Assembly: GCF_001425705.1 (NCBI RefSeq)
Contig: NZ_LMDC01000003.1
Location: 13,309-77,308, forward strand
DNA from: Pelomonas sp. Root1217
GTDB lineage: Bacteria > Pseudomonadota > Gammaproteobacteria > Burkholderiales > Burkholderiaceae_C
Length of the DNA: 64,000 nucleotides
Direction: 5' to 3'
Both the position numbers and the translations under genes were made by a program. Of this stretch, positions 1 to 64,000 are shown piece after piece; the stretch's first letter is position 1, and every line of letters begins with the position of its first letter. The notes beneath the pieces were generated by a model that was given only the letters and a program-made list of their open reading frames with translations, did no database searches and was not told the origin of the DNA.

Positions 1-98
1 TGGTGCTGGCGCTGGTGTCGCTGCTGCGTTTTGAGCTGACCGAGAAGCGCATGGCCGAGATCCGGGTGCAGCTTGAAGCCACGCGGGGCCGCGTATGA
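1..98 (+). CDS. C-terminal end of a sugar:cation symporter (GPH/MFS type), partial
   Basis: Only the last 32 codons are inside the window, read in the frame that ends at TGA 96-98. The residues are a hydrophobic segment (LVLALVSLLRF) followed by a charged tail with LTEKRMAEIR. This looks like the last membrane helix and the cytoplasmic tail of glycoside-pentoside-hexuronide symporters, whose C-termini usually carry such a short charged helix. The gene lies just upstream of four exported xylan or arabinan hydrolases on the same strand, so it probably imports the released pentose or xylo-oligosaccharide. The family call rests on a very short piece plus context and could be another MFS member. 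Confidence 0.5.
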   Translation, partial: VLALVSLLRFELTEKRMAEIRVQLEATRGRV

Positions 99-146
99 CG
101 TCGGCGCGCACCGATTCCCTGAAAACATCAAGCCCGAAAAACATCC

Positions 147-1232
147 ATGGCTGAAGTCATGCGCAACTACAAATCTCCCTTGAACGGTTTCAACGCACTC
201 TGGTTTGCGTCCTGCCTGGCATTGAGCACCTTCGCCCACGCGGCGGAGCCGGCGAATCGGACCCAGGATTTCGAATGGAAATCCAGCGAGCCGCTGGTCA
301 GGCCGCCAGCCGACGCGAAGCACATCTTTGGCGTCAAGGACCCCACCATCGTCTATCACGACGGCCGCTACCACGTCTTCATGACCACGGCGGGCACGAA
401 CGGCTGGGGCATGGCCTATACGAGCTTTGCCACCTGGGAGGAGGCGCCCAAGGCCCCGCTCTTCATGCTCGACAAGTCCCCCATCGGGCCCGGCTACCGC
501 GCCGCACCCCAGGTCTTCTACTTCGCGCCGCAAAAGCTCTGGTATCTGATCTACCAGGGCGGCGACCCGCTGTATTCCACGACCAAGGACATCAACGATC
601 CCCACTCATGGACGGCACCGCAGCCTTTCTACAAGACCATCCCGGAGAGCGTGAAGGACGACAAGGGCCAGGCGACCTGGCTGGACTTCTGGAACATCTG
701 CGACGACAAGAAGTGCCACCTCTTCTTCACCGGCGACAACGGCAGCTTCTACCGCGGCGAAACGACGATCGAGCGCTTCCCTCAGGGCTTCTCCGAGCCT
801 GTCGTCGCCATGAAGGAACAGCGCGACGACATGTTCGAGGCGAGCAACACCTACAAGATCGCCGGCACCCACCAGTACCTGACGCTGATCGAGGCCATGC
901 GGCCAGGCGGGCGATATTTCCGGGCCTGGACCGCTGATCGCCTCGACGGCAAGTGGCAGCCCATTGCTGGCGCCGAGATGAACCGGTTCGCCGGCGCAGA
1001 CAACGTCAAGTTCAACGGCCGGATCTGGTCCGAAGGCGTCTCCCATGGCGAAATGATCCGCGACGGCGCCGACCAGACGCTGACCATCGACCCCTGCAAG
1101 CCGATGAGATTCCTCTTCCAGGGCCTGGACATGGAAAAGGGCAAGAAGTACGACTACATCGAACTGCCCTATCGGCTGGGGCTGATCACCGCCACGGCCC
1201 CCGACGCCATCAGCGCGATGTGCAAGAAATGA
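147..1232 (+). CDS. GH62 alpha-L-arabinofuranosidase, exported
   Basis: 361 aa. Removes arabinofuranosyl side chains from arabinoxylan or arabinan. A signal peptide ends near AHA-AEP at about residue 33. The five-bladed propeller of clan GH-F follows: VKDPTIVY gives the general base Asp65, ATWLDFW gives the pKa-tuning Asp180, and MFEASNTY gives the likely acid Glu231. Length fits a single-domain GH62 with no carbohydrate-binding module. The ATG at 147 has no clear ribosome site; an in-frame ATG at 159 would leave an equally good signal peptide. The next gene starts 52 bases downstream on the same strand. The GH62 call rests on the three catalytic motifs and on the overall sequence layout. Confidence 0.85.
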   Translation: MAEVMRNYKSPLNGFNALWFASCLALSTFAHAAEPANRTQDFEWKSSEPLVRPPADAKHIFGVKDPTIVYHDGRYHVFMTTAGTNGWGMAYTSFATWEEAPKAPLFMLDKSPIGPGYRAAPQVFYFAPQKLWYLIYQGGDPLYSTTKDINDPHSWTAPQPFYKTIPESVKDDKGQATWLDFWNICDDKKCHLFFTGDNGSFYRGETTIERFPQGFSEPVVAMKEQRDDMFEASNTYKIAGTHQYLTLIEAMRPGGRYFRAWTADRLDGKWQPIAGAEMNRFAGADNVKFNGRIWSEGVSHGEMIRDGADQTLTIDPCKPMRFLFQGLDMEKGKKYDYIELPYRLGLITATAPDAISAMCKK

Positions 1233-1284
1233 ACGACGCGGCGCGGCGCGCGCCTACCCCCGGAACATGACCCTGGAGACATCG

Positions 1285-2898
1285 ATGTGGACTCGCCGTG
1301 CGTTTCCCGCCATCCTTGCCGGCACCGCGGCCGGTTCAAGCGCACTTGCTAGCGCGTCGACGACGGATGCCACGCCCGGATCGCGCAATTTCGCCTTTGG
1401 CATCGAGGGCCAGCGCAAGGCCGACCTGGGCAATGGGACCTATCTGAATCCCATCGTGCCAGGCGACCACGCCGACCCGACGATCTTGAAGGACGGTGCC
1501 GACTACTGGATGACTTTCTCGTCCTTCCAGTCCTATCCGGGCGCCGTCATCTGGCATTCGCAGGACCTGGTGAACTGGGCGCCCGTCACCGCGGCGCTGC
1601 GCCAGCCCATCGGCACCGTCTGGGCGATGGACCTGATCAAACACGCGGGCCGCTATTTCATCTACATCCCGGTGCTGCAGGACGCCGGCATGGGCATCTA
1701 CGTCATCCACGCCGACGACATCCGCGGGCCGTGGAGCGCGCCCATCGATCTGAAGATCCCCGGCTGCATCGACCCCGGCCATGTCGTCGGCGAGGACGGA
1801 CGGCGCTACCTCTTCGTCAACGGCGGCCGCCGCGTGCGGCTCAAGGACGATGGCCTCGCCACCGACGGCGCGTTGGAGAACAACGCCTGGACACCTTGGC
1901 AATACCCCAAGGACTGGGTCGTCGAGATGTTCGCGCCCGAGGGGCCCAAGCTGCTCAGGCGTGGCGAGTGGTTCTACCTGATCTCCGCCGTCGGCGGCAC
2001 GGCGGGGCCGCCCACCAGCCATATGGTCACCGTGGCACGCTCGCGCTCGGTCCACGGGCCCTGGGAGGACTGCCCACACAACCCCATCGTGCGCACGAAG
2101 AGCGCCAGCGAGCCCTGGTGGTCGCGCGGCCACGCCAGCCTCGTCGAAGGGCCGGCGGGGGACTGGTGGATGGTCTATCACGGCTATGAGAACGGCATGC
2201 GCACGCTGGGCCGCCAGGCGCTGCTGGAGCCCGTCGAGTGGACCCAGGACGGCTGGCCGCACGCCAAGGGCGGCACGCTGGACAAGCCCCTGCCCAAGCC
2301 GCGCGGTGGCAAACGCAGCCCCGCGGGCTTTGCGCTGTCCGACGATTTCTCCAGCGGCAAGCTCGGCTTGCAATGGGCCTTCCATGCGCCAGGTCCCGAT
2401 GAAGCCAAGCGCCTGCGCTTCGAGAGCGGTGCGGATAAGGCCCTGGTCATCCGCGGCAAAGGCAAGGCCCTGCCCGACTCCTCGCCATTGACCTGTGCCT
2501 GCGGCGACCGCAGCTACGAGGTCAGTGTTGAGCTGGAGATCATCGGCGACGGCCATGGTGGCCTGGCGCTGTTCTACGAGGAGCGCGGCCACGTCGGCCT
2601 CGGCTTCAGCACCACGCAGATGCTGACCTATGGCTATGGCCAGGAGCACTCGTGGATGCGAGAGAACATGGCCACCCGCCGTGTGCACATCCGCCTCGTC
2701 AACCGCGAGAACGTCATCACCTGGCACACCTCGCACGATGCTGGCAAGAGCTGGAAACAGCATTCCTGGCAAATGGAGGTCTCCGGCCTGCATCACAACG
2801 TATTCGGCGGCTTCGTCAGCTTGCGGCCTGCGCTGTTCAGCGCCGGCGCCGGCGAAGTGCGCGCCCGCAACTTCGTCTACAGAGGACTCCCGACATGA
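1285..2898 (+). CDS. GH43 family beta-xylosidase/arabinofuranosidase with C-terminal beta-sandwich, exported
   Basis: 537 aa. The start is ATG 1285, chosen because GGAG (1275-1278) sits six bases before it; an upstream ATG at 1267 lacks such a site. The N-terminus is a twin-arginine-like signal (MWTRRAF plus an alanine-rich stretch). The GH43 propeller follows: HADPTI with base Asp64, WAMD with Asp116 and PEGPKL with acid Glu219. From about residue 350 (DDFSSGKLG) there is a concanavalin-like C-terminal domain typical of GH43 beta-xylosidases. It probably trims xylo-oligosaccharides or arabinose decorations in the periplasm or outside the cell. Its stop overlaps the start of the GH39 gene (ATGA 2895-2898), suggesting translational coupling. 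Exact substrate cannot be told from motifs. Confidence 0.87.
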   Translation: MWTRRAFPAILAGTAAGSSALASASTTDATPGSRNFAFGIEGQRKADLGNGTYLNPIVPGDHADPTILKDGADYWMTFSSFQSYPGAVIWHSQDLVNWAPVTAALRQPIGTVWAMDLIKHAGRYFIYIPVLQDAGMGIYVIHADDIRGPWSAPIDLKIPGCIDPGHVVGEDGRRYLFVNGGRRVRLKDDGLATDGALENNAWTPWQYPKDWVVEMFAPEGPKLLRRGEWFYLISAVGGTAGPPTSHMVTVARSRSVHGPWEDCPHNPIVRTKSASEPWWSRGHASLVEGPAGDWWMVYHGYENGMRTLGRQALLEPVEWTQDGWPHAKGGTLDKPLPKPRGGKRSPAGFALSDDFSSGKLGLQWAFHAPGPDEAKRLRFESGADKALVIRGKGKALPDSSPLTCACGDRSYEVSVELEIIGDGHGGLALFYEERGHVGLGFSTTQMLTYGYGQEHSWMRENMATRRVHIRLVNRENVITWHTSHDAGKSWKQHSWQMEVSGLHHNVFGGFVSLRPALFSAGAGEVRARNFVYRGLPT

Positions 2899-4478
2899 CT
2901 TCACTCCGCTCCCTGCGCCGCCGCCAGTTGCTGGCCGCCACCGCCTTGCCCCTGGTCGCCCCCATGACACTTGCCGCCCCGCAACAACGCCGCATCGTGC
3001 TCGACGTGGCCCAGGCCAAGGAGCCGCTGGACCGCTTCTTCGATCATTGCGTCGGCGCCGACTACCCCGGCACGACCTATCGCCCCGATGCGCTCGCGCA
3101 GCTGAAGACCGCGGTCGATGAGCTGGGGTTCCGCTACCTGCGCTTCCACGCCATCTTCCACGACGTGTTCAAGACGGTGACGCGCGACGCCGCGGGCAAG
3201 CTGGTGTTCGATTTCACCGGCATTGACAAGCTCTACGACGCGATGCTGGCCCGGCGCATCAAGCCTTTCGTCGAGCTGGGCTTCACGCCGCAGGCGCTGA
3301 AGACCTCGGACAACAAGATCTTCTACTGGGAGGGCAACACCTCCCATCCCGAGCCCGCCGGTTGGGTGGCGCTCATCGACGCCTTCATCCGCCACCTGCT
3401 GGAGCGCTACGGCGCGGCTGAAGTGCACGACTGGTACTTCGAGGTCTGGAACGAACCCAACCTCGACGGCTTCTGGGAAAATGCCGATCAAAAGGCCTAC
3501 TTCGACCTCTACACCCGCACCGCCAAGGCGATCAAGGCTGTCAGCCCGCTGCTGCGCGTGGGCGGCCCTTCCACGGCCGGCGCGGCCTGGGTGCCCGAGT
3601 TCCTGGCCCACGCCAAGGCCACCAACACGCCGGTGGACTTCATCACGACGCACACCTATGGCGTCGATGAAGGCTTCCTCGACGAGTTCGGCAAGGAAGA
3701 CCGCAAACTGTCCAAGTCGCCGGACGCCATCGTGGGTGACGTGCGGCGCGTGCGCAAGGAGATCGAAGCCTCGCACCTGCCAGGCCTGCCGCTGTTCTTC
3801 ACCGAGTGGAGCACCAGCTACAACCCGCGCGACCTGGTGCACGACTCGTACATGAGCGCGCCCTATGTGCTGAGCAAGCTGAAAGCTTCGCAAGGACTCG
3901 CCCAGCACATGAGCTACTGGGTCTACAGCGACCTGTTCGAGGAACCCGGCCCGCCGGACGCGCCCTTCCACGGCGGCTTCGGCTTGATGACGCGCGAGGG
4001 CATCCGCAAGCCGGTTTGGTTTTCGTACAAGTACCTGGCGGCGCTGAAGGGCAAGGAGGTGCCGACGAGCGATGCCTCCACGTGGGCAAGCATTGACGGC
4101 GACCAGGTGCAGGCCATCGTCTGGGACTGGCGCCAGCCCGACCAGACGGCCAGCAACCGCAGCTTCTTCGGCAAGCCGCAACCGGCCCGGGATGCGGGCA
4201 GCGCGACCGTCGAACTGCGCCACCTGCCGCCCGGCCGCTACCAGCTCACACAGCGCCGCACCGGCTACGAGGTCAATGACGCCCACACCGCTTACCTGAA
4301 GATGGGTTCACCGAGGAACCTCGACGCGAAGCAGCTCGCCACGCTGCAGGGGCTGACGACCGACAAGCCGGAAGTGCAGCGCGAACTCCAGGTCGGCGCG
4401 AGTGGCTCAGCCACGGTGACGCTGAAACTCCGCAGCCACGACGTCGTGCTGCTGAGCCTGAGCAAGATGGCACCATGA
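2895..4478 (+). CDS. GH39 family beta-xylosidase, exported
   Basis: 527 aa. GH39 enzymes are retaining beta-xylosidases that cut xylo-oligosaccharides from the non-reducing end. The start ATG 2895 overlaps the previous stop and has AGAGGA (2881-2886) upstream. The N-terminus (SLRSLRRRQLLAATALPLVAP) is a Tat-like or Sec signal. The TIM barrel shows the acid/base Glu187 in EVWNEPN and the nucleophile Glu304 in FFTEWSTSY, with HTYG between them as expected. A beta-rich tail follows the barrel. The reading frame stays open further upstream, but that extension reads through the coding frame of the GH43 gene and is not family-like. The stop overlaps the next start by ATGA (4475-4478). Confidence 0.88.
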   Translation: MTSLRSLRRRQLLAATALPLVAPMTLAAPQQRRIVLDVAQAKEPLDRFFDHCVGADYPGTTYRPDALAQLKTAVDELGFRYLRFHAIFHDVFKTVTRDAAGKLVFDFTGIDKLYDAMLARRIKPFVELGFTPQALKTSDNKIFYWEGNTSHPEPAGWVALIDAFIRHLLERYGAAEVHDWYFEVWNEPNLDGFWENADQKAYFDLYTRTAKAIKAVSPLLRVGGPSTAGAAWVPEFLAHAKATNTPVDFITTHTYGVDEGFLDEFGKEDRKLSKSPDAIVGDVRRVRKEIEASHLPGLPLFFTEWSTSYNPRDLVHDSYMSAPYVLSKLKASQGLAQHMSYWVYSDLFEEPGPPDAPFHGGFGLMTREGIRKPVWFSYKYLAALKGKEVPTSDASTWASIDGDQVQAIVWDWRQPDQTASNRSFFGKPQPARDAGSATVELRHLPPGRYQLTQRRTGYEVNDAHTAYLKMGSPRNLDAKQLATLQGLTTDKPEVQRELQVGASGSATVTLKLRSHDVVLLSLSKMAP

Positions 4479-5701
4479 AGCGACGCGAAGCCGTCCTGGG
4501 CCTCGCGGCCGGTCTGGCGGGCTGCGGCGGAGGTGGCGGCGCAGCGGTGAGTGCGTCACCCACGCCAGCACCCGCACCGGCTTCTGCTCCCACGCCGGCC
4601 GCGGGCGGCTCGCCCTATCCCGACTACAACATCTCGCCCACGCCGGCCAACACCTCCGGCATGGCCGACTCGGCCGTGCAGGCCGCGCAGAAGATGCGCA
4701 CCGGCCTGAACATCGGCAACACGCTGGAAGCGGTGGGCGGCAAGAGCGAGACCTCCTGGGGCAACCCGAAGATCACGCGCGATTTCGTGCAGTTCATCAA
4801 GGCCAGCGGCTTCAATGCCGTGCGCCTGCCGACGTCCTGGGACCAGTACGCCGATGCGACGACCGCCAGGATCGACCCGGCCTGGCTGACCCGCGTCAAG
4901 GAGGTCGTCCAGTACTGCATCGACGCCGACCTCCACGTCATCGTCAACATCCACTGGGACGGCGGCTGGCTGGAGGAACACTGCACGCCCGACAGGCAGG
5001 TCGCCAACAACCACAAGCAGCGGGCCTTCTGGCAGCAGATCGCGACCCAGCTGCGCGACTTCGACGGGCGGCTGCTGTTTGCCAGCGCCAACGAGCCCAA
5101 CGTCAAGACGGCCGAGCAGATGGCCGTGCTGATGAGCTACCACCAGACCTTCATCGACGCCGTTCGCGCCACCGGCGGCCGCAATGCCTGGCGCAACCTG
5201 GTCGTGCAAGGCCCGTCGACCGATGTGGAGCTCACCAAACAGCTGATGACGGGCTGGCCGGTGGACACGACCAGCGGCCGGCTGATGGCAGAGATCCACT
5301 ACTACACACCGTGGAACTTCACCGGCATGACCAAGGACGAGACCTGGGGCAACCAGTTCTTCTACTGGGGCCAGGGCAACCACTCCACCACCGACACCGC
5401 CCACAACCCCACCTGGGGCGAGGAGGACGCGGTGGACAGCCTGCTCGGGTCGATGAAGACGCGCTTCGTCGACAAGGGCATTCCCGTCATCGTCGGCGAG
5501 TTCGGCGCCCAGCACCGCACCTCGTTGACCGGCGAGGCGCTGCGGCTGCACGAGGCCAGCCGCGTCTACTACTGCAAGACCGTGGCGCAGAGGTCTCGCG
5601 CCTTCGGCCTGGTGCCGTTCTACTGGGACACCGGCTCGCTGCTGGATCGCAGCCGCAACGTCGTGCTGGACGCCAAGGTGCTGGACGCCTTGACGGCGTG
5701 A
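4475..5701 (+). CDS. GH5 endo-glucanase/xyloglucanase-like lipoprotein (GH5_4 type)
   Basis: 408 aa. The N-terminus is a lipoprotein signal with lipobox LAGC (Cys17), followed by a Gly/Ala/Pro-rich linker to about residue 48. The catalytic barrel shows GLNIGNTLEA, VRLPTSWD, HVIVNIHWDGG, acid/base Glu207 in SANEPNV, HYYTPWNF, and nucleophile Glu342 in VGEFGAQ. This arrangement is typical of subfamily GH5_4, whose members attack cellulose, xyloglucan, mixed-linkage glucan or xylan. It is probably anchored to a membrane, facing the periplasm or outside. It is the last gene of the GH62-GH43-GH39-GH5 run. The subfamily call is by recollected motif pattern, and the polymer cannot be fixed without assays. 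Confidence 0.85.
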   Translation: MKRREAVLGLAAGLAGCGGGGGAAVSASPTPAPAPASAPTPAAGGSPYPDYNISPTPANTSGMADSAVQAAQKMRTGLNIGNTLEAVGGKSETSWGNPKITRDFVQFIKASGFNAVRLPTSWDQYADATTARIDPAWLTRVKEVVQYCIDADLHVIVNIHWDGGWLEEHCTPDRQVANNHKQRAFWQQIATQLRDFDGRLLFASANEPNVKTAEQMAVLMSYHQTFIDAVRATGGRNAWRNLVVQGPSTDVELTKQLMTGWPVDTTSGRLMAEIHYYTPWNFTGMTKDETWGNQFFYWGQGNHSTTDTAHNPTWGEEDAVDSLLGSMKTRFVDKGIPVIVGEFGAQHRTSLTGEALRLHEASRVYYCKTVAQRSRAFGLVPFYWDTGSLLDRSRNVVLDAKVLDALTA

Positions 5702-5865
5702 CCCCATGACCCTGCCCTGCCCGTCAAGGGACACCGGCGCCGCCATCCCGTGAATGCGGCGCTTCGGCTCGAGGTGTAACGGGCGTCACCCATCGCGCGA
5801 GCCGCCACGCAGTTCGACTATCCTGTTAGCAAGCCCGGCAGCCTCGGGCGCCTCAGGAAGCCGAC

Positions 5866-8385
5866 TTGGACGCAAGCCGCTTGCCCCGGGAGGGCGGTGC
5901 TCCCACCGATGCCACGCCGGCGCAAACCCGGCCGGCCTTTTTGCTGGACCAGCCAGCCGGCCCGCGCGAGCGCCGTCATGCGCTGATCGTCGCGCTGCTG
6001 TCAGTGGCCGTGTTCGCCGCCCTGCTGCCCTTCGCCAAGCACAAGCTGGCGGCGGTGCCGGCCTTCATCCCCATCTACGAGTCGGCCCTGGTGCTGACCG
6101 ACCTCATCACGGCGGTGCTGCTGTTCGGCCAGTACCGCATCCTGCGCTCCCAAGCCCTGCTGGTGCTGGGCTGCGGTTATCTGTTCACCGCCGCGATGGC
6201 GACGGCCCATGCGCTGAGCTTCCCCGGCCTGTTCAGCGCCAGCGGCCTGTTGGGCGCAACGACGCAGACCACCGTCTGGCTCTACATGCTGTGGCACGGC
6301 GGCTTCCCGCTCTTCGTGCTCGGCTACGTCGCATTGAAAGGCAGGCCTCAAGTTGGCTTGCCCGCATGGGCGTGGCCAGGCCTTACCTTGCTGGCCGGCG
6401 CCGGCAGCGTTGCGCTGACGACCGTGGGCCATGCCTGGCTGCCCGATCTGCTCGTCGGTGGCCGCTACTCGCTGGCCTTCCAGATCACCATCGGCTGCGT
6501 CTGGGCCTTCAGCCTTGTGGCGCTGGCCGCGCTGTGGCGCCAGAAGCCGCGCACCGTGCTGGACCTGTGGCTGATGGTGGTCAGCCTGGCCTGGCTGTTC
6601 GACATTGCGCTGTCGGCCATGCTCAACGCGGCCCGCTTCGACCTCGGCTTCTATGCCGGCCGCATCTACGGCCTGCTGGCCAGCTCGGTCGTGCTGATGG
6701 AGCTGCTGCTGGAAAACAGCGCGCTGTATGCCCGTCTGTTCAGGGCCTACGAGGCCGACCACGCCCAAGGCAAGGCGCTGGCCGCCGCACGCGACGAGGC
6801 CGAGGCGGCGAATGCAGCCAAGAGCCTTTTCCTGGCCAGCATGAGCCACGAGATCCGCACGCCGATGAACGCCATCATCGGCCTGACCAACCTCGTGCTG
6901 GAGACAAGGCTGGACGGGCGCCAGCGCGACTACCTCGGCAAGGTGCAGACCTCATCGAGGGCGCTGCTGATGCTGCTCAACGACATCCTGGACTACTCCA
7001 AGATCGAGGCCGGCAAGATCACGCTGGAGGCCGAGGAGTTCAATCCCGAGGAGCTGATCGAGAACGTCGGCCATCTGTTCTCGGCCCGGCTCGAAGAGGC
7101 CGGTTTGGACCTGCTGTTCGAGTTCGACGACAAGCTGCCCGACCGCCTGGTGGGCGACAGCCTGCGCCTCACCCAGGTGCTGAACAACCTCGTCGGCAAC
7201 GCTATCAAGTTCACGCCCAAGGGTGAGATCGTCCTGCGCGCCGAACTGCGCGACGAACAGGACGGCCGCGTGAGGTTGTGCATCAGCGTTCGCGACACCG
7301 GCATCGGCATGACGCCCGAGCAGCTGGGCCAGCTCTTCCAGGTGTTTGGCCAGACCGACGCCTCCATCGCGCGGCGCTATGGCGGAACCGGCCTGGGCCT
7401 GGCCATTTGCAAGCGCCTGGTGGAACTGATGGACGGCAGCTTCCAGGTCAGCAGCGTGCCGGGCCAGGGCAGCAATTTCAGTTTCACCTGCAGCTTCGGC
7501 AAGGCCAAGCCGGGCGCGGAGCGCATCGATCTGCACCGCATCCGCGGCATGCGCACCCTGGTCATCGATGCGCAACCGACCGAGCGGCTGATCCTCCAGC
7601 AGATGCTGCAGAGCTGGCGCTTCCAGGTCGGCGTGGCCTCGTTCGGCGACGAAGCCCTGTACCGGCTGCGCCAGGCCGACACGCTGCACCCCTACGAGCT
7701 GCTGCTGCTGGACTGGAAGACCACCGGCGCCGATTTCATCGACACGGCACGGCGTATCGCGGCCGAGCGCGGGGCGCCGGTGCCCGCGATCATCGCGCTG
7801 GGCAGCCTGCACGCGAGCCTGGACATCGCCGAGGAACTGAAGGCGCACCTCTTCGTCGAAGTGCTCGCGAAGCCCGTCACGCCGTCGCGCCTGTTCGACG
7901 CCCTCATGCAGTTGCAGCGCCGCGAGCCGGCCGAGGTCGTTCCCCAACCGCCCAGCATGGCCGACCTGGCCGAGACGCTGCGGCCCATCCACGGCGCGCG
8001 CGTGCTGCTCGTCGAGGACAACCCCGTCAACCAGCAGGTCGCCTGCGCCTTCCTGGAGATGGTCAAGCTGCAGGTCGAGGTAGCGGAGAACGGCGTGGAG
8101 GCCCTCGAGCGCATCAGGAAGGAGGCCTTCGATGCGGTGCTGATGGACATGCAGATGCCCGAGATGGACGGCGTGACCGCCACCCGGCTGATCCGCGCGA
8201 TGCCGGAGCATGCACGTCTGCCCATCATCGCCATGACGGCCGGCGCCATGGAAGCCGACGTGCAGGACTGCCTGGCCGCCGGCATGAATGCCCATGTCAG
8301 CAAACCCATCGACCCGCGGCAACTGGTGCGCACGCTGCTGGCCTGGGTCGAGCCGCCGGCCCGTGCGACAGGGTCAGGCGGATAG
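5866..8385 (+). CDS. MASE4-type hybrid histidine kinase with two receiver domains
   Basis: 839 aa starting at TTG 5866, supported by AGGAAG (5855-5860) five bases upstream. Residues about 30-245 form a multi-helix membrane sensor resembling MASE4 ([20 protein letters not shown]). A short coiled coil leads to HisKA ([12 protein letters not shown], phosphorylated His328) and HATPase_c at about 435-545 (N box [12 protein letters not shown] boxes DTGIGM and GGTGLGLAI). Receiver 1 (about 560-685) has phospho-acceptor Asp616 but only one residue of the usual acidic pair (VIDAQ). Receiver 2 (about 705-825) is complete: VEDNPVN, Asp761 in [10 protein letters not shown] and SKPID. No Hpt domain or output domain is present, so phosphate probably passes to a separate protein. 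It sits just downstream of the xylan locus, but a regulatory link is inference. It overlaps the next, opposite gene tail to tail by 12 bases. Confidence 0.88.
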
Positions 8386-8856
8386 CCGCTCGAAGTCCAT
8401 CACCCAGTTGGTCTCCCAGGTCTGGCCGCCGTCGGCCGAGAAGGCCTGCTGCCAGCGCGGGGTGGGGGTGGCCGTGTCCGTCCAGCGGTAGCGCACGCGG
8501 ATGGGCTGGCCGCGCAATTCATCGTCACACTGGAACTCGCCGACACCGTCGGCAAAGCCGCCCACCACCGGCGGGTCCAGGCGATGCGGGTTGCGGCCGT
8601 CCACCCACCAGATGGCCCATTGCTTCGTCGACGGGTCGAAGGTCCGCATGGACAGGGCGCGATAGGTTCCACTGGGCAGTTCCAACACGTTGTCGTCGAT
8701 GTTGCCAAGGCCGTCGAGCAGAGGCCACATGCGGCAGCGGCCCTCGAAGTCTTCCCAGTCCTCGCAGCCAAGCAGGCGTTCCTTGAGGCGGCGATGGCTG
8801 ACCTTCCAGTGGCCGATGAAGAAGTCGAAGTCTTGCGGTGTCGAAGTTGTGTTCAT
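8374..8856 (-). CDS. DUF1579-like small protein
   Basis: 160 aa. It begins [16 protein letters not shown] and contains [16 protein letters not shown] and WWVDGR, the layout of the DUF1579 family: lipocalin-like beta-barrel proteins whose founding motif is 'FxGxW' near the N-terminus. No signal peptide or membrane segment is visible. It starts 5 bases after the NIPSNAP gene stops, so the two are almost certainly co-transcribed. Function is unknown; such proteins often sit beside small dimeric barrel proteins of secondary metabolism or stress. No clear ribosome site is seen, consistent with coupling to the upstream gene. Confidence 0.7.
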
Positions 8857-8861
8857 GATGT

Positions 8862-9590
8862 TCAGGCGTGAAGGGAAGAACGGGCCGTGGGCGCGAGGCG
8901 CAAGGTCTGGGTGGGCTTGGCCAGCCAGGGCTGAAGCGATGCGGCGAAGTCCCGCGGCAGGATCGCGCTGGCGTCCGCGAACAGGGCCAGCGAGACCAGC
9001 ACGTGTTCGCCTTCGCGCACCGGAAGGCGCGGGAAGTTGTTGGGCGTGGCTTCGGTGACATACCAGGCCAGCTGTCGGGCTCCCGACGCGCGCAGCGCAT
9101 CGCTGAGCGGGCCGCGGGCAAGGTCCAGCAGTTCGAGGCCGGCCGGCGCTTTCAGGTGGAAGACCGTCGCCAGCAGCAACCCCGGGGGCAGCGCCGTCGC
9201 GCCGCGTTCGGCGCGGGGCCGTGCCGGCTCGGGCAGCGCGGCGCCACGCCAGGCGGGGCGCAGCAGCAACACGTTGTCGGAATCGATCATCGTCGCGTTG
9301 GCCGTGTTGCGGTGCTGTGTCCAGACGAGCCCGCCGTAGAAGGCGGGCAGGCTGTCGCCGCGCGCGGCCATGTCGGCAAAGCCACGCAGCCAGACAAAAC
9401 GGTCAGGCCCGTCCAGGTCACGGAACTGGCCCAGCACGCGGATGCCGACGGCTTCCTGCGTATCGACGAACTCGCGGTCGAAGAGCCCGATCAGCGTGTC
9501 CCGCTTGCCGGGGTGCAGGGTGTACTGGCGCAGTTCGACGACTTGGCAGTCCGGCGCGACGGGCGGTGTGGTTTGCGGAGGTAGAGGCAT
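8862..9590 (-). CDS. NIPSNAP family protein
   Basis: 242 aa. The N-terminal half is a NIPSNAP-type ferredoxin-like (dimeric alpha-beta barrel) domain: VVELRQYTLHPGKRDTL, then RVLGQFRDLDGPDRFVWLRGF, and FYGGLVW. The C-terminal half is a second, more divergent copy of the same fold (ATVFHLKAP, WYVTEATPNNFPRLPVREGEHVLV), so the protein may form an internal pseudo-dimer. No signal is seen; cytoplasmic. It is first in a two-gene unit with the DUF1579-like gene. Bacterial NIPSNAP proteins have no single established reaction, so none is assigned. The start at ATG 9590 fits the length of other two-domain members. Confidence 0.8.
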   Translation of the reverse strand: MPLPPQTTPPVAPDCQVVELRQYTLHPGKRDTLIGLFDREFVDTQEAVGIRVLGQFRDLDGPDRFVWLRGFADMAARGDSLPAFYGGLVWTQHRNTANATMIDSDNVLLLRPAWRGAALPEPARPRAERGATALPPGLLLATVFHLKAPAGLELLDLARGPLSDALRASGARQLAWYVTEATPNNFPRLPVREGEHVLVSLALFADASAILPRDFAASLQPWLAKPTQTLRLAPTARSSLHA

Positions 9591-9677
9591 GGCTCAGAGT
9601 CCACGGAGTTCAAGGTCCGTGCAGTCTGCTCCGCCATACCTGTCAACTCATGGCATGTATTCCAGCGTCACCGAAAT

Positions 9678-10157
9678 TCAGTCGCCGCCGGGCACCGGCA
9701 GCGCCAGCCCGCGCTTGAGCACGCCCATGGCGACCTGGGTCGTGTAGCGACGCACGGGCGGGTTGTCGGCCAGCAGCCGCGTCATCAGCGCTTCGTAGGC
9801 GGCGGCGTCGGGGGCCGTCACCACCAACACGAAGTCGGCCTCGCCGGTCACGTAGAAGGCCTGCTGCACGGCGGCTTCCGCGTCCAGCCAGGCACGCAGC
9901 CGCGCCATCGGCTCGGGGCGCTCGCTGTCGACCTGCAGGGCGGCGATGAAGGTGGTCGGCCGGCCGATCTGCGCGGCATCCAGCACGGCGACCTGGCGCT
10001 GGATGACGCCCTGCTCGCGCAACCGCTTCAGGCGCCGCTGGATGGCCGAGGCCGACAGGCTGACATGCTCGGCCAGTTGCTCGGCCGTCAGCGCGGCGTC
10101 TTGCTGTACCAAGGTCAGCAACTGGCGGTCAAAGCGGTCCAGGTCCAGCTCGGGCAT
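9678..10157 (-). CDS. Lrp/AsnC family transcriptional regulator
   Basis: 159 aa. The start is placed at ATG 10157 (MPELDLDRFDRQLL), matching where this family begins; the frame stays open to an ATG at 10196, but those residues are not family-like. An N-terminal winged helix-turn-helix (AEQLAEHVSLSASAIQRRLKRL) is followed by a RAM effector-binding domain (about residues 70-150; EADFVLVVTAPDAAAYEALM). Lrp-like proteins form octamers and respond to amino acids or related small molecules. It is divergent from the VOC gene across a 103-base gap and is a plausible regulator of that gene, of the NIPSNAP pair, and of itself. Confidence 0.88.
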   Translation of the reverse strand: MPELDLDRFDRQLLTLVQQDAALTAEQLAEHVSLSASAIQRRLKRLREQGVIQRQVAVLDAAQIGRPTTFIAALQVDSERPEPMARLRAWLDAEAAVQQAFYVTGEADFVLVVTAPDAAAYEALMTRLLADNPPVRRYTTQVAMGVLKRGLALPVPGGD

Positions 10158-10260
10158 GTTCTGAAATTGCGGCCAAACGGCAAGGGAGCCGCGCATCTTG
10201 CCGGATTTCGCCGCGGCGCCCTTTCTAGGATGACAGGCGTCCCCACAGGAGTTCTTCTCG
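10158..10260. promoter_or_regulatory. Divergent control region between the Lrp-type regulator and the VOC gene
   Basis: 103 bases separate two opposite starts. A purine-rich site (AGGAG, about 10247-10251) precedes ATG 10261. No convincing -35/-10 pair at consensus spacing could be picked out by eye. Lrp-type regulators commonly bind the gap between themselves and a divergent target, so this is the most likely operator position, but no specific box is claimed. Confidence 0.35.
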
Positions 10261-10635
10261 ATGATCGATCACGTGTCCCTGGGCACCCGCCGCTACGCCG
10301 ACTCGGTGGCCTTCTACAGCCGCGTGCTGGCGCCGCTGGGCCTGGCGCTGCTGCGCGATACCGGCAGCGAAGCCGCCTTCGGCACGCCCGAGCGCTGGTG
10401 CTTCTTCCTCTACCCGGTGCCCGAAGACGAGCCGGTAACGGCGCGCGGTGCCCACATCGCTCTCGGCGCTCCGGACCGCATCGTCGTTGCAGCCATACAT
10501 GAGGTGGCGCTGGCCTCGGCGGCTCGCGACATCTTCACGCCACGCCCCCGGCCCGACATCAGCGAGACCTACTTCGGCGCGATGTTCCATGACCTCGACG
10601 GCCATCGCATCGAGGTGCTGACGAACGCGACCTAA
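10261..10635 (+). CDS. VOC (glyoxalase/bleomycin-resistance fold) protein
   Basis: 124 aa. Short vicinal-oxygen-chelate protein with the expected pair of beta-alpha-beta-beta-beta modules: MIDHVSLGTRRYADSVAFYSRVL at the start supplies the first His ligand (HVSL), AHIALGA is the start of the second module, and FHDLDGHRIEVL near the end carries the last Glu ligand. Such proteins bind a divalent metal and act as lyases, dioxygenases or resistance proteins; the substrate is unknown. Its stop overlaps the stop of the CoA-transferase on the other strand by 4 bases (10632-10635). Confidence 0.82.
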   Translation: MIDHVSLGTRRYADSVAFYSRVLAPLGLALLRDTGSEAAFGTPERWCFFLYPVPEDEPVTARGAHIALGAPDRIVVAAIHEVALASAARDIFTPRPRPDISETYFGAMFHDLDGHRIEVLTNAT

Positions 10636-11786
10636 GGCTTGAGCTCGTCGTCGTGCTGGCCGAGGGTCGGCGCGGCGAACGGTTCCGGGCCGGGTGTCCT
10701 GCCGAAAACGATCGGCCTTGTGACGCCACGGTAACGGCCGACAGTCGCGTGCTCAAGGTCACCAACGATGCCCTCGGCCAGCACCTGCGGATGCTGGAAC
10801 ATGTCCTCGACCTGGCGGGCCGCGGCACAGGGCACCTCGTCGCCGAACAAGGCCTCCCACTCCAGTGCCGTGCGCGTGGCCAGGGCCGCGTGCAGCCGCG
10901 TCAGCAGCCCGGCGGCGTTGGCGGCGCGCTTCTTCACGGTGTCGAAGCGCTCGTCGGCCGCGAGATCGTCAAGGCCGGTGATGCGGCACAGCGCGGCCCA
11001 GAAATGCGCTGTGTTGGCCGAGATGTAGATGTGGCCCTCGCGCGCCGGGTGGATGCCGGTGACGCCGCCGGAGCGCATGTCGCGGCCGATGTCCAGCGGC
11101 TCGTCGCCGGCCCACACCAGCCGGGCCGACTGCATGGTCAGTGCACTGCGCAGCAGCGACACGCCGATGTACTGGCCGCGCCCGCTGCGCTCGCGCTCGA
11201 ACAACGCCGAGGCGACGCCCGATGCGACAAGCGCTGCCGCGTAATAGTCGACCACCGAGCCATAGAGGATCTCCGGCGGCCCGCCGCGCTTTCCCTGCAG
11301 CGCGCACATGCCGGTCAGCGTCTGCAGCACCTGGTCGTAGCCAGCCTTGTCCTTCAGCGGGCCGGTCTCGCCATAGCCGGTCACGGCGCAGTAGACGAGG
11401 CGCGGGTTCAGCAACTCCAGCTGCTCGTGCGCAATGCCCAGGCGCCGGGGCACGCCGGGCCGGAAGTTGTGCACCAGCACGTCGGCCTCGCGCACCAGGC
11501 GAAGCAGCGCAGCCAGGTCTTGCGGCTGCTTCAGGTCCAGCACGACACCGCGCTTGCTGCGGTTCACGCCAATGAAGGCGCGGCTCTCGGCAGCCAAGGT
11601 GGACGGGTAGTTGCGCAGGTTGTCGCCGGCGGGCGGCTCGACCTTGAGCACGTCGGCGCCCTGGTCGGCCAGCAGCGTGCAGCCATAGGGCCCGGCGATA
11701 TAGGCGCTCAGGTCGAGCACGCGAACGCCGCTCAGCGGCCCCGGCGGACCTGCGCGGGTGGAAGGTGGAAAGGCAGCGGCGTTCAC
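10632..11786 (-). CDS. Class III CoA-transferase (CaiB/BaiF/Frc family)
   Basis: 384 aa. Family III enzymes move CoA between carboxylic acids through an aspartyl-CoA anhydride. Visible features are GVRVLDLSAYIAGPYG, ADVLKVEPPAGDNLR, NRSKRGVVLDLK, VLVHNFRPG and the catalytic Asp in AGYDQVLQ. Full length for the family. It is the last gene of the long minus-strand cluster, 79 bases after GH127 stops. The cluster's first gene is a CitE/HpcH-like lyase; a CoA-transferase with such a lyase is the usual pair for activating and cleaving a hydroxy-acid (malyl-, citramalyl- or itaconate-type routes). That pairing across the cluster is inference. The donor and acceptor acids cannot be read from sequence. 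Confidence 0.85.
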   Translation of the reverse strand: MNAAAFPPSTRAGPPGPLSGVRVLDLSAYIAGPYGCTLLADQGADVLKVEPPAGDNLRNYPSTLAAESRAFIGVNRSKRGVVLDLKQPQDLAALLRLVREADVLVHNFRPGVPRRLGIAHEQLELLNPRLVYCAVTGYGETGPLKDKAGYDQVLQTLTGMCALQGKRGGPPEILYGSVVDYYAAALVASGVASALFERERSGRGQYIGVSLLRSALTMQSARLVWAGDEPLDIGRDMRSGGVTGIHPAREGHIYISANTAHFWAALCRITGLDDLAADERFDTVKKRAANAAGLLTRLHAALATRTALEWEALFGDEVPCAAARQVEDMFQHPQVLAEGIVGDLEHATVGRYRGVTRPIVFGRTPGPEPFAAPTLGQHDDELKP

Positions 11787-11865
11787 GGCGGGGGGCTCGT
11801 CAGGATGGCGGCCAGTCTGGGCCAGAAGCCCGGCGCAACCAAGGTCGCTGGCGTTCGCTCAGGCA

Positions 11866-13686
11866 TCACGGAATCTTGGTTGTCGTGGTCGCCGGCGCGG
11901 TCGACAGCCAGGTCAGGCGCCATGCGCCGTCCTCGCGGCCGCCGGCCAGGAAATAGGGCTGGAAATCCAGCGGCGGGCGGTAGCCCAGATTCATGCGCAG
12001 CGTCGGCACCTGAGCACCGGTCACCTCGCTGACCCATTGTTCGAGCGGCGCCTCGGGCAGCCTCACTGTCTCGGCGGTCTTGAAGCCGTCGATCAGTGGG
12101 GTCGAGAAGACGAGGGGGCCTCGCGTCAACGCCACATAGCCCAGATCGAGCACCGTCTGGTGAACAGCGCTGCCGTCGGGCGCGCGCGACTCCTGCACGT
12201 TGCGGTTGCGGCGTTCGTGAAGCTTGGCCTTCATCGGCAGGCGCAGTCTGGCGACATCACCGGGCTGCCAGACGCGATCGATGGCGAGATAGCTCCCTGG
12301 CGCGCCGGTAAACCGCTCGCCGCCGACCTCGGCATGGGCGCCCTCGGCCCAGGAGGGACAACGCAGCTTCAGCGTGAAGCGGCGCGGCGCGTCAAGGTCG
12401 AGGGTCAGCGCCACATCGCCGTCGTAGGGGTAGTGCGTTTCGATGTGCAAGCCCACATCGCCGACACGCGCCGTCAACGGCCCAAGCAGATGCACCGTCA
12501 GCTCGCTGTCATCGCCGCCAACGGCCAGCGCCGGCAGTTCCTCCAGCGCCATCGCGCCGCTGCTCTTGCAGCAACGCCAATAGGTCGTGTGCACACGCCG
12601 GCCGTTCGGGAAACTGTAGTAGCACCAGTCCTCGCCATTGGGCGCAACTGCGCCGAGCAGGTCGTTGTAGGCCGTGCGCTCGATCTCCTCCGCGTAGCGT
12701 GCATCGCCGCTGAGCCGCAGCAGCTCGCGGTTGAGCTGCAGCCAGGCCAGCGTCGAGCAGGTCTCCACATAGGCCTCGGGCACAAAGCTTCCTGGCGCAT
12801 TGAAGACCTCGCGCGAGCGGTGCGCCACGCCGCCCCAGGGGCCACCACCCAGGCTCAGGTGCTTTTCTCGAATGCTGGTCCACAGCGCATCCACGGCATC
12901 GAGCAGTTCGGGCCGGCCGGTGGCGCGGTGCAGCTTGGCCAGACCGACGAGGTTCCACAGCAGCTGGTAGGCCTTGCCCGTCGCGATGTCGGCCGCATCA
13001 GCACCGGCCAGCGTGCGGCTCAGCAGGGCCAGCGGTGCATGGCGGTCGGCCTGTTCGAGGATGCGCTCGGCCAGCGCGAGGTAGCGCGGCTCGCCGGTCG
13101 CGAAATAGAGCTCGCAAGCCGGGTCCATCAGCACCGTGGCCGACATGCCGTGGTGGTTGCCCAGCGTCGTGATGTCGATGCCGTCGAGCGTGCGGGCACA
13201 CAGGTCGCCGATGCGGCAGGCGGCGGCCAGCCAGGTTGGCTCGCCGAAATGACGATGCGCCTCTAGCAGCCCAAGGATGAGGTAACTGTGCGTCCAGATG
13301 TCCCAGGTGCGCAGGCTCGGTGCGCCGTCCCAGGTCAGCGGCTTGGGCGGCTGCTTGACCATGAAACGGCGCGGCGCGGCGTAGGTGCCGAGATAGCCGT
13401 CGGCTTCCTGCTGGGCGCAGAGGAAGTCGGCAACGGCGCGCACGCTCGCAGCGAGCTCGGCGTCGCCGCTGCGGGCCGCGGCGCGGGAAGCTGCCACCAG
13501 CCATTTGCCGGCATGCTCGCCGTACCAATCCCCCTCCAGGTTCTTGTCCGCCACGGCGCGCAGGAACAGCGCAATGGCCGGGCTCTCGGGCCCGGTGATG
13601 AAGCGGTGCAGCCGGCCGCGGCGGCTGGCCTCGATGGCCTCGCCGAGCAGGCCACCAAGCTGGACTTCAGCGCGCATCGACGACAC
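11866..13686 (-). CDS. GH127 beta-L-arabinofuranosidase (DUF1680), cytoplasmic
   Basis: 606 aa. GH127 (HypBA1 type) removes beta-1,2-linked L-arabinofuranose, as in extensin-type oligo-arabinosides. The zinc/cysteine site is intact: Glu308 and Cys310 in VETC, and Cys372-Cys373 in WRCCKS; Cys372 aligns with the HypBA1 nucleophile. The Glu in SREVF, 15 residues before Glu308, matches the acid/base. An (alpha/alpha)6 barrel is followed by beta-sandwich domains (TLDLDAPRRFTLKLRCPSWAEGA). There is no signal peptide, so it works on imported oligosaccharides. The start is GTG 13686, or ATG 13677; either overlaps the end of the preceding FGE-fusion gene, implying coupling. No clear ribosome site precedes either. 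Confidence 0.88.
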   Translation of the reverse strand: MSSMRAEVQLGGLLGEAIEASRRGRLHRFITGPESPAIALFLRAVADKNLEGDWYGEHAGKWLVAASRAAARSGDAELAASVRAVADFLCAQQEADGYLGTYAAPRRFMVKQPPKPLTWDGAPSLRTWDIWTHSYLILGLLEAHRHFGEPTWLAAACRIGDLCARTLDGIDITTLGNHHGMSATVLMDPACELYFATGEPRYLALAERILEQADRHAPLALLSRTLAGADAADIATGKAYQLLWNLVGLAKLHRATGRPELLDAVDALWTSIREKHLSLGGGPWGGVAHRSREVFNAPGSFVPEAYVETCSTLAWLQLNRELLRLSGDARYAEEIERTAYNDLLGAVAPNGEDWCYYSFPNGRRVHTTYWRCCKSSGAMALEELPALAVGGDDSELTVHLLGPLTARVGDVGLHIETHYPYDGDVALTLDLDAPRRFTLKLRCPSWAEGAHAEVGGERFTGAPGSYLAIDRVWQPGDVARLRLPMKAKLHERRNRNVQESRAPDGSAVHQTVLDLGYVALTRGPLVFSTPLIDGFKTAETVRLPEAPLEQWVSEVTGAQVPTLRMNLGYRPPLDFQPYFLAGGREDGAWRLTWLSTAPATTTTKIP

Positions 13687-15784
13687 AGCGGAAACCCAAC
13701 ATGCCGGAGCGGTCCTTGCACGGCGCCATCAGCAGATATTTGCCATGCTGGTCGAGCCGGTAGGCCTGCGGGAAGTACCAGTGCGAGGTCTGCGGCTGGT
13801 AGGCGCTGCCACCTCGCAGCACGGCGGCGCGGGTATGGTTGTCGGCATATTCATCGGTCCATTGCCAGACATTGCCGACCAGGTCCAGCACGCCGAAGGG
13901 ACTGGCGCCGCGCGGATGGGCGTCGACGTCGGCCGGAGGAGTCAGCGTGCGGCCGGTGTTGACGGGCGGCACGGCGCTCGCATCCCAGGCCTCGCCCCAC
14001 GGGTAGGCGCGGCCATCGCTGCCCTGGGCGGCGTATTGCCATTCCCATTCGTGCGGCAGGCGCTTGCCGGCCCAGGCGGCATAGGCCCGTGCGTCCTCGA
14101 TGCCGACCCAGGTGACGGGCTTGTCGGCCCAGCCCGCGGGCGGGGCTCCGTTCTCCCAATGGCGCAGGAAGTTGTGCGCGTCCGCGGGTTGATAGCCCGT
14201 GGCTTGCATGAAGGCCTGGAACTGTGCGTTCGTGACGGGCGTGCGGTCCATGAAGAAGCGCGGCATCGTCATGCGGCGACGGTGCTGGCGGCGCGGCACG
14301 TCCTCCCAGGGGTATTGCACGTCCAGGCCGGCCCAGGTCTGACCCTCCACTTCGACGCCACCGACCGCGAAGTCGAACTCGCCAGCGTGGATCTCGACCA
14401 TGCCCTCGGGCAGCGTGTCAGCGCGCGGTGTGGGGGCAATGACGATGAGTTGCTGCGTCAGCGGCCGCCAGGTCTTGTCCAGCGAATGCAGCGGCGTGCG
14501 CGCCAGCTCAGCCATGCGGGCCAGCAAGCGCTCGTCCACAGACTCCCCGGCCGCGATGGCCAGCAGCGCGCCAAAGCCGCGCGCCTCCAACGTCACCGAG
14601 AAGACTGCCTGAGCGCCGTCCACGCGCGGCTGCACCTCCACGCCATTCCAGGCATCGAAGTAACGCGTGCCCTCGGCATGCTCAACGGCGAGCTGCTCGC
14701 CATCGACCGCGTACTCGTTGCGGTTCACGATCGTCCACAGCCGCCGCGCGCCGAGCGGGAAGCTGCTGGCGAACACGCCGGCCTGCAACGTCGGCGCATA
14801 GGGCCGCCAGTCGAGACTGACCAGCAGCGGCGCCAGGCCGCGAAACAGCGTCGCGATGCGCTTGAGCGTCGCCGCATCGCGGTCGGTGAAGCCGTTCCAG
14901 ATGCCCCAGACGTTCTCCCAGGCGTTGTAGCCCACGCCGTTGAAGAAGCAGTACTGGAAGTCGTTGTTGCGGTCGCGGCTCCAGCGGTTCTCCAGGTTGA
15001 TCATGTGGCGGGGCTCCAGCCACTTGAACTTGGCCACGACAGGCACGACGTCCTGCGGCACCTTCTTGCCCCAGCTCTGCACATTCCAGATCAGCTGCTC
15101 TTCGCAAGAAATCGTCGACTCCGGCTGCAGCACGACGTAGCGGCCACGCCGCTCGCAGGCATCGAAGAAGGCACGCGGCACGCCGTTGTAGGTGTCGCCG
15201 TTGATGCCGTCGGCACCGACGGCCTCGAGGATGCCGGCGATGGCCTCCCAGTCGCTCTCGCCGTGCTCGCGGGTGCCGTGGTCCCAGGGTTTGGTCGGCA
15301 GGAAGACGCGCACGCCGCGGCGGCGGAAGGCGTCCACCGCGCGCTTCAGGCCTGCCAGGCCGCCGGGCAGGTCGTGGGCGAGGTCGGTCTGGTTGCGGTC
15401 GTCGATGCCGATATTGGGATAGACGTACCAGATCAGCACGCTGTCCAGGCCGCCAAAGCGCTCCTCGAGGTCATCAAGGTAGCGGTCCACCGTGTACTCG
15501 CCCGTGGCCGCATCGAAGAAGAAGCGGTCCTCGACCATCATCTGCGCATGCACGAAGTTGCGCTGCGCCCACTGCAGCTCGGGGCGGCGGTAGTTGGCAT
15601 CGTCGTAGCCGATGCGCACGAGGTGTTCGCGCTTCCAGTCGCGCAGGTCGCGCAGCCAGTCGTCGGCCGTGCCGTTGACGTTCATCTTCCAGTGGCCGAT
15701 CTCGGCAAACGGCCAGCCCGGCGCCTTGCCCGGCGTGGGCAGGTAGCGCTGCGTCGTGACGTGGGAAAACTTGTACTCGGCCAT
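13667..15784 (-). CDS. TIM-barrel-like glycoside-hydrolase-type protein fused to an FGE-sulfatase (SUMF1) domain
   Basis: 705 aa from ATG 15784 (MAEYKFS), five bases after the ribokinase gene stops. Residues about 1-430 look like a barrel enzyme: VLIWYVYPNIG, RRGVRVFLPTKPWD, GADGINGDTYNG, VLQPESTIS, WGIWNGFTDRD, then a beta-rich part. Residues about 450-705 are an FGE-sulfatase domain: MPRFFMDRTPVTNAQFQAF, KPVTWVGIEDARAYAAWAG, LPHEWEWQYAA, FGVLDLVGNVWQWTDE, LRGGSAY, LGFRCV. The paired active-site cysteines of true formylglycine-generating enzymes are absent: the stretch after RGGSAY has no Cys where they should lie. So sulfatase activation is unlikely and the domain probably binds ligand or acts differently. 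No signal peptide. The barrel's family number is not known to me. Confidence 0.72.
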   Translation of the reverse strand: MAEYKFSHVTTQRYLPTPGKAPGWPFAEIGHWKMNVNGTADDWLRDLRDWKREHLVRIGYDDANYRRPELQWAQRNFVHAQMMVEDRFFFDAATGEYTVDRYLDDLEERFGGLDSVLIWYVYPNIGIDDRNQTDLAHDLPGGLAGLKRAVDAFRRRGVRVFLPTKPWDHGTREHGESDWEAIAGILEAVGADGINGDTYNGVPRAFFDACERRGRYVVLQPESTISCEEQLIWNVQSWGKKVPQDVVPVVAKFKWLEPRHMINLENRWSRDRNNDFQYCFFNGVGYNAWENVWGIWNGFTDRDAATLKRIATLFRGLAPLLVSLDWRPYAPTLQAGVFASSFPLGARRLWTIVNRNEYAVDGEQLAVEHAEGTRYFDAWNGVEVQPRVDGAQAVFSVTLEARGFGALLAIAAGESVDERLLARMAELARTPLHSLDKTWRPLTQQLIVIAPTPRADTLPEGMVEIHAGEFDFAVGGVEVEGQTWAGLDVQYPWEDVPRRQHRRRMTMPRFFMDRTPVTNAQFQAFMQATGYQPADAHNFLRHWENGAPPAGWADKPVTWVGIEDARAYAAWAGKRLPHEWEWQYAAQGSDGRAYPWGEAWDASAVPPVNTGRTLTPPADVDAHPRGASPFGVLDLVGNVWQWTDEYADNHTRAAVLRGGSAYQPQTSHWYFPQAYRLDQHGKYLLMAPCKDRSGMLGFRCVVDAR

Positions 15785-15788
15785 GGAT

Positions 15789-16679
15789 CTATCGGGACTG
15801 CAGAAAGGACTCGACATCGGCACGCGCGGGGATGCTGCTCTGCGCGCCCGGTCGCGTGCAGGCCAAGGCGGCAGCGGCACAGGCGAAGCGCAGGGCTTCG
15901 GGCCATCGGGCGCCGCGGCCGAGCTCGGCCACCAGCGCACCACAGAAAGTGTCACCGGCCGCGGTCGTGTCGACAACCTCGACGGCAAAGCCGGCCTGCT
16001 CGAACCAGGCCGCGCCGCAGCGTGCCCGCACGCCGCGCGCGCCCAGCGTGACGACGACGCAGGGCACGTCCAGCGAGGCGATGGCCGCATCGATGTCATG
16101 CTGGATGCCACTGATGGCCGCCAGCTCGCCCTCGTTGACGACGAGGAGGTCCAGCGCACCCAGCAGCGCGCGCGGCAGGGGTTGGGCCGGCGCGCCGTTC
16201 AGCGTCACGTTCAGCCCGGCCGCATGCGCCGCTCTCGCACAGGCGGCGACAGTGGCGAGTGGCGTTTCCAGCTGCAGCAGCAGATGGCTGTAGCGGCTCA
16301 GCGGCGGCAGATGATCCGCGCGCAGGCCGGCATTGGCGCCGGGAGCGACGGTGATGGCGTTCTCGGCGTCGTCGGACACGCAGATGAAGGCCGTGCCCGT
16401 GGCCAGGCCGTCAAGGCGGACGATGTGGGGTGTCACGCCGGCCGCGCGCAGCGAGGCTTCGAGTTCGGCGGCGTAGGCGTCCTGGCCGAGGGCGACAAGC
16501 ATGTCCGTCGCCACGCCACCGGCGCGTGCACAGGCCACAGCCTGGTTGGCGCCCTTGCCGCCGGGGAAGGTCTGAAAGCCGCGGCCCAGCACGGTCTCGC
16601 CGGGCACGGGAATGCGCGGCGCGCGCACGACGAAGTCGAGATTGGCCGAGCCGGCGACCAGGATGGCGGGAGGGGTCAT
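15789..16679 (-). CDS. rbsK: Ribokinase (PfkB family)
   Basis: 296 aa. Phosphorylates ribose or a related pentose with ATP. Motifs include GSANLDFVVRAPRIPVPGET, the PfkB signature GGKGANQAVACARAGG, and the anion-hole/catalytic motif VVDTTAAGDTFCGALVAEL with the catalytic Asp in AGDTF. The start ATG 16679 overlaps the previous stop (ATGA 16676-16679), and the next gene starts within five bases of its stop, so it is firmly in the operon. In an arabinofuranose-oriented cluster it may take ribose, arabinofuranose or another furanose released in the cytoplasm; the sugar is inferred, the kinase family is clear. Confidence 0.85.
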   Translation of the reverse strand: MTPPAILVAGSANLDFVVRAPRIPVPGETVLGRGFQTFPGGKGANQAVACARAGGVATDMLVALGQDAYAAELEASLRAAGVTPHIVRLDGLATGTAFICVSDDAENAITVAPGANAGLRADHLPPLSRYSHLLLQLETPLATVAACARAAHAAGLNVTLNGAPAQPLPRALLGALDLLVVNEGELAAISGIQHDIDAAIASLDVPCVVVTLGARGVRARCGAAWFEQAGFAVEVVDTTAAGDTFCGALVAELGRGARWPEALRFACAAAALACTRPGAQSSIPARADVESFLQSR

Positions 16680-17887
16680 CGCTCGAGGGCCTGGTAGACG
16701 AGGTTGTGGAAGGCGGCGGTCGGCCGCGGTGGATCGGCCGGCAGGCCGCGCGGCAGATGCTGCATCAGCAGCAGGGCGACCAGGCGCTCGCGCGGGTCGA
16801 CGGTGAAATAGGTCGTCGCGGCACCGGGCCAGCCAAAGGCGCCTTCGGAGCCGAGCCGGCCGCGGCGGGCGACGTCCACCACCGTGGATACGCCCAGGCC
16901 GAAGCCCTCGCCGGGGCCGAGGTCGTTGCCAACGTCCAGGTGACCGACCTGGTTCATGCGCAGCAGTGCCACGGTTCTGGGCGACAGCAGCTGTTGGCCA
17001 CGCCACCAACCCTCGTCGAGCAGCATCTGCGCGAAGCGCAGGTAGTCGGCCGCCGTTGAATAGAGGCCGCCAGCACCACTGTCGTAGCCGCGCAGCGCGA
17101 TGCCCGGCGCCTCGGCCGAGCGCGCGTTGGCGAGCAAGCGGCGGCCGTCGTCGGCGACGCTGGTGATGTCGGCAATACGGTGGCGCTGCGCGGCGGGCAC
17201 CGTGAAGCCGGTATCACCCATGCCCAGGGGCTCGAAGATGCGTTCACGAAGGAACCGCGCAAACGACCGGCCGGAGAGGACTTCGACGACACGGCACAGC
17301 ACATCGGTGTTGATGCCGTCGTAGCGAAAGCGGCTGCCGGGTTCAACCGCGAGCGGCACGGCGGCCACGCGGCGCGCAAACGTCGCCAGGTCGGCCGCAG
17401 CTTGTGGGTCAACCTCCGCGCCCGCCGTGTCAAAGCCCGACGTGTGCGTCAGCAGTTGGCGCAGCGTGACCGGCCGGCGTGGCTTGGCGCCGTCGCGCAG
17501 GCGCTGGCCGGCGAACTCGGGCAAATGGCGCTCGACGGGGTCGTCCAGCGCCAGCGCGCCCTCTTCCATCAACATCAGCACGGCCACCGACGCGATCGGC
17601 TTTGTCATGGAGTAGATGCGGAAGATCGCGTCCAGCGGCATGGGCTCGCGGCGCGGGAGGTCCCGGTGGCCGTGGGCACGGTGATGCAACGCGCAGCCAT
17701 CGCGCGCCAGCAGCACGACGGCGCCGAGGTGGCCGGGGCCGTGCGGGCCGGGCCGCGTGTCGGCGTCCAAAAAGGCATCCAGCCGCCGCAGGCGCTCGAC
17801 CGAGAAGCCGGCCGAGGCCGGGGTGCAGTTTGGCAGCCCCGGGTCGGCCCGTACCGGACATGCAGCAGCGGCGGCGCCGGCCAGCAC
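16676..17887 (-). CDS. Exported class C beta-lactamase-fold serine hydrolase
   Basis: 403 aa as drawn from GTG 17887. The penicillin-binding/beta-lactamase fold shows the catalytic SxxK motif SMTK (in FRIYSMTKPIAS), RYDGINTDV at the position of the YxN element, and LLTHTSGFD. Members are esterases, D-amino peptidases or beta-lactamases; in a glycan cluster an esterase removing acyl groups from sugars is reasonable but unproved. The start is doubtful: translation from 17887 gives a signal lacking basic residues, while a CTG at 17926, overlapping the receptor stop as CTGA and preceded by GGTGA, would add 13 residues with RR and a full signal peptide. Its stop overlaps the ribokinase start. Confidence 0.78.
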   Translation of the reverse strand: MLAGAAAAACPVRADPGLPNCTPASAGFSVERLRRLDAFLDADTRPGPHGPGHLGAVVLLARDGCALHHRAHGHRDLPRREPMPLDAIFRIYSMTKPIASVAVLMLMEEGALALDDPVERHLPEFAGQRLRDGAKPRRPVTLRQLLTHTSGFDTAGAEVDPQAAADLATFARRVAAVPLAVEPGSRFRYDGINTDVLCRVVEVLSGRSFARFLRERIFEPLGMGDTGFTVPAAQRHRIADITSVADDGRRLLANARSAEAPGIALRGYDSGAGGLYSTAADYLRFAQMLLDEGWWRGQQLLSPRTVALLRMNQVGHLDVGNDLGPGEGFGLGVSTVVDVARRGRLGSEGAFGWPGAATTYFTVDPRERLVALLLMQHLPRGLPADPPRPTAAFHNLVYQALER

Positions 17888-17922
17888 CAGGCGGCGGGTG
17901 GGGCCGGGTCTGACGTGCAGGG

Positions 17923-20115
17923 TCAGAAGGTCACCGTGTGCGTCACGGACACGACGCGGCCGCGGCCGGACGTGAAATTGCGGAAGCCCACTACCTGCGA
18001 CCAGCTCAGCACATAGAACTTGTTGGTCAGGTTCTCGATGCCCAGCGAGCTTTTGCCGCCATGGCCCCAGTCCCAGTTGGCGCTGAAGTCGAACAGCGTG
18101 TAGCCCTTGGTGTGTTCCTCGGCGCTGGTGCCGACGTTGAGGTCGCGCGAGCTCAGCTTGGTGGCGCCCAGCGTCACATCGGCCTGGGGCAGGAAGTGCC
18201 AGCTGGCCGAGGCGCCGAGCTTGTCGGGGTTGATGTCAAGCACGCCCATCTGCTTGGTCAGCGGGCCGCCGGCCGTGAACCAGGTCTTGCCGGACGTGTG
18301 CGAGTAAAGGGCCGTGAACTTGAGGTCGCGCGTGGCGCGCAACTCGCCGGTCAGCTCGTAGCCGCTGATGTTGACGGGCTGGCGGGCGAGCAGGAAGTCG
18401 TTGGTGACGGGGTCGATGGACAGCGACTGGCCGAAGTCGGACTTGCTCTTGTAGTAGGAGCCGCCGAAGGAGCCCATGGCGCCGCGCCAGTTGAAGCCGA
18501 CCTCGTTGTTCTTCACGATGACGGCCTGCAGATCGAGGATGCCCGCGACGGACTGGCCGGGGTAGCTGATATTGCGCAGCGGGATGCCGACATTGGGCAG
18601 CGTGAAGCCCTTGCCGCTGGAGACGAAGGCCGACCAGCCGCCGCCGATCTTCCAGACCGCGCCAAGATTGGGCAGGTTGGCCTTGTAGTTCAGCTTGCCA
18701 CCCTTGACGTCCACGCGGTTGCGGAAATAGGTCGTCTTGTAATCGGCCACCTCCAGCTCGCCGTCCTCGCGGCGGAAACCGCCGGAGAGCGTGACGGGGC
18801 CGATGTCGTAGGAGGCCTGGAACCATGGCGCGACGCTGCTGTAGTTCATCGGCGGCACCCACAGGCGATCGGTCAGCGCCAGCCACTGCCTGGCGGTATC
18901 GTGCGTCAGGTCGACGCCCCCGCGCACCTCCAGCCCTTCGACGCCGAAGACATCGCCATGGCTGTAGGCATTGCGCAGGCCGTATTTGCGTGTGCGCACC
19001 TCGGACTGGTCCACCAGCGTGCCCAGCGGCGCGATCAGCGGGTCCTGGCGGTCAGCGCCGTTCTCGGCCGGGTAGCGCATCTTCTGGTCGGCGTAGTAGG
19101 CGTCCAGCGACAGTGAGCCGCCCCACAGGTCGTTGTGCTTGTAGGAAAGCGTGCTCTGCGCAAAGTCGTTGATCTCGCTGAGGGTGCCGAACAGGCCGGG
19201 CCGCTCGGAGGTGTTGGTGGAGCCTGCTGTGCGGTCGCCGTCGACGAGGTGGTAGTTGCCCTTGCCCTCGATCTTGAACTTGGACAGCGAGGCCTGGATG
19301 CGCTGCTCGCGGTTGGCGCCGAAGTTGAAGCCGGCCTTGGCGTAAACGTTGTTGGCCGTCGAGTCGGCGACCGAACCGCTGGTGTTCAGGCCGATGCGCC
19401 GGCCGTGGCCGTCGTAGGTCATGCCGCGGTCGATGCGCGAGACGGCGCCGATGAGGTCCCAGTCCTCAGCCTTGAAGGCGTAGTTGGCGCCAAGCTTCCA
19501 GCCGGCGCTGTCGTCCTCGAAGGCCGTCGTGTAGCGCGCCGTCAGCGTGACCTCGCTGCCCATCTTGGTGGGCGACTTGGACAGGTAGTTGATGATGCCG
19601 CCCGCCGCGCCGATGCCTTCGGACGCCGACGGGCCGTTGATGACCTCGATGCGGCCGACCAAGCCCATGTCGGTGAAGCTGGCATTGCGCGTGCCTTCGC
19701 GCAGCGGCGAGCCCTGGGGCACGCCGTCGAACAGGCGCAGCGCGATGCGGCCGCGCAGGTTCTCGCCGGTGTTGCTCATGGCCTGAGATGACTCCGCATA
19801 GCCCGGCACCGTGCGCGACAGCACGGCCGTCATGTCGTCGGTCATGTTCAGCGTGTGGGCGATCTCTTCCTTGGTGATCAGCGTGACGGCACCCGGGATC
19901 TTGTCGACGGCCTTGGGCACGCGCGTGCCGGTGACGATGACGCGCTGGAGCTCGCTGCCGTCCGCGTTGGTGTCGGCATCGGCAGCGGCCTGCTGGGCCT
20001 GGGCGCCCGCCGCGGCCAGCGTAGCCACAACGGCCAACGCAATGGCGTGGTGGGGAGAAGTCGGGGTGTGGCCCTGGCCGGCCGGTGCTTGTCTCGTCAT
20101 CTTTGTGCTTTCCAT
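17923..20115 (-). CDS. TonB-dependent outer-membrane receptor
   Basis: 730 aa. Imports a bulky ligand across the outer membrane using TonB energy. It has a signal sequence (ALAVVATLAAAGAQAQ), then the plug domain (VIVTGTRVPKAVDKIPGAVTLITKEEI; RIEVINGPSASEGIGAAGGIINYL), then a long beta-barrel ending in the aromatic signature VTHTVTF. Two starts are possible: ATG 20115 and ATG 20100; the second has GGAAAG close upstream and leaves a tidier signal peptide. The 148-base gap from the LysR gene may hold a separate promoter. Position just before the hydrolase and kinase genes suggests a glycan or glycoside ligand; sequence resembles siderophore-type receptors equally well, so ligand is open. Confidence 0.88.
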   Translation of the reverse strand: MESTKMTRQAPAGQGHTPTSPHHAIALAVVATLAAAGAQAQQAAADADTNADGSELQRVIVTGTRVPKAVDKIPGAVTLITKEEIAHTLNMTDDMTAVLSRTVPGYAESSQAMSNTGENLRGRIALRLFDGVPQGSPLREGTRNASFTDMGLVGRIEVINGPSASEGIGAAGGIINYLSKSPTKMGSEVTLTARYTTAFEDDSAGWKLGANYAFKAEDWDLIGAVSRIDRGMTYDGHGRRIGLNTSGSVADSTANNVYAKAGFNFGANREQRIQASLSKFKIEGKGNYHLVDGDRTAGSTNTSERPGLFGTLSEINDFAQSTLSYKHNDLWGGSLSLDAYYADQKMRYPAENGADRQDPLIAPLGTLVDQSEVRTRKYGLRNAYSHGDVFGVEGLEVRGGVDLTHDTARQWLALTDRLWVPPMNYSSVAPWFQASYDIGPVTLSGGFRREDGELEVADYKTTYFRNRVDVKGGKLNYKANLPNLGAVWKIGGGWSAFVSSGKGFTLPNVGIPLRNISYPGQSVAGILDLQAVIVKNNEVGFNWRGAMGSFGGSYYKSKSDFGQSLSIDPVTNDFLLARQPVNISGYELTGELRATRDLKFTALYSHTSGKTWFTAGGPLTKQMGVLDINPDKLGASASWHFLPQADVTLGATKLSSRDLNVGTSAEEHTKGYTLFDFSANWDWGHGGKSSLGIENLTNKFYVLSWSQVVGFRNFTSGRGRVVSVTHTVTF

Positions 20116-20263
20116 CGATCTGTGGGCGCGCCTTGAAGCACTGACGCCGGTGGGCGTGGCGTGGCGGGCGCTGTGGCCGCAGTCTCAGCCAGTGCGTGAC
20201 AAGCTCACACCCTCGCCGCCTATGTTCAAGCCCAAGAATTTGTTGTGTGCCGATGCCGCCGGC

Positions 20264-21139
20264 TCAGGCCAGGCCGGACACCGCACGCGCTTCGCGCAGA
20301 AAGGCCGTGACGAGGCGGTGCCGCACCGTCGCGCGTGACCACACGACGCCGATGCGGCGCGGCTCGCTGGGCAGGGGCAGCGGCAGGCAGACGACGTCCA
20401 GCCCCTCCGGCCAGGGCCGCAGCCAGTCCGGCACCAGCGACACACCCAGGCCCCGGTCCACCATGACGGCGATGGCGTTGAGCGCATTCAGCTCGAAACG
20501 CTCCTGCGGCACGATGCCGGCGCGCTGCAGGTATTGGTCGGCGACGCGGCCGCCCCACTGCGTGCGGTCGTAGCGCACCAAGGGCTCGCTCGCCAGCAGC
20601 TCGTGCGGGTCGCGGCCGGCCCATTTGCGGGGCGCCAGCACGACGAGCTGCTCCTCGCGCAGCAGCTCCCAGCCGCAGGTCTTGGGCAGCGGAAAAGGCG
20701 CCTCCAGCACGACGGCCGCGTCCAGGTCGCCGGCCTCGACGGCGCGGTAGAGCTCGGGTGAATAGCCGGGCCGGATGAAGACCTTGAGCCTGGGATGCAA
20801 CTCGACGAGACGGGCCAGGATGTCGGGCACCAGGCCGGTCAGCGCATTGGTGCCGGCGCCCAGGCGCAGCTCGCCGGCCGGCGTTTCATCGGTGGCGATG
20901 GTGCTCAGGTCGGCCACGCCGCGCAGCAGCTCGCGGGTGCGCTCGAGGATGCGCGAGCCCGGCTCGGTGACGTGCACCGAGCGGCCGGCGCGGGCGATCA
21001 GCGGCGCGCCGATTTCGCGCTCCAGCGTGCGGATCTGCTGAGCCACCGCCGCCGGCGTGATGTTGAGCACACGCGCGGCGGCAGCCATCGAGCCGTGGTC
21101 GACGACGGCCACGAAGGTGTGCAGGAACTGGGTCTCCAA
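20264..21139 (-). CDS. LysR family transcriptional regulator
   Basis: 291 aa. The start is TTG 21139 (TLETQFLHTFVAVVDHG), with AGGA eight bases upstream; this is where LysR proteins begin. The frame stays open well beyond it, but those residues are the out-of-frame shadow of the symporter gene. The N-terminal winged HTH (GSMAAAARVLNITPAAVAQQIRTLE) is followed by a two-lobed effector domain (ELRLGAGTNALTGLVPDIL onward). It lies between the symporter and the TonB receptor, all on one strand, and is the obvious candidate regulator of the cluster. The TTG start may keep expression low. The effector is unknown. Confidence 0.87.
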   Translation of the reverse strand: METQFLHTFVAVVDHGSMAAAARVLNITPAAVAQQIRTLEREIGAPLIARAGRSVHVTEPGSRILERTRELLRGVADLSTIATDETPAGELRLGAGTNALTGLVPDILARLVELHPRLKVFIRPGYSPELYRAVEAGDLDAAVVLEAPFPLPKTCGWELLREEQLVVLAPRKWAGRDPHELLASEPLVRYDRTQWGGRVADQYLQRAGIVPQERFELNALNAIAVMVDRGLGVSLVPDWLRPWPEGLDVVCLPLPLPSEPRRIGVVWSRATVRHRLVTAFLREARAVSGLA

Positions 21140-21186
21140 CGTGCTTGTCCTGACGCAGCTCTGGGCGGCTGCCTGTGGCTGGGAGG

Positions 21187-23556
21187 TTACTCCACGGCGT
21201 CCTGGCGGTAGATCGTCAGGCCACGCAGCGAGCGCGTCGGCACCGGGAAGAACAGGCTGGCCAGATAGCCCACGACGATGCAAAGCATGATGGACATGCC
21301 GAGATACAGGTAGGGATGCAGCAGCTTGAAATACCAGGCCACCGTCGTCAGCACGATGGCCGCCGCAACACCGATGGCCACGCCCGGCGAGTTGGCACGG
21401 CGCGTGAACATGCCCAGCGTGTAGGCCCCCGCGAAGCCGCCGCCGAGCAGGCCGGCCAGCTCGATGGAGACGTCGAACAGCGAGTGGATGTCGTAGCGCG
21501 ACAGCAGCAGCGCGAAGGCGATGCCCAGCAGGCCGGCGGCCACCGTCATCCATTCCGCGAAGCGCACGCTGCGCGCTGGATCAGGCGCCTTGACGAGCTT
21601 CTCGTAGAAGTCCACCGAGGCCAGCGTCGACACGCTGTTGATGATGCTGGACAGCGTCGCCATCGCCGCGGCAAAGATGCCGGCAATGATCAGCCCGGTC
21701 AGGCCCGTGGGGAGTTCGGCGGCGATGAAGAGCGGGAAGGTCGCGTCGATGCTGAGCAAGGGGTTCATGCGCTCGGGGTGCGCCTTGTAGAAAACGAACA
21801 GCGCCGTGCCGATGGTGTAGAAGACGATGCCGCCGGGGATCATGATGGCCGCGAAGGCCCAGATCGAGCGGCCGGCCTCCTTGGCATTGGCGGTAGACAG
21901 CGTGCGCTGCATCAGCACCTGGTCCTTGGGGAAGGTCAGCACGACGTCGAAGAGGACGAGGAAGAGGAAGCCCCAGACCGTGGCCTTGCTGAGGTCGAAG
22001 CTGAAGTCGAACACACGGGTCTTGTTTTCGGCCGCGGCAGTGCGCATGAACTCGGCCATGCCGCCGTCCAGCGACCAGACGATGAAGCCGATGGCGAACA
22101 GCGCGCCGCCCATCTTGACGACGAGCTGCACCACGTCGGTCCAGACCACCGCCTTCATGCCGCCGAGCGCCGTGTAGCAGATGGTGAACAGCCCCATCAT
22201 CAGGATGCTCCACGTCACCGGCACGCCGGTGATGGTGGCGATGGCCAGCGAAGGCAGATAGAGGATGACGCTCATGCGGCTGCCGAGCTGGGTCAGCATG
22301 AACAGGCCGCTGGCCAGCATGCGGATGGCGGGGTGGAAGCGCGTCTCCAGGTAGGAGAACACGCTCATCAGGTCGAGCCGGCGCAGCAGCGGCACGATCC
22401 ACACGGCGACGAACATCAGGCCGAGCACGGCGATGAGGTTGTTCGTCATGTACTGCCAGTTGGTCTCGAAGGCCTTGGCGGGGATGGCGATGTAGCTGAT
22501 GGAGCTGGTGTTCGCCGCGTAGAGGCTGACACCCGCGGCCCAGAACGGGATCTTGCGACCACCGACGAAGAACTCCGTCGTCGACTGGCGTTTCTCGCGC
22601 AGATAGAAGTACAGGCCCATGCCCAGCATGGCGGCGAGGTAGACGACGATGACGATCCAGTCCAGCGGCTTGAGCAGCAGCTTGCCGGATTCGACCTCCA
22701 AAGTCGCCACCTTGCCAGCGCCGTCCAGCCAGAGCCAGCCGTCCCGCCAGGGCAGGGCCTGGGTGATGCCGCTCAAGGAGCTGTCCGGCTGCTCGGCCCA
22801 GGACTGGGTGATGGTCTGCCAGCTCATCAGCCGCGGTGCGCCGCCGGCTGTGGGCTCGACGATGAAGAGGCCATGGGCCTGGCCGCTGGCGCGTGCCCAG
22901 GGCCCGACCAGGCGACCCGGCAACGTGCCCCGCGCTTCCCAGCCGGCCTCGGCCGTCCAGCGCCACAGCTGATCAGGCGCGCCTTCCTCCACGACAAAGA
23001 CGGCACGCGTCTGCGCGAGCACCGCGCGCGGCTTGGCGGCGCCGGGCCGGCCAGCGTGAACGAGCCAGCTCGCATCTGCAGTCTGCAGCGGCAGCTCCAG
23101 CAGCACGGCACGGCCTTTGTCGTCCAGGCCGGCGAGCCAGAGTTGCTCGCCTGACAGCGCCGCGCGAGCCTCTCGCAAAGGTGCAGGCAGTGCTGGCAGC
23201 GTTTGCAGGGCAAGGCGGCCTTGCTGCAGGGTCAGTCGGGCGACGGCCCTTGTCACGCCTTCGGCCCCCAGCAGCAGCACGGACTGACCGGCCGCCGTCG
23301 CCGCGCCCAGCACCGGCTGCGACCAGACCTGCCGCTGCCAAGCCGTGGCATCCACATCGAGCAGCCAGGCGGCATCACCGCTAAAGGCCACGGCACGGCC
23401 ATCGACGGCTGCCAGCGCCTGGGCGGGCGCAGGCAGGGCCGGCAGCGCCGCACGGCGCAGGTTGACGAGGCTGTCAGCACGCGCTCCGCAAGCCAGCAGG
23501 GCGAACAGCAGCAGCACGAAGAACGGCCGGCCCCAAGCCAGGATGCGCTCGGTCAA
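21187..23556 (-). CDS. N-terminal beta-propeller fused to sodium:solute symporter (SSS family)
   Basis: 789 aa. The start is TTG 23556, overlapping the lyase stop as TTGA and preceded by GGGGTGA. A signal-like helix (FFVLLLFALLACGARA) leads to a propeller of about 270 residues with kelch-like repeats (GEQLWLAGLDDKGRAVLLELPL, RDGWLWLDGAGKVATLE). From about residue 300 a complete SSS transporter follows with some 13 membrane helices: DWIVIVVYLAAMLGMGLYF, FFVGGRKIPFWAAGVSLYAA, TALGGMKAVVWTDVVQ. Such fusions resemble the mutarotase-like propeller plus SSS proteins known mainly from Bacteroidota sialic-acid loci. The propeller probably faces the periplasm and presents or epimerises the substrate. 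It is probably the inner-membrane importer for the cluster. Confidence 0.85.
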   Translation of the reverse strand: MTERILAWGRPFFVLLLFALLACGARADSLVNLRRAALPALPAPAQALAAVDGRAVAFSGDAAWLLDVDATAWQRQVWSQPVLGAATAAGQSVLLLGAEGVTRAVARLTLQQGRLALQTLPALPAPLREARAALSGEQLWLAGLDDKGRAVLLELPLQTADASWLVHAGRPGAAKPRAVLAQTRAVFVVEEGAPDQLWRWTAEAGWEARGTLPGRLVGPWARASGQAHGLFIVEPTAGGAPRLMSWQTITQSWAEQPDSSLSGITQALPWRDGWLWLDGAGKVATLEVESGKLLLKPLDWIVIVVYLAAMLGMGLYFYLREKRQSTTEFFVGGRKIPFWAAGVSLYAANTSSISYIAIPAKAFETNWQYMTNNLIAVLGLMFVAVWIVPLLRRLDLMSVFSYLETRFHPAIRMLASGLFMLTQLGSRMSVILYLPSLAIATITGVPVTWSILMMGLFTICYTALGGMKAVVWTDVVQLVVKMGGALFAIGFIVWSLDGGMAEFMRTAAAENKTRVFDFSFDLSKATVWGFLFLVLFDVVLTFPKDQVLMQRTLSTANAKEAGRSIWAFAAIMIPGGIVFYTIGTALFVFYKAHPERMNPLLSIDATFPLFIAAELPTGLTGLIIAGIFAAAMATLSSIINSVSTLASVDFYEKLVKAPDPARSVRFAEWMTVAAGLLGIAFALLLSRYDIHSLFDVSIELAGLLGGGFAGAYTLGMFTRRANSPGVAIGVAAAIVLTTVAWYFKLLHPYLYLGMSIMLCIVVGYLASLFFPVPTRSLRGLTIYRQDAVE

Positions 23557-24449
23557 GGGGTCACCCCGCGGGAAGCTTGCAGCAGATGACGCGCACGCTG
23601 GACAAAAGGAGCATCGATCATGCGGCCATCCAGCACGACGACGCCACGACCCTCGGCCGCGGCCTGGCCGGCCGCGGCGACGACGCGTTCGGCCCAAGCC
23701 AGCTCATCGGCGCTGGCACTGAAGACCTCGTTGGCCAGCGCGACCTGGCGCGGATGGACGCAGCTCTTGCCGGCAAAGCCCAGGCGCCGCGCCATCTGAG
23801 CCTCGGCGCGAAAGCCGTCGAGGTCGGCGATGTCCGGGTAGGCGCCGTCATAGGCCGGCACGCCGACAGCGGCCGCCGCCATGCGCAGCGCGTGCAGCGT
23901 GGCATGCACATTGGCGCCGTCGTGACGGGCGATGCCCAGGGGCTCGTAGAGATCGGCCAGGCCGAGTTGCAGGCCGGTGACGCGTGGATGGGCGGCGCCG
24001 ATGTCGGCGGCACGCGCCAGAGCGGTGGCGCTTTCGATGTTGACGAGCAGGCCGACCGGCGTCGCCCGGTTCGCGGCAGCCTCCAGGTCGCCGAGCAGCT
24101 TGGCGGCGTGCAGCACGTCGGCGGCCGACTCGGCCTTGGGCAGGTTGATCCAGTCCAGGCCCGGCTGCATCAACGCACGCAGGTCGTCCTCGAACCAGGG
24201 CGTGCCCGGCGCATTGACGCGCACGATGACGAGGGGCCGTTGCCGCAGGGCGGCGGCGCGCGCCAGGGCTGCGGCAACGTCGGCGCGCGCACGCTGCTTG
24301 GCCTCGGGCAGCACGGCATCTTCCAGGTCGAAGGAGAGGGCATCGGCGGCGCCGCCCAAGGCCTTGTCGAACAGCTCCGGACGCGCGCCGGGCACGAAGA
24401 GCTTGCTGCGAAAGCCGCGCAGGGTAGCGGCGGGAGGCGGGCTGAACAT
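23553..24449 (-). CDS. HpcH/HpaI aldolase / CitE-like acyl-CoA lyase
   Basis: 298 aa. CitE-like enzymes cleave or form beta-hydroxyacyl-CoA thioesters (malyl-CoA, citramalyl-CoA, citryl) with a divalent metal. Visible are RSKLFVPGARPELF (CoA/phosphate end), ALSFDLEDAVLPEAKQRAR (metal ligand region), VIVRVNAPGT, INLPKAESAADV, LLVNIESATAL, QLGLADLYEPLGI, and GKSCVHPRQVALANEVF. Full-length barrel with the C-terminal helical lid. It is the first gene of the minus-strand cluster, and its stop overlaps the TTG start of the symporter. With the class III CoA-transferase at the far end it may form a two-step acid-activating and cleaving module. The exact CoA ester is not determined. Confidence 0.83.
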   Translation of the reverse strand: MFSPPPAATLRGFRSKLFVPGARPELFDKALGGAADALSFDLEDAVLPEAKQRARADVAAALARAAALRQRPLVIVRVNAPGTPWFEDDLRALMQPGLDWINLPKAESAADVLHAAKLLGDLEAAANRATPVGLLVNIESATALARAADIGAAHPRVTGLQLGLADLYEPLGIARHDGANVHATLHALRMAAAAVGVPAYDGAYPDIADLDGFRAEAQMARRLGFAGKSCVHPRQVALANEVFSASADELAWAERVVAAAGQAAAEGRGVVVLDGRMIDAPFVQRARHLLQASRGVTP

Positions 24450-24501
24450 GGCCGGCAGTGTGGGCTAACAGACCCCCAACCAAACCTGCTGTCCGGCATC
24501 T

Positions 24502-24840
24502 TCAAACGATAGTTTTGCTTGCGCCCGGCGGCGGCGCGGCGGCGGCGAGCTGGGTCGCCAGCCACCGCTCGAAATGCGACGGCGACCCCTCGGCGGGCGC
24601 CAGCAGCCAGTAGCTCTCGGGGCCCTGAACCACCGCGACAAAGGGCGCAAGCAGTTCGCCGCGCGCGCACAGATCACCGAACAGCACGGGCGACAGCAGC
24701 GCCACGCCCAGCCCCTGCACGGCGGCCCGCGCCTCCAGCTCGTAGTTCGGAAAGCGCGTCGCGACGAAGTTCGGTCGCGCACCAGGCCGGCCTGCCGCCT
24801 GGAACCAGGCGGGCCAGCGCGGCCGCGACGTTCCTGAATT
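24502..24840 (-). pseudogene. C-terminal remnant of a LysR-type (GcvA-like) regulator
   Basis: About 110 codons in an open frame that closes at TGA 24504-24502. They match only the end of a LysR effector domain: RWPAWFQAAGRP, the strongly conserved AAVQGLGVALLSPVLFGDL, GELLAPFVAVVQGPESYWLLAP and FERWLATQL. The helix-turn-helix and first lobe, about 190 residues, are missing, and residues encoded further upstream in the frame (to 24990) are unlike the family. The remnant lies 52 bases upstream of the lyase gene on the same strand, as an old regulator of that cluster would. It looks like a gene cut off by a deletion or replacement ending near 24840. Confidence 0.55.
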
Positions 24841-25167
24841 TCCGGAGGAGCCCACGGTCCGGCCTAAACCGCTCGCCGCCCTCGCCCGCACATCAACTGC
24901 TTTCACCGCGTCATCGACGTCGCGACCGGCGCGTCCTCCGATACCGTGAGTTGGCGCATCTGTGCAGCTCGTAGACACCATCTGGGCCACTCAGAAGCAG
25001 ATCTCCACCGACGGAGAGAACCCCTGTCTTGAGGATGCGAAGTCAATGGACGACTGGCATAAAGCGGCCTGCGCGATCAAATGGCAACCTTTCGGCGAGC
25101 GGCTAGCCACGCGCAACGCATCGCCTGTTGGATCGAACCGCACTTCTCTCTCAGACGAGGATCCATC
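24841..25167. other. Non-coding stretch between LysR remnant and PEP-CTERM gene
   Basis: 327 bases with no credible gene on either strand. Base composition is less GC-rich in its second half (about 24960-25080) than the flanking coding DNA. It must carry the promoter of the PEP-CTERM gene, but no -35/-10 pair at normal spacing could be recognised. The left edge is the point where LysR similarity stops, so part may be sequence brought in when that gene was broken. Confidence 0.4.
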
Positions 25168-25962
25168 TTGAAAGCAACGTCGGCAATCGCCCTGCGCCCT
25201 CCGTTTCTCGCACTGGCCCTGGTGCTGGCAGCAATGTCGTCACCGACCGTTGCGCAGTCGCATTTCACCGCAGTGAGGGCACAGATTGACCTGGATGAGG
25301 TTCCTGTCGTCAAGGTCATCGAGACCTGGAAGGACCCCTTCTTTGCGGAGGTAGGCGGATTGCCAGGCATCTACGCCAAGGCCCGCGCCAGCTACGGCAA
25401 TAACGGCGCGTTTGCCGCGGCTGACCACCAGCCTGTCAACCTCGGTGCGTACGCCGAATCGATCTGGTCGGACAGCTTCAACATCACGGGAGCCGTTGGG
25501 GCGGGAAGTCTTGCCATCAGCGTCGCCGTCAACGGCACGGTGGACGGCAACGGTCAACCCGGCGGGCCGGGCTCAAACGCTTTCTACCAGCTGTTCGTGA
25601 GTGACTCGCCCATCTCGTGCGATTTCGATCTAGCGTTGTGCACCGGCACGCGATTGATCGTCGCCGACGGTATTTCTGGCTCGCATCAGTTTGACGCGGA
25701 ACTGCCGTTCACCTACGGCACGACGTTCTATGTCGCGAGCTATCTGGGTGCCGAGGTGCTCGGCAACGGTGTCGCAGACTTCTACCACTCGGCCCATTTC
25801 GGCGCGACGGCGGCGGGCAACGTCTCGGTCACCGGCAGCTCCGGTTTTACCTATGCCTTGGCCGCAAGCGTGCCTGAACCCACCGACGGAGCCCTTCTTC
25901 TGGCTGGGCTGACGTCGCTCGCACTTCTGCGCCGCCGTGCAACTCGTGCTCAGAGCAGATAG
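25168..25962 (+). CDS. PEP-CTERM sorted exported protein
   Basis: 264 aa from TTG 25168, chosen because GAGGA (25157-25161) lies six bases before it and the product then begins with a normal signal peptide ([17 protein letters not shown]). The body is beta-rich with no recognised enzyme motif. The C-terminus is a classic PEP-CTERM signal: [20 protein letters not shown] followed by LRRRATR, that is Pro-Glu-Pro, a hydrophobic helix and a basic tail. Such proteins are cut and relayed by an exosortase (EpsH/XrtA family) encoded elsewhere, usually with exopolysaccharide or biofilm genes. Two cysteines (CDFDLALC) may form a disulfide. Its own function is unknown. Confidence 0.82.
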
Positions 25963-26207
25963 CGCACAAAAGGCCACGGCAGGCCGGCGGCGAAGCCGTG
26001 CCGGCAGGAGTCGGCCTGGCAGCCAGCACTGCACCAGGCTGGGCCCGGTGCAACGGCGCGACCGGCGCGTGCTTGCCACTTGAGCGAGATCGCGCCGCCG
26101 TGGGCGGGCGGCACGTGACCTGCCCTTTGTGGCACGACCCTGCTCAGACCTCCGCCGCAAGGCCCACCGTTTGCCGGCACACTGGCGTCCGACATATCAG
26201 GATCCAG

Positions 26208-27707
26208 ATGCATCGCTTCGGTTTCACCAACACCTACGCCCGCGAACTGCCCGGCGCCGCCGTGGCCTGGAAGCCTGCCGTGGTGCCAGAGCCGCGCCTG
26301 CTGTTCGCCAACGCTGAGTTGGCCGAAGAGCTGGGCCTGCCGGCGGGCGTGTTGAGCGGCCCCGACGCTTCGGCCCTGTTTTCCGGCAATCTGCTGCCGG
26401 ACGATGCCGAGCCCATCGCCCAGGTCTATGCGGGGCATCAGTTCGGCGGGTTCTCACCTCAGCTGGGCGACGGCCGCGCGCTGCTGCTCGGCGAGGTGAT
26501 CGACACGGCGGGCCGGCGCCGCGACATCGCCTTGAAGGGTTCGGGCCGCACGCCCTTCTCGCGCGGCGGCGACGGCAAGGCCGCCGTCGGCCCGATGCTG
26601 CGCGAGGTGTTGATCGGCGAGGCCATGCATGCCTTGGGCATCCCCACCACACGCGCGCTTGCCGTGGTGGCGACCGGCGAGCCGGTCTACCGCGAGACGG
26701 CCTTGCCCGGCGCGGTGCTGACCCGCGTGGCCGCTAGCCACCTGCGCGTGGGCACCTTCCAGTTCTTCTCGTCCCGCGGTGACCTGGATAGTCTGCGCCG
26801 TCTGGCCGACTACACCATCGCCCGCCACGATCCCGCCCTCATCGATGCGCCCCACCGCTACCTCGGCTTGCTGCGCGCCGTCGCCGCGCGCCAGGCCCTG
26901 CTGGTGGCGCAGTGGCTGAACGTGGGCTTCATCCACGGCGTGATGAACACCGACAACATGGCGCTGTCCGGCGAGACCATCGACTACGGCCCCTGTGCCT
27001 TCATGGAGGCCTACGACCCGCAAGCGGTCTTCAGCAGCATCGACCACGCCGGCCGCTACGCCTATGGCAACCAGCCCGGCATCGCCCGCTGGAACCTGGC
27101 GCGCTTTGCCGAAACCCTGCTGCCGCTGATGGCGGGCGGCGACGACGAGCCGGCCATCGAGGCCGCCGTGGCCGAAGCGACTGCCGTCATCGACGACTTC
27201 CCCGCGATGCTGGCCGGCGAACTGCTCGGCGGCCAGCGGCAGAAACTGGGGTTGCTCGCCGCCACGCCAGCCGACGACCCCACCGATGCCGCGCTGGTGG
27301 ACGACTGGCTGACGTTGCTGCACATGCAAGCAGTCGACTTCACCCTGGCCTGGCGCCATCTGGCCGCCGCGGCGGAAGGCCGACCCGAGCCGCTGCGCGA
27401 CCTCTTCGCCGACCGCGCGGCGCTGGACACCTGGCTGTCACGCTGGCGCGAGCGTTGCGCCCGCGATGGTGGCGTGGACGATGCGGAGCGCGTTGCGCAG
27501 ATGCGCCGCGCCAGCCCGGCGGTTATCCCGCGCAACCACCTCGTCGAGGAAGCCCTGGCTGCCGCGACCGAGGGCGATCTGCAACCCTTCAACGCGCTGC
27601 TGGGCGCGCTGCTCAACCCCTGGGATGAGGCGGCGCTGCTGACGCGTTATGCGGTGCCGGCGCCCACCGAGGTGACCGCGCGTTTTCGCACCTTTTGCGG
27701 CACCTGA
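26208..27707 (+). CDS. selO: Protein adenylyltransferase SelO (YdiU family)
   Basis: 499 aa. SelO is a pseudokinase-fold enzyme that transfers AMP from ATP onto Ser/Thr/Tyr of proteins, linked to redox stress. The start ATG 26208 has CAGGA (26198-26202) five bases upstream; the open frame further upstream is not family sequence. Motifs: [66 protein letters not shown] (catalytic Asp/metal-binding Asn-Asp region), [13 protein letters not shown] and [12 protein letters not shown]. It ends in TFCGT: a Cys near the extreme C-terminus, at the place where the eukaryotic selenoprotein has Sec. Stand-alone gene; the 245 bases before it hold nothing recognisable. Confidence 0.92.
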
Positions 27708-27720
27708 ACCAACCGGCCAG

Positions 27721-28529
27721 CTAAGAATCAGCGCGAGCTGCAGTTCCTTCCGGCACCGGATGCCCCTGTGGGCCCAACGCCTTGTGGATGGCTGTCTGCG
27801 TGTCGAAGAAGACTTGCGAGTAGTGGTCGTTGTGGCAGTACGGCCGGACGCAAAGCAGTGCGCCGTCGATTGCCAGTTCGAGGATCGCTATTTCCGGCGG
27901 CGGCTTGTCCAACACATTGCGGATCGCAGCCACGGCGGGTTGCAGCTTGTCGATGGCTTCGCCAGGGTCGGCACCGGGAGCCAGCTTGGCCTTGCAGTCC
28001 ACACGGCGATGCGGCAGCACCGAATAGTTCTGGATCGCGCCGCTGAATATCGCGTTGTTGCCGATGATGGTGTAGACGGAATCCGGCGAAACAACCGTCG
28101 TTCCGAACAGGCCGATCTCCTTCACCGTGCCGGTGGCGCCACCGGCCTGGATGAAGTCCCCGACCTTGAAGGGCCGCAGCACCTGCATGAAGACGCCCGC
28201 AGCGAAGTGCGTCAGCAGGCCGCCCCATGCTGTCCCGATGGCGAGCCCCGCTCCCGCGAGCAGCGCGGCAAAGGACGTCGCCTTGACGCCAAAGATGTCC
28301 AGGACGGCCAGGATCAGCCCGATGTTCAAGACCCCACCGAGGATGGATCGGAGATAGGTCGCAAGTGTCGGGTCGACCTTCCTTCCACGCTCCAGCGCGC
28401 GGGTCGACATGCGTTGTGCGAGAGCGATCAGGCGGCGCCCAATGACCATGCGGCCACTGCGGCCAGCGCCTTGAGGCCCAGCTCCACGCCCTGCGCGCTG
28501 ACGTACTGCCAGACGGCTTCAGCATTCAT
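27721..28529 (-). pseudogene. mscS: MscS-type mechanosensitive channel, frameshifted near the N-terminus
   Basis: Residues encoded from 28449 down form most of a small-conductance MscS channel: KVDPTLATYLRSILGG, the TM3 pore helix FAALLAGAGLAIGTAWGG, AAGVFMQVLRPFKVGDFIQ, VYTIIGNNAIFSGAIQNYS, and the C-terminal domain to RADS. The missing first helix is encoded just upstream in another frame: ATG 28529 gives MNAEAVWQYVSAQGVELGLKA and continues to VAAW, then runs to a stop. Adding one G in the ATGGTC at about 28446-28451 joins the two into AAWVIGRRLIALAQR, exactly the MscS pattern. So either a one-base loss inactivated the gene or the base is a sequencing error; restart at ATG 28449 would give a 242-aa channel lacking TM1. 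Confidence 0.72.
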
Positions 28530-28717
28530 GGCCAATTCCGACTCTGCTCATGCCCATGGGTGGCTCAGCGGCATTTCGCGTGCCCAGCCCGCCCGGTTTC
28601 CGAGCTCAAAGCCACAGTCGGAGCCAGGGACTGTCAAGTCACATTGATCAACGGCCAGTTCGATCGAATCGCACCATGTGACGCCACAAGACCCGTCAAA
28701 AGGCACCTAGAAACGAC

Positions 28718-28740
28718 AAAGCCCGCACTTGGCGGGCTTT
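28718..28740 (-). terminator. Rho-independent terminator downstream of tRNA-fMet
   Basis: A perfect 9-bp stem (AAAGCCCGC / GCGGGCTTT) with a 5-base loop lies about 30 bases beyond the tRNA 3' end in its direction of transcription. The stem itself ends in a run of T on either strand, so it can also stop transcription arriving from the other side. Confidence 0.8.
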
Positions 28741-28770
28741 GCTAAGTCCTTCACAGGACTCATTATTTCT

Positions 28771-28847
<77 letters not shown>

Positions 28848-28955
28848 ACTGAAGCTAGCAGTATATACGAGATTCGGCCGTTGACGCAAATCTCGTGGCG
28901 GTGCCCGACGCGAACCGCGGCGGCAAGTAGCCCCCGGCCGATGAAATGACCCGCG

Positions 28956-29519
28956 TCAGAACGGCAGCTGCGCGCCGCGGGCTTGCAGCCGGGTGCGCAG
29001 GTGCGAGCGGGCGCGCGACACGCGGCTGCGCACGGTGCCGATGGGCACGGACAGCAGGGCGGCGGCGTCTTCGTAGCTCATGTCGTCCATGGCGACGAGC
29101 AGCAATACCTCGCGCATCTCGGGCATGAGGCCGTCCAGTTCGATCTGCAGCAAGGCCATCAACTGGTTCAGATGGCATTGCTGCTCCGGGTTGGCGTGCA
29201 GGCAGGCCGTGGCCTCCAACGCAGACTCGTCCTCAAAGCGGTAGAGCCGCGACGGCGCACGAGACAGGTGGTTGCGCACCAGGTTCATCGCGATACCGTA
29301 GAGCCAGGTCGACAACTGAGACTCGCCGCGGAAGTGCTCGTAGGTGCGCGCCGCCTCGACAAAAGCCTGCTGGGCCAGTTCCTCGGCTTCGGTGCTGTCA
29401 CCGATATGGCGCAACACGAAGCGGTAGAGGCGGTCACGGTGTTCGCCGAACAGCTCCGAGAAGATGACGTTGGGGTCGGCTGCTGCGGGCTGGCGAATCT
29501 GTTGACACTGGGGCTGCAT
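28956..29519 (-). CDS. ECF-family RNA polymerase sigma factor
   Basis: 187 aa. The start is ATG 29519 (MQPQCQQ), with GGAG six bases upstream; the frame is open to 29597 but without family sequence. Region 2 reads YRFVLRHIGDSTEAEELAQQAFVEAARTY then STWLYGIAMNLVRNHL. Region 4 reads MPEMREVLLLVAMDDMSYEDAAALLSVPIGTVRSRVSRAR. No anti-sigma gene is adjacent. The next gene on the strand is an unknown protein and then the T6SS kinase PpkA, so this sigma factor may control the T6SS or itself. Two inverted repeats lie just upstream of the start (see 29561-29595). ECF group cannot be assigned by eye. Confidence 0.88.
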   Translation of the reverse strand: MQPQCQQIRQPAAADPNVIFSELFGEHRDRLYRFVLRHIGDSTEAEELAQQAFVEAARTYEHFRGESQLSTWLYGIAMNLVRNHLSRAPSRLYRFEDESALEATACLHANPEQQCHLNQLMALLQIELDGLMPEMREVLLLVAMDDMSYEDAAALLSVPIGTVRSRVSRARSHLRTRLQARGAQLPF

Positions 29520-29560
29520 GACGGGCTCCGAGCGGATGAAGCGGCCGGAGTGGCCGCCCT

Positions 29561-29595
29561 GTCTGATCAGACGCCGTCGCAGCAAAGCTTGCGAC
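29561..29595. promoter_or_regulatory. Two inverted repeats upstream of the ECF sigma gene
   Basis: A perfect 12-base palindrome GTCTGATCAGAC (29561-29572) is followed by GTCGCA / TGCGAC arms at 29576-29581 and 29590-29595 separated by eight bases. They lie 42-76 bases before the sigma factor start. They could be operator sites or a leader hairpin; nothing else supports either. Confidence 0.4.
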
Positions 29596-29666
29596 AAGGC
29601 AGACCCGCCCTACCCCACATTTACGGGCATGGGTTAACCCCTGAGGCCGTGAACTACATCACGAAG

Positions 29667-30281
29667 TCAATGCGAAAGCTGGTTGAGCAGGGTTCGCAGC
29701 CGCGCGGCGAGCGCCTCGGCGTCGGCGGGTGGCGGCAGGGTGAAGTCCGGGGCCAAGGCTTGGTCCAAAGCTTGGCGGCGCTCAATGGCGAGACTGGCTG
29801 GATCCAGGCCCAGGCCGTCGGCGACGCGACGAAAGCGCCAGCCCAGCATGACGGCCGAGAACTCGATTTGCAAGAGATAGGACTGGGCCATCAGCAGGTC
29901 CAGGGCTGACTCCGCGCAAGCTACGGCCCGTTTGACGGTGCGCGCGGGCAGCAGGCGGCGTGATCGTTGGCCGAGGCGCCATTCGCGCTCAGCGATGGCG
30001 CTGGCCGCGGCACCGAAATGCTCGCGCAGCGCCACGACGAAGAGGCGGCCGATGTCAGCCGAAACGGCGCCCGTCGGCGTGGCGCCGCTGCGGACTTCGA
30101 GCCGCCCTTCCACCGGGCTGGCCCAAAGCAGTTGCCCGGCGGCCGCAGCGCTCACGAAGGCGCCCAGCTGGGGGGCGTCAGGCGTCGCCAGCAACTGGGC
30201 GACCGGGGCTTGGGTGGGTTTCAGAACAGGGTCCGGAGGTCGGCGAAGGGGCGCCGGCAGCAGAAGCTGCCGGCACGCCAT
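29667..30281 (-). CDS. Protein of unknown function between ECF sigma factor and PpkA
   Basis: 204 aa from ATG 30281. I do not recognise a family. It is Ala/Leu/Arg-rich and mostly helical, with a polar N-terminus (LLLPAPLRRPPDPVLKPTQ), a central segment SADIGRLFVVALREHFGAAAS, a hydrophobic helix (ALDLLMAQSYLLQIEFSAVML), then a basic and an acidic helix. No signal peptide, zinc motif or catalytic motif is visible. It starts about 38 bases after the PpkA gene stops on the same strand, so it may be co-transcribed with the kinase and have a T6SS-linked or regulatory role. The frame is open to 30356, so the start is uncertain. Confidence 0.55.
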   Translation of the reverse strand: MACRQLLLPAPLRRPPDPVLKPTQAPVAQLLATPDAPQLGAFVSAAAAGQLLWASPVEGRLEVRSGATPTGAVSADIGRLFVVALREHFGAAASAIAEREWRLGQRSRRLLPARTVKRAVACAESALDLLMAQSYLLQIEFSAVMLGWRFRRVADGLGLDPASLAIERRQALDQALAPDFTLPPPADAEALAARLRTLLNQLSH

Positions 30282-30318
30282 AGGTAACCGCGACTGCGGC
30301 CGGGTTCCACAACATCGG

Positions 30319-32121
30319 CTACCTGACGGCTTCCACGCTGAACACCGCGGCGCCATAGTCAGCCGCGCAATTGGGGTGGCCGCAATCCGGCTGGCCCAGC
30401 AGCCAGCTCGATGCGCCCGGCGCCGTGCCGCCGACCGGCCCCTGGGCCGGCAATGTCAGGAAGCCGTAGCTCGGCTCCTTTTCGGTGGACCAGGGCGCGA
30501 AGCTGCGCGGCTCGGCAGCGACGAGGACGAAGAAGTGCTCCGGGCCCGGTGGGTCGCTGGCCTTGAGCGGCCAGCTCGCGCCGGGCAGGCGCAACGTCTC
30601 GCCAGCACCGATGTGGTTGTTCTTGGCCTTGTCGTTGGGGTAGAGCTGGACGAGGCTGCCGTCAGGGCCGGCCAGCAGCACATAGACATAGCCCTCGCGA
30701 GAAGCGCTGACGCTGAAGCGCAGCTCGTCGTGGTCGATGCGCAGGCTGGTGCGCTCCGCCTGCGCTAGCACGTCGAAGCCGTCGCTGTGCCGCGCCACGA
30801 GGGACCGGAACTGGCTGGGCAGGTCGCGCGCGACGGGTTCGGCCTGCGCAGTCGCAGGAGCCGGTGCGACTGCGGGGACCGCCGCCGGCGCCGCGGCAGC
30901 CGGCTCGGCCGGCGCTGCAGGCCGCGTCGCGAACCAGGCCGCCGCGCTGGCAGCCACCAGGCCGGCCAAGCCCAGGCCAAGCCACAGCGGCCCGCGGCTG
31001 ACGGGCTTGACGGCGGCGGGAGTCGGCGCCGCGGCAGCAGGCGCCTGGATCAGCGTGGCCATCTGGCCCGGCTTGGGCGCGTAGTGACCGACCAGGCCCA
31101 GATCCTCGCGGAACTCGGCCATGGACTGGGTGCGCTGGTCGGGCAACACCTGCAAGGCGCGGTCCACGGCCTTGACGAGCCGCTCGCTGTAGCGGCCCTT
31201 TGTGACTTCACCCTGCTGGGCCAGCGGCACGTAGTCGTCCTTGACGATGCGGCCGACGCTGGGTGGTGGCGTGCGGCCGGTGATGGCGCAGTAGACGACG
31301 GCGGCCAGCGCGTAGACGTCGGTCCAGGGCCCCTGCTTCATGCTGGGCACCTCGGCGTACTGCTCGATGGGCGCATAGCCGGGCTTGAGGATGACGGTCA
31401 GCGCCTGCGTCATGTCGCCGATGACGCGGCGCGCGGCACCGAAGTCCAGCAGCAGCGGGCGGCCGCTGCCGGCCACCAGGATGATGTTGTCGGGCGCGAT
31501 GTCACGGTGATAGCAATGCTCGCCGTGCAGCACCAGCAGGGCCTCGGTCAGCGAGGCCAGCATGTCCATCAGCCAGGCTTCACGGGGCGGCTCGGGCATT
31601 TCCTTGAGCGTCTCCTTCAGCGTCTTGCCTTCGACGAAGGGCATGACCATGAAGGCGGTGCCGTTGGCCTCCCAGAACCGGTAGACCTTGACGAGGGACG
31701 GGTGGTCGAACTGCGCCAGCAGCTTCGCCTCGTTGATGAAGCTCTTCAGGCCGGCCTCGAAGGTATCGCGGTGGCGTTCCGAGCGCACCCGCACCTGGGA
31801 GCTGTCGCCGCGCAAGGCCAGGGCGGCGGGCATGTATTCCTTGAGCGCCACCGTGCGCTCCAGCGCGTGGTCGCGGGCCAGGTAGACGATGCCGAAGCCG
31901 CCCTCGCCGAGCACGCGGATGACCTCGAACTCGCCCTGGCGGCTGCCGACGGGCAAGGCGTTGCCGCCGTCCAGCCGGTCGAGGCTCGCAGGTGGTGCCC
32001 CGGGCGCAGCCGGGCCGCCTGCCTTCACGGCGGGCACGGCTTCGTCAGGAACAGGCGCGGTGGCGGCGCTGGGCCGGATGATGGTCGCGTCGTTGTCTTC
32101 CGGGTCGCTGGAGGAGTTCAT
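30319..32121 (-). CDS. ppkA: T6SS serine/threonine kinase PpkA with C-terminal DUF4384-like domain
   Basis: 600 aa from ATG 32121; in-frame starts at 32166 and 32178 are possible. PpkA phosphorylates an FHA protein to switch on T6SS assembly. The kinase domain (about 65-335) has the glycine loop LGEGGFGIVYLARD, VALKEY, YHRDIAPDNIIL, LLLDFGAARR, and GYAPIEQYAEVPSMKQGPWTD. A proline/alanine linker leads to one membrane helix at about 375-395 (GLGLAGLVAASAAAWFAT). The outside part (about 440-600) resembles DUF4384: LRFSVSASREGYVYVLLAGP, LVQLYPND, LRLPGASWPL, FFVLVAAE. So it is an inner-membrane sensor kinase. It is divergent from tssA. The matching phosphatase and FHA partner are at 53214 and 51440. 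Confidence 0.9.
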   Translation of the reverse strand: MNSSSDPEDNDATIIRPSAATAPVPDEAVPAVKAGGPAAPGAPPASLDRLDGGNALPVGSRQGEFEVIRVLGEGGFGIVYLARDHALERTVALKEYMPAALALRGDSSQVRVRSERHRDTFEAGLKSFINEAKLLAQFDHPSLVKVYRFWEANGTAFMVMPFVEGKTLKETLKEMPEPPREAWLMDMLASLTEALLVLHGEHCYHRDIAPDNIILVAGSGRPLLLDFGAARRVIGDMTQALTVILKPGYAPIEQYAEVPSMKQGPWTDVYALAAVVYCAITGRTPPPSVGRIVKDDYVPLAQQGEVTKGRYSERLVKAVDRALQVLPDQRTQSMAEFREDLGLVGHYAPKPGQMATLIQAPAAAAPTPAAVKPVSRGPLWLGLGLAGLVAASAAAWFATRPAAPAEPAAAAPAAVPAVAPAPATAQAEPVARDLPSQFRSLVARHSDGFDVLAQAERTSLRIDHDELRFSVSASREGYVYVLLAGPDGSLVQLYPNDKAKNNHIGAGETLRLPGASWPLKASDPPGPEHFFVLVAAEPRSFAPWSTEKEPSYGFLTLPAQGPVGGTAPGASSWLLGQPDCGHPNCAADYGAAVFSVEAVR

Positions 32122-32277
32122 CGTGCAGGCGGGACGTCCAACCTGCTGAGTGACGGCACGCGCCATTCCGTTCCCCATGTCGACAGACAGATCTGCCGCA
32201 GGGAACTAAGCGGCGGCGCCAGTTACTTACCGCCCGAACTCCTGCCTGCCCTGTTCGGCAAGCTCACTCGGACCACC
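32122..32277. promoter_or_regulatory. Divergent control region between ppkA and tssA
   Basis: 156 bases separate the opposite starts of the kinase gene and the T6SS operon, so promoters for both must lie here. GGAACT at 32202-32207, facing tssA, resembles the -35 element of several ECF sigma factors, and an ECF sigma gene is nearby; no matching -10 is convincing. Low confidence on any specific element. Confidence 0.4.
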
Positions 32278-33381
32278 ATGGACAGCAATCCCTTCGACCC
32301 GTCGCCCGACACCGCACCGTCGCTCAGCAGCGACCCCGCGCTGGCGCCGTGGCTGCAGCCCGTGTCCGAGGATGAGGTCTGCGGCCCCGACCTGGAATAC
32401 GACAACGACTTCCTGGCCTTGACCCAGGCGGCTGCGGGCAAACCCGAAACCCAGTTCGCGTCCGCCGAGCCGCCCGACTGGCGCACCGTGCGCAGCCTGG
32501 CCGAGGACATCAACGCCCGCACCCGCGACCTGCGCGTGGCCAACCTGCTGCTGCGCGCCCGGCTGCGCCTGGAAGGCTTCGCGACGCTGGCCCCGGGCCT
32601 GCGCCTGTTCGAGGAGTTGCTGACGCGCTGGTGGGACGAACTCCACCCTCGCCCCGAGGATGGCGACGCGTTTGCGCGGGTCAATGTCCTCAATGAGCTG
32701 GCCAGCCTGGACACCACACTGGGCGACGTCCGTGCCAGCCTGGTGCTGAACGACCGCGGCATCGGCCAGATCAGCGTGCGTGACATCGAGATCGCCATGG
32801 GCGACCTGGCGGCGCGCGACGACGAATCGACCCCCTCGCGTGGTCAGATCGAGAACATGCTGGCCGACGCCGTGGCCGGCTACCCGGTGCTCGCCACCCA
32901 GGCGCCCGCCGCCGTCGCGGCGCTGGATTCGCTGGTGGCCTGCCTGTCCGTGCGCCTCAACTATGGCGACGTGCCCGACTTCTCGGCGCTGCGCGCGATG
33001 CTGGACGCCGTCATCGCCGTCTCGCCGCGCCCGGTCAGCATCGACGCTTCGGCGGACGACCTCGCCGGCATGCTCAACGACCTGGGCATCGCCCAGGGCC
33101 AGGACGGCGGTGGCGACTCGCCCGCGCCTGCCCGCCGCGGCCGCAGCGGCGGCGGTGGCGGTCTGGGGGCGATCGAGAGCCGCGCCGACGCCGTGCGCGC
33201 CATCGACCTGGTCTGCGCCTACCTTGAGAAGAACGAACCCACCAACCCTGCGGCCGACCTGCTGCGCCGTGCGCAACGTCTCATCGACCGCAACTTCCTG
33301 CAGCTGGTACGAGAGTTTGCCCCCGAGGCAGTGAGCGAGGTGGCTCGTATGCTGGGTGTGGACCCTGAAAGCCTGCAGTAG
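32278..33381 (+). CDS. tssA: T6SS baseplate/sheath-cap protein TssA
   Basis: 367 aa. TssA organises the baseplate and guides tail polymerisation. The ImpA-N domain is clear: ALAPWLQPVSEDEVCGPDLEYDNDFLAL, PDWRTVRSLAEDINARTRDLRV, then ARLRLEGFATLAPGLRLFEELL and WWDELHPRPEDGDAFARVNVLNELA. After a Gly/Ala linker (ARRGRSGGGGG) comes a short helical C-terminal module (RADAVRAIDLVCAYLEKNEP, LLRRAQRLIDRNFLQLV, VARMLGVDPES). This short-tailed form corresponds to TssA1-type proteins. First gene of the plus-strand T6SS operon; the ATG at 32278 begins family sequence, whereas the long upstream open frame is the shadow of ppkA. Confidence 0.9.
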   Translation: MDSNPFDPSPDTAPSLSSDPALAPWLQPVSEDEVCGPDLEYDNDFLALTQAAAGKPETQFASAEPPDWRTVRSLAEDINARTRDLRVANLLLRARLRLEGFATLAPGLRLFEELLTRWWDELHPRPEDGDAFARVNVLNELASLDTTLGDVRASLVLNDRGIGQISVRDIEIAMGDLAARDDESTPSRGQIENMLADAVAGYPVLATQAPAAVAALDSLVACLSVRLNYGDVPDFSALRAMLDAVIAVSPRPVSIDASADDLAGMLNDLGIAQGQDGGGDSPAPARRGRSGGGGGLGAIESRADAVRAIDLVCAYLEKNEPTNPAADLLRRAQRLIDRNFLQLVREFAPEAVSEVARMLGVDPESLQ

Positions 33382-33485
33382 TCGCAAGGAACGCCGCGAT
33401 GTCGTCTTCATCAAAGCCCCTCCTGCAGTCCGTCGTGGCGCACCGCCTTTTGAATCCCTGAATCCCATCCGCAAGGAGCAATGAC

Positions 33486-33980
33486 ATGAGCAAGAGCAGC
33501 CAGAAATTCATCGCCCGCAACCGGGCCCCGCGGGTGCAGATCGAGTATGACGTCGAGCTCTACGGCGCCGAGAAGAAGGTGCAGCTGCCCTTCGTGATGG
33601 GTGTGATGGCCGACCTGTCCGGCAAGCCCGAGGACCCGCTGCCGCCGGTGGCCGACCGCAAGTTCCTCGAGATCGATGTCGACAACTTCGACTCGCGCAT
33701 GAAGTCCATGAAGCCGCGCGTCGCCTTCCAGGTCGAGAACACGCTGACCGGCGAGGGCAACCTGCCGGTGGACATCACCTTCGAGAGCATGGACGACTTC
33801 TCGCCCGCCGCCGTGGCGCGCAAGGTCGACGGCCTGAACAAGCTGCTCGAGGCCCGCCAGCAACTGTCCAACCTGATCACCTACATGGACGGCAAGAGTG
33901 GCGCCGGCGACCTGATCGCCAAGGTGCTGGCCGACCCGACGCTGCTGAAGACGCTGACCGACGCACCCAAGTCCGAGTAA
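33486..33980 (+). CDS. tssB: T6SS contractile sheath small subunit TssB (VipA)
   Basis: 164 aa. Partners TssC to form the contractile sheath around the Hcp tube. Typical features: SSQKFIARNRAPRVQIEYDVE, VQLPFVMGVMADLSGKPEDP, RKFLEIDVDNFDSRMKSMKPRV, ITFESMDDFSPAAVARKV, and the C-terminal ClpV-contact helix region (DLIAKVLADPTLLKTL). A strong AAGGAG lies eight to nine bases before ATG 33486. The 104-base gap after tssA shows no gene. Followed 33 bases later by tssC. Confidence 0.95.
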   Translation: MSKSSQKFIARNRAPRVQIEYDVELYGAEKKVQLPFVMGVMADLSGKPEDPLPPVADRKFLEIDVDNFDSRMKSMKPRVAFQVENTLTGEGNLPVDITFESMDDFSPAAVARKVDGLNKLLEARQQLSNLITYMDGKSGAGDLIAKVLADPTLLKTLTDAPKSE

Positions 33981-34013
33981 GCCCAGCTCATAGAACCGAC
34001 CGGAGTTTCCAAC

Positions 34014-35507
34014 ATGACCCAAGCGGAACAGTCAGCATCGGCCCTGGCGGGCGTGACCTTCGAAGGCAATGACTTCGCGGCACTGCTGAACAAGGAATTC
34101 AAGCCCAAGACCGAGGAGGCGCGCGGCGCCGTGGCGCAGGCCGTGCAGACGCTGGCCCAGCAGGCGCTGAGCAACACCACGCTGCTCAGCGACGACGCCG
34201 TCAAGACCATCGAGGCCATGATCGCGGCCATCGACAGCAAGCTCACCGAGCAGATCAACAAGATCATGCACCACGAGGACTTCCAGAAGCTGGAATCCGC
34301 CTGGCGCGGCCTGCACTACCTCGTCAACAACACCGAGACCGACGAGCAGCTCAAGATCCGCGTCATGAATGTCTCCAAGACCGATCTTGGCAAGACGCTC
34401 AAGCGCTTCAAGGGCACCGCCTGGGACCAGTCGCCGCTGTTCAAGCGCCTGTATGAAGAGGAATACGGCCAATTCGGCGGCGAGCCCTATGGCTGCCTGG
34501 TGGGCGACTACCATTTCGACCACACACCGCCCGACGTCGAGCTGCTCGGGGAACTGTCCAAGATCGCTGCCGCCGCCCACGCGCCGCTGGTGACCGGCGC
34601 CGCGCCCAGCGTCATGCAAATGGAAAGCTGGCAGGAACTCGCCAACCCGCGGGACCTGACCAAGATCTTCACGACGCCCGAGTACGCCGCCTGGCGGTCC
34701 CTGCGCGAGTCCGACGACGCCCGCTACCTGGCCTTGTGCATGCCGCGCTTCCTGTCGCGCGTGCCTTATGGCGCCAAGACCAGCCCGGTCGACGAGTTCG
34801 CCTTCGAGGAAGACACCGAGGGCGCTGACCACAGCAAGTACACCTGGTCCAACGCCGCCTACGCGATGGCCGTGAACATCAACAGCTCGTTCAAGCAGTA
34901 CGGCTGGTGCTCGCGCATCCGCGGCATCGAATCCGGCGGCGCGGTGACCGGCCTGCCCACCCACACCTTCCCGACCGACGACGGCGGCGTGGACATGAAG
35001 TGCCCGACCGAGATCGCCATCTCGGACCGTCGCGAGGCCGAGCTGAGCAAGAACGGCTTCCTGTCGATGGTGCACCGCAAGAACAGCGACTTCGCGGCCT
35101 TCATCAGCGGCCAGTCGCTGCAAAAGCCCGCCGAGTACGACGATGCCGACGCGACCGCTAATGCGGCACTCGCGGCCCGCCTGCCCTATCTGTTCGCCTG
35201 CAACCGCTTCGCCCACTACCTGAAGTGCATCGTGCGCGACAAGGTCGGCTCCTTCAAGTCGCGCGACGCGATGGAAGACTGGCTGAACAGCTGGATCCTG
35301 AACTACGTCGACGGTGACCCGATGAACTCGTCGGAAGAGACCAAGGCCAGCCGCCCGCTCGCGGCCGCCCAGGTCGAGGTTTCGGAAGTGGAAGGCGCAC
35401 CGGGCTACTACCAGTCCAAGTTCTACCTGAAGCCGCATTACCAGCTCGAAGGCCTGACCGTGTCCCTGCGCCTGGTCTCGAAGCTGCCGTCCGAAAAGTC
35501 GGCCTGA
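34014..35507 (+). CDS. tssC: T6SS contractile sheath large subunit TssC (VipB)
   Basis: 497 aa. Large sheath subunit, whose N-terminal helix is recognised by ClpV during recycling. Family motifs include INKIMHHEDFQKLESAWRGL, YLVNNTETDEQLKIRV, GCLVGDYHFDH, AAAHAPLVTGAAPSVM, LALCMPRFLSRVPYG, FAFEED, WSNAAYAMAVNI, CPTEIAISDRREAELSKNGF and ARLPYLFACNRFAHYLK. Complete length for TssC. CGGAG precedes the start. A second, TssC-like region is encoded at 62282-64000 and shares several of these motifs. Confidence 0.96.
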   Translation: MTQAEQSASALAGVTFEGNDFAALLNKEFKPKTEEARGAVAQAVQTLAQQALSNTTLLSDDAVKTIEAMIAAIDSKLTEQINKIMHHEDFQKLESAWRGLHYLVNNTETDEQLKIRVMNVSKTDLGKTLKRFKGTAWDQSPLFKRLYEEEYGQFGGEPYGCLVGDYHFDHTPPDVELLGELSKIAAAAHAPLVTGAAPSVMQMESWQELANPRDLTKIFTTPEYAAWRSLRESDDARYLALCMPRFLSRVPYGAKTSPVDEFAFEEDTEGADHSKYTWSNAAYAMAVNINSSFKQYGWCSRIRGIESGGAVTGLPTHTFPTDDGGVDMKCPTEIAISDRREAELSKNGFLSMVHRKNSDFAAFISGQSLQKPAEYDDADATANAALAARLPYLFACNRFAHYLKCIVRDKVGSFKSRDAMEDWLNSWILNYVDGDPMNSSEETKASRPLAAAQVEVSEVEGAPGYYQSKFYLKPHYQLEGLTVSLRLVSKLPSEKSA

Positions 35508-35599
35508 ACATTCGGTGAACTCGCCCGGCGCGGGAGCAGGACGGGTCATCTCACATCACCACCACACCCGCGCTTTGAACCTCTAAAGGAGATATCAAC

Positions 35600-36100
35600 A
35601 TGGCAGTCAATGCATTCCTCACCTTCTTCGACAAGGCCGATGGCGAGTCCATCCAGAAGGGCAAGGAGAAGTGGATCGAGATCCAGGGCTGGGACTGGGA
35701 AGTCGAGGCTGAGACCAGCTGGACCAAGGGCGGCGGCGCATCCGTCGGCAAGCCCAACCCCGGCAAGATGAACTGGGAACACTACTTCGACACCTCGTCG
35801 ACCGTGATCCTGGGCTATATCTGCACCGGCAAGGCCTTCCCCAAGGTCGAGCTGCAGATGATGAAGACCACGGGCAGCGCCACGCCCGAGACCTACTTCA
35901 CGATGACGATGGAAGGTTGCTTCATCACCAAGGTCAACCAGAGCGGCACCGAGGAAGGCAACGTCACGCAGAAGGTCGAAATGGTCTTCAAGACCGTCAA
36001 GATCGAATACAAGCCGCAGGACAACAAGACCGGCAAGCTCGGCGCGCCCAAGACGTACAACTGGGACATTCCGGCTGGTACGGCTTCGCCGTCGGCATAA
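35600..36100 (+). CDS. hcp: T6SS inner-tube protein Hcp (TssD)
   Basis: 166 aa. Hcp hexamers stack into the expelled tube and can carry effectors. The sequence is canonical: VNAFLTFFDKADGESIQKG, WIEIQGWDWEVEAETSWTKG, NWEHYFDTSSTVILGYICTG, VELQMMKTTG, YFTMTMEGCFITKVNQSGT, VEMVFKTVKIEYKPQDNKTG. It has the strongest ribosome site of the locus (AAAGGAGAT about seven bases before ATG 35600), in keeping with the large amount of Hcp needed. About 90 bases separate it from tssC, and a GC-rich gap of 152 bases follows. Confidence 0.95.
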   Translation: MAVNAFLTFFDKADGESIQKGKEKWIEIQGWDWEVEAETSWTKGGGASVGKPNPGKMNWEHYFDTSSTVILGYICTGKAFPKVELQMMKTTGSATPETYFTMTMEGCFITKVNQSGTEEGNVTQKVEMVFKTVKIEYKPQDNKTGKLGAPKTYNWDIPAGTASPSA

Positions 36101-36252
36101 ACAGGTTCGCCCCCTACCGGCTGCGCCGGCCCCCATCCGGGGGCGCCGCTGGCGGCCCGGCAAAGCCGGTTCCGCGGCGGCCGCTGGGTCGGGCACTACT
36201 TGCCTGAAGCTCATTCGCTCTCGTCGCCGCAGTCTTATTCCTCTGACCGTTC
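36101..36252. other. GC-rich gap with hairpin after hcp
   Basis: No gene. It contains GCCCCC-atcc-GGGGGC-type inverted arms (about 36129-36145) embedded in very GC-rich sequence of the kind often repeated between genes in this group of bacteria. It could limit read-through after the highly expressed hcp gene. No T-run follows, so it is not a classic terminator. Confidence 0.35.
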
Positions 36253-36801
36253 ATGAGTCGTTCGAACATCTTCATGCAACTCATCACCGGCGCCGGGCCG
36301 GTGGTGGGCGAGGGCCTGCTCGAAGGCTGGGAAGGCTCGATCGAGCTGCTGGAGTTCGGCTGGGGCATGCAGGCCCTCAAGGACCCCAAGAGCAAAGCCA
36401 GCGGCCTGGCCGCAGCGGCAGCCGCCGCTGCAGCCTCGATGGCGGGGCTGGGTACGCCCGTCACCATCAAGATGCAACCGCTGACCTTCAAGAAGCGGTT
36501 TGACGTTGGCTCCTCGCAGATGCATTTCTGCCTGGACAACCACCTGCCCGTGCTCAGTGCGTCCATCACCGTGCTGCACATCAAGCAGCAGGGCCGCGCC
36601 ATCCATCAACCTGGCTTCACCGTCGTCTGCACGCAAGGCTACTTTGCCGACTGTGCCCTGGAGGTGTCAGACGATGGCCTGTCCAAGGAGGTGAGGGAAA
36701 GCTGGACCCTCAACTTCAAGAACATCAAGATGATGTATCTGAAGACCCTCGGCAAGGACAACCTGCCCACGGCCCCCTTCTTCCACCCATTGGCCCTCTG
36801 A
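36253..36801 (+). CDS. Divergent Hcp-fold protein with short Ala-rich insertion
   Basis: 182 aa. The strand order of Hcp is recognisable: SNIFMQLITGAGPVVGEGL, WEGSIELLEFGWGMQAL, then an alanine-rich insertion (about 50-65), KMQPLTFKKRFDVGSSQMHFC, and near the end SWTLNFKNIKMMYLKTL. It lacks close identity to the hcp at 35600, so it is a paralogue with another role: a specialised tube protein, a cap or an effector carrier. No ribosome site is obvious. Its stop shares a base with the next gene's start (TGATG, 36799-36803), so the two are coupled. Assignment to the Hcp superfamily is by pattern only. Confidence 0.65.
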   Translation: MSRSNIFMQLITGAGPVVGEGLLEGWEGSIELLEFGWGMQALKDPKSKASGLAAAAAAAAASMAGLGTPVTIKMQPLTFKKRFDVGSSQMHFCLDNHLPVLSASITVLHIKQQGRAIHQPGFTVVCTQGYFADCALEVSDDGLSKEVRESWTLNFKNIKMMYLKTLGKDNLPTAPFFHPLAL

Positions 36802-37670
36802 TGTCCAACAACGGCGCCGACATCTTCCTGGTTCTGCTGCGCCCCACCCGCGTACCGGTCGTGGGCGAGGCAGCGTCCGAAGGCTTCCAGGGGCAGATCC
36901 TGGTGGAAACGCTCAACTGGAAGCTGCACAACGAGGACGAGCGCAAGAGCGCCAGCAAGGCGGCAGCGGCCTTCACCCTGGCCAGCGGCAGAGCAGACAA
37001 GCAAGGCAGCAACGAGCTGCGCGCCATGCATGCGGCCAGCGACGATTACCAGAAGCGGGACAAGCGGCTGCAGGAGTCCTTCGCGAAAGCCCAGCGTGGC
37101 GGCAATTTTTCCGAGGTGGACTGGAAAGCCCACCAGGACCAGCGTGATGCCCTCGGCGCGGCTTTCAACAAGAAGCTCGAAAGCATCGCCAGGGATCCGA
37201 ACGCCTTCGCGCCTCCCGACCCGCAAAAGGCCGAAAAGGCGGCCACGCTGCAAGGCGAACGGGAGAAGCAGTACGCGGACCTCGAACGCAACCGCAATTT
37301 CGAGTTCACGTTCACCAAGCGGGTCGACATCGCCAGCACGCAGATGCTGAACTCGATGAAGGCGGGCAACATCTTCCCCTCGGGCACGCTCACCATCCAC
37401 AGGCGCTCGGCGACGTTTTTGGACGGTACTTCGCTGATCTTCACCATCCAGAAGATCCGCCTGCTGGAATACGAGCTGGATGTGGTCGTGAACGAGACCA
37501 TGACGGAGATGATGGAGAAGTGGACCTGCGAGTTCGGCTCGCTCGCCTACATCTACAAGAACCCGCCGTCGCACTACTCGCACAGCAACACCGGCCAGGC
37601 CGTCGCCAAGACCGCGTCGCAGAACACGACGCGCGCCTTCACGATGAAGAACATCGGTTCTCCAATCTAA
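36801..37670 (+). CDS. Hcp-fold protein with long helical insertion
   Basis: 289 aa. The opening (NGADIFLVLLRPTRVPVVGE, then FQGQILVETLNWKLHNED) and the end (FEFTFTKRVDIASTQMLN, LTIHRRSATFLDGTSLIFTI, WTCEFGSLAYIYK) follow the same order as the Hcp-like gene before it. Between them, at about residues 47-163, lies a charged, coiled-coil-like insertion (DDYQKRDKRLQESFAKAQRG, KAEKAATLQGEREKQYADLE). Known Hcp proteins are about 160-170 aa, so the insertion is unusual and would project from the ring, outside or into the lumen. Coupled to the previous gene by a one-base overlap. Role unknown; candidate cargo-bearing or adaptor Hcp. Confidence 0.62.
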   Translation: MSNNGADIFLVLLRPTRVPVVGEAASEGFQGQILVETLNWKLHNEDERKSASKAAAAFTLASGRADKQGSNELRAMHAASDDYQKRDKRLQESFAKAQRGGNFSEVDWKAHQDQRDALGAAFNKKLESIARDPNAFAPPDPQKAEKAATLQGEREKQYADLERNRNFEFTFTKRVDIASTQMLNSMKAGNIFPSGTLTIHRRSATFLDGTSLIFTIQKIRLLEYELDVVVNETMTEMMEKWTCEFGSLAYIYKNPPSHYSHSNTGQAVAKTASQNTTRAFTMKNIGSPI

Positions 37671-37676
37671 GCCCCC

Positions 37677-38246
37677 ATGGCCCTGACCAATTACCGAGAC
37701 GTCAGCACGTCGATGAGCGACGTGTCGGCGGGCTTTCAATTCGAGTTCTTCTGCGAGAAATGCGGTGAGAGCTCGCGTTCGGCCTTCAGGCCCTATCGCA
37801 AGGGCCAGATCACTGGATGGCTGAGCCGTTTCGCCTTCATGTTCTACGACCTGAACAAGGCCAGCCGCGCCACCGGTGCGTTTGCCGAAGCTGGTGCCAG
37901 CGGCGCCAAGGGCGAGGCCCTGGCCGAGGCGATGGCGGCCGCAGCGCCGCTGTACGAGAAGTGCAGCGGTTGCCGCAAATGGGTCGGCCGCGAATGTTGG
38001 AACAGCAGCAGCAACAGCTGCCGCGATTGCGCCGCCCGTTCCGCGCTGGATGCGGGTTCGGCCAGCCAGGGCGCCGCCAGCGGGGGTGGCTCGGCCTGCC
38101 CCAACTGCCAGACGCCCAGCCAGGGCGGGCGCTTCTGCCACGAATGCGGCTTCGACATGGCCAGCACGCACAAGAGCTGCCCGGCCTGCGGCATCACCCT
38201 CTCGCGGCAAGCCCGCTTCTGCACGGACTGCGGCCATGGCTTCTGA
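37677..38246 (+). CDS. Multi-zinc-ribbon protein in T6SS operon
   Basis: 189 aa. It has several CxxC knuckles: CEKC at about residue 26, CSGC near 99, a C-C-C-C group (CWNSSSNSCRDC) just after, then a tandem double zinc ribbon at the C-terminus (CPNC, CHEC, CPAC, CTDC). The middle has an aromatic patch (GWLSRFAFMFYD) and an Ala/Gly-rich linker, but no certain membrane helix. It begins six bases after the long Hcp-like gene. Zinc-ribbon proteins are not core T6SS parts; this one may act as a scaffold or chaperone for the divergent Hcp proteins. Family membership beyond zinc ribbon is not recognised. Confidence 0.65.
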   Translation: MALTNYRDVSTSMSDVSAGFQFEFFCEKCGESSRSAFRPYRKGQITGWLSRFAFMFYDLNKASRATGAFAEAGASGAKGEALAEAMAAAAPLYEKCSGCRKWVGRECWNSSSNSCRDCAARSALDAGSASQGAASGGGSACPNCQTPSQGGRFCHECGFDMASTHKSCPACGITLSRQARFCTDCGHGF

Positions 38247-38258
38247 AATGAACTGGCG

Positions 38259-38390
38259 CCCCTCGTCCGGTCTCGCCCCGCTGAACGCGGACGTGCCCAG
38301 CCGGTCCCCCGTGGGGACGCCGGCGCTTGCGGCATCGAACCGCAAGCGTCGTCAGGCGGGCCGGCTCGGGAGCGGCCCAGCGCTCGGCCC
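38259..38390 (+). repeat. Dispersed repeat, copy 1 (inverted partner at 54430-54564)
   Basis: About 132 bases, nearly identical to the reverse complement of 54430-54564. Both copies share CCCCTCGTCCGG at one end, CAGCCGGTCCCCC in the middle, a GCTTGCGGC...GCCGCAAGC-like hairpin, and GGCTCGGGAGCGGCCCAGCG plus CTCGGCCC at the other end. It fills the gap between the zinc-ribbon gene and tagJ. No open frame or transposase is present; a small non-autonomous intergenic element is likely. Confidence 0.75.
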
Positions 38391-38437
38391 GAACACGCTT
38401 TCATGCGCAGCGGGTGGCGCAGCGCTGTGGAGATGAC

Positions 38438-39268
38438 ATGACCCCCCAACAAGCTGCCGAAGAAGCCGTTCGCGCCGGCGACCCGCGCACCGCACTCGCC
38501 AAGCTGACCGAGGCCGTGCGCGCCAAGCCGGCCGACCCCAAGCTGCGCACCTTCATGTCCCAGCTGCTCAGCGTGCTCGGCCAGTGGGAACGCGCCCACA
38601 CCCAGCTCAATGTCGTCGCCGACATGGACAAGCTGGCCATCCCGATGCGCGAGACCGTCGGCCACGCCATCCGCTGCGAGCTGCTGCGCGCCCAGGTGTT
38701 TTCCGGCAAGCGCACGCCGGTTGTCTTCGGCCAGCCCGAGGCCTGGGTGGCCCAGTTGATCGAATCTCTCAAGCAGCAGGCCGAGGGCAACCACCAGCTT
38801 GCGGCCGACCTCGCCACCAAGGCCTTCGAGGCCGCGCCAACGAGTGCGGGCAGCATCGACGGCCAGCGCTTCGAGTGGCTGGCCGACGCCGATTCGCGCC
38901 TGGGCCCGGTGCTCGAGGTCTGCCTCAACGGCCACTACACCTGGGTGCCCTTCCAGCACCTGGCCAAGATTCATTTCGACGCGCCCGAGGACCTGCGCGA
39001 CTGCGTCTGGATGCCGGCGCAGCTGAGCTTCACCAACGGCGGCAACAGCGTCGCCCTGGTGCCCACGCGCTATCCCGGTTCCGAGAAGAGCGAGGATGGC
39101 CTCATCAACCTGGCGCGCAAGACCGAATGGCAAGCCCTGCCAGGCGAGGACCGCTATGCCGGCCTGGGCCAGCGCGTGCTGACCAGCGACATCGGTGACC
39201 ACGACCTGATGGCCGTCAGAGAAATTCTCTTCGACGCCAGCGAGGCCACGCAGACCGAAGGCAACTGA
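38438..39268 (+). CDS. tagJ: T6SS accessory protein TagJ (ImpE family)
   Basis: 276 aa. TagJ binds the sheath subunit TssB in phosphorylation-regulated systems and may help ClpV-driven recycling. The start ATG 38438 has GGAG five bases upstream. An N-terminal tetratricopeptide-like helical part (AAEEAVRAGDPRTALAKLTE, LGQWERAHTQLNVVADMD) is followed by the ImpE domain (WLADADSRLGPVLEVCLNGHY, WVPFQHLAKIHFDAPEDLRD, VWMPAQLSFTNGG, VALVPTRYPGSE). The stop shares a base with the tssE start (TGATG). Length and layout match ImpE. Confidence 0.9.
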   Translation: MTPQQAAEEAVRAGDPRTALAKLTEAVRAKPADPKLRTFMSQLLSVLGQWERAHTQLNVVADMDKLAIPMRETVGHAIRCELLRAQVFSGKRTPVVFGQPEAWVAQLIESLKQQAEGNHQLAADLATKAFEAAPTSAGSIDGQRFEWLADADSRLGPVLEVCLNGHYTWVPFQHLAKIHFDAPEDLRDCVWMPAQLSFTNGGNSVALVPTRYPGSEKSEDGLINLARKTEWQALPGEDRYAGLGQRVLTSDIGDHDLMAVREILFDASEATQTEGN

Positions 39269-39804
39269 TGGCCAGCTTCGGTGCCCAGGACCGCCTCCAA
39301 CCCTCGCTGCTGGACCGGCTCACCGACAACGATGCCAGCTCCAAGGTCGAGGCCCTCGAGGCCCGCGTACTGAGCCGCAAGCAGCTGCGTGAGGCCGTGC
39401 TGCGCGACCTGTCCTGGCTGTTCAACGCGGTGTGTGAAGAGCCGGACATCGGCAACCGCAACGACCCCGAACGCACGGCGCTATGGAAGAGCTTGCCGCA
39501 TGCCCGCGACTCGGTGCTGAATTTCGGCATCCTGCCCCTGACCGGGCAGACCATGACCATCCACCAGTTCCCCCTCATCGAGGCCCAGGTGCGCCAGGCC
39601 ATCATCCGCTTCGAGCCGCGACTGGACCCGGACACGGTGGAGGTGCGCATCGCCAACGACATGAGCACCGGCCTGCGCCCCACCAGCCTGCGCCTGACCA
39701 TCAAGGGCCAGATGTGGAACCAGCCAGTGCCGCTGGAGTTGCTGCTGAGCGCGGACGTGGATGTGGACACGGGACAAGCCGCGGTCCGTGACCTGAGAGG
39801 CTGA
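39268..39804 (+). CDS. tssE: T6SS baseplate protein TssE (gp25-like)
   Basis: 178 aa. TssE is a gp25-type wedge protein that starts sheath assembly. Features are QPSLLDRLTDND at the N-terminus, LREAVLRDLSWLFNAV, SVLNFGILPLTG, then the gp25/LysM-like core VRQAIIRFEPRLDPDTVEVRI and LRLTIKGQMWNQPVPLELLL. Overlaps the tagJ stop by one base. It precedes tssF by 13 bases, the usual E-F-G order. Confidence 0.92.
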   Translation: MASFGAQDRLQPSLLDRLTDNDASSKVEALEARVLSRKQLREAVLRDLSWLFNAVCEEPDIGNRNDPERTALWKSLPHARDSVLNFGILPLTGQTMTIHQFPLIEAQVRQAIIRFEPRLDPDTVEVRIANDMSTGLRPTSLRLTIKGQMWNQPVPLELLLSADVDVDTGQAAVRDLRG

Positions 39805-39817
39805 GACACTTCGCGCC

Positions 39818-41689
39818 ATGGACCCCCGGCTACTGCGCTACTACAACCAGGAACTGCGCTATCTCCGCGAGATGGGGGGCGAGTTCGCGCGCGAGTTCCC
39901 CAAGATCGCTGGCCGCCTGGGCATGGAAGGTCTGGAGGTTGCCGACCCCTACGTGGAGCGCCTGCTCGAAGGCACGGCTTTCCTCGCCGCCCGCGTGCAG
40001 CTCAAGCAGGACGCCGAGTTCCCCCAGCTCGCGCAGGCGCTGCTGGACATGGTCTGCCCCAACCTCGGCGCGCCCGTCCCGTCCATGCTAGTGGCCCAGC
40101 TCGAGCCGGCCCAGGACCCCAACCTGATCGCCGGCTTCACATTGCCGCGCGGCAGCGCACTGATGGGCGCAAAGACGCCGCTGGGCCCAACGCGCTGCGA
40201 GTTCCGCACCGCCCAGCCGGTCACGCTGACGCCCATCCAGGTCAGCCAGGTCGAATACTTCCTCAGCGCTACCGACATCAATTTCAGCGGCCTGCCACTG
40301 CGCGAGCGACCCAAGAGCGGCGTGCGTGTGCGTCTGGAGCTGCCCAGCGGCATGAGCTTCTCGCGGCTGCCGCTGGACAGCCTGCGCTTCTTCATGGGCG
40401 GGCTGCAGGACGTGGCGCTGAAGCTGCACGAGCTCGCCACCTGCCGCTGCGTGGGCGTGCTGGCCGGGTCTGGTGGCAAGGAGGCTGCGGCCAAGCGCCA
40501 GTTCATCCCGGCCAACCGCGTGCGCCACGTCGGCCTGGCCGATGACGAGGCCATGTTGCCGGTGACACTGCGCGGCCTGTCCGGCACGCGGCTGATGCAG
40601 GAGTACTTCGCCTTCCCGCAGCGTTTCCTGTTCATCGACGTGGCCGGCCTCAAGCCCAGCTTCGCCGCCTGCACGGGCAGCAGCTTCGAGCTGGTGCTGC
40701 TGTTCGACCGCTATGAAGCCAGCCTGGAGGGCGGCGGCGAGCCGGCCAACTTCAGCCTGAATTGCGCGCCGGCCATCAACCTCTTCGAGCGCCGCGCCGA
40801 GCGCATCACCGTCGATGACAGCGCCACCGCCTTCCAGGTCATCCCCGACCGGCTGGCCGGCGCCGACTTCGAGGTGTTCGACGTCGCCTCGGTCACCGGC
40901 TTCTCCAGCGACACCGACGAGCTGCAGTTCCTGCCGCTGTTCGACGTGCCCCACGCCGACCCGGCCGGCGCCTCCGGCTATTTCAGCCTGCTGCGCGAGC
41001 CGCGTCTGGCCAGCGACCGCGCCAAGCGCGAGGGGCCGCGCTCGGCCTATGTCGGCAGCGAGGTCTTTTTGTCCCTGGTCGACCTGCAGCGTGCGCCCTA
41101 CCGGGCCGATCTGCGCCAGCTCGCCGCCAAGATCCGCTGCACCAACCGAGACCTGCCGCTCTTCATGCCCGCCGGCCGCGATCATGGTGGCCTGACGCTG
41201 GAGACCCGTGCGCCCGTCGACCATGTCGCCGTTGTGGCCGGCCCGTCGCGGCCCGGCAGCGCGGCGCGCGAAGGCGCGCTGGCCTGGCGGCTGCTGTCGC
41301 TGCTGTCGCTGAACTACCTGTCCCTTGTCGACGAGGACCCCGAGCGTGGCGCGCTGGCCCTGCGCGAACTGCTCGGCCTGTTCGGCCAAAGCTCAGGCGC
41401 CGGCCTGTTGCGGCAGATCGAGGGCGTGCGCTCCGTCACCACGCTGCCGATCGTGCGCCGCCATCCGGCCCCGGGCCCCATCGCCTTCGGCCGCGGGCTG
41501 GAGGTGCAGCTGACGGTGGACGAGCTCTCCTTCGAAGGTGGCAGCGCAACGCTGCTGGGCGCGGTGCTGCACCACTACTTCAGCCGCCATGTGTCGATGA
41601 ACAGTTTTGTCCAGACGCTGCTGGTCTCGCGCACCCGCGGCGAACTCAAGCGCTGGCAGCCGTTGCCCGGCGCCAGGGCGGTGTTGTGA
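39818..41689 (+). CDS. tssF: T6SS baseplate protein TssF (VasA/ImpG)
   Basis: 623 aa. TssF with TssG forms the baseplate wedge. The start region is diagnostic: DPRLLRYYNQELRYLREMG, GEFAREFPKIAGRLGME, VERLLEGTAFLAARVQLKQD, EFPQLAQALLDMV. Further on come PTRCEFRTAQPVTLTP, LPLDSLRFFMGG, AFPQRFLFIDVAGL, FELVLLFDR, and the end LSFEGGSATLLGAVLHHYF plus HVSMNSFVQTLLVSR. Full length. The stop TGA overlaps the GTG start of tssG (41686-41689). Confidence 0.95.
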   Translation: MDPRLLRYYNQELRYLREMGGEFAREFPKIAGRLGMEGLEVADPYVERLLEGTAFLAARVQLKQDAEFPQLAQALLDMVCPNLGAPVPSMLVAQLEPAQDPNLIAGFTLPRGSALMGAKTPLGPTRCEFRTAQPVTLTPIQVSQVEYFLSATDINFSGLPLRERPKSGVRVRLELPSGMSFSRLPLDSLRFFMGGLQDVALKLHELATCRCVGVLAGSGGKEAAAKRQFIPANRVRHVGLADDEAMLPVTLRGLSGTRLMQEYFAFPQRFLFIDVAGLKPSFAACTGSSFELVLLFDRYEASLEGGGEPANFSLNCAPAINLFERRAERITVDDSATAFQVIPDRLAGADFEVFDVASVTGFSSDTDELQFLPLFDVPHADPAGASGYFSLLREPRLASDRAKREGPRSAYVGSEVFLSLVDLQRAPYRADLRQLAAKIRCTNRDLPLFMPAGRDHGGLTLETRAPVDHVAVVAGPSRPGSAAREGALAWRLLSLLSLNYLSLVDEDPERGALALRELLGLFGQSSGAGLLRQIEGVRSVTTLPIVRRHPAPGPIAFGRGLEVQLTVDELSFEGGSATLLGAVLHHYFSRHVSMNSFVQTLLVSRTRGELKRWQPLPGARAVL

Positions 41690-42744
41690 GCGCAAAGCCT
41701 GAGCCAGCAATCTTCGACGCGCTGGCCGCGCGCCCGGGCCGCTTCGACCTTTTCCAGGCCCTGCGCCGCATCGAGGCCGCCCACACCGACAAGCCGCGCC
41801 TGGGCGACGCGCTGCGCCCGGGCGACGAGCCGGTGCGCTTCGCCAGCGAACCGGCGCTGAACTTCGCGCCAACAGCCATCACCAAACTGGCCCTCAACGA
41901 TCACGGTCCGCCACGCCTGGTGCAGCGGGTGCTTAGCCTGTTCGGTCCCAACGGAGCCCTGCCCACCCACCTGACCGAATACGCCCGTGAGCGGGCCATG
42001 CACCACGGCGACCGCACCTTCGCGGCTTTCGCCGACATGCTGCTGCATCGCTTCGGCCTGCTCTTCTACCGGGCCTGGGCGCGCGCCAATCCGGTGGTGG
42101 GCATGGATCGCAGCCGCGACGCGCCCATCGTGCGTCATGTGGGCGCTCTCATCGGCCTGGCCGAGCCGTCACTGCGCGAGCGCGACGCCCTGGGGGATTT
42201 TCCCAAGCTCTATTTCGCCGGCCGTCTGGCTCGCTCGGCGCGCGATGCCGATGGTCTGCAGAGCTGGATCGCGCTGCGCTTTCGTGTGCCCGCCCTGGTA
42301 CAGCAGTTCAGCGGCCACTGGATGCCGCTGGGACCCGAAGAACGCACCCGACTCGTCAAGCACGATGGCGTGGCCCTGGGTCGCGGCGCCGTGCTGGGCC
42401 GCCAGGTCTGGGATGTGCAGCACAAGTTCCGCATCGAGATCGGCCCCCTGGGCTGGGAGGCATTCCAGGCCTTTTTGCCGTCGGGCCCGCATCTGCCGGC
42501 CCTGCAGGCCATGGTGAGGCAGTACGTCGGCCAGGAGTTTGCCTGGGACGTGCGCGTGCGCCTCAAGCCGGCGGAGGTGCCGGCCTGGCCGCTGGGCAAG
42601 CAACGCGGCGTGGGCATGCTGGGGCGCAGCGCCTGGCTCAACAGCCAGCGGCCACGCAAGCGCGCGGATCAGCTGCTGATGAACGTCGAAAGCATCTGCC
42701 GCGGGCCGTTGAAAGCCTCGCTCGCACCCAAGCACCAGATGTAG
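41686..42744 (+). CDS. tssG: T6SS baseplate protein TssG (VasB/ImpH)
   Basis: 352 aa from GTG 41686, coupled to tssF by GTGA. Typical TssG features: RFDLFQALRRIEAAH, LRPGDEPVRFASEPALNFAP, LFGPNGALPTHLTEYARERAM, FADMLLHRFGLLFYRAWARA, and near the end FRIEIGPLGWEAFQAFLPSG and LGRSAWLNSQRPRKRADQL. Last of the tagJ-tssE-F-G block; tssH begins 58 bases later with its own strong ribosome site. Confidence 0.94.
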   Translation: MSAKPEPAIFDALAARPGRFDLFQALRRIEAAHTDKPRLGDALRPGDEPVRFASEPALNFAPTAITKLALNDHGPPRLVQRVLSLFGPNGALPTHLTEYARERAMHHGDRTFAAFADMLLHRFGLLFYRAWARANPVVGMDRSRDAPIVRHVGALIGLAEPSLRERDALGDFPKLYFAGRLARSARDADGLQSWIALRFRVPALVQQFSGHWMPLGPEERTRLVKHDGVALGRGAVLGRQVWDVQHKFRIEIGPLGWEAFQAFLPSGPHLPALQAMVRQYVGQEFAWDVRVRLKPAEVPAWPLGKQRGVGMLGRSAWLNSQRPRKRADQLLMNVESICRGPLKASLAPKHQM

Positions 42745-42802
42745 ATCAGCGCAGCGGAACCGAACGGCGGCCTTGGTCACTCAGCACCGAGGAGAACTGG
42801 AA

Positions 42803-45478
42803 ATGACTGACATCAGCCGCCAAGCCCTGTTCGGCAAGCTCAACCCGCTGGCCTACAAATCCATCGAAGGCGCCACCGTCTTCTGCAAGCTCAGGGGCAA
42901 CCCTTATGTCGAGCTGGTGCACTGGATCACCCAGCTGCTGGAGAACAACGAGTCCGACGTCAGCGCCATCGTGCGCCACTACGGGCTGGACGCGGCGGCG
43001 CTGGCGCGTGACGTGACGACCGCGCTGGACCGCCTGCCGCGCGGGTCGACGGCCATCAGCGACTTCTCCGAGCACATCACCCACGCCATCCAGCAGGGCT
43101 GGGTCTATTCGACGCTGATGTACGGCGACGCTCAGGTGCGTTCGGGCCACCTGCTGCTGGCACTGCTGTCCACGCGCACGCTGCGTGAAGCGCTGTTCGG
43201 CATCTCGCGCCAGTTCGAGAAGATCAAGGCCGATGACCTGGCCGACAAGCTGCAAAGCCTGGTCGGCAAGACCGGCGAAGCCGGCCTGGGCGCCACCGAC
43301 GGCAGCGCGTTGAACAGCGCGCAACCCGGCCAAGCCGAGGGCGCGATGGCTCCCGCCGCCATGGGCCGCCAGGAGGCGCTGAAGAAGTTCACCGTCGACC
43401 TGACCGAGAAGGCGCGCAAGGGCGAGATCGATCCGGTGACGGGTCGCGACGACGAGATCCGTCAGATCGTCGACATCCTGATGCGCCGCCGCCAGAACAA
43501 CCCGCTGCTGACCGGCGAGGCCGGTGTCGGCAAGACGGCCGTGGTGGAAGGCTTTGCGCTGCGCCTGGCACGCGGCGACGTGCCGCCGCCCATGCAGGGC
43601 GTCACGCTGCTGACGCTGGACATCGGCCTGCTGCAGGCCGGCGCGTCCATGAAGGGAGAGTTCGAGCAGCGCCTGCGCCAGGTCATCGACGAGGTGCAGG
43701 GCAGCCCCACGCCCATCATCCTGTTCATCGACGAGATCCACACCCTCGTCGGCGCGGGTGGCGCCGCCGGCACGGGCGACGCAGCCAACCTGCTCAAGCC
43801 CGCCCTGGCGCGCGGCAACCTGCGCACCGTGGGCGCGACGACCTGGGCCGAGTACAAGAAGTACATCGAGAAGGACCCGGCCCTGACCCGCCGCTTCCAG
43901 ACCGTGCAGGTCGAGGAGCCCGACGAGAAGAAGGCCATCCTGATGCTGCGCGGCGTCGCCACGGTGCTGGAGAAGCACCACAAGGTCCAGCTGCTCGACG
44001 AGGCCATCGAGGCCGCCGTCAAGCTGTCGCACCGCTACATCCCGGCCCGCCAACTGCCCGACAAGGCCGTCAGCCTGCTCGACACCGCCTGCGCCCGCGT
44101 CGCCGTCAGCCAGCACGCGATGCCGGCCGAGGTGGAGGACTGCAAGCGCCGCATCGAGTCGCTGGAGATCGAGCAGGGCATCATCGGCCGTGAGGCCCAG
44201 GTGGGCGTGCATATCGGCGACCGCGGCGTCGGCGTTGAGGAGAAGCTGGCCAACGAACGCGCGCGGCTGGCGACGCTGGAAGTGCGCTGGCAGCAGGAGA
44301 AGGACGTCGTCGCGAGGATCCTGGAGCTGCGCGCCAAGTTGCGCGGTGACGGCCAGCCGGTCGACGAGGCGGCTTCGGCCCAACCCGACCGCGACGGCCT
44401 GCTCGGCGAGATGCACGCAGCGCAAGCCCAGCTCGCCGAACTGCAGGGCGATGCGCCGCTGATCCTGCCCTCGGTGGACGCCCAGGCCGTCGCCAGCGTC
44501 GTCGCCGACTGGACCGGCATCCCCGTCGGCCGCATGGTCAAGAACGAGCTGGAAGCCGTGCTGCGCCTGGGCGCCACGCTGGGCCAGCGCGTCATCGGCC
44601 AGCAGCATGGCCTGGACATGATCGCCCGGCGCATCCAGACCTCGCGCGCCAAGCTCGACAACCCGAACAAGCCCATCGGCGTCTTCATGCTGTGCGGCAC
44701 TTCGGGCGTCGGCAAGACCGAGACGGCGCTGGCGCTGGCGGAGTCGCTGTACGGCGGCGAGCAGAACGTCATCACCATCAACATGAGCGAGTACCAGGAG
44801 TCGCACACCGTCTCCACGCTCAAGGGCGCGCCTCCGGGCTACGTCGGCTACGGCGAAGGCGGCGTGCTTACCGAGGCCGTGCGCCGCCGGCCCTACAGCG
44901 TCGTGCTGCTGGACGAGGTCGAGAAGGCCCACCCCGACGTGCACGAACTCTTCTTCCAGGTCTTCGACAAGGGCTGGATGGAGGACGGCGAAGGCCGCAT
45001 GATCGACTTCAAGAACACCATCATCCTGCTGACCAGCAATGTGGGTTCCGAGCTCATCATGAACATGTGCCGCGACCCTGAACTGCTGCCCGACCCCGAG
45101 TCGCTGGCCACGGCGCTGACCGAGCCGCTGCAGAAGGTTTTCCCGCCGGCGCTGCTGGGTCGCATCGTCACGATCCCCTACTACCCGCTGAGCGATGAGA
45201 TGCTGGCCCGCATCGTGCGCCTGCAGCTCGGCCGCATCGTCAAGCGCGTGGCCGAGAACCATCGCATCCCCTTCGAGTACAGCGACGCGGCGGTGGAGCT
45301 CATCGTCAAGCGCTGCAACAACGCCGAATCGGGCGGCCGCATCATCGACGCCATCCTGACCAACACGGTGCTGCCCAAGGTGTCGATCGAGTACCTGTCG
45401 CGCACGGCCTCCGGCCAACCGCTGCAGAAGGTCAGCCTCGGCGTGACCGATGGCGATTTCAGCTACGCCTTTGATTGA
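42803..45478 (+). CDS. clpV: T6SS AAA+ ATPase ClpV (TssH)
   Basis: 891 aa. ClpV disassembles contracted sheaths by threading TssC. The start ATG 42803 (MTDISRQALF) has GAGGAG eight bases upstream; an in-frame ATG at 42773 is less likely. N-domain repeats bind the TssC helix. The two ATPase domains have Walker A GEAGVGKTA (about 238) with Walker B FIDEIHTL, and GTSGVGKTE (about 632) with LLDEVEKAH; a coiled-coil middle domain lies between them (LEVRWQQEKDVVARILELRA). The ClpB-type C-terminus is complete. A palindromic CACAGAG repeat follows about 20 bases after the stop. Confidence 0.96.
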   Translation: MTDISRQALFGKLNPLAYKSIEGATVFCKLRGNPYVELVHWITQLLENNESDVSAIVRHYGLDAAALARDVTTALDRLPRGSTAISDFSEHITHAIQQGWVYSTLMYGDAQVRSGHLLLALLSTRTLREALFGISRQFEKIKADDLADKLQSLVGKTGEAGLGATDGSALNSAQPGQAEGAMAPAAMGRQEALKKFTVDLTEKARKGEIDPVTGRDDEIRQIVDILMRRRQNNPLLTGEAGVGKTAVVEGFALRLARGDVPPPMQGVTLLTLDIGLLQAGASMKGEFEQRLRQVIDEVQGSPTPIILFIDEIHTLVGAGGAAGTGDAANLLKPALARGNLRTVGATTWAEYKKYIEKDPALTRRFQTVQVEEPDEKKAILMLRGVATVLEKHHKVQLLDEAIEAAVKLSHRYIPARQLPDKAVSLLDTACARVAVSQHAMPAEVEDCKRRIESLEIEQGIIGREAQVGVHIGDRGVGVEEKLANERARLATLEVRWQQEKDVVARILELRAKLRGDGQPVDEAASAQPDRDGLLGEMHAAQAQLAELQGDAPLILPSVDAQAVASVVADWTGIPVGRMVKNELEAVLRLGATLGQRVIGQQHGLDMIARRIQTSRAKLDNPNKPIGVFMLCGTSGVGKTETALALAESLYGGEQNVITINMSEYQESHTVSTLKGAPPGYVGYGEGGVLTEAVRRRPYSVVLLDEVEKAHPDVHELFFQVFDKGWMEDGEGRMIDFKNTIILLTSNVGSELIMNMCRDPELLPDPESLATALTEPLQKVFPPALLGRIVTIPYYPLSDEMLARIVRLQLGRIVKRVAENHRIPFEYSDAAVELIVKRCNNAESGGRIIDAILTNTVLPKVSIEYLSRTASGQPLQKVSLGVTDGDFSYAFD

Positions 45479-45496
45479 GCCGCATGAACTCAAAAG

Positions 45497-45566
45497 GCAA
45501 CCACAGAGTCACAGAGGCACAGAGGAATGCAGAGGCTTCTCTGTGTCTCCGTGCCTCTGTGGTTGC
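45497..45566. repeat. CACAGAG palindromic hairpin repeat, copy 1
   Basis: Two arms of about 28 bases (starting GCAACCACAGAG and ending CTCTGTGGTTGC) face each other around a loop of about 14 bases. Each arm contains about three CACAGAG-like heptamers. The flank on the left (ATGAACTCAAAAGGC) is shared with copy 3. It lies between clpV and vgrG. Confidence 0.85.
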
Positions 45567-45607
45567 ATTTCTGCAGACCTGCCGCGTGCGCGGAATGAAG
45601 AGCTGCC

Positions 45608-48172
45608 ATGAGTGATGTCATGTCCATCACCACCAAGCTGGGTGGTGACAAGTTGCTGGTGCTGCGCATGGAGGGACGGGAGCAGTTGGGCGCCCTTCCC
45701 GAGTGGCAGGTCGACCTGGTCGGCAACGTCAGCCTGCTGGGCGTGCGCGAGTCCATCGACCTGCACGCGCTGCTGGGCTCGCGCGCCAACGTCAGCATCG
45801 AACATGGTGCCAAGCGTCACTTCAATGGCTTCATCACCGAAGCGCAACGCGGTGAACGCCATGGCCGCTTTGACTCCTTCCGCATCACCATGCGGCCCTG
45901 GACCTGGTTCGCCACCAAGTCGCGCAACTCCAAGGTGTTCCAGAACAAGAGCGTGAAAGACATCGTCACCGCTGTCCTCACGCCCTACAGCGCCGACTTC
46001 GCCTGGCGGCTGCAGGACGCCTCGGTCTACAAGCCGCTGGAGTACTGCGTGCAGTACCAGGAGTCGGACTTCGACTTCGTCAGCCGCCTGCTGGAGGAGT
46101 TCGGCATCTACTACTTCTTCGAGCACACCAGCACCACTCACACCATGGTGCTGATCGACTCGATGGGCAAGCACAAGGCCAAGACGGGCGACAAGACCGT
46201 CAAATGGTCCCACAAGCTCGATGCCACCAAGCCCACCCTGGTCGACTGGAAGTCGATCGAGGAGGTGCATTCGGTCAAGGCCGTCGTGCGCGACTACGAC
46301 TACCTCGCGACGGCCTCCGCCATCCAGCAGGAGCACAGCGCGCTGCCCACGGCGGCGACCGCCAAGCTCGGCGATGCCGAGGTCTATGAATTCCCAGCCC
46401 GTGCGGTGCAAAACCAGGTCAAGCCCGACGCACAGCCGACCGCGGCGGCTGCCATCCGCGTCGCCAAGATGCGGCTGGAAGAGCTGCAGTCGTTGCAGCA
46501 GATCTTCACCGGCACCACCAATTGCAACGACATCACCGTGGGCGCCACCTTCGATCTCGAAGACGCCCTCAACGCGGCCGACGACGACAGCTACCTGGTC
46601 GTCGGCATGAACTTCCACGCCGAGTTTGCCGACCACGAGGCCATCGACGATCTCAGGTCCCTGCCGCGCCGCCGCGACGGCGTGATCGCCAATCTCATGT
46701 GCATCAGCACGGGCGGCAATGCCTTCCGCCCGCAGCGCCGCACGCCGCGGCCCATCATGTACGGGCCGCAGACGGCCATCGTCGTCGGCGCCTCGGGCAA
46801 CGAGGTGGAGACCGACAAGCATGGCCGCATCAAGGTGCAGTTCCACTGGGACCGCCTGGGCGAGAACAACGAGAACAGCTCCTGCTTCGTGCGACTGTCC
46901 CAGCCCTGGGCGGGCAAGGGCATGGGCCTGTGGATGATCCCCCGCGTCGGGCACGAGGTTGTTGTCAGCTTCATCGGCGGCGACCCCGACCGGCCCCTCA
47001 TCACGGGCTCGGTGCACAACGACATCAACACGCCCATCTATCCCCTGCCCGCCAATTCCGACATCAGCGGCTGGCGCACCCACTCGACCAAGAATGGCGC
47101 GGCCGATGCCCGCCATGAATTGCGCTTCGACGACAAGACGGGCAAGGAATATGTCTGGCTGCAGTCGCAGAAGGACTTCCGGCGCCATGTGAAGGAAGAT
47201 GCCTTCGACTGGATCGAGATGAACGAGACCAAGAAGGTCAAGCTCACGCGCAAGGAGGTCGTCGGCGAGAACTGGTATGTCAACGTCGGCAAGGACGTCA
47301 TGCACGACCTCGGCAAGGACCTGCACACCAAGGTCGCCGGTGACATCTTCACGACGGGTGCAGCCACCTACCAGCTCAAGCTCGAGAAGGACTTCAACGC
47401 CAAGGTCGGTGCCGACTACGGGCTTGACGTCACCGGCAAGACGGCAGTCAAGGCCGGCGGCGACATCAACCTGCAAAGCGGCGGCGCGGGCAACTTCAAG
47501 ACGACGGGCAACCTCGTCGGCGAGGCCGGCGCCAAGCTGTCGCTGAAGGCCACGGCCGACCTGCTGATGCAAGCCGTCAACATCAAGGCCAAGGGCAGCG
47601 CCGAGATCGTGCTGGAGGCCGCGGCCGGCATCAAGATCGTCTGCGGCGGCTCGGTCATCACGCTGGGCCCGGCGGGCGTCACCATCGACGGGCCGCTGGT
47701 CAAGGTCAACTGCGGTGGTGGCGGCGGGTCTGCCGGCGCGGCCGAGAGCGCGGCCGCGGCCGAGCCCAAGGCGCCGGAAGACGCCATGAACCAGGAACTG
47801 CTGACGCCGGCCAAGGCCACGGACTACGACAAGCTGTTTGCCGACCCCCTGACCGTCGAGACCGCGACGCCGAACACCGCCGCCGCGGCCAATGCGAGTG
47901 CGGACGCCGCAGCCGCGGCCAAGGCAGCCGCAGATACCGCTGCTGCCGCCGCAGCCGCTGCGGCCCGTGCGGCCAAGATCCGCGCCGCCGGCCTTGCCGG
48001 CGCAGCCGCTGCCCTTGCTGCGGGAGGCGCTGCAGCGGCCGCCTTGGCCGCGGCTGCGGCCGGCGGCGGAGGGGGCGCGGAGGACAACGAGGACGACGCC
48101 AAGAACGCCGACCCAGCCACCCCACCTCCCGACGACGCCGCAGGTTCCGAGGGCGGCGGAGGGCCGGCTTGA
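45608..48172 (+). CDS. vgrG: T6SS spike protein VgrG (TssI) with Ala/Gly-rich acidic tail
   Basis: 854 aa. VgrG trimers form the puncturing spike on the Hcp tube. The gp27-like part has FNGFITEAQRGERHG, FRITMRPWTWFAT, NKSVKDIVTAVL, VQYQESDFDFVSRLLEEFGI and YYFFEHT. The gp5/OB part has DKHGRIKVQFHWDRLGENNE, SCFVRLSQPWAGKGMG, IPRVGHEVVVSFIGGDPDRP and TGSVHN. A gp5-like beta-helix of VgrG repeats follows (VGENWYVNVGKDVMHDLGKD, TGKTAVKAGGDINLQSGG). From about residue 700 there is a low-complexity tail rich in Ala, then Gly with an acidic end (GAEDNEDDAKNAD). No enzyme domain is recognised in the tail. Confidence 0.93.
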   Translation: MSDVMSITTKLGGDKLLVLRMEGREQLGALPEWQVDLVGNVSLLGVRESIDLHALLGSRANVSIEHGAKRHFNGFITEAQRGERHGRFDSFRITMRPWTWFATKSRNSKVFQNKSVKDIVTAVLTPYSADFAWRLQDASVYKPLEYCVQYQESDFDFVSRLLEEFGIYYFFEHTSTTHTMVLIDSMGKHKAKTGDKTVKWSHKLDATKPTLVDWKSIEEVHSVKAVVRDYDYLATASAIQQEHSALPTAATAKLGDAEVYEFPARAVQNQVKPDAQPTAAAAIRVAKMRLEELQSLQQIFTGTTNCNDITVGATFDLEDALNAADDDSYLVVGMNFHAEFADHEAIDDLRSLPRRRDGVIANLMCISTGGNAFRPQRRTPRPIMYGPQTAIVVGASGNEVETDKHGRIKVQFHWDRLGENNENSSCFVRLSQPWAGKGMGLWMIPRVGHEVVVSFIGGDPDRPLITGSVHNDINTPIYPLPANSDISGWRTHSTKNGAADARHELRFDDKTGKEYVWLQSQKDFRRHVKEDAFDWIEMNETKKVKLTRKEVVGENWYVNVGKDVMHDLGKDLHTKVAGDIFTTGAATYQLKLEKDFNAKVGADYGLDVTGKTAVKAGGDINLQSGGAGNFKTTGNLVGEAGAKLSLKATADLLMQAVNIKAKGSAEIVLEAAAGIKIVCGGSVITLGPAGVTIDGPLVKVNCGGGGGSAGAAESAAAAEPKAPEDAMNQELLTPAKATDYDKLFADPLTVETATPNTAAAANASADAAAAAKAAADTAAAAAAAAARAAKIRAAGLAGAAAALAAGGAAAAALAAAAAGGGGGAEDNEDDAKNADPATPPPDDAAGSEGGGGPA

Positions 48173-48711
48173 ACGCTGCCGCTCTGGCCACGGCCCAGAT
48201 CCGATCAGCACTGTGGGACCGGCCGGACGGGCGCGTGCATGCCGTCGTCGACGGTGGTGTCATTCCCGGCCTGCTGGAACGGCTGCAGGCCGGGCAGTCC
48301 GTCGGTTGGGACTGCCTGCAGCGCGGCGCCCTCAAGCCCGAGGCCGCCGCGCAGGCGGCCTACATCGTCGAGCTGCAACCGGAGGCCGATCTCACCGGCT
48401 GGTTGCTCGGTGAAGCCTGCACCGCCTTCGAGGGGTGGGGCGTGCTGATGACGTCCAACCGGCCGCTGCTCGCCATGCGCGAGCACAGCCGCGACCTCGC
48501 GGAGGTGCGCACGCCCGAGGGCCGCCGCCGGCCGTGGCGCTGGTGGGACCCCGAGCTGCTGGCCCTGCTGCTGCCGGGCCTGGCGCCGTCGCAGCTCGAC
48601 GCATTCTTCGCGGCTGGGCAGCAGCTTGTCTGCCCGGGCGCGAGGCGCTGGACCTGGTGGCAAAGACTGGATGGCGTGCTGGACAGCCAAGTCCGGGAGC
48701 GGGTGAACTGA
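48169..48711 (+). CDS. DUF4123 protein, T6SS effector chaperone (Tap/TEC type)
   Basis: 180 aa from TTG 48169, overlapping the vgrG stop as TTGA, with GGAGGG five bases upstream. The sequence fits DUF4123: VDGGVIPGLLERLQAGQSVG, AYIVELQPEADLTGWLLGEA, WGVLMTSNRPLLAMREHSRD, WRWWDPELLALLLPGLAPSQ and LDAFFAAGQQLVC. DUF4123 proteins load a specific effector on the cognate VgrG and are usually encoded just before that effector. The following gene overlaps by one base (TGATG), so its product is the first candidate cargo. Confidence 0.85.
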   Translation: MNAAALATAQIRSALWDRPDGRVHAVVDGGVIPGLLERLQAGQSVGWDCLQRGALKPEAAAQAAYIVELQPEADLTGWLLGEACTAFEGWGVLMTSNRPLLAMREHSRDLAEVRTPEGRRRPWRWWDPELLALLLPGLAPSQLDAFFAAGQQLVCPGARRWTWWQRLDGVLDSQVRERVN

Positions 48712-50450
48712 TGCTCCAACTCAACGCGGATCAGCTGGAGAAAGTCGAGGCCCTGCAGCTCAAGCGCGATTCGCGCGAACTGCTGCAGTTGCTGGGCAGC
48801 GTCTGGCCCGCGGTCGCCGAGCAGCTCCAGGCCCGCTGGCCGGCCTTCATCGAAGTGGCGCTGGAGCACGCCCAGCAAATCGGCCTGCGCCATGTCGCTG
48901 AACTGGCCCGTTATGCCTCGCTGTGCTGCCTGTGGGGCGCGGGCTTCGAGGCCAAGCCCCGCTTTGAATGGGCTGCGGCCATTACTGCCGACCCGCTACT
49001 CAGCCCGACGCTGAAGCTGCACCAGCTCACCCACCGCTCGCGAGAGGAACTTGTGCGCCGCGCCGCCAAGGCCGCGCCCACCGGCGATGCGATGACGCCG
49101 GCAGGCTACGACAAGGCCTTGGCCGCCGTTGAAGCGGGGCTCGGCCGCGCAGCACGCGGCCGAACCATCTTTCTCGACCAGCCGCCGCCGCCCCGGCCCA
49201 CGGCCTGCGATCTCGCCGCCATCACCTTCGCCGTCGCCGAGCCCAAACCGCTGCAGGCTTACCATGGCCAGGACGGTAGCTGGCGGCGCGTCGACCTGGT
49301 GCCCTGGGCGCCGCAGCCAGAAACCTTGTCCGCGCCACTCGACGAGCCTCGTCTGCTGCCGGTGCTCAGCCGCGCCGTGGGCGCCGGCGCGAGCGCGCGG
49401 CTGCAGCTCGCGGTCAGCACCGAAGCCACCTGTGATGCCCATCACCCCGAGGTACTGCATGCAACCGGCGCCGGCCGCCTGACCTGGCGCGGCGCCGACA
49501 CTGCCCGCCTGAGCCTGACGCTGCATGCGCCGCCAAGCCCGCCGGCCGATTCCAAGCTCGGCCCCGCCGGCATCGCCCACGGCGAGCCTCCCGATGTGCA
49601 AAGCGTCAGCATCAGCAGCTGCGGCATCCGCAATGCGGGCGCGCCACTGGGCCGCATCGAGCTCGGCCTGCAGGTGCATGCGGCCACGCAGCGCCTCGTC
49701 GAGGTCAGGCACGGCGCCCTGCCCGCCCTGGCCTGGCCCATCGAGGGCGAAGCTCCGCCGCTGAACGCGGCCGGTACCGCCTGCCATCTTGAAGCAGACG
49801 GCCACACCGAACCGGCGCCCGCCTGGCTCAAGGCCTGGCAGGGCCTGCAGCCCGCGGCCCGCGCCGGCCTCGAAAAACTCTTCATCGCCTGGTCGCGCCA
49901 CATGGCCGGCACCAGTGGCCGCATGGAGGCCGAACTGGCGCCCCTCGTCGGCCAGGCCGGCATCACCTGGGGTTGGCAACATGCTGCCGATGGCGCCGTC
50001 GCGTTGCATGTGCAGGGCGCCATCGACTTTGCGGCGTTGGTGCTGGACCTGCGGCTGAGCGGCGAACTCGATTGGCTTGGCAGCCGCGCCCGCGTCAGCC
50101 TGCGCGCCCAGGGCCGCAGCGAATGGCGCATGAACCTCGCTGACGGTGCCGCGTTGGAGCAAGCCAAGGCGACCTGGCGCCACCCCTTCACGCTGAGCCT
50201 CGATGCGATTGCCAACGGCCAGCCGGCCCTGCTGTCGGCCGGCCCGTTGGCCGAGCCGCTGCGCGGCGCCGTCGTCGGCGAATGCGGCCTGCGCCCGCGC
50301 CCGGACGGCCGTGGCCAGCAATGGTTCTACCGCCTGGCGATCGAGCCGGTGAACGTTTGCCTGCTGCGCCAGGATCCGCTCGGCGGCACCCAGCGTCAGC
50401 AGCGCGAGCTGATCCCGGCCCTGACACTCATCGATTGGAGTGCTGGATGA
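48711..50450 (+). CDS. Unknown protein downstream of DUF4123 gene; candidate VgrG-linked effector or adaptor
   Basis: 579 aa. The N-terminal 75 or so residues are helical (QLNADQLEKVEALQLKRDS, LRHVAELARYASLCCLWG) and resemble the small helical proteins often encoded after DUF4123 genes. The rest, about residues 170-579, is beta-rich with repeated 'RLxLxxxAxP' strands, and a middle helical segment (ARAGLEKLFIAWSRHMAGT). I see no lipase, nuclease, NADase or peptidoglycan-hydrolase motif and no membrane helix. Coupled by a one-base overlap to the chaperone gene. It may be a new effector, or a structural VgrG partner carrying a fused helical head. No adjacent clear immunity gene. Confidence 0.5.
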   Translation: MLQLNADQLEKVEALQLKRDSRELLQLLGSVWPAVAEQLQARWPAFIEVALEHAQQIGLRHVAELARYASLCCLWGAGFEAKPRFEWAAAITADPLLSPTLKLHQLTHRSREELVRRAAKAAPTGDAMTPAGYDKALAAVEAGLGRAARGRTIFLDQPPPPRPTACDLAAITFAVAEPKPLQAYHGQDGSWRRVDLVPWAPQPETLSAPLDEPRLLPVLSRAVGAGASARLQLAVSTEATCDAHHPEVLHATGAGRLTWRGADTARLSLTLHAPPSPPADSKLGPAGIAHGEPPDVQSVSISSCGIRNAGAPLGRIELGLQVHAATQRLVEVRHGALPALAWPIEGEAPPLNAAGTACHLEADGHTEPAPAWLKAWQGLQPAARAGLEKLFIAWSRHMAGTSGRMEAELAPLVGQAGITWGWQHAADGAVALHVQGAIDFAALVLDLRLSGELDWLGSRARVSLRAQGRSEWRMNLADGAALEQAKATWRHPFTLSLDAIANGQPALLSAGPLAEPLRGAVVGECGLRPRPDGRGQQWFYRLAIEPVNVCLLRQDPLGGTQRQQRELIPALTLIDWSAG

Positions 50451-50467
50451 CGGCCGAATTGAACACC

Positions 50468-50530
50468 GCCACAGAGGCACAGAGGCACGGAGAGAAATTC
50501 GCTTTCTCTGTGTCTCTGTGCCTCTGTGGC
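50468..50530. repeat. CACAGAG palindromic hairpin repeat, copy 2
   Basis: Arms GCCACAGAGGCACAGAGGCA (plus CGGAGAGA) and the reverse complement TTTCTCTGTGTC...CTCTGTGGC enclose a short loop. It occupies the gap between the unknown 579-aa gene and the next gene, 18 bases after the stop. It lacks the ATGAACTC flank of the other two copies. Confidence 0.83.
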
Positions 50531-50559
50531 TTTGTTTCTGCATTGCGAGGGCGTTTCTG

Positions 50560-51378
50560 ATGGACCGCCTGATGTGCCTGCACGTGCAGACCAGCGGCGA
50601 GCCAATCGAGGTGCACGTCAACGGCGTGCCCGTGCTCGCCCTGCCGGCTGGCGCGGGCAGTCAGTCGATCACCGTGCACGAATATCTGCAGAACGGCAGC
50701 AACCGCATCACGCTGGTCGTCGCGCCGCCGCCGATTGCGCAGGCCGTGGCCGCACCGAATGCCGCCGCCCAGCCGCGCATGGCCGCGCGCGCCGCCCAGG
50801 CGCGCGCGCGCCTCGTGCTGCTGCGCCAAGGCAAGAGCCTGGCCGACGAGGCCGTGCGCGTGCTGGCCGAGGTGGCCTGGGCCGTCGAGGAGGGCCAGGG
50901 CTTCGAGGCGCCCACCGTCGTGCACCAGGATCTGGAGCTGCCCGTCGGCTTCCCGCGCTGGCGCTGGCTCGACGCCCCCGTGCTCAACCCCGGCCCGCAG
51001 GATCGCCAGACCGTGCTCGCCGCCGTGCAGCGCCTTGCTTTCGACCTTTCACGCGGCAACCCTGACAGCTTTCTCGCCGCATGTCGCCTCAAGCTGGAGG
51101 AGGTCGACCAGGCCTACCAGCGCCCTGCCGGCCAGGGCGTCACCGCCTTGCGCGAGCAGGTGCAGCAGCTTTGGCAGGCTGGAGCTCTGGCAACGCTGCA
51201 GCCGCCCACGACGGAGAACCTGCTGCTGCGCGTGGTGGCCGGCGGGCGCCTGCTGGAATGCCTCAATCCCCTGGGCGCCCCGGTGCTCAGCAGCCAGAAC
51301 GACGATGCAACGCTCGGCAACATCGCATGGCCGCTGCGGCTGACACTGATCGAAGGCAAGGTTTATGTGCTCAGATGA
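50560..51378 (+). CDS. Unknown T6SS-cluster protein
   Basis: 272 aa. The start is ATG 50560 (MDRLMCLHVQTSGEPIEV) with GAGG about nine bases before it. The open frame reaches 50440, but the extra residues are encoded by the repeat and are not real. The first 75 residues are beta-rich (IEVHVNGVPVLALPAGAGSQ, NRITLVV), followed by an alanine/arginine helical stretch and a mostly alpha C-terminal half (VLAAVQRLAFDLSRGNPDSF, LREQVQQLWQAGAL), ending in beta strands (WPLRLTLIEGKVYVLR). No signal or catalytic motif seen. Lies between the candidate effector and tagH; could be a T6SS adaptor or immunity-type factor. Not recognised. Confidence 0.55.
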   Translation: MDRLMCLHVQTSGEPIEVHVNGVPVLALPAGAGSQSITVHEYLQNGSNRITLVVAPPPIAQAVAAPNAAAQPRMAARAAQARARLVLLRQGKSLADEAVRVLAEVAWAVEEGQGFEAPTVVHQDLELPVGFPRWRWLDAPVLNPGPQDRQTVLAAVQRLAFDLSRGNPDSFLAACRLKLEEVDQAYQRPAGQGVTALREQVQQLWQAGALATLQPPTTENLLLRVVAGGRLLECLNPLGAPVLSSQNDDATLGNIAWPLRLTLIEGKVYVLR

Positions 51379-51439
51379 GCATCCACACCCGCTTTGCAGG
51401 GGTCGTCGCAGACCCATGCCGCGCTGAGAATCGCTCACC

Positions 51440-53203
51440 ATGATTCGCCTCAACGTCACCACCTTCAACGGGCTGCCCGTGAGCCAGCCGCTGTCCGCCC
51501 AGTTCGACGAACTCGGCGGCGACATCGGCCGCGCGGAGACCAACCAGCTGGTGCTGCCCGACCCAGAGCGCACCATCTCGCGCGTGCATGCCCGCGTGCT
51601 GTTCCGCGCCAGCAGCGGTTTCGGCATCGTCGACCAGGGCAGCAATGCCATCAGCGTGAACGGCATCCAGCTCGGCAAGGGCCGCGAGGCGGCCATCAAG
51701 CCGGGCGACCAGATCCAGATCGGGGGCTATGTCCTCGTCGTCGAAGCCGGCAACCCCAGTGGCGCCGCGGCCGACCCCTTTGCCGACTTCTTCGGCATGG
51801 CACCGGCCACGGCCCTGACCCAGCCCGGCATTCGCCGTGACGTGGCGGCCGCCGACCCGCTCGGCCTTTTCGGCGGCCCCAATCCCCCTGCCCCGCCCGC
51901 GCCTGCCCCGGCATTCACCGCACCGCCGCCGCCCGCGGCGATGGGTGGCATCCCGGCCGATTGGGACCCCTTCGCGCCGGTGGCCGCGCCCAGGCAGGCG
52001 CCTGCGCCAACGCCCTCGGCCGGCGCGCGCGCCCTTGGCCTGGACCTGGGCGCCGGTGCACCGGCACCGCTGATCCCCGATCTGCCCGGCGCCAGCAGTG
52101 GCCGCGGTGCCGGCGGCGATTCGCTGGACATGCTGTTCGGCCTGGGCGCACCCACGCCGGCCAGCAACAACCCGCTGGCCCAGTCCCTGCTCGGCGAGGC
52201 CGTCGCCCAGCCCAATATGGCGGGCCATGCCGACCCGATGCAGGCCCTGGGCATGCTGCCCGCCGCAGCCGGGCAGGCGCTGCCGGACACGACCTCGGAG
52301 CTGAACCGGCCCTTCATTGCGCCCAACGCGCCGGCATCGTCGACGTCGACGGGCCAGCGGCCCCGGCCGCCGGCAGCCTCCATGGCGGCGCTGAATGCCC
52401 TCGATCCATCCGGCACGCTGTCGGGCGCCGTCGTGTCGTGGAACGACAGTGCCGGCGAGGGCCGCACCATCATCCGGGCGGGCAAGAAGCCCGAGGCCGC
52501 AGCGCCCGTGGCAGCGCCCGCCGCACCGCTGATGCCGCCGCCCCCGCCACCGGCCATGGCGGCGCCGGTCGCCCAGCACACGCCCGTGGCTTCAGGCCTG
52601 CCCGCCGATCAAGCCGCCCTGTTGGCTGCCTTCCGCGAAGGCCTGGGGATTCCCAACCTGCCAGCCGGTGGTCTCACGCCCGACTTCATGCGCCTGCTGG
52701 GCCAGCTCGTCCACGAGTCGGCGCGTGGCACGGTGGACCTGCTGGTCGCTCGTGCGGCCCTGAAGCGCGAAGTGCGCGCCGAGGCCACCATGATCGTCGC
52801 CAAGGAGAACAACCCGCTGAAGTTCTCACCCACGGCCGAGGTGGCACTCGGCCACCTGCTTGGGCCGTCGGTGCGCGGCTTCATCGAGCCCCATCGCGCC
52901 CTGCGCGACGCCTTCGACGACCTGCGCGCCCACCAGCTCGCCTTCCTGGCCGGCATGCGCGCGGCACTCGAAGGCCTCCTGCAGCGCTTTGACCCCGCCC
53001 AGCTGGAATCGCGGCTGACGCAGAAGTCGGTGCTGTCCAGCCTGCTGCCCGCGGCGCGCAAGGCCCAGCTGTGGTCGGTGTTCCAGAACGAATACCAGCA
53101 GATCGCCGGTGAACTGTCGGACGACTTCCACCAGGTCTTCGGGCGCGAGTTCCTGCGCGCCTATGAAGCGCAGCTCGACGCGCTTGAGCAAGAACAACGA
53201 TAG
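51440..53203 (+). CDS. tagH: T6SS FHA-domain regulator TagH (Fha)
   Basis: 587 aa. TagH/Fha binds phosphothreonine made by PpkA and triggers assembly. The FHA domain (about 1-100) has IGRAETNQLVLPDPERTISRV, HARVLF, then NGIQLGKGREAAIKPGDQIQI and GGYVLVVE. A long Pro/Ala/Gly-rich linker (about 105-390) leads to a helical C-terminal domain conserved in TagH: ADQAALLAAFREGLGIP, MRLLGQLVHESARGTVDLLV, NNPLKFSPTAEVALGHLLGP, and DDLRAHQLAFLAGMRAALEG. The phosphatase gene follows after 10 bases. This clear FHA-phosphatase pair with distant ppkA supports threonine-phosphorylation control. Confidence 0.92.
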   Translation: MIRLNVTTFNGLPVSQPLSAQFDELGGDIGRAETNQLVLPDPERTISRVHARVLFRASSGFGIVDQGSNAISVNGIQLGKGREAAIKPGDQIQIGGYVLVVEAGNPSGAAADPFADFFGMAPATALTQPGIRRDVAAADPLGLFGGPNPPAPPAPAPAFTAPPPPAAMGGIPADWDPFAPVAAPRQAPAPTPSAGARALGLDLGAGAPAPLIPDLPGASSGRGAGGDSLDMLFGLGAPTPASNNPLAQSLLGEAVAQPNMAGHADPMQALGMLPAAAGQALPDTTSELNRPFIAPNAPASSTSTGQRPRPPAASMAALNALDPSGTLSGAVVSWNDSAGEGRTIIRAGKKPEAAAPVAAPAAPLMPPPPPPAMAAPVAQHTPVASGLPADQAALLAAFREGLGIPNLPAGGLTPDFMRLLGQLVHESARGTVDLLVARAALKREVRAEATMIVAKENNPLKFSPTAEVALGHLLGPSVRGFIEPHRALRDAFDDLRAHQLAFLAGMRAALEGLLQRFDPAQLESRLTQKSVLSSLLPAARKAQLWSVFQNEYQQIAGELSDDFHQVFGREFLRAYEAQLDALEQEQR

Positions 53204-53213
53204 AAGGAGCCCC

Positions 53214-53963
53214 GTGCAAATCGAGCTCGCATTGATGTCGGAACAGGGCGGCCGCGACTACAACGAGGACGCCTGCGGCCACTGGCATTCCGAGCGCTAC
53301 CTGTGCTGCGTGCTGGCCGACGGCGCTGGCGGCCATGGCGGCGGCGACATCGCGTCCAAGCTCGCCGTCAGCCATGTGCTGCAGGGCTATGCCAGCCTGC
53401 CCGCCCACCACCCGCAGGCGCTGGAAGCCCTGCTGGCGGACACCAACCGCGAGCTGCTCGCCCAGCGCGCCGCCAACCCGCAGCTGCGCAATATGCATTC
53501 CACGGTGGTCGTGCTGTCCATCGACCTGCAGGAGCGCACCGCGCTGTGGGGGCACTGCGGCGACTCGCGCTTCTATGCCTTCCGCGATGGCGTTCTCGCC
53601 CAGCGCACGCGCGACCACAGCCTGGTGCAGTCCCTCATCGACGGCGGCCTGCTTGACGAGGCCGGTGCTCGGGTGCATCCCAAGCGCAGCGAGCTCTACT
53701 CGGCCCTGGGCACCCAGGGGGAGGACCTGCACATCAGCGTCGCGCCCCAGCCCTGGCCGTTGGAGGGTCGCGAGGCCCTGATGCTGTGCACCGACGGCCT
53801 GTGGGAATGGCTGACCGACGACGAGATCGCCATCGCCCTGTCTTTTGCGGTCGAGCCGCAAGCCTGGCTGAACGATCTCGGCCAGCGTGTGCGCCTGGCG
53901 GCGACCGACAAGCCCAACCACGACAACTACACCGCCCTGGCTTTATGGCTCAGGGACGACTAG
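53214..53963 (+). CDS. pppA: T6SS PP2C-type phosphatase PppA
   Basis: 249 aa from GTG 53214 with AAGGAG (53204-53209) five bases upstream. Dephosphorylates the FHA protein and reverses PpkA. The PP2C motifs are intact: GRDYNEDACG, VLADGAGGHGGGDIA (metal Asp), MHSTVVVLSID, GHCGDSRFYAFRDG, LCTDGLWEWLTDDE and HDNYTALALWL. Soluble, no signal. It follows tagH and is 9 bases before the PAAR-like gene, so all three should be co-transcribed. Confidence 0.93.
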   Translation: MQIELALMSEQGGRDYNEDACGHWHSERYLCCVLADGAGGHGGGDIASKLAVSHVLQGYASLPAHHPQALEALLADTNRELLAQRAANPQLRNMHSTVVVLSIDLQERTALWGHCGDSRFYAFRDGVLAQRTRDHSLVQSLIDGGLLDEAGARVHPKRSELYSALGTQGEDLHISVAPQPWPLEGREALMLCTDGLWEWLTDDEIAIALSFAVEPQAWLNDLGQRVRLAATDKPNHDNYTALALWLRDD

Positions 53964-53972
53964 GAGACCGTC

Positions 53973-54380
53973 ATGCCTCAACACGTCTGCAAGGGTGCGC
54001 AGTTGATGTGCACCTTCGGCTCCAAGCCAAGCGCGCTGGAAGTGCTGCCGCTGAACAAGATGAAGACCAGCAACCAGTTCGCGGCCAACATCATGGACAA
54101 CAAGCCCATGGTGAACATCCAGCCCTTCGGCCCGTGCAAGAGCATGGCCAACCCGACGGTCGCCGCCGCCACTGCGGCCGCCACGGCGGCGGCGCAGGGC
54201 GTGTTCACACTGACGCCCATGCCCTGCGTACCGGTCTTTCCCGCGCCCTGGGTGCCGGGTGCTCCCACCGTCATGCTGGCCAACATGCCGGTGCTGAACA
54301 ACACGTCCAAGCTGATGTGCGCCTATGCCGGCGTCGTCAGCATCGTGTCACCCGGTCAGATGACCGAGATGGTTCCGTAG
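53973..54380 (+). CDS. PAAR-like protein (DUF4280), T6SS spike tip
   Basis: 135 aa. Matches the DUF4280 PAAR-like layout: VCKGAQLMCTFGSKPSALEV, MDNKPMVNIQPFGPCKSMAN, PTVAAATAAAT, PMPCVPVFPAPWVPG, LMCAYAGVVSIVSPGQ. The conserved Cys residues (CKGAQLMC, GPC, PC, MC) suggest metal binding at the tip, as in PAAR. PAAR-like proteins sharpen VgrG and may link to effectors. It has no C-terminal toxin domain, so any cargo would bind separately. A strong terminator follows. Confidence 0.85.
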   Translation: MPQHVCKGAQLMCTFGSKPSALEVLPLNKMKTSNQFAANIMDNKPMVNIQPFGPCKSMANPTVAAATAAATAAAQGVFTLTPMPCVPVFPAPWVPGAPTVMLANMPVLNNTSKLMCAYAGVVSIVSPGQMTEMVP

Positions 54381-54398
54381 CCCTGTCGCCGCGATGGC

Positions 54399-54430
54399 AA
54401 AAGCCGCCCGCGGGCGGCTTTCTCTTTTTG
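54399..54430 (+). terminator. Rho-independent terminator after the PAAR-like gene
   Basis: A perfect GC-rich stem AAAGCCGCCCG / CGGGCGGCTTT followed by TCTCTTTTT. It closes the tssA-to-PAAR transcription unit and separates it from tssK, which therefore needs its own promoter. Confidence 0.88.
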
Positions 54431-54564
54431 GGCCGAGCGCTGGGCCGCTCCCGAGCCGGCCCGTGTGGCGATGTGCTTGCGGCTCAATGCCGCAAGCATC
54501 GCCGTCCCCCAGGGGGACCGGCTGGGTGAGCTCGCGTCCAGCGCGGCTCAACCGGACGAGGGGC
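54430..54564 (-). repeat. Dispersed repeat, copy 2 (inverted relative to 38259-38390)
   Basis: About 135 bases, in opposite orientation to copy 1. It sits in the convergent gap between the terminator and the end of the ompA-like gene. Its internal hairpin (GCTTGCGGC / GCCGCAAGC) is a better match here than in copy 1. It holds no open frame. Confidence 0.75.
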
Positions 54565-54566
54565 CT

Positions 54567-55127
54567 CTACTTCCGCCCGATCTCCACGCGACGGTTTTCG
54601 TCGGCATTGGGCTTGGCCGGGTTCTTCAAGTCCTTGGAGCCCACGCCTTCGATGACCAGCAGGGCCGGATCGGTGCCCTTGGCTACCAGGTAGTCGCGCA
54701 CCGACTCGGCGCGCTTGATGGACAGGGCCTGGTTGGCCTGCGGCGTGCCGGAAGCGTCGGCGTGGCCGATGACGCGCACCTTGCGATCGCTGTTCTTCTT
54801 GGTCTTGAGCACGTCGGCGAAGACGTCGAGCTGTTTTTTCAGCACGGCCGGCAGTTCGGCCGAGCCGACCTTGAAGGAGGTGGCCGGCAGCGAGTACTTG
54901 ATGGCCGGTTTGAAGCCCATGCACTTGAAGCCCGAAGCCTCCAGTTCCTTGCACTTGTCGTCAGGGAACAGGCCTTCGGCGATGGACTCGGCCGTGGGCA
55001 CGGTCTTGCCCAGGTCGACCGCGTCGGCAGCGGACGCCGCTGGAGGCGGAATCTCCGGCGTCTGGGCTGCCGCACTCAGGGTGAGACCGCACAAGGAAAG
55101 GATCAGGAGGGGGCGAAACTTCTTCAT
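54567..55127 (-). CDS. OmpA-family peptidoglycan-binding protein
   Basis: 186 aa. A Sec signal peptide (MKKFRPLLILSLCGLTLSAA) is followed by a short linker and an OmpA C-terminal domain at about 75-186: YSLPATSFKVGSAELPAVLK, VRVIGHADASGTPQANQALS, KRAESVRDYLVAKGTDP, and NRRVEIGRK with the conserved Asp and Arg that hold diaminopimelate. No lipobox is visible. It is the only gene pointing the other way inside the T6SS locus, divergent from tssK across about 175 bases. It may anchor the secretion envelope complex to peptidoglycan, though the TssL here already carries an OmpA domain. Confidence 0.87.
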   Translation of the reverse strand: MKKFRPLLILSLCGLTLSAAAQTPEIPPPAASAADAVDLGKTVPTAESIAEGLFPDDKCKELEASGFKCMGFKPAIKYSLPATSFKVGSAELPAVLKKQLDVFADVLKTKKNSDRKVRVIGHADASGTPQANQALSIKRAESVRDYLVAKGTDPALLVIEGVGSKDLKNPAKPNADENRRVEIGRK

Positions 55128-55302
55128 GTCGGACGCTCGTGTCGAGTCGGCGGGATGAACCGCTGACTGAGTGTCTGCCGCTGCCGATTAGTTCCCGACG
55201 GAGCGGGGAACCAAGCGCCGCCGCCAGTCACTCAGTGCCTGATCGCAGGCCGCCGTGGCTGCTTACCGTCTGTTTTTCTGCTCCATTGAGGCGATCCCAT
55301 CC

Positions 55303-56640
55303 ATGACCTGGCGTGACCGAGTGATCTGGACGGAGGGCATGTTCCTCCAGCCGCAGCACTTCCAGCAGCACGACCGCCACTGGGAGCACCAGTGGCGCCA
55401 ACGCCTGCAGCAGGCCGTGGCCTATGCCTGGGGCTTCGCGGCCCTGAGCCTGGACGAAGCCTCGCTCACCTTGGGCAAGGTCGGGCTGGCTTCGGCCCAG
55501 GGCCTGCTGCCCGACGGCACGGCCTTCTCCGCGCCCGGCGGCGACGCCGCACCCGCGGCCCTGGACATCCCTGCCGATGTCCGCAATGAGATCGTCGTGC
55601 TGGCGGTCACGCTGCAGCGCCCCGGTGTCGTCGAGACCGATGCCGAACAGGCCGCTGGCGCCATGGGGCCACGCTTCATGGCCGCCGAGGTCAATGTCGG
55701 CGACAGCAATTCCCAGCTCGACCGCGACGCGGCCCTGCAGATCGGTCGTCTCAACCTGCGCCTGATGCTGCAGCGCGACGCCGGCGAGGGCTATGCCACG
55801 CTGGGCGTGGCCCGCGTCGTCGAGCGCCGCGCCGACAACCGCGTCGTGCTGGACCCGAGCTTCGTGCCGCCGCTGCTGCACGCACCGGCCCACCCCGTGC
55901 TGGACGGTTATGTGCGCGAGCTCTGCGGCCTGCTGAACCAACGCGGTGAAGCACTTGCGGCCCGCCTGGCCGCTCCCGGCCGCGGCGGTGTCGGCGAGAT
56001 CTCGGACTTCCTGCTGCTGGAGGCCGTCAACCGCAACCAGGCCCTGTTCAACCACCTGCGCTCGGTGTCGCTGCTGCACCCCGAGCGGCTGTACAGCGAC
56101 TGCCTGACGCTGGCCGGCGACCTCGCCACCTTCCGTGACAGCCGCCGCCCGGCCGCCTACGCCGAGTATGTGCACGACGACCTCGCCGCCACCTTCCGGC
56201 CGGTCATCGACGACCTGCGCCAGTCGCTGTCCATGGTGATGGAGCAGACCGCCATTCCCATCGAGCTGCAGGACCGCGCCTACGGCGTGCGCGTCGCTCT
56301 CATCCCCGACGTGCAGCTGCAGCGCAGCGCCACCTTTGTGCTGGCCGTGTCGGCGCAGTTGCCCGGCGACGCGCTGCGGGCCCGCTTCCCCACCCAGGTC
56401 AAGATTGGCCCGGTCGAGCGCATCCGTGACCTCGTCAACCTGCAGCTGCCCGGCGTCACGCTGCGCCCGCTGCCGGTGGCGCCGCGCCAGATCCCGTACC
56501 ACGCGGGCCACAACTACTTCGAGCTGGAGACGCGCGGCAACGAGCTGTGGAAGCAGCTCGAAAGTTCGGGCGGCCTGGCCATGCACATCGCTGGCGAGTT
56601 CCCCGGCCTTGAGCTGGAGTTCTGGGCCATCAGAGCCTGA
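55303..56640 (+). CDS. tssK: T6SS baseplate protein TssK
   Basis: 445 aa. TssK joins the baseplate to the TssJLM membrane complex. The start at ATG 55303 gives MTWRDRVIWTEGMFLQPQHF, the invariant TssK opening. Later motifs: FLLLEAVNRNQALFNHLRSV, HPERLYSDCLTLAGDLATF, YVHDDLAATFRPVIDDLRQS, ERIRDLVNLQLPGVTLRPLP, QIPYHAGHNYFELE, and the end GLAMHIAGEFPGLELEFWAI. It begins the second T6SS transcription unit. Copy 3 of the CACAGAG repeat follows the stop. Confidence 0.95.
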   Translation: MTWRDRVIWTEGMFLQPQHFQQHDRHWEHQWRQRLQQAVAYAWGFAALSLDEASLTLGKVGLASAQGLLPDGTAFSAPGGDAAPAALDIPADVRNEIVVLAVTLQRPGVVETDAEQAAGAMGPRFMAAEVNVGDSNSQLDRDAALQIGRLNLRLMLQRDAGEGYATLGVARVVERRADNRVVLDPSFVPPLLHAPAHPVLDGYVRELCGLLNQRGEALAARLAAPGRGGVGEISDFLLLEAVNRNQALFNHLRSVSLLHPERLYSDCLTLAGDLATFRDSRRPAAYAEYVHDDLAATFRPVIDDLRQSLSMVMEQTAIPIELQDRAYGVRVALIPDVQLQRSATFVLAVSAQLPGDALRARFPTQVKIGPVERIRDLVNLQLPGVTLRPLPVAPRQIPYHAGHNYFELETRGNELWKQLESSGGLAMHIAGEFPGLELEFWAIRA

Positions 56641-56665
56641 ACGGCAACAACCATGAACTCCAAAG

Positions 56666-56741
56666 GCAACCACAGAGGCACAGAGACACGGAGGAATTCG
56701 CAGGATTGGCTTTCTCCGTGCCTCTGTGCCTCTGTGGTTGC
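56666..56741. repeat. CACAGAG palindromic hairpin repeat, copy 3
   Basis: Arms of about 29 bases (starting GCAACCACAGAGGCACAGAG and ending CCTCTGTGGTTGC) around a loop of about 15 bases. The left flank ATGAACTCCAAAGGC matches copy 1, and both continue with CATTT after the right arm. It lies between tssK and tssL. Confidence 0.85.
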
Positions 56742-56786
56742 ATTTTTCTTCGCACCCGCTGCATCGACTGCTGATCGGTCCGCCCC

Positions 56787-58118
56787 ATGAGCGATCCCAA
56801 CAACGACGACCCCTTTGCCGCCTTCGGGCAGGACCGCACCGTCATCAAGCCCAGCGCGGGCCGGGCGGCGATGACGGCGCCCCAGCCGCCGGTCCGGCCG
56901 GCCGCCCCCGCGGGCATGCCTGCAGGACCGATGGGCAAGGAAGCCCCGATGGCGCTGGAGGCACTGACCACTGCCAGCCTCAACCCGCTGGTGGCCGCTG
57001 CCATGCCGCTGCTGTCGGCCGCGCCGCGCGTGCGCCACAGCGCCCAGCATCCCAACCCCGCTGGGCTGAAGGAAGCGCTGGCCGAAGGCATCCGCGCCTT
57101 CGAGGCCAAGGCGCGCGCGGAAGGCCTGCCCAATGAACAGGTCATCGCCGGCCGCTACATCCTGTGCACGCTGCTCGATGAATCCGCCGCCAGCACGCCC
57201 TGGGGCGGCTCGGGGGCCTGGGCGTCGCAAAGCCTCTTGGTGCAGTTCCACAACGAGTCCTGGGGTGGCGAGAAGGTCTTCGCGCTGATGGCCAAGCTGG
57301 CCGAGAACGTGCCGGCCAACCGCAACCTGCTGGAGCTGCTCTACGTCTGCCTGGCCTTCGGCTTCGAAGGCCGCTACCGCGTCGTCGACAACGGCCGCGC
57401 CCAGCTCGACGGCGTGCGCGCCCGTCTGGCCCAGATGCTGCGCCAAGGCCTCAACCCCGACCCCGCCCTGTCGCCGCGCTGGCAGGGTGCCGAGCCCGGC
57501 GAGGGCGGCCTGCGCCAGAAGCTGCCTCTCTGGGTCATCTGGGCCGCCACGGCCCTGGTGCTGCTGCTCGTCTACATCGGCCTGCGCTTCAGCATCAACG
57601 GCGCCTCGGACTCGGTGTTCGCCACACTGCGCGGCTTCGACGTGAAGACCGCTGCCGTCGCCGCACCGACGCCGCCACCGGCCGCGCCGCGCCTGGCCGG
57701 CCTGCTGGACCTGGACGTCAAGGCCGGCCTGGTGCAGGTCAATGACCTCGCCGACCGCTCCATCGTCATCATCAAGGGTGACGGCCTGTTCAACCCCGGC
57801 AGCGCCGAGGTGTCGTCCGAGTTGCGGCCGCTGGTGCTACGCATCGGCGAAGCGCTGCAGCGCATGAAGGGCCAGGTGCAGATCACCGGCCACACCGACA
57901 ACCAACCCATCCGCTCGCTGCGCTTCCCGTCCAACTGGCATCTGTCGCAGGCCCGCGCCGAGGCCTTCCGCAACCTGCTGGCCGAGCGAGTCGAGATCGG
58001 CCGATTGCGCGCCGAAGGCAAGGCCGACGCGGAAGCCGTGGCCGACAACGCCACCCCCGCCGGTCGTGCCAAGAACCGCCGAGTCGAAGTCACGCTGATG
58101 GTGCAGGACGGCCGCTGA
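56787..58118 (+). CDS. tssL: T6SS membrane-complex protein TssL with C-terminal OmpA domain
   Basis: 443 aa. The cytoplasmic DotU part (about 60-240) has NPLVAAAMPLLSAAPRVR, AFEAKARAEGLPNEQVIAGR, YILCTLLDESAASTPWGG, SLLVQFHNESWGGEKVFALM, and LLELLYVCLAFGFEGRYRV. One membrane helix at about 246-267 (LPLWVIWAATALVLLLVYIG) leads to a periplasmic OmpA-like domain at about 330-443 (LFNPGSAEVSSELRPLV, VQITGHTDNQPIRSLRFPSN, KNRRVEVTLMV). This extended TssL anchors the complex to peptidoglycan. A Pro/Ala-rich N-terminal 50 residues is a flexible lead. Two bases separate it from tssM. Confidence 0.94.
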   Translation: MSDPNNDDPFAAFGQDRTVIKPSAGRAAMTAPQPPVRPAAPAGMPAGPMGKEAPMALEALTTASLNPLVAAAMPLLSAAPRVRHSAQHPNPAGLKEALAEGIRAFEAKARAEGLPNEQVIAGRYILCTLLDESAASTPWGGSGAWASQSLLVQFHNESWGGEKVFALMAKLAENVPANRNLLELLYVCLAFGFEGRYRVVDNGRAQLDGVRARLAQMLRQGLNPDPALSPRWQGAEPGEGGLRQKLPLWVIWAATALVLLLVYIGLRFSINGASDSVFATLRGFDVKTAAVAAPTPPPAAPRLAGLLDLDVKAGLVQVNDLADRSIVIIKGDGLFNPGSAEVSSELRPLVLRIGEALQRMKGQVQITGHTDNQPIRSLRFPSNWHLSQARAEAFRNLLAERVEIGRLRAEGKADAEAVADNATPAGRAKNRRVEVTLMVQDGR

Positions 58119-58120
58119 TC

Positions 58121-61100
58121 ATGAAGAAATTCCTGTCCATCCTGTTCCACCCGATCACCCTCGGGATCTTCGGCCTGCTCGTCATCTCGGCCCTGGTCTG
58201 GTGGGTCGGCCCGCTGATCGCCTTTGGCGAGCACCGTCCGCTGGACACCAGCTTCGCGCGCTGGATCGCGCTGGCCGTCGTCTGGCTGCTGGGCGGCCTG
58301 CGCCTGGTCTGGACGCAGATGCGCCGCCGCCGCATCAATGCCGCCCTCGTCAAGGGCATGGGCGGCGGCCCCTCGGCCTCTGCCAAGGAAGAGGCGGTGC
58401 TGCAGGAGCGCTTCACGCAGGCCCTGACGTTGCTGAAGAAGGCACCGGGCACCAAGAAGGGCCTGTTCGGCGGCAACTCGCTCTATGACCTGCCCTGGTA
58501 TGTCTTCGTTGGCGCGCCGGGCTCGGGCAAGACGACGGCGCTGCTGAATGCCGGCCTGAACTTCCCGCTGACGGAGAAGCTCGGCCAGGCCAGCGTGCGC
58601 GGCGTCGGCGGCACGCGCAACTGCGAATGGTGGTTCAGCGACGAGGCCGTCCTCATCGACACCGCCGGCCGCTACGCGACGCAGGACTCCGACAAGGAGA
58701 CCGACGCGTCGGCCTGGAACACCTTCCTCGACCTGCTGCGCAAGGCCCGCCCGCGCCGCCCCATCAACGGCGTGCTGCTGACCATCAGCGTGCAGGACCT
58801 GCTGGCCCTGCCGCCCGAGCAGCGCAAGGAGCAGGCCTCCCGCATGCGCGGCCGCATGCAGGAGCTGCAGCAGCGCCTGGGCGTGCGCGCGCCGGTCTAT
58901 GTGATGGTCACCAAGTGCGACCTGCTGGCCGGCTTCAACGAGACTTTCGGCCCCATGGGCAAGGAGGAGCGCGACCAGGTCTTCGGCTTCAGCTTCCCCG
59001 TCTCGATGGCACCCGGCGAGGAGACGCTGGCCAACTTTGGCAGCGAGTTCGCGTCGCTGGAGAAGCGCCTGCGCGAGCGCCTCATCGAGCGCATGGAGGC
59101 CGAGAGCGACACCCTCAAGCGCGCCACGCTGTTCGCCTTCCCGCAGCAGTTCGGCGGGCTCAAGGGGCTGCTCGGCGGCTACCTGGAAACCGTCTTCGGC
59201 GGCGGCGGCCCGCTGGACGAGCCGCCGCGCCTGCGCGGCGTCTACTTCACCAGCGGTACCCAGGAAGGCACGCCCATCGACCGCGTGCTCGGCGCGCTGG
59301 CTCGCACCTTCGGCGTCGAGCGGCGACTCACGCCACCCGCCGCGGCCAAGGGCCGCAGCTATTTCCTGAACCACCTGCTGCGCAAGGTCGTGTTCGTCGA
59401 GCAGGGCCTGGTGGGCCAGAACGCCCAGGTCGAGCGCCGCAGCGCGCGCTTGCGACTGGCCGGCCTGGCGACCCTGGGCCTCGTCACGCTGACGTTGCTG
59501 GTCGGCTGGGGCTTCAGCTACTTCGGCAACCAGCGCTACATCAGCGACATCGAGGCCAAGCTGCCGGCCCTGCAGGACACCATCAAGGCGCTGCCGCCCA
59601 CCAGCGGCAGCGACCCCTCGGCCCTGCCCGAGGCCTTGGCCGCCATCCGCGACGCGGCCCAGCCGCCCGGCTTCGCACTGGACAACCCGCCGCTGTCCCT
59701 GGGCTTCGGCCTGTTCCAGGGCGACAAGCTCGACGCTGGCGCCCAGGTCTCCTACCACCGCCTGCTGCAGCGCGGCCTGGCGCCGCGCGTCGCCGCCCGC
59801 CTGGAGGAGCGCCTGCGCACCGCCAACCGCGACAACCTCGAATTCGCCTACGAGTCGCTGAAGGCCTATCTGATGCTCTACACGCCCGAGCATCTGGACG
59901 CACCAGGCCTGCAGGCCTGGGTGGGCCTGGACTGGGACGCGAATCTCGAAGGCAGCCTCGGCGCCGAGAAGGTGGCGCTGCTGAAGAACCACCTCGACGC
60001 CCTGCTGTCGCGCGGTGCGTTTGAAGTGGCCCAGCCGATGGACAAGACGCTGGTGGCCAGCGTGCGCGAGATGCTGGGCGCCTACCCGCTCGAGTACCGC
60101 ATCTTCAGCCGGCTGCGCCGCGCCCAGATCGACGGCGACCTACCGCCCTTCACGGTCGCCGCCGCGGCCGGCCCGCAGAGCCCTAACGTCTTCGTGCGTG
60201 CCAGCGGCCTGCCGCTGACCCAGGGCATCCCGGGCATGTTCACCAAGGACGGCTACAAGAAGGCCTTCCAGACCTCGGTAGACAAGACCGCCAAGCAGCT
60301 CGCCGACGAGGAGGCCTGGGTGCTGGGCACCAACGCCGCCACCGCCAAGCGCCAGGCGGCTGACAAGACGCTGGTGGAGCGCGTGCGCCGCCTCTACCTG
60401 GAGGAGTACGTCAAGGTCTGGGACGCGTATCTCGCCGACGTGCGCCTCGTGAAGCTCAACGGCCTGGACCGCGGCATCGCCGTGTCGCGCCTGGTGTCGG
60501 CCGTGGACTCGCCGCTGGCGGCCTTCCTGCGCGCCGCGTCCAGGGAGACGACGCTGATCGACCCGGTCAGCAACGACAACAGCATCAACAAGGAGCTGAA
60601 CAAGCGCGCCGATGACGCCGTCTTTGCCAAGGGCGGCGAGCTGGCCCGCCTGGCCGGCAACCAGGCCAAGGCACCGACGTCCATCTCGCGCGACGGCCCG
60701 CTGGAGAAGATCGTCGACGACCACTTCGCCGCGCTGCGCCGCCTGGTGACCGGCACGCCACCGCCTCTGGACGACGTGATGAAGATGTTCAACGAGGTCT
60801 ATGTGCAACTCAGCGCCGTGCAGGAAGCCTTGAAGAGCAAGTCACCGCCGCCTGCCGGTGGTGGTGGCGGCAAGCTCAAGGCCGCTGCCGGCCAGCAGCC
60901 CGAGCCGCTGCGCGGCGCGCTGGAGACACTGGCCGAGGCCGCCGACAACCAGAGCCGCCTGGTGGAGCGCCAGAGCCTGACCGGCGAACTGCAACCGGTC
61001 AGCGAGTTCTGCTCGCGCGCCATCGCCGGCCGCTACCCCGTCGCGCAGGGTTCCAAGGTCGACGTGCTGCCGGAAGACTTCGGCCAGTTCTTCGCCCCCG

Positions 61101-61663
61101 GCGGCATGATGGATGACTTCTTCACGCGCAAGCTCAGCCCCCTGGTCGATGTCGGCACCAACCCCTGGAGCTTCCGGCCCACGGGTGATGGAGCGAAGCC
61201 GGTGTCGCCGGCGGCCCTGGCCGACTTCCAGCGCGCCACCCGCATCCGCGAGGTCTTCTTCCGCGGCGGCGGCAAGTCGCCAGCCTTCCGTGTCGACGTG
61301 CGCGTGCTGGAGCTCAATGACGGCCTGAAGGAGCTGACCCTGGACATCGACGGCCAGGTCAGCAAATTCACCGCCGGCAGCAACCAGGCCGTCAGCCTGC
61401 AATGGCCCGGCGCGCGCCTGAGTTCGCAGATCAAGCTGAGCGGCCAGCCGGGCGGCACGCCCGTCACCTTCGACGGCCCCTGGGCGCTGTTCCGCCTCTT
61501 CGACCGCTTCGAGGTGCAGGGCTCGCCGCAGCAGCCGGAGCGCTTCGTCGTCGTCATCAACCTCGATGGCCACCGCGCCCGGCTGGAGGTCACGGCCAGC
61601 AGCGTGTTCAACCCCTTCCGGCTGCGCGAGCTGCAGCAGTTCCGCTGCCCGGGGGCGCTGTGA
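58121..61663 (+). CDS. tssM: T6SS membrane-complex ATPase-like protein TssM (IcmF/VasK)
   Basis: 1180 aa. TssM spans the inner membrane and forms the periplasmic shell of the envelope complex. There are two N-terminal helices (ITLGIFGLLVISALVWWVG and WIALAVVWLLGGLRLVW) and a third at about 447-467 (LATLGLVTLTLLVGWGFSYF). The cytoplasmic GTPase-like domain keeps Walker A GAPGSGKTT at about 131-139 and DTAGRYATQD. The long periplasmic region contains LKAYLMLYTPEHLDAPGLQA, RLYLEEYVKVWDAYLADVRL and the C-terminal beta domain (WPGARLSSQIKLSGQPGG, FDGPWALFRLFDRFEVQGS) that binds TssJ in other systems. Full length. Its stop overlaps tagF (GTGA). Confidence 0.95.
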   Translation: MKKFLSILFHPITLGIFGLLVISALVWWVGPLIAFGEHRPLDTSFARWIALAVVWLLGGLRLVWTQMRRRRINAALVKGMGGGPSASAKEEAVLQERFTQALTLLKKAPGTKKGLFGGNSLYDLPWYVFVGAPGSGKTTALLNAGLNFPLTEKLGQASVRGVGGTRNCEWWFSDEAVLIDTAGRYATQDSDKETDASAWNTFLDLLRKARPRRPINGVLLTISVQDLLALPPEQRKEQASRMRGRMQELQQRLGVRAPVYVMVTKCDLLAGFNETFGPMGKEERDQVFGFSFPVSMAPGEETLANFGSEFASLEKRLRERLIERMEAESDTLKRATLFAFPQQFGGLKGLLGGYLETVFGGGGPLDEPPRLRGVYFTSGTQEGTPIDRVLGALARTFGVERRLTPPAAAKGRSYFLNHLLRKVVFVEQGLVGQNAQVERRSARLRLAGLATLGLVTLTLLVGWGFSYFGNQRYISDIEAKLPALQDTIKALPPTSGSDPSALPEALAAIRDAAQPPGFALDNPPLSLGFGLFQGDKLDAGAQVSYHRLLQRGLAPRVAARLEERLRTANRDNLEFAYESLKAYLMLYTPEHLDAPGLQAWVGLDWDANLEGSLGAEKVALLKNHLDALLSRGAFEVAQPMDKTLVASVREMLGAYPLEYRIFSRLRRAQIDGDLPPFTVAAAAGPQSPNVFVRASGLPLTQGIPGMFTKDGYKKAFQTSVDKTAKQLADEEAWVLGTNAATAKRQAADKTLVERVRRLYLEEYVKVWDAYLADVRLVKLNGLDRGIAVSRLVSAVDSPLAAFLRAASRETTLIDPVSNDNSINKELNKRADDAVFAKGGELARLAGNQAKAPTSISRDGPLEKIVDDHFAALRRLVTGTPPPLDDVMKMFNEVYVQLSAVQEALKSKSPPPAGGGGGKLKAAAGQQPEPLRGALETLAEAADNQSRLVERQSLTGELQPVSEFCSRAIAGRYPVAQGSKVDVLPEDFGQFFAPGGMMDDFFTRKLSPLVDVGTNPWSFRPTGDGAKPVSPAALADFQRATRIREVFFRGGGKSPAFRVDVRVLELNDGLKELTLDIDGQVSKFTAGSNQAVSLQWPGARLSSQIKLSGQPGGTPVTFDGPWALFRLFDRFEVQGSPQQPERFVVVINLDGHRARLEVTASSVFNPFRLRELQQFRCPGAL

Positions 61664-62274
61664 GCGGCGTTGCCGGTTGGTATGGCAAGTTGCCGGCACT
61701 CGGTGATTTCGCCTCGCGGCGCCTCACGCCGGAATGGATCACTCAATGGGATGGCTGGCTGGCCGCCGGCCTGCACCAGCTGCGCGTCGACGCGCCCGAC
61801 ACCTGGCTGAACGACTACCTCGCGAGCCCCGCCTGGCGCTTCGCGCTGCTGCCCGGCGCCTTGCCTGATGGCCCCGGTGAAGGCCTGCGCGTCGGCGTGA
61901 TGATCCCTTCGGTGGACCGGGTGGGCCGCTACTTCCCCCTCGTCGTCATCAGCCCACCACTGCCGCGCCCGAACGATGGCGCCCAGGTGGCCGCGCTGTG
62001 GCAGTGGGCCGGCCAGATCGAGGAGATCGCCGTCAACGCGCTGCACGAGGACTGGAGCGCCGAGACGCTGGACGCCGCCCTGACCGACGCGCCGCCGCCC
62101 GCCGCCGCCGCACCCGACCGATCACTGCCGCCCGCGCTGGCCAACCTGCTGAGCCAGGCCGCCTGGGATGGATTGCAAGGCTGCAGCCTGTGGCTGCATG
62201 CCGGTGGCGGCCCGAGCGTGCAACCCGCGCTGCCCCAAGGCGCGGCCTTCGCTGCCTTGTTTAGACCGAACTGA
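61660..62274 (+). CDS. tagF: T6SS-associated protein TagF
   Basis: 204 aa from GTG 61660, overlapping the tssM stop. TagF is a post-translational repressor of assembly that acts on FHA in phosphorylation-controlled systems. It opens GVAGWYGKLPALGDFASRRL, the invariant TagF beginning, followed by WLAAGLHQLRVDAPDTWLND, WRFALLPGALPDGPG, MIPSVDRVGRYFPLVVISPP and LSQAAWDGLQGCSLWLH. The open frame extends further upstream, inside tssM, but is not family-like. Eight bases after its stop the TssB-TssC-like gene begins. Confidence 0.9.
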   Translation: MSGVAGWYGKLPALGDFASRRLTPEWITQWDGWLAAGLHQLRVDAPDTWLNDYLASPAWRFALLPGALPDGPGEGLRVGVMIPSVDRVGRYFPLVVISPPLPRPNDGAQVAALWQWAGQIEEIAVNALHEDWSAETLDAALTDAPPPAAAAPDRSLPPALANLLSQAAWDGLQGCSLWLHAGGGPSVQPALPQGAAFAALFRPN

Positions 62275-62281
62275 GGACGCC

Positions 62282-64000
62282 ATGAGCGACTGGACCCCCA
62301 ACTACGGCCAACTCTCGGCCCCCGCTCCTGCCTGGGCCGCCAAGCGGCCCATCCGCATCGCGTTGCTGGGCGACTTCGGCGCGGGCGCCGCTGCCGGCCG
62401 CCTGGACACCGGCGACGAGCTGGCCCGCCGCAAGCCGCGCGCCGTCGAATTCGACTCGCTCGAGGACTGGCTGGGCCAGCAGAACATCACACTGAGCCTC
62501 CCGATCGGTACCGACGGCGCGCCGGTCGAGATCCCGCTCGCCGACATGGACTCCTTCCATCCCGACACGCTGTTCCGCGAGCTGGACCTGTTCAAGAAGC
62601 TCAACGACCTGCGCAAGCGCCTCAACAACACCGCCAGCTTCGACAAGGCAGCGGCCGAGGTTGCCAAGTTCGCTGGCAGCAGCCAAAAGGCATCGCGCGC
62701 GGGCCGCGGCGCGCGGGCCCGCGGCGCCAGCCCGTCGGCCGGCTCGCGGCTGGACGATTTCGCGCGCCTGACCGGCCGCACGAGCGCGCCCGACAGCGGC
62801 GGCGGCATCGACACGCTGCTGCGCAACGTCATCGGCCCCTTCGTCGTGCCGGCGGCCAAGCCCGAGAAGGCCGGCCTCTTGAACACCTTGGACGCAGCGA
62901 TTGCCGACGGCATGCGCGCCGTGCTGCATCAGGCCGACTTCCAGGCCACCGAGTCGCTGTGGCGCGGCGTCGACTTCCTGCTGCGCCGGCTCGAGACCGG
63001 GCCGATGCTGCAGGTGCACCTCATCGACATCAGCGCCGAGGAGTTCGCCGCCGACCTCAGCGCCAGCGACGACCTCAGCGACAGCGGCCTGTACCGGCTG
63101 CTGGTGAGCAAGCCCGCCGAGGCCAAGGACGGCGGCTACACCTACGTCGCCGGCCTCTACCAGTTCGAGGCCACGCCGCCGCACACCGAGTTGCTGGGCC
63201 GCATGGCCAAGGTCGCCGCAGCGGCCGGTGCGACCTTCTTCACCGCGATGGCCGTGGACGAGCTCAGCAACCCGCGCGTGCCGCCGCACCCGCTGGTGGT
63301 GGACGCCTTCGCAGCCCTGCGCGGCCTGCCGGAGTCCAAGCGCCTGGCCCTGCTCGGCCCGCGCTTCCTGATGCGCCACCCCTACGGCAAGCGCAGCGAT
63401 CCGATCTCATCCTTCGCCTTCGAGGAATTCACGATGGCCGACGGCCTGGGCGGGCTGCTGTGGGGTCACCCGGCGCTGCTGGCACTGACGGTGCTGGCCG
63501 GCCAGAACGGCGCGCCCAACGTCAACGATCTGCCCTTCCACCACTTCGTCGATGCCGACGGCGACAGCACGGCCCTGCCCTGCACCGAGCGCTTCATTTC
63601 CTCGATGGTGGCGACCGAACTGGGCCGCTACGGCATCAAGGCGCTGATGGCGCACAAGGGCGAACCGCTGGTGCAGCTCACCGGCCCGGACACCGTGGCG
63701 GGTGTCTTCACACCGCCGGCCGCCGGCGCCGCCAAGCCGGGCGCGCGGATGGGGGTGGAGCTGGCGGTGCGCAGCAAGCTGGCCGAGCCCGACCAGCGGC
63801 CAGCGCGCAAGGGCGCCGCCAATGCCGAGCCTGAGGTATCGGACGACACGGCTGTAGAAGCCGACGCCGAGGCCAATACCGCCACCTCATCAGACAGCTC
63901 GCCCGACAGCAGCGACCTGGACGCCCTGCTCGCCGGCTTGAATTCGGACGACGCCGCGCCCGCACCCGAACCAGCCGCGTCGGACAGCGACGACCTCGAT
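62282..64000 (+). CDS. TssB-TssC-like fusion protein with acidic tail, partial (runs off window)
   Basis: 573 codons lie in the window; ATG 62282 has GAGGA upstream. Residues about 20-130 look like TssB (PIRIALLGDFGAGAAAGRLD, RAVEFDSLEDWLGQQ, LADMDSFHPDTLFRELDLFK, LNDLRKRL). A Gly/Arg/Ala/Ser-rich linker (GRGARARGASPSAGSR) leads to a TssC-like region at about 180-480: LHQADFQATESLWRGVDFLL, LQVHLIDISAEEFA, YTYVAGLYQFEATPPHTELL, LALLGPRFLMRHPYGKR, SFAFEEFTMADGLGG, ISSMVATELGRYGIKALMAH. From about 515 it becomes acidic and disordered. Intact tssB and tssC are in the same locus, so this is an extra sheath-like protein; its job is unknown. The C-terminus is not seen. Confidence 0.75.
   Translation, partial: MSDWTPNYGQLSAPAPAWAAKRPIRIALLGDFGAGAAAGRLDTGDELARRKPRAVEFDSLEDWLGQQNITLSLPIGTDGAPVEIPLADMDSFHPDTLFRELDLFKKLNDLRKRLNNTASFDKAAAEVAKFAGSSQKASRAGRGARARGASPSAGSRLDDFARLTGRTSAPDSGGGIDTLLRNVIGPFVVPAAKPEKAGLLNTLDAAIADGMRAVLHQADFQATESLWRGVDFLLRRLETGPMLQVHLIDISAEEFAADLSASDDLSDSGLYRLLVSKPAEAKDGGYTYVAGLYQFEATPPHTELLGRMAKVAAAAGATFFTAMAVDELSNPRVPPHPLVVDAFAALRGLPESKRLALLGPRFLMRHPYGKRSDPISSFAFEEFTMADGLGGLLWGHPALLALTVLAGQNGAPNVNDLPFHHFVDADGDSTALPCTERFISSMVATELGRYGIKALMAHKGEPLVQLTGPDTVAGVFTPPAAGAAKPGARMGVELAVRSKLAEPDQRPARKGAANAEPEVSDDTAVEADAEANTATSSDSSPDSSDLDALLAGLNSDDAAPAPEPAASDSDDLD

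What the first reader, a model, noticed from the sequence alone, without database searches (positions are those of the whole stretch)
62282..64000. TssB-TssC-like single-chain sheath protein beside an intact tssB/tssC pair
One reading frame encodes a TssB-like stretch, a basic flexible linker, a TssC-like stretch and an acidic tail. The TssC-like part repeats distinctive motifs of the canonical TssC at 34014: DFQ..ES.WRG, R.L...PYG, S.FAFEE. TssB and TssC normally stay separate and heterodimerise, so a covalent version could seed or cap the sheath, sit at one end, or act as a decoy regulator. It is coupled to tagF at the end of the membrane-complex operon rather than near the sheath genes. Related ORFs may already be annotated as sheath large subunits without note of the fusion.
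Basis: partly seen in the sequence, partly recalled or inferred. Interest (0 to 1): 0.75.

Follow-up and report, generated by a model that had tools for sequence, protein, structure and literature searches.

The report
Headless single-chain T6SS sheath-like protein
This is a real accessory protein of bacterial contractile injection machines (type VI secretion), made of the outer part of the sheath's two subunits in one chain plus a tail of repeated docking-like motifs; relatives were described before only from marine roseobacters and its job is unknown, so it is a good target for finding out how these machines are built or recycled.

Summary
One frame (62282 to a stop at 64109-64111, past the window; 609 aa) encodes a TssB-like part, a TssC-like part and an acidic tail, just after tagF and beside intact tssB/tssC. 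The model has a confident sheath fold like single-chain phage, pyocin and eCIS sheaths, but lacks what a wall subunit needs: the TssB arm and the TssC inner domain, and also the TssC N-terminal helix. The tail is conserved: 75 of 75 closed relatives carry [DE]-hydrophobic-x-x-L-[LM] motifs, the last ending 3-6 residues from the C-terminus in 70. Tail fusions form one clade apart from 76 canonical TssC rows; 33 of 34 fusion genomes also hold canonical TssC. In 22 of 80 loci, all alphaproteobacterial, a complete TssB precedes it on an acidic leash: the published TssCL (PMC9515649), there not detected outside Alphaproteobacteria; the core occurs well beyond them. Best reading: a non-polymerising sheath accessory whose tail docks a partner, possibly ClpV (weak support). 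New variant of a known kind.

The parts
62282..64000 (+). fusion ORF (continues past the window; stop at window-equivalent 64109-64111; 609 aa)
62348..62629 (+). TssB-like half (residues 23-116); no match to TssB residues 1-33 (N-terminal arm) or 134-164
   Evidence: Pfam VipA; hhalign
62684..62776 (+). joining segment (residues 135-165, basic RxRG and LSDFARLxG), mostly ordered and conserved, not a free linker
62879..63685 (+). TssC-like half (residues 200-468), ends before the TssC inner gpW/gp25-like domain
   Evidence: Pfam VipB; BLASTP; structure
63707..64000 (+). acidic tail (residues 476-609, runs on past the window)
63914..63940 (+). first tail motif DLDALLAGL (residues 545-553), modelled as helix 544-554; the second (571-579) begins at 63992, the third (600-608) lies beyond the window
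61642..62274 (+). tagF (TagF N-terminal domain; exact start codon not settled), stop 7 bases before the fusion start
33486..33980 (+). canonical tssB
34014..35507 (+). canonical tssC with both sheath domains; N-terminal DFAALL at residues 20-25
42773..45478 (+). clpV/tssH
38327..39268 (+). tagJ (ImpE family)
58121..61663 (+). tssM

Best explanation
[quoted passage not shown] It keeps the middle/outer part of the sheath subunit (domain 2 and helices of domain 3, with TssB and TssC halves in one chain) and has lost domain 1, with both arms that lace subunits together. It most likely sits on or at an end of the sheath (or on free TssB/TssC) and uses its tail, in most relatives two or more short acidic Leu-rich motifs of which the last ends the protein, to dock a partner. 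In roseobacters and some kin the same unit hangs on an acidic, often Leu-rich leash from a complete canonical TssB that could enter the sheath wall as a normal subunit, which points to the sheath as its place of action. [quoted passage not shown] the unit would then gather ClpV at contracted sheath or hold it off growing sheath. SHOWN here (by sequence and model): fold, missing parts, tail conservation, separate lineage, coexistence with canonical TssC, TssB-leash form. INFERRED: cannot polymerise, sheath location (about 0.6), docking role of the tail (about 0.6), ClpV as partner (about 0.3).
Against: The pattern was drawn after seeing the tails; a score matrix built from TssC N-termini alone does not single out the tail motifs (the best ranks fifth in the scan, 1.8 such scores expected by chance), and a reversed control pattern is also enriched in the tails (25 against a shuffle mean of 1.6). 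In P. aeruginosa the isolated ClpV1 N domain does not interact with HsiC1, and removing the first 33 residues of HsiC1 does not stop its interaction with full ClpV1 (PMC4239648 section 18); the window's TssC is of that class. None of 19 short forms has the motif in its last 90 residues, so a docking tail cannot be the whole function of the family. In T6SS TssC chains the aligned range ends at 444-451, inside the second TssC domain (only range ends are given), so a few residues may superpose there. Some fusions lie away from T6SS genes (for example L049, L050). No interaction or localisation data exist.
Confidence: 0.5

Rival explanations
1. It caps or terminates the sheath (distal end or first ring at the baseplate): a subunit with domain 2 only can stack on the last ring but offers no arms for the next one.
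For: Keeps the domain 2 fold and lacks both arms. TssE/gp25 is the opposite case, a protein related to the inner domain alone (Pfam calls VipB_2 gpW/gp25-like; TssE's role recalled), so use of split sheath domains at an end has a precedent.
Against: Does not explain the conserved tail or the TssB-leash form, where TssB could enter the wall anywhere; many T6SS lack it (fusion in 18 of 200 genomes of the family, of which 52 have a TssC-like match at E <= 1e-20).
Confidence: 0.22
2. It is a decoy or regulator that binds free TssB, TssC or ClpV in the cytoplasm and holds assembly or disassembly back.
For: Anatomy speaks against polymerising; in Burkholderiales often directly behind tagF, a gene known as a post-translational repressor (recalled).
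Against: The TssB-like and TssC-like halves are likely satisfied by each other in one chain; tagF linkage is not general (18 of 80 loci).
Confidence: 0.15
3. The tail docks a CheY-like receiver or another signalling protein; the motif resembles the FliM N-terminal and CheZ C-terminal CheY-binding peptides (recalled, from no call).
For: DLDALLAxL is close to the recalled FliM EIDALL, and the position at the C-terminus to CheZ.
Against: No receiver domain among the 20 window cluster proteins scanned with NCBIfam; Pfam with the tail gives only sub-threshold, unrelated hits (GET2, HTH_62).
Confidence: 0.08
4. It is an ordinary wall subunit, TssB and TssC in one chain, that builds sheath alone or mixed with TssB/TssC.
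For: Same order and fold as single-chain phage and pyocin sheaths.
Against: Inner domain and both arms not found; canonical TssC is kept beside it in 33 of 34 genomes.
Confidence: 0.05

Closest known systems
TssCL of roseobacters (Suria and co-workers 2022, PMC9515649; passages read)
   Same: Two VipA and one VipB domain, the second VipA short and divergent (26% identity), VipB 31% identical to TssC, beside intact tssB/tssC; the same architecture is seen here in Leisingera, Ruegeria and others. The window's core is its homologue (39% identity to L035) and falls in one clade with such forms.
   Different: The window form has no complete TssB and no leash. The paper says that TssCL was not detected outside Alphaproteobacteria; the core is also in Burkholderiales, a few other Gammaproteobacteria, and MAG contigs labelled Planctomycetes and Spartobacteria. 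The passages that I read do not mention leash repeats, tail motifs or loss of the inner domain.
Canonical TssC/VipB and TssB/VipA
   Same: Fold of domain 2 and helices of domain 3; motifs such as DFQ..ES.WRG, PYG, FEE.
   Different: No inner domain, TssB arm or TssC N-terminal helix found; both NCBIfam equivalog cut-offs missed; separate clade.
Single-chain sheaths of pyocins, eCIS and myophages
   Different: Those chains have domain 1 and build the wall (recalled; PMC5807055 for the pyocin comparison).
TssC40 of Agrobacterium (second TssC homologue, PMC3702570; passages read)
   Same: A second TssC relative, not redundant with TssC41 and not needed for TssB stability.
   Different: Not compared here; no TssB part is described in the passages read.

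Membership tests
TssC (TIGR03355 / PF05943 + PF18945) | NCBIfam equivalog score at least 271.5 | tested here: not met
   116.9 bits; the window's own TssC scores 722
TssC (TIGR03355 / PF05943 + PF18945) | tail sheath N-terminal domain PF05943 | tested here: met
   111.8 bits against cut-off 27
TssC (TIGR03355 / PF05943 + PF18945) | C-terminal gpW/gp25-like inner domain PF18945 | tested here: not met
   no match at E <= 0.01, while the window's TssC has it at 5e-43
TssC (TIGR03355 / PF05943 + PF18945) | forms sheath with TssB | not testable with these tools
   needs biochemistry or EM
TssB (TIGR03358 / PF05591) | NCBIfam equivalog score at least 97.25 | tested here: not met
   23.2 bits
TssB (TIGR03358 / PF05591) | VipA domain | tested here: met
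   25.4 bits against cut-off 24; hhalign probability 97.8
TssB (TIGR03358 / PF05591) | N-terminal arm (TssB residues 1-33) | tested here: not met
   profile match starts at TssB residue 34
TssCL (PMC9515649) | divergent VipA plus VipB core, homologous to roseobacter TssCL | tested here: met
   one clade of 35 tail fusions, support 100/100
TssCL (PMC9515649) | additional complete, near-canonical VipA domain at the N-terminus | tested here: not met
   absent in the window form; present in 22 of 80 relatives
TssCL (PMC9515649) | encoded beside intact tssB and tssC | tested here: met
   for the window; 33 of 34 fusion genomes hold a separate TssC
single-chain contractile sheath proteins | sheath domain 2 in one chain | tested here: met
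single-chain contractile sheath proteins | domain 1 with both arms | tested here: inconclusive
   not found by sequence; in 3j9r residues 292-383 lie outside the aligned range, but the structural output gives range ends only
ClpV docking by a TssC-type N-terminal helix | resemblance of tail motifs to that helix beyond chance | tested here: inconclusive
   post-hoc pattern hits only TssC and the tail, but the unbiased matrix does not single the tail out

The most novel reading that the evidence does not exclude
Many type VI secretion systems carry an overlooked, old accessory component: a sheath subunit stripped to its outer domains, which works as a multivalent docking platform on the sheath and sets when and where the ATPase ClpV takes the sheath apart. 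Roseobacters have wired it into the wall through a complete TssB and a leash with up to dozens of Leu-rich docking segments, in effect a natural tag on the sheath.
Probability: 0.22. Interest if true: 0.78.

Novelty: new variant of a known kind. Interest (0 to 1): 0.56.

Why it matters
Sheath parts are thought of as wall. A conserved family that keeps the sheath's outer fold, has lost the parts needed to polymerise and carries a conserved C-terminal docking-like motif implies a sheath-associated function outside the usual core parts list. It is annotated as a second TssC in the plasmid records seen, so surveys that count TssC can miscount systems. It gives a handle on an open question, how growth and recycling of the sheath are timed in the TagJ/ClpV1-type class, in which ClpV does not simply grip the TssC N-terminus (PMC4239648 section 18).

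Tried and rejected
Recent fusion of the local tssB and tssC: rejected; the 76 canonical TssC rows form one clade and the 35 tail fusions another (long branches make the placing of the 19 short forms unsure, and the root is unknown). Chance open frame or chance motifs: rejected.

Profile hits L080-L082 (phylum survey) looked like fusions but hold one or two stops inside the match, and the frame at the match is a TssC of ordinary length; I take them as neighbouring tssB and tssC bridged by the profile and did not count them. G406 (L070) matches only profile positions 149-502 and was not counted.

Pfam with the tail and leash alone gave only sub-threshold hits (best GET2, E 0.0044, 17.2 of 25.5 bits). 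P6_394 and the Leisingera gene after clpV (P0011) looked alike by eye, but tblastn at 1e-4 did not join them. The score-matrix test of the ClpV idea did not support it. Foldseek against the PDB could not be run; only the VIA-align second look at its candidates was had. Literature: ten searches in the open PMC library; the only paper noticed on such a fusion is PMC9515649. Preprints and most subscription papers are not in that library, so later work on TssCL may exist.

Full report
WHAT IS THERE. The frame that starts at 62282 runs past the window's end. The window lies in contig C3 of a 6.6 Mb genome, and the stretch beyond it shows the stop at window-equivalent 64109-64111, giving 609 residues. 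[quoted passage not shown] the second TssC domain, VipB_2 (gpW/gp25-like), is not found, while the window's own TssC at 34014 has both. Neither NCBIfam equivalog cut-off is reached (116.9 of 271.5 bits for TssC, 23.2 of 97.25 for TssB). A profile of 20 fusion N-termini against 8 TssB sequences aligns at probability 97.8, but only with TssB residues 34-133. BLASTP with the window's TssC gives 30% identity over 290 positions, TssC residues 69-357. The start codon lies 7 bases after the tagF stop with a GAGGA stretch between.

TAIL. All 75 tails hold at least one [DE]-hydrophobic-x-x-L-[LM] motif (147 in all; shuffled tails mean 7.1, maximum 15 in 300 shuffles), 58 hold two or more, and the last ends 3-6 residues from the C-terminus in 70 of 75. 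A stricter form with [AS] before the last two residues is found in 71 of 75 tails (117; shuffle mean 1.6, maximum 6). A reversed control pattern is also enriched (25 against 1.6), so this control is not clean; an LLDEII-like pattern is not found (0, shuffle mean 1.2). None of the 19 short forms has the motif in its last 90 residues; 4 of the 19 have one elsewhere.

ROSEOBACTER FORM. In three opened plasmid records of Leisingera, Qingshengfaniella and Ruegeria the annotated gene is 1063-1370 aa, but the frame is open further up and holds a complete TssB, 71-76% identical to the window's TssB. Among the 80 loci, 22 have an intact canonical TssB start in the same frame (all labelled Rhodobacterales, other Alphaproteobacteria or, once, Rhizobium), ORFs of 836 to 1757 aa, with a leash of 71-1006 residues, 21-41% acidic and rich in LxxL in most. 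This is TssCL of Suria and co-workers 2022 (PMC9515649; abstract start and passages read), who describe two VipA and one VipB domain in a 1,684-aa protein and did not detect it outside Alphaproteobacteria.

SPREAD AND AGE. In 200 genomes of the window's family, 52 have a TssC-like match at E <= 1e-20; 18 of the 200 have the fusion (in G166 both halves are seen only), all 18 with a further match that is a canonical TssC. In 369 genomes of the class, 65 match the profile at E <= 1e-45, most of them by canonical TssC alone; 15 including the window's own have a fusion over both halves. In 398 of the phylum, 86 match and 3 including its own have a fusion, after dropping three bridged pairs. Together 33 of 34 fusion genomes hold a separate TssC; the exception G412 is a draft of about 290 contigs, also without a ClpV match. 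ClpV matches are in 34 of 36 genomes or records (35 genomes, G406 among them, and one plasmid record, which is the other miss). The named loci are mainly Burkholderiales, Rhodobacterales, Acetobacteraceae and other Alphaproteobacteria, with a gammaproteobacterial MAG and MAG contigs labelled Planctomycetes and Spartobacteria (MAG contigs may be mis-binned). In a tree of 130 VipB domains, 76 canonical TssC form one clade, 35 tail fusions another (both 100/100), and the 19 short fusions need two changes. The canonical TssC of fusion genomes do not group with their fusions, so the family looks old, though long branches and the missing root leave its origin open.

NEIGHBOURS. In Burkholderiales the usual order is tssK-tssL-tssM-tagF-fusion, in Rhodobacterales clpV-(ion transporter)-fusion-vgrG ... 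tagH-tssK-tssL-tssM, in some Acetobacteraceae fusion-tagH-tssK. Several loci show no match to the T6SS queries within about 10 kb (for example L049, L050).

MECHANISM. A sheath subunit without domain 1 and arms should not polymerise; its other conserved feature is the C-terminal motif or motif pair. The roseobacter form ties it to a TssB that could enter the wall, and VipA fused to msfGFP assembles (C-terminal position recalled). I therefore favour a sheath-bound docking unit. For the partner, ClpV is the best single guess. In V. cholerae and EAEC ClpV binds the TssC N-terminal helix; the class with EFASLL-type TssC, to which the window belongs (DFAALL at residues 20-25), has a similar sequence; among the 31 proteins scanned from this cluster and its neighbours the strict pattern occurs only there and in the tail. 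All 18 systems of the tail clade whose TssC N-terminus was read (12 other family genomes, G411, four plasmid records and the window; the tail of G116 itself is cut off by its contig end) have the EFASLL type, while 6 of 19 short-fusion genomes do not (read by eye, not independent lineages; second TssC copies L112 and L113 left out; most TssC read from genomes without a fusion are of the EFASLL type too, so this is weak). Against it: the unbiased matrix scan does not single the tail out, and in P. aeruginosa this helix is not needed for ClpV1 binding (PMC4239648 section 18). I put ClpV at about 0.3.

VERDICT. The finding is real and better than stated: not just two domains in one chain but a stripped sheath unit with a conserved docking-like tail, in a family that I found in print only for its roseobacter branch. 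New variant of a known kind; interest 0.56, held down by the 2022 description and the untested function.

Noticed in passing
window 35600-38243: Three Hcp-family genes in a row, the third (36801) with its Hcp match beginning only at residue 166, followed by a zinc-ribbon protein (37677-38246); the Eleftheria terrae plasmid cluster has four Hcp genes in a row.
   Followed up: partly
window 30787-33381: The tssA frame is open for 519 residues upstream of the TssA profile match; perhaps a high-GC spurious extension, not tested.
   Followed up: no
L003 7540-9216 and 9251-10810 (downstream of the fusion, beyond the window): Two genes without Pfam or NCBIfam match at E 0.01; the second holds HELGH, a zinc-protease-like motif, the first has acidic Leu-rich segments and partial relatives in L034 (Eleftheria terrae) and L042.
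   Followed up: partly
L035, L036, L037: The plasmid annotation starts the roseobacter fusion gene downstream of an in-frame complete TssB.
   Followed up: yes
L035 13947-14801 and equivalents: An ion-transporter-like gene lies between clpV and the fusion in roseobacter loci (matches in 22 of 80 loci); its role in a T6SS cluster is unclear.
   Followed up: no
L034 33265-35364: Six genes annotated as RebB-family R-body proteins in a row about 13 kb downstream of the fusion on the Eleftheria terrae plasmid; no ClpV match at E <= 1e-200 on that record.
   Followed up: partly
   Followed up: partly
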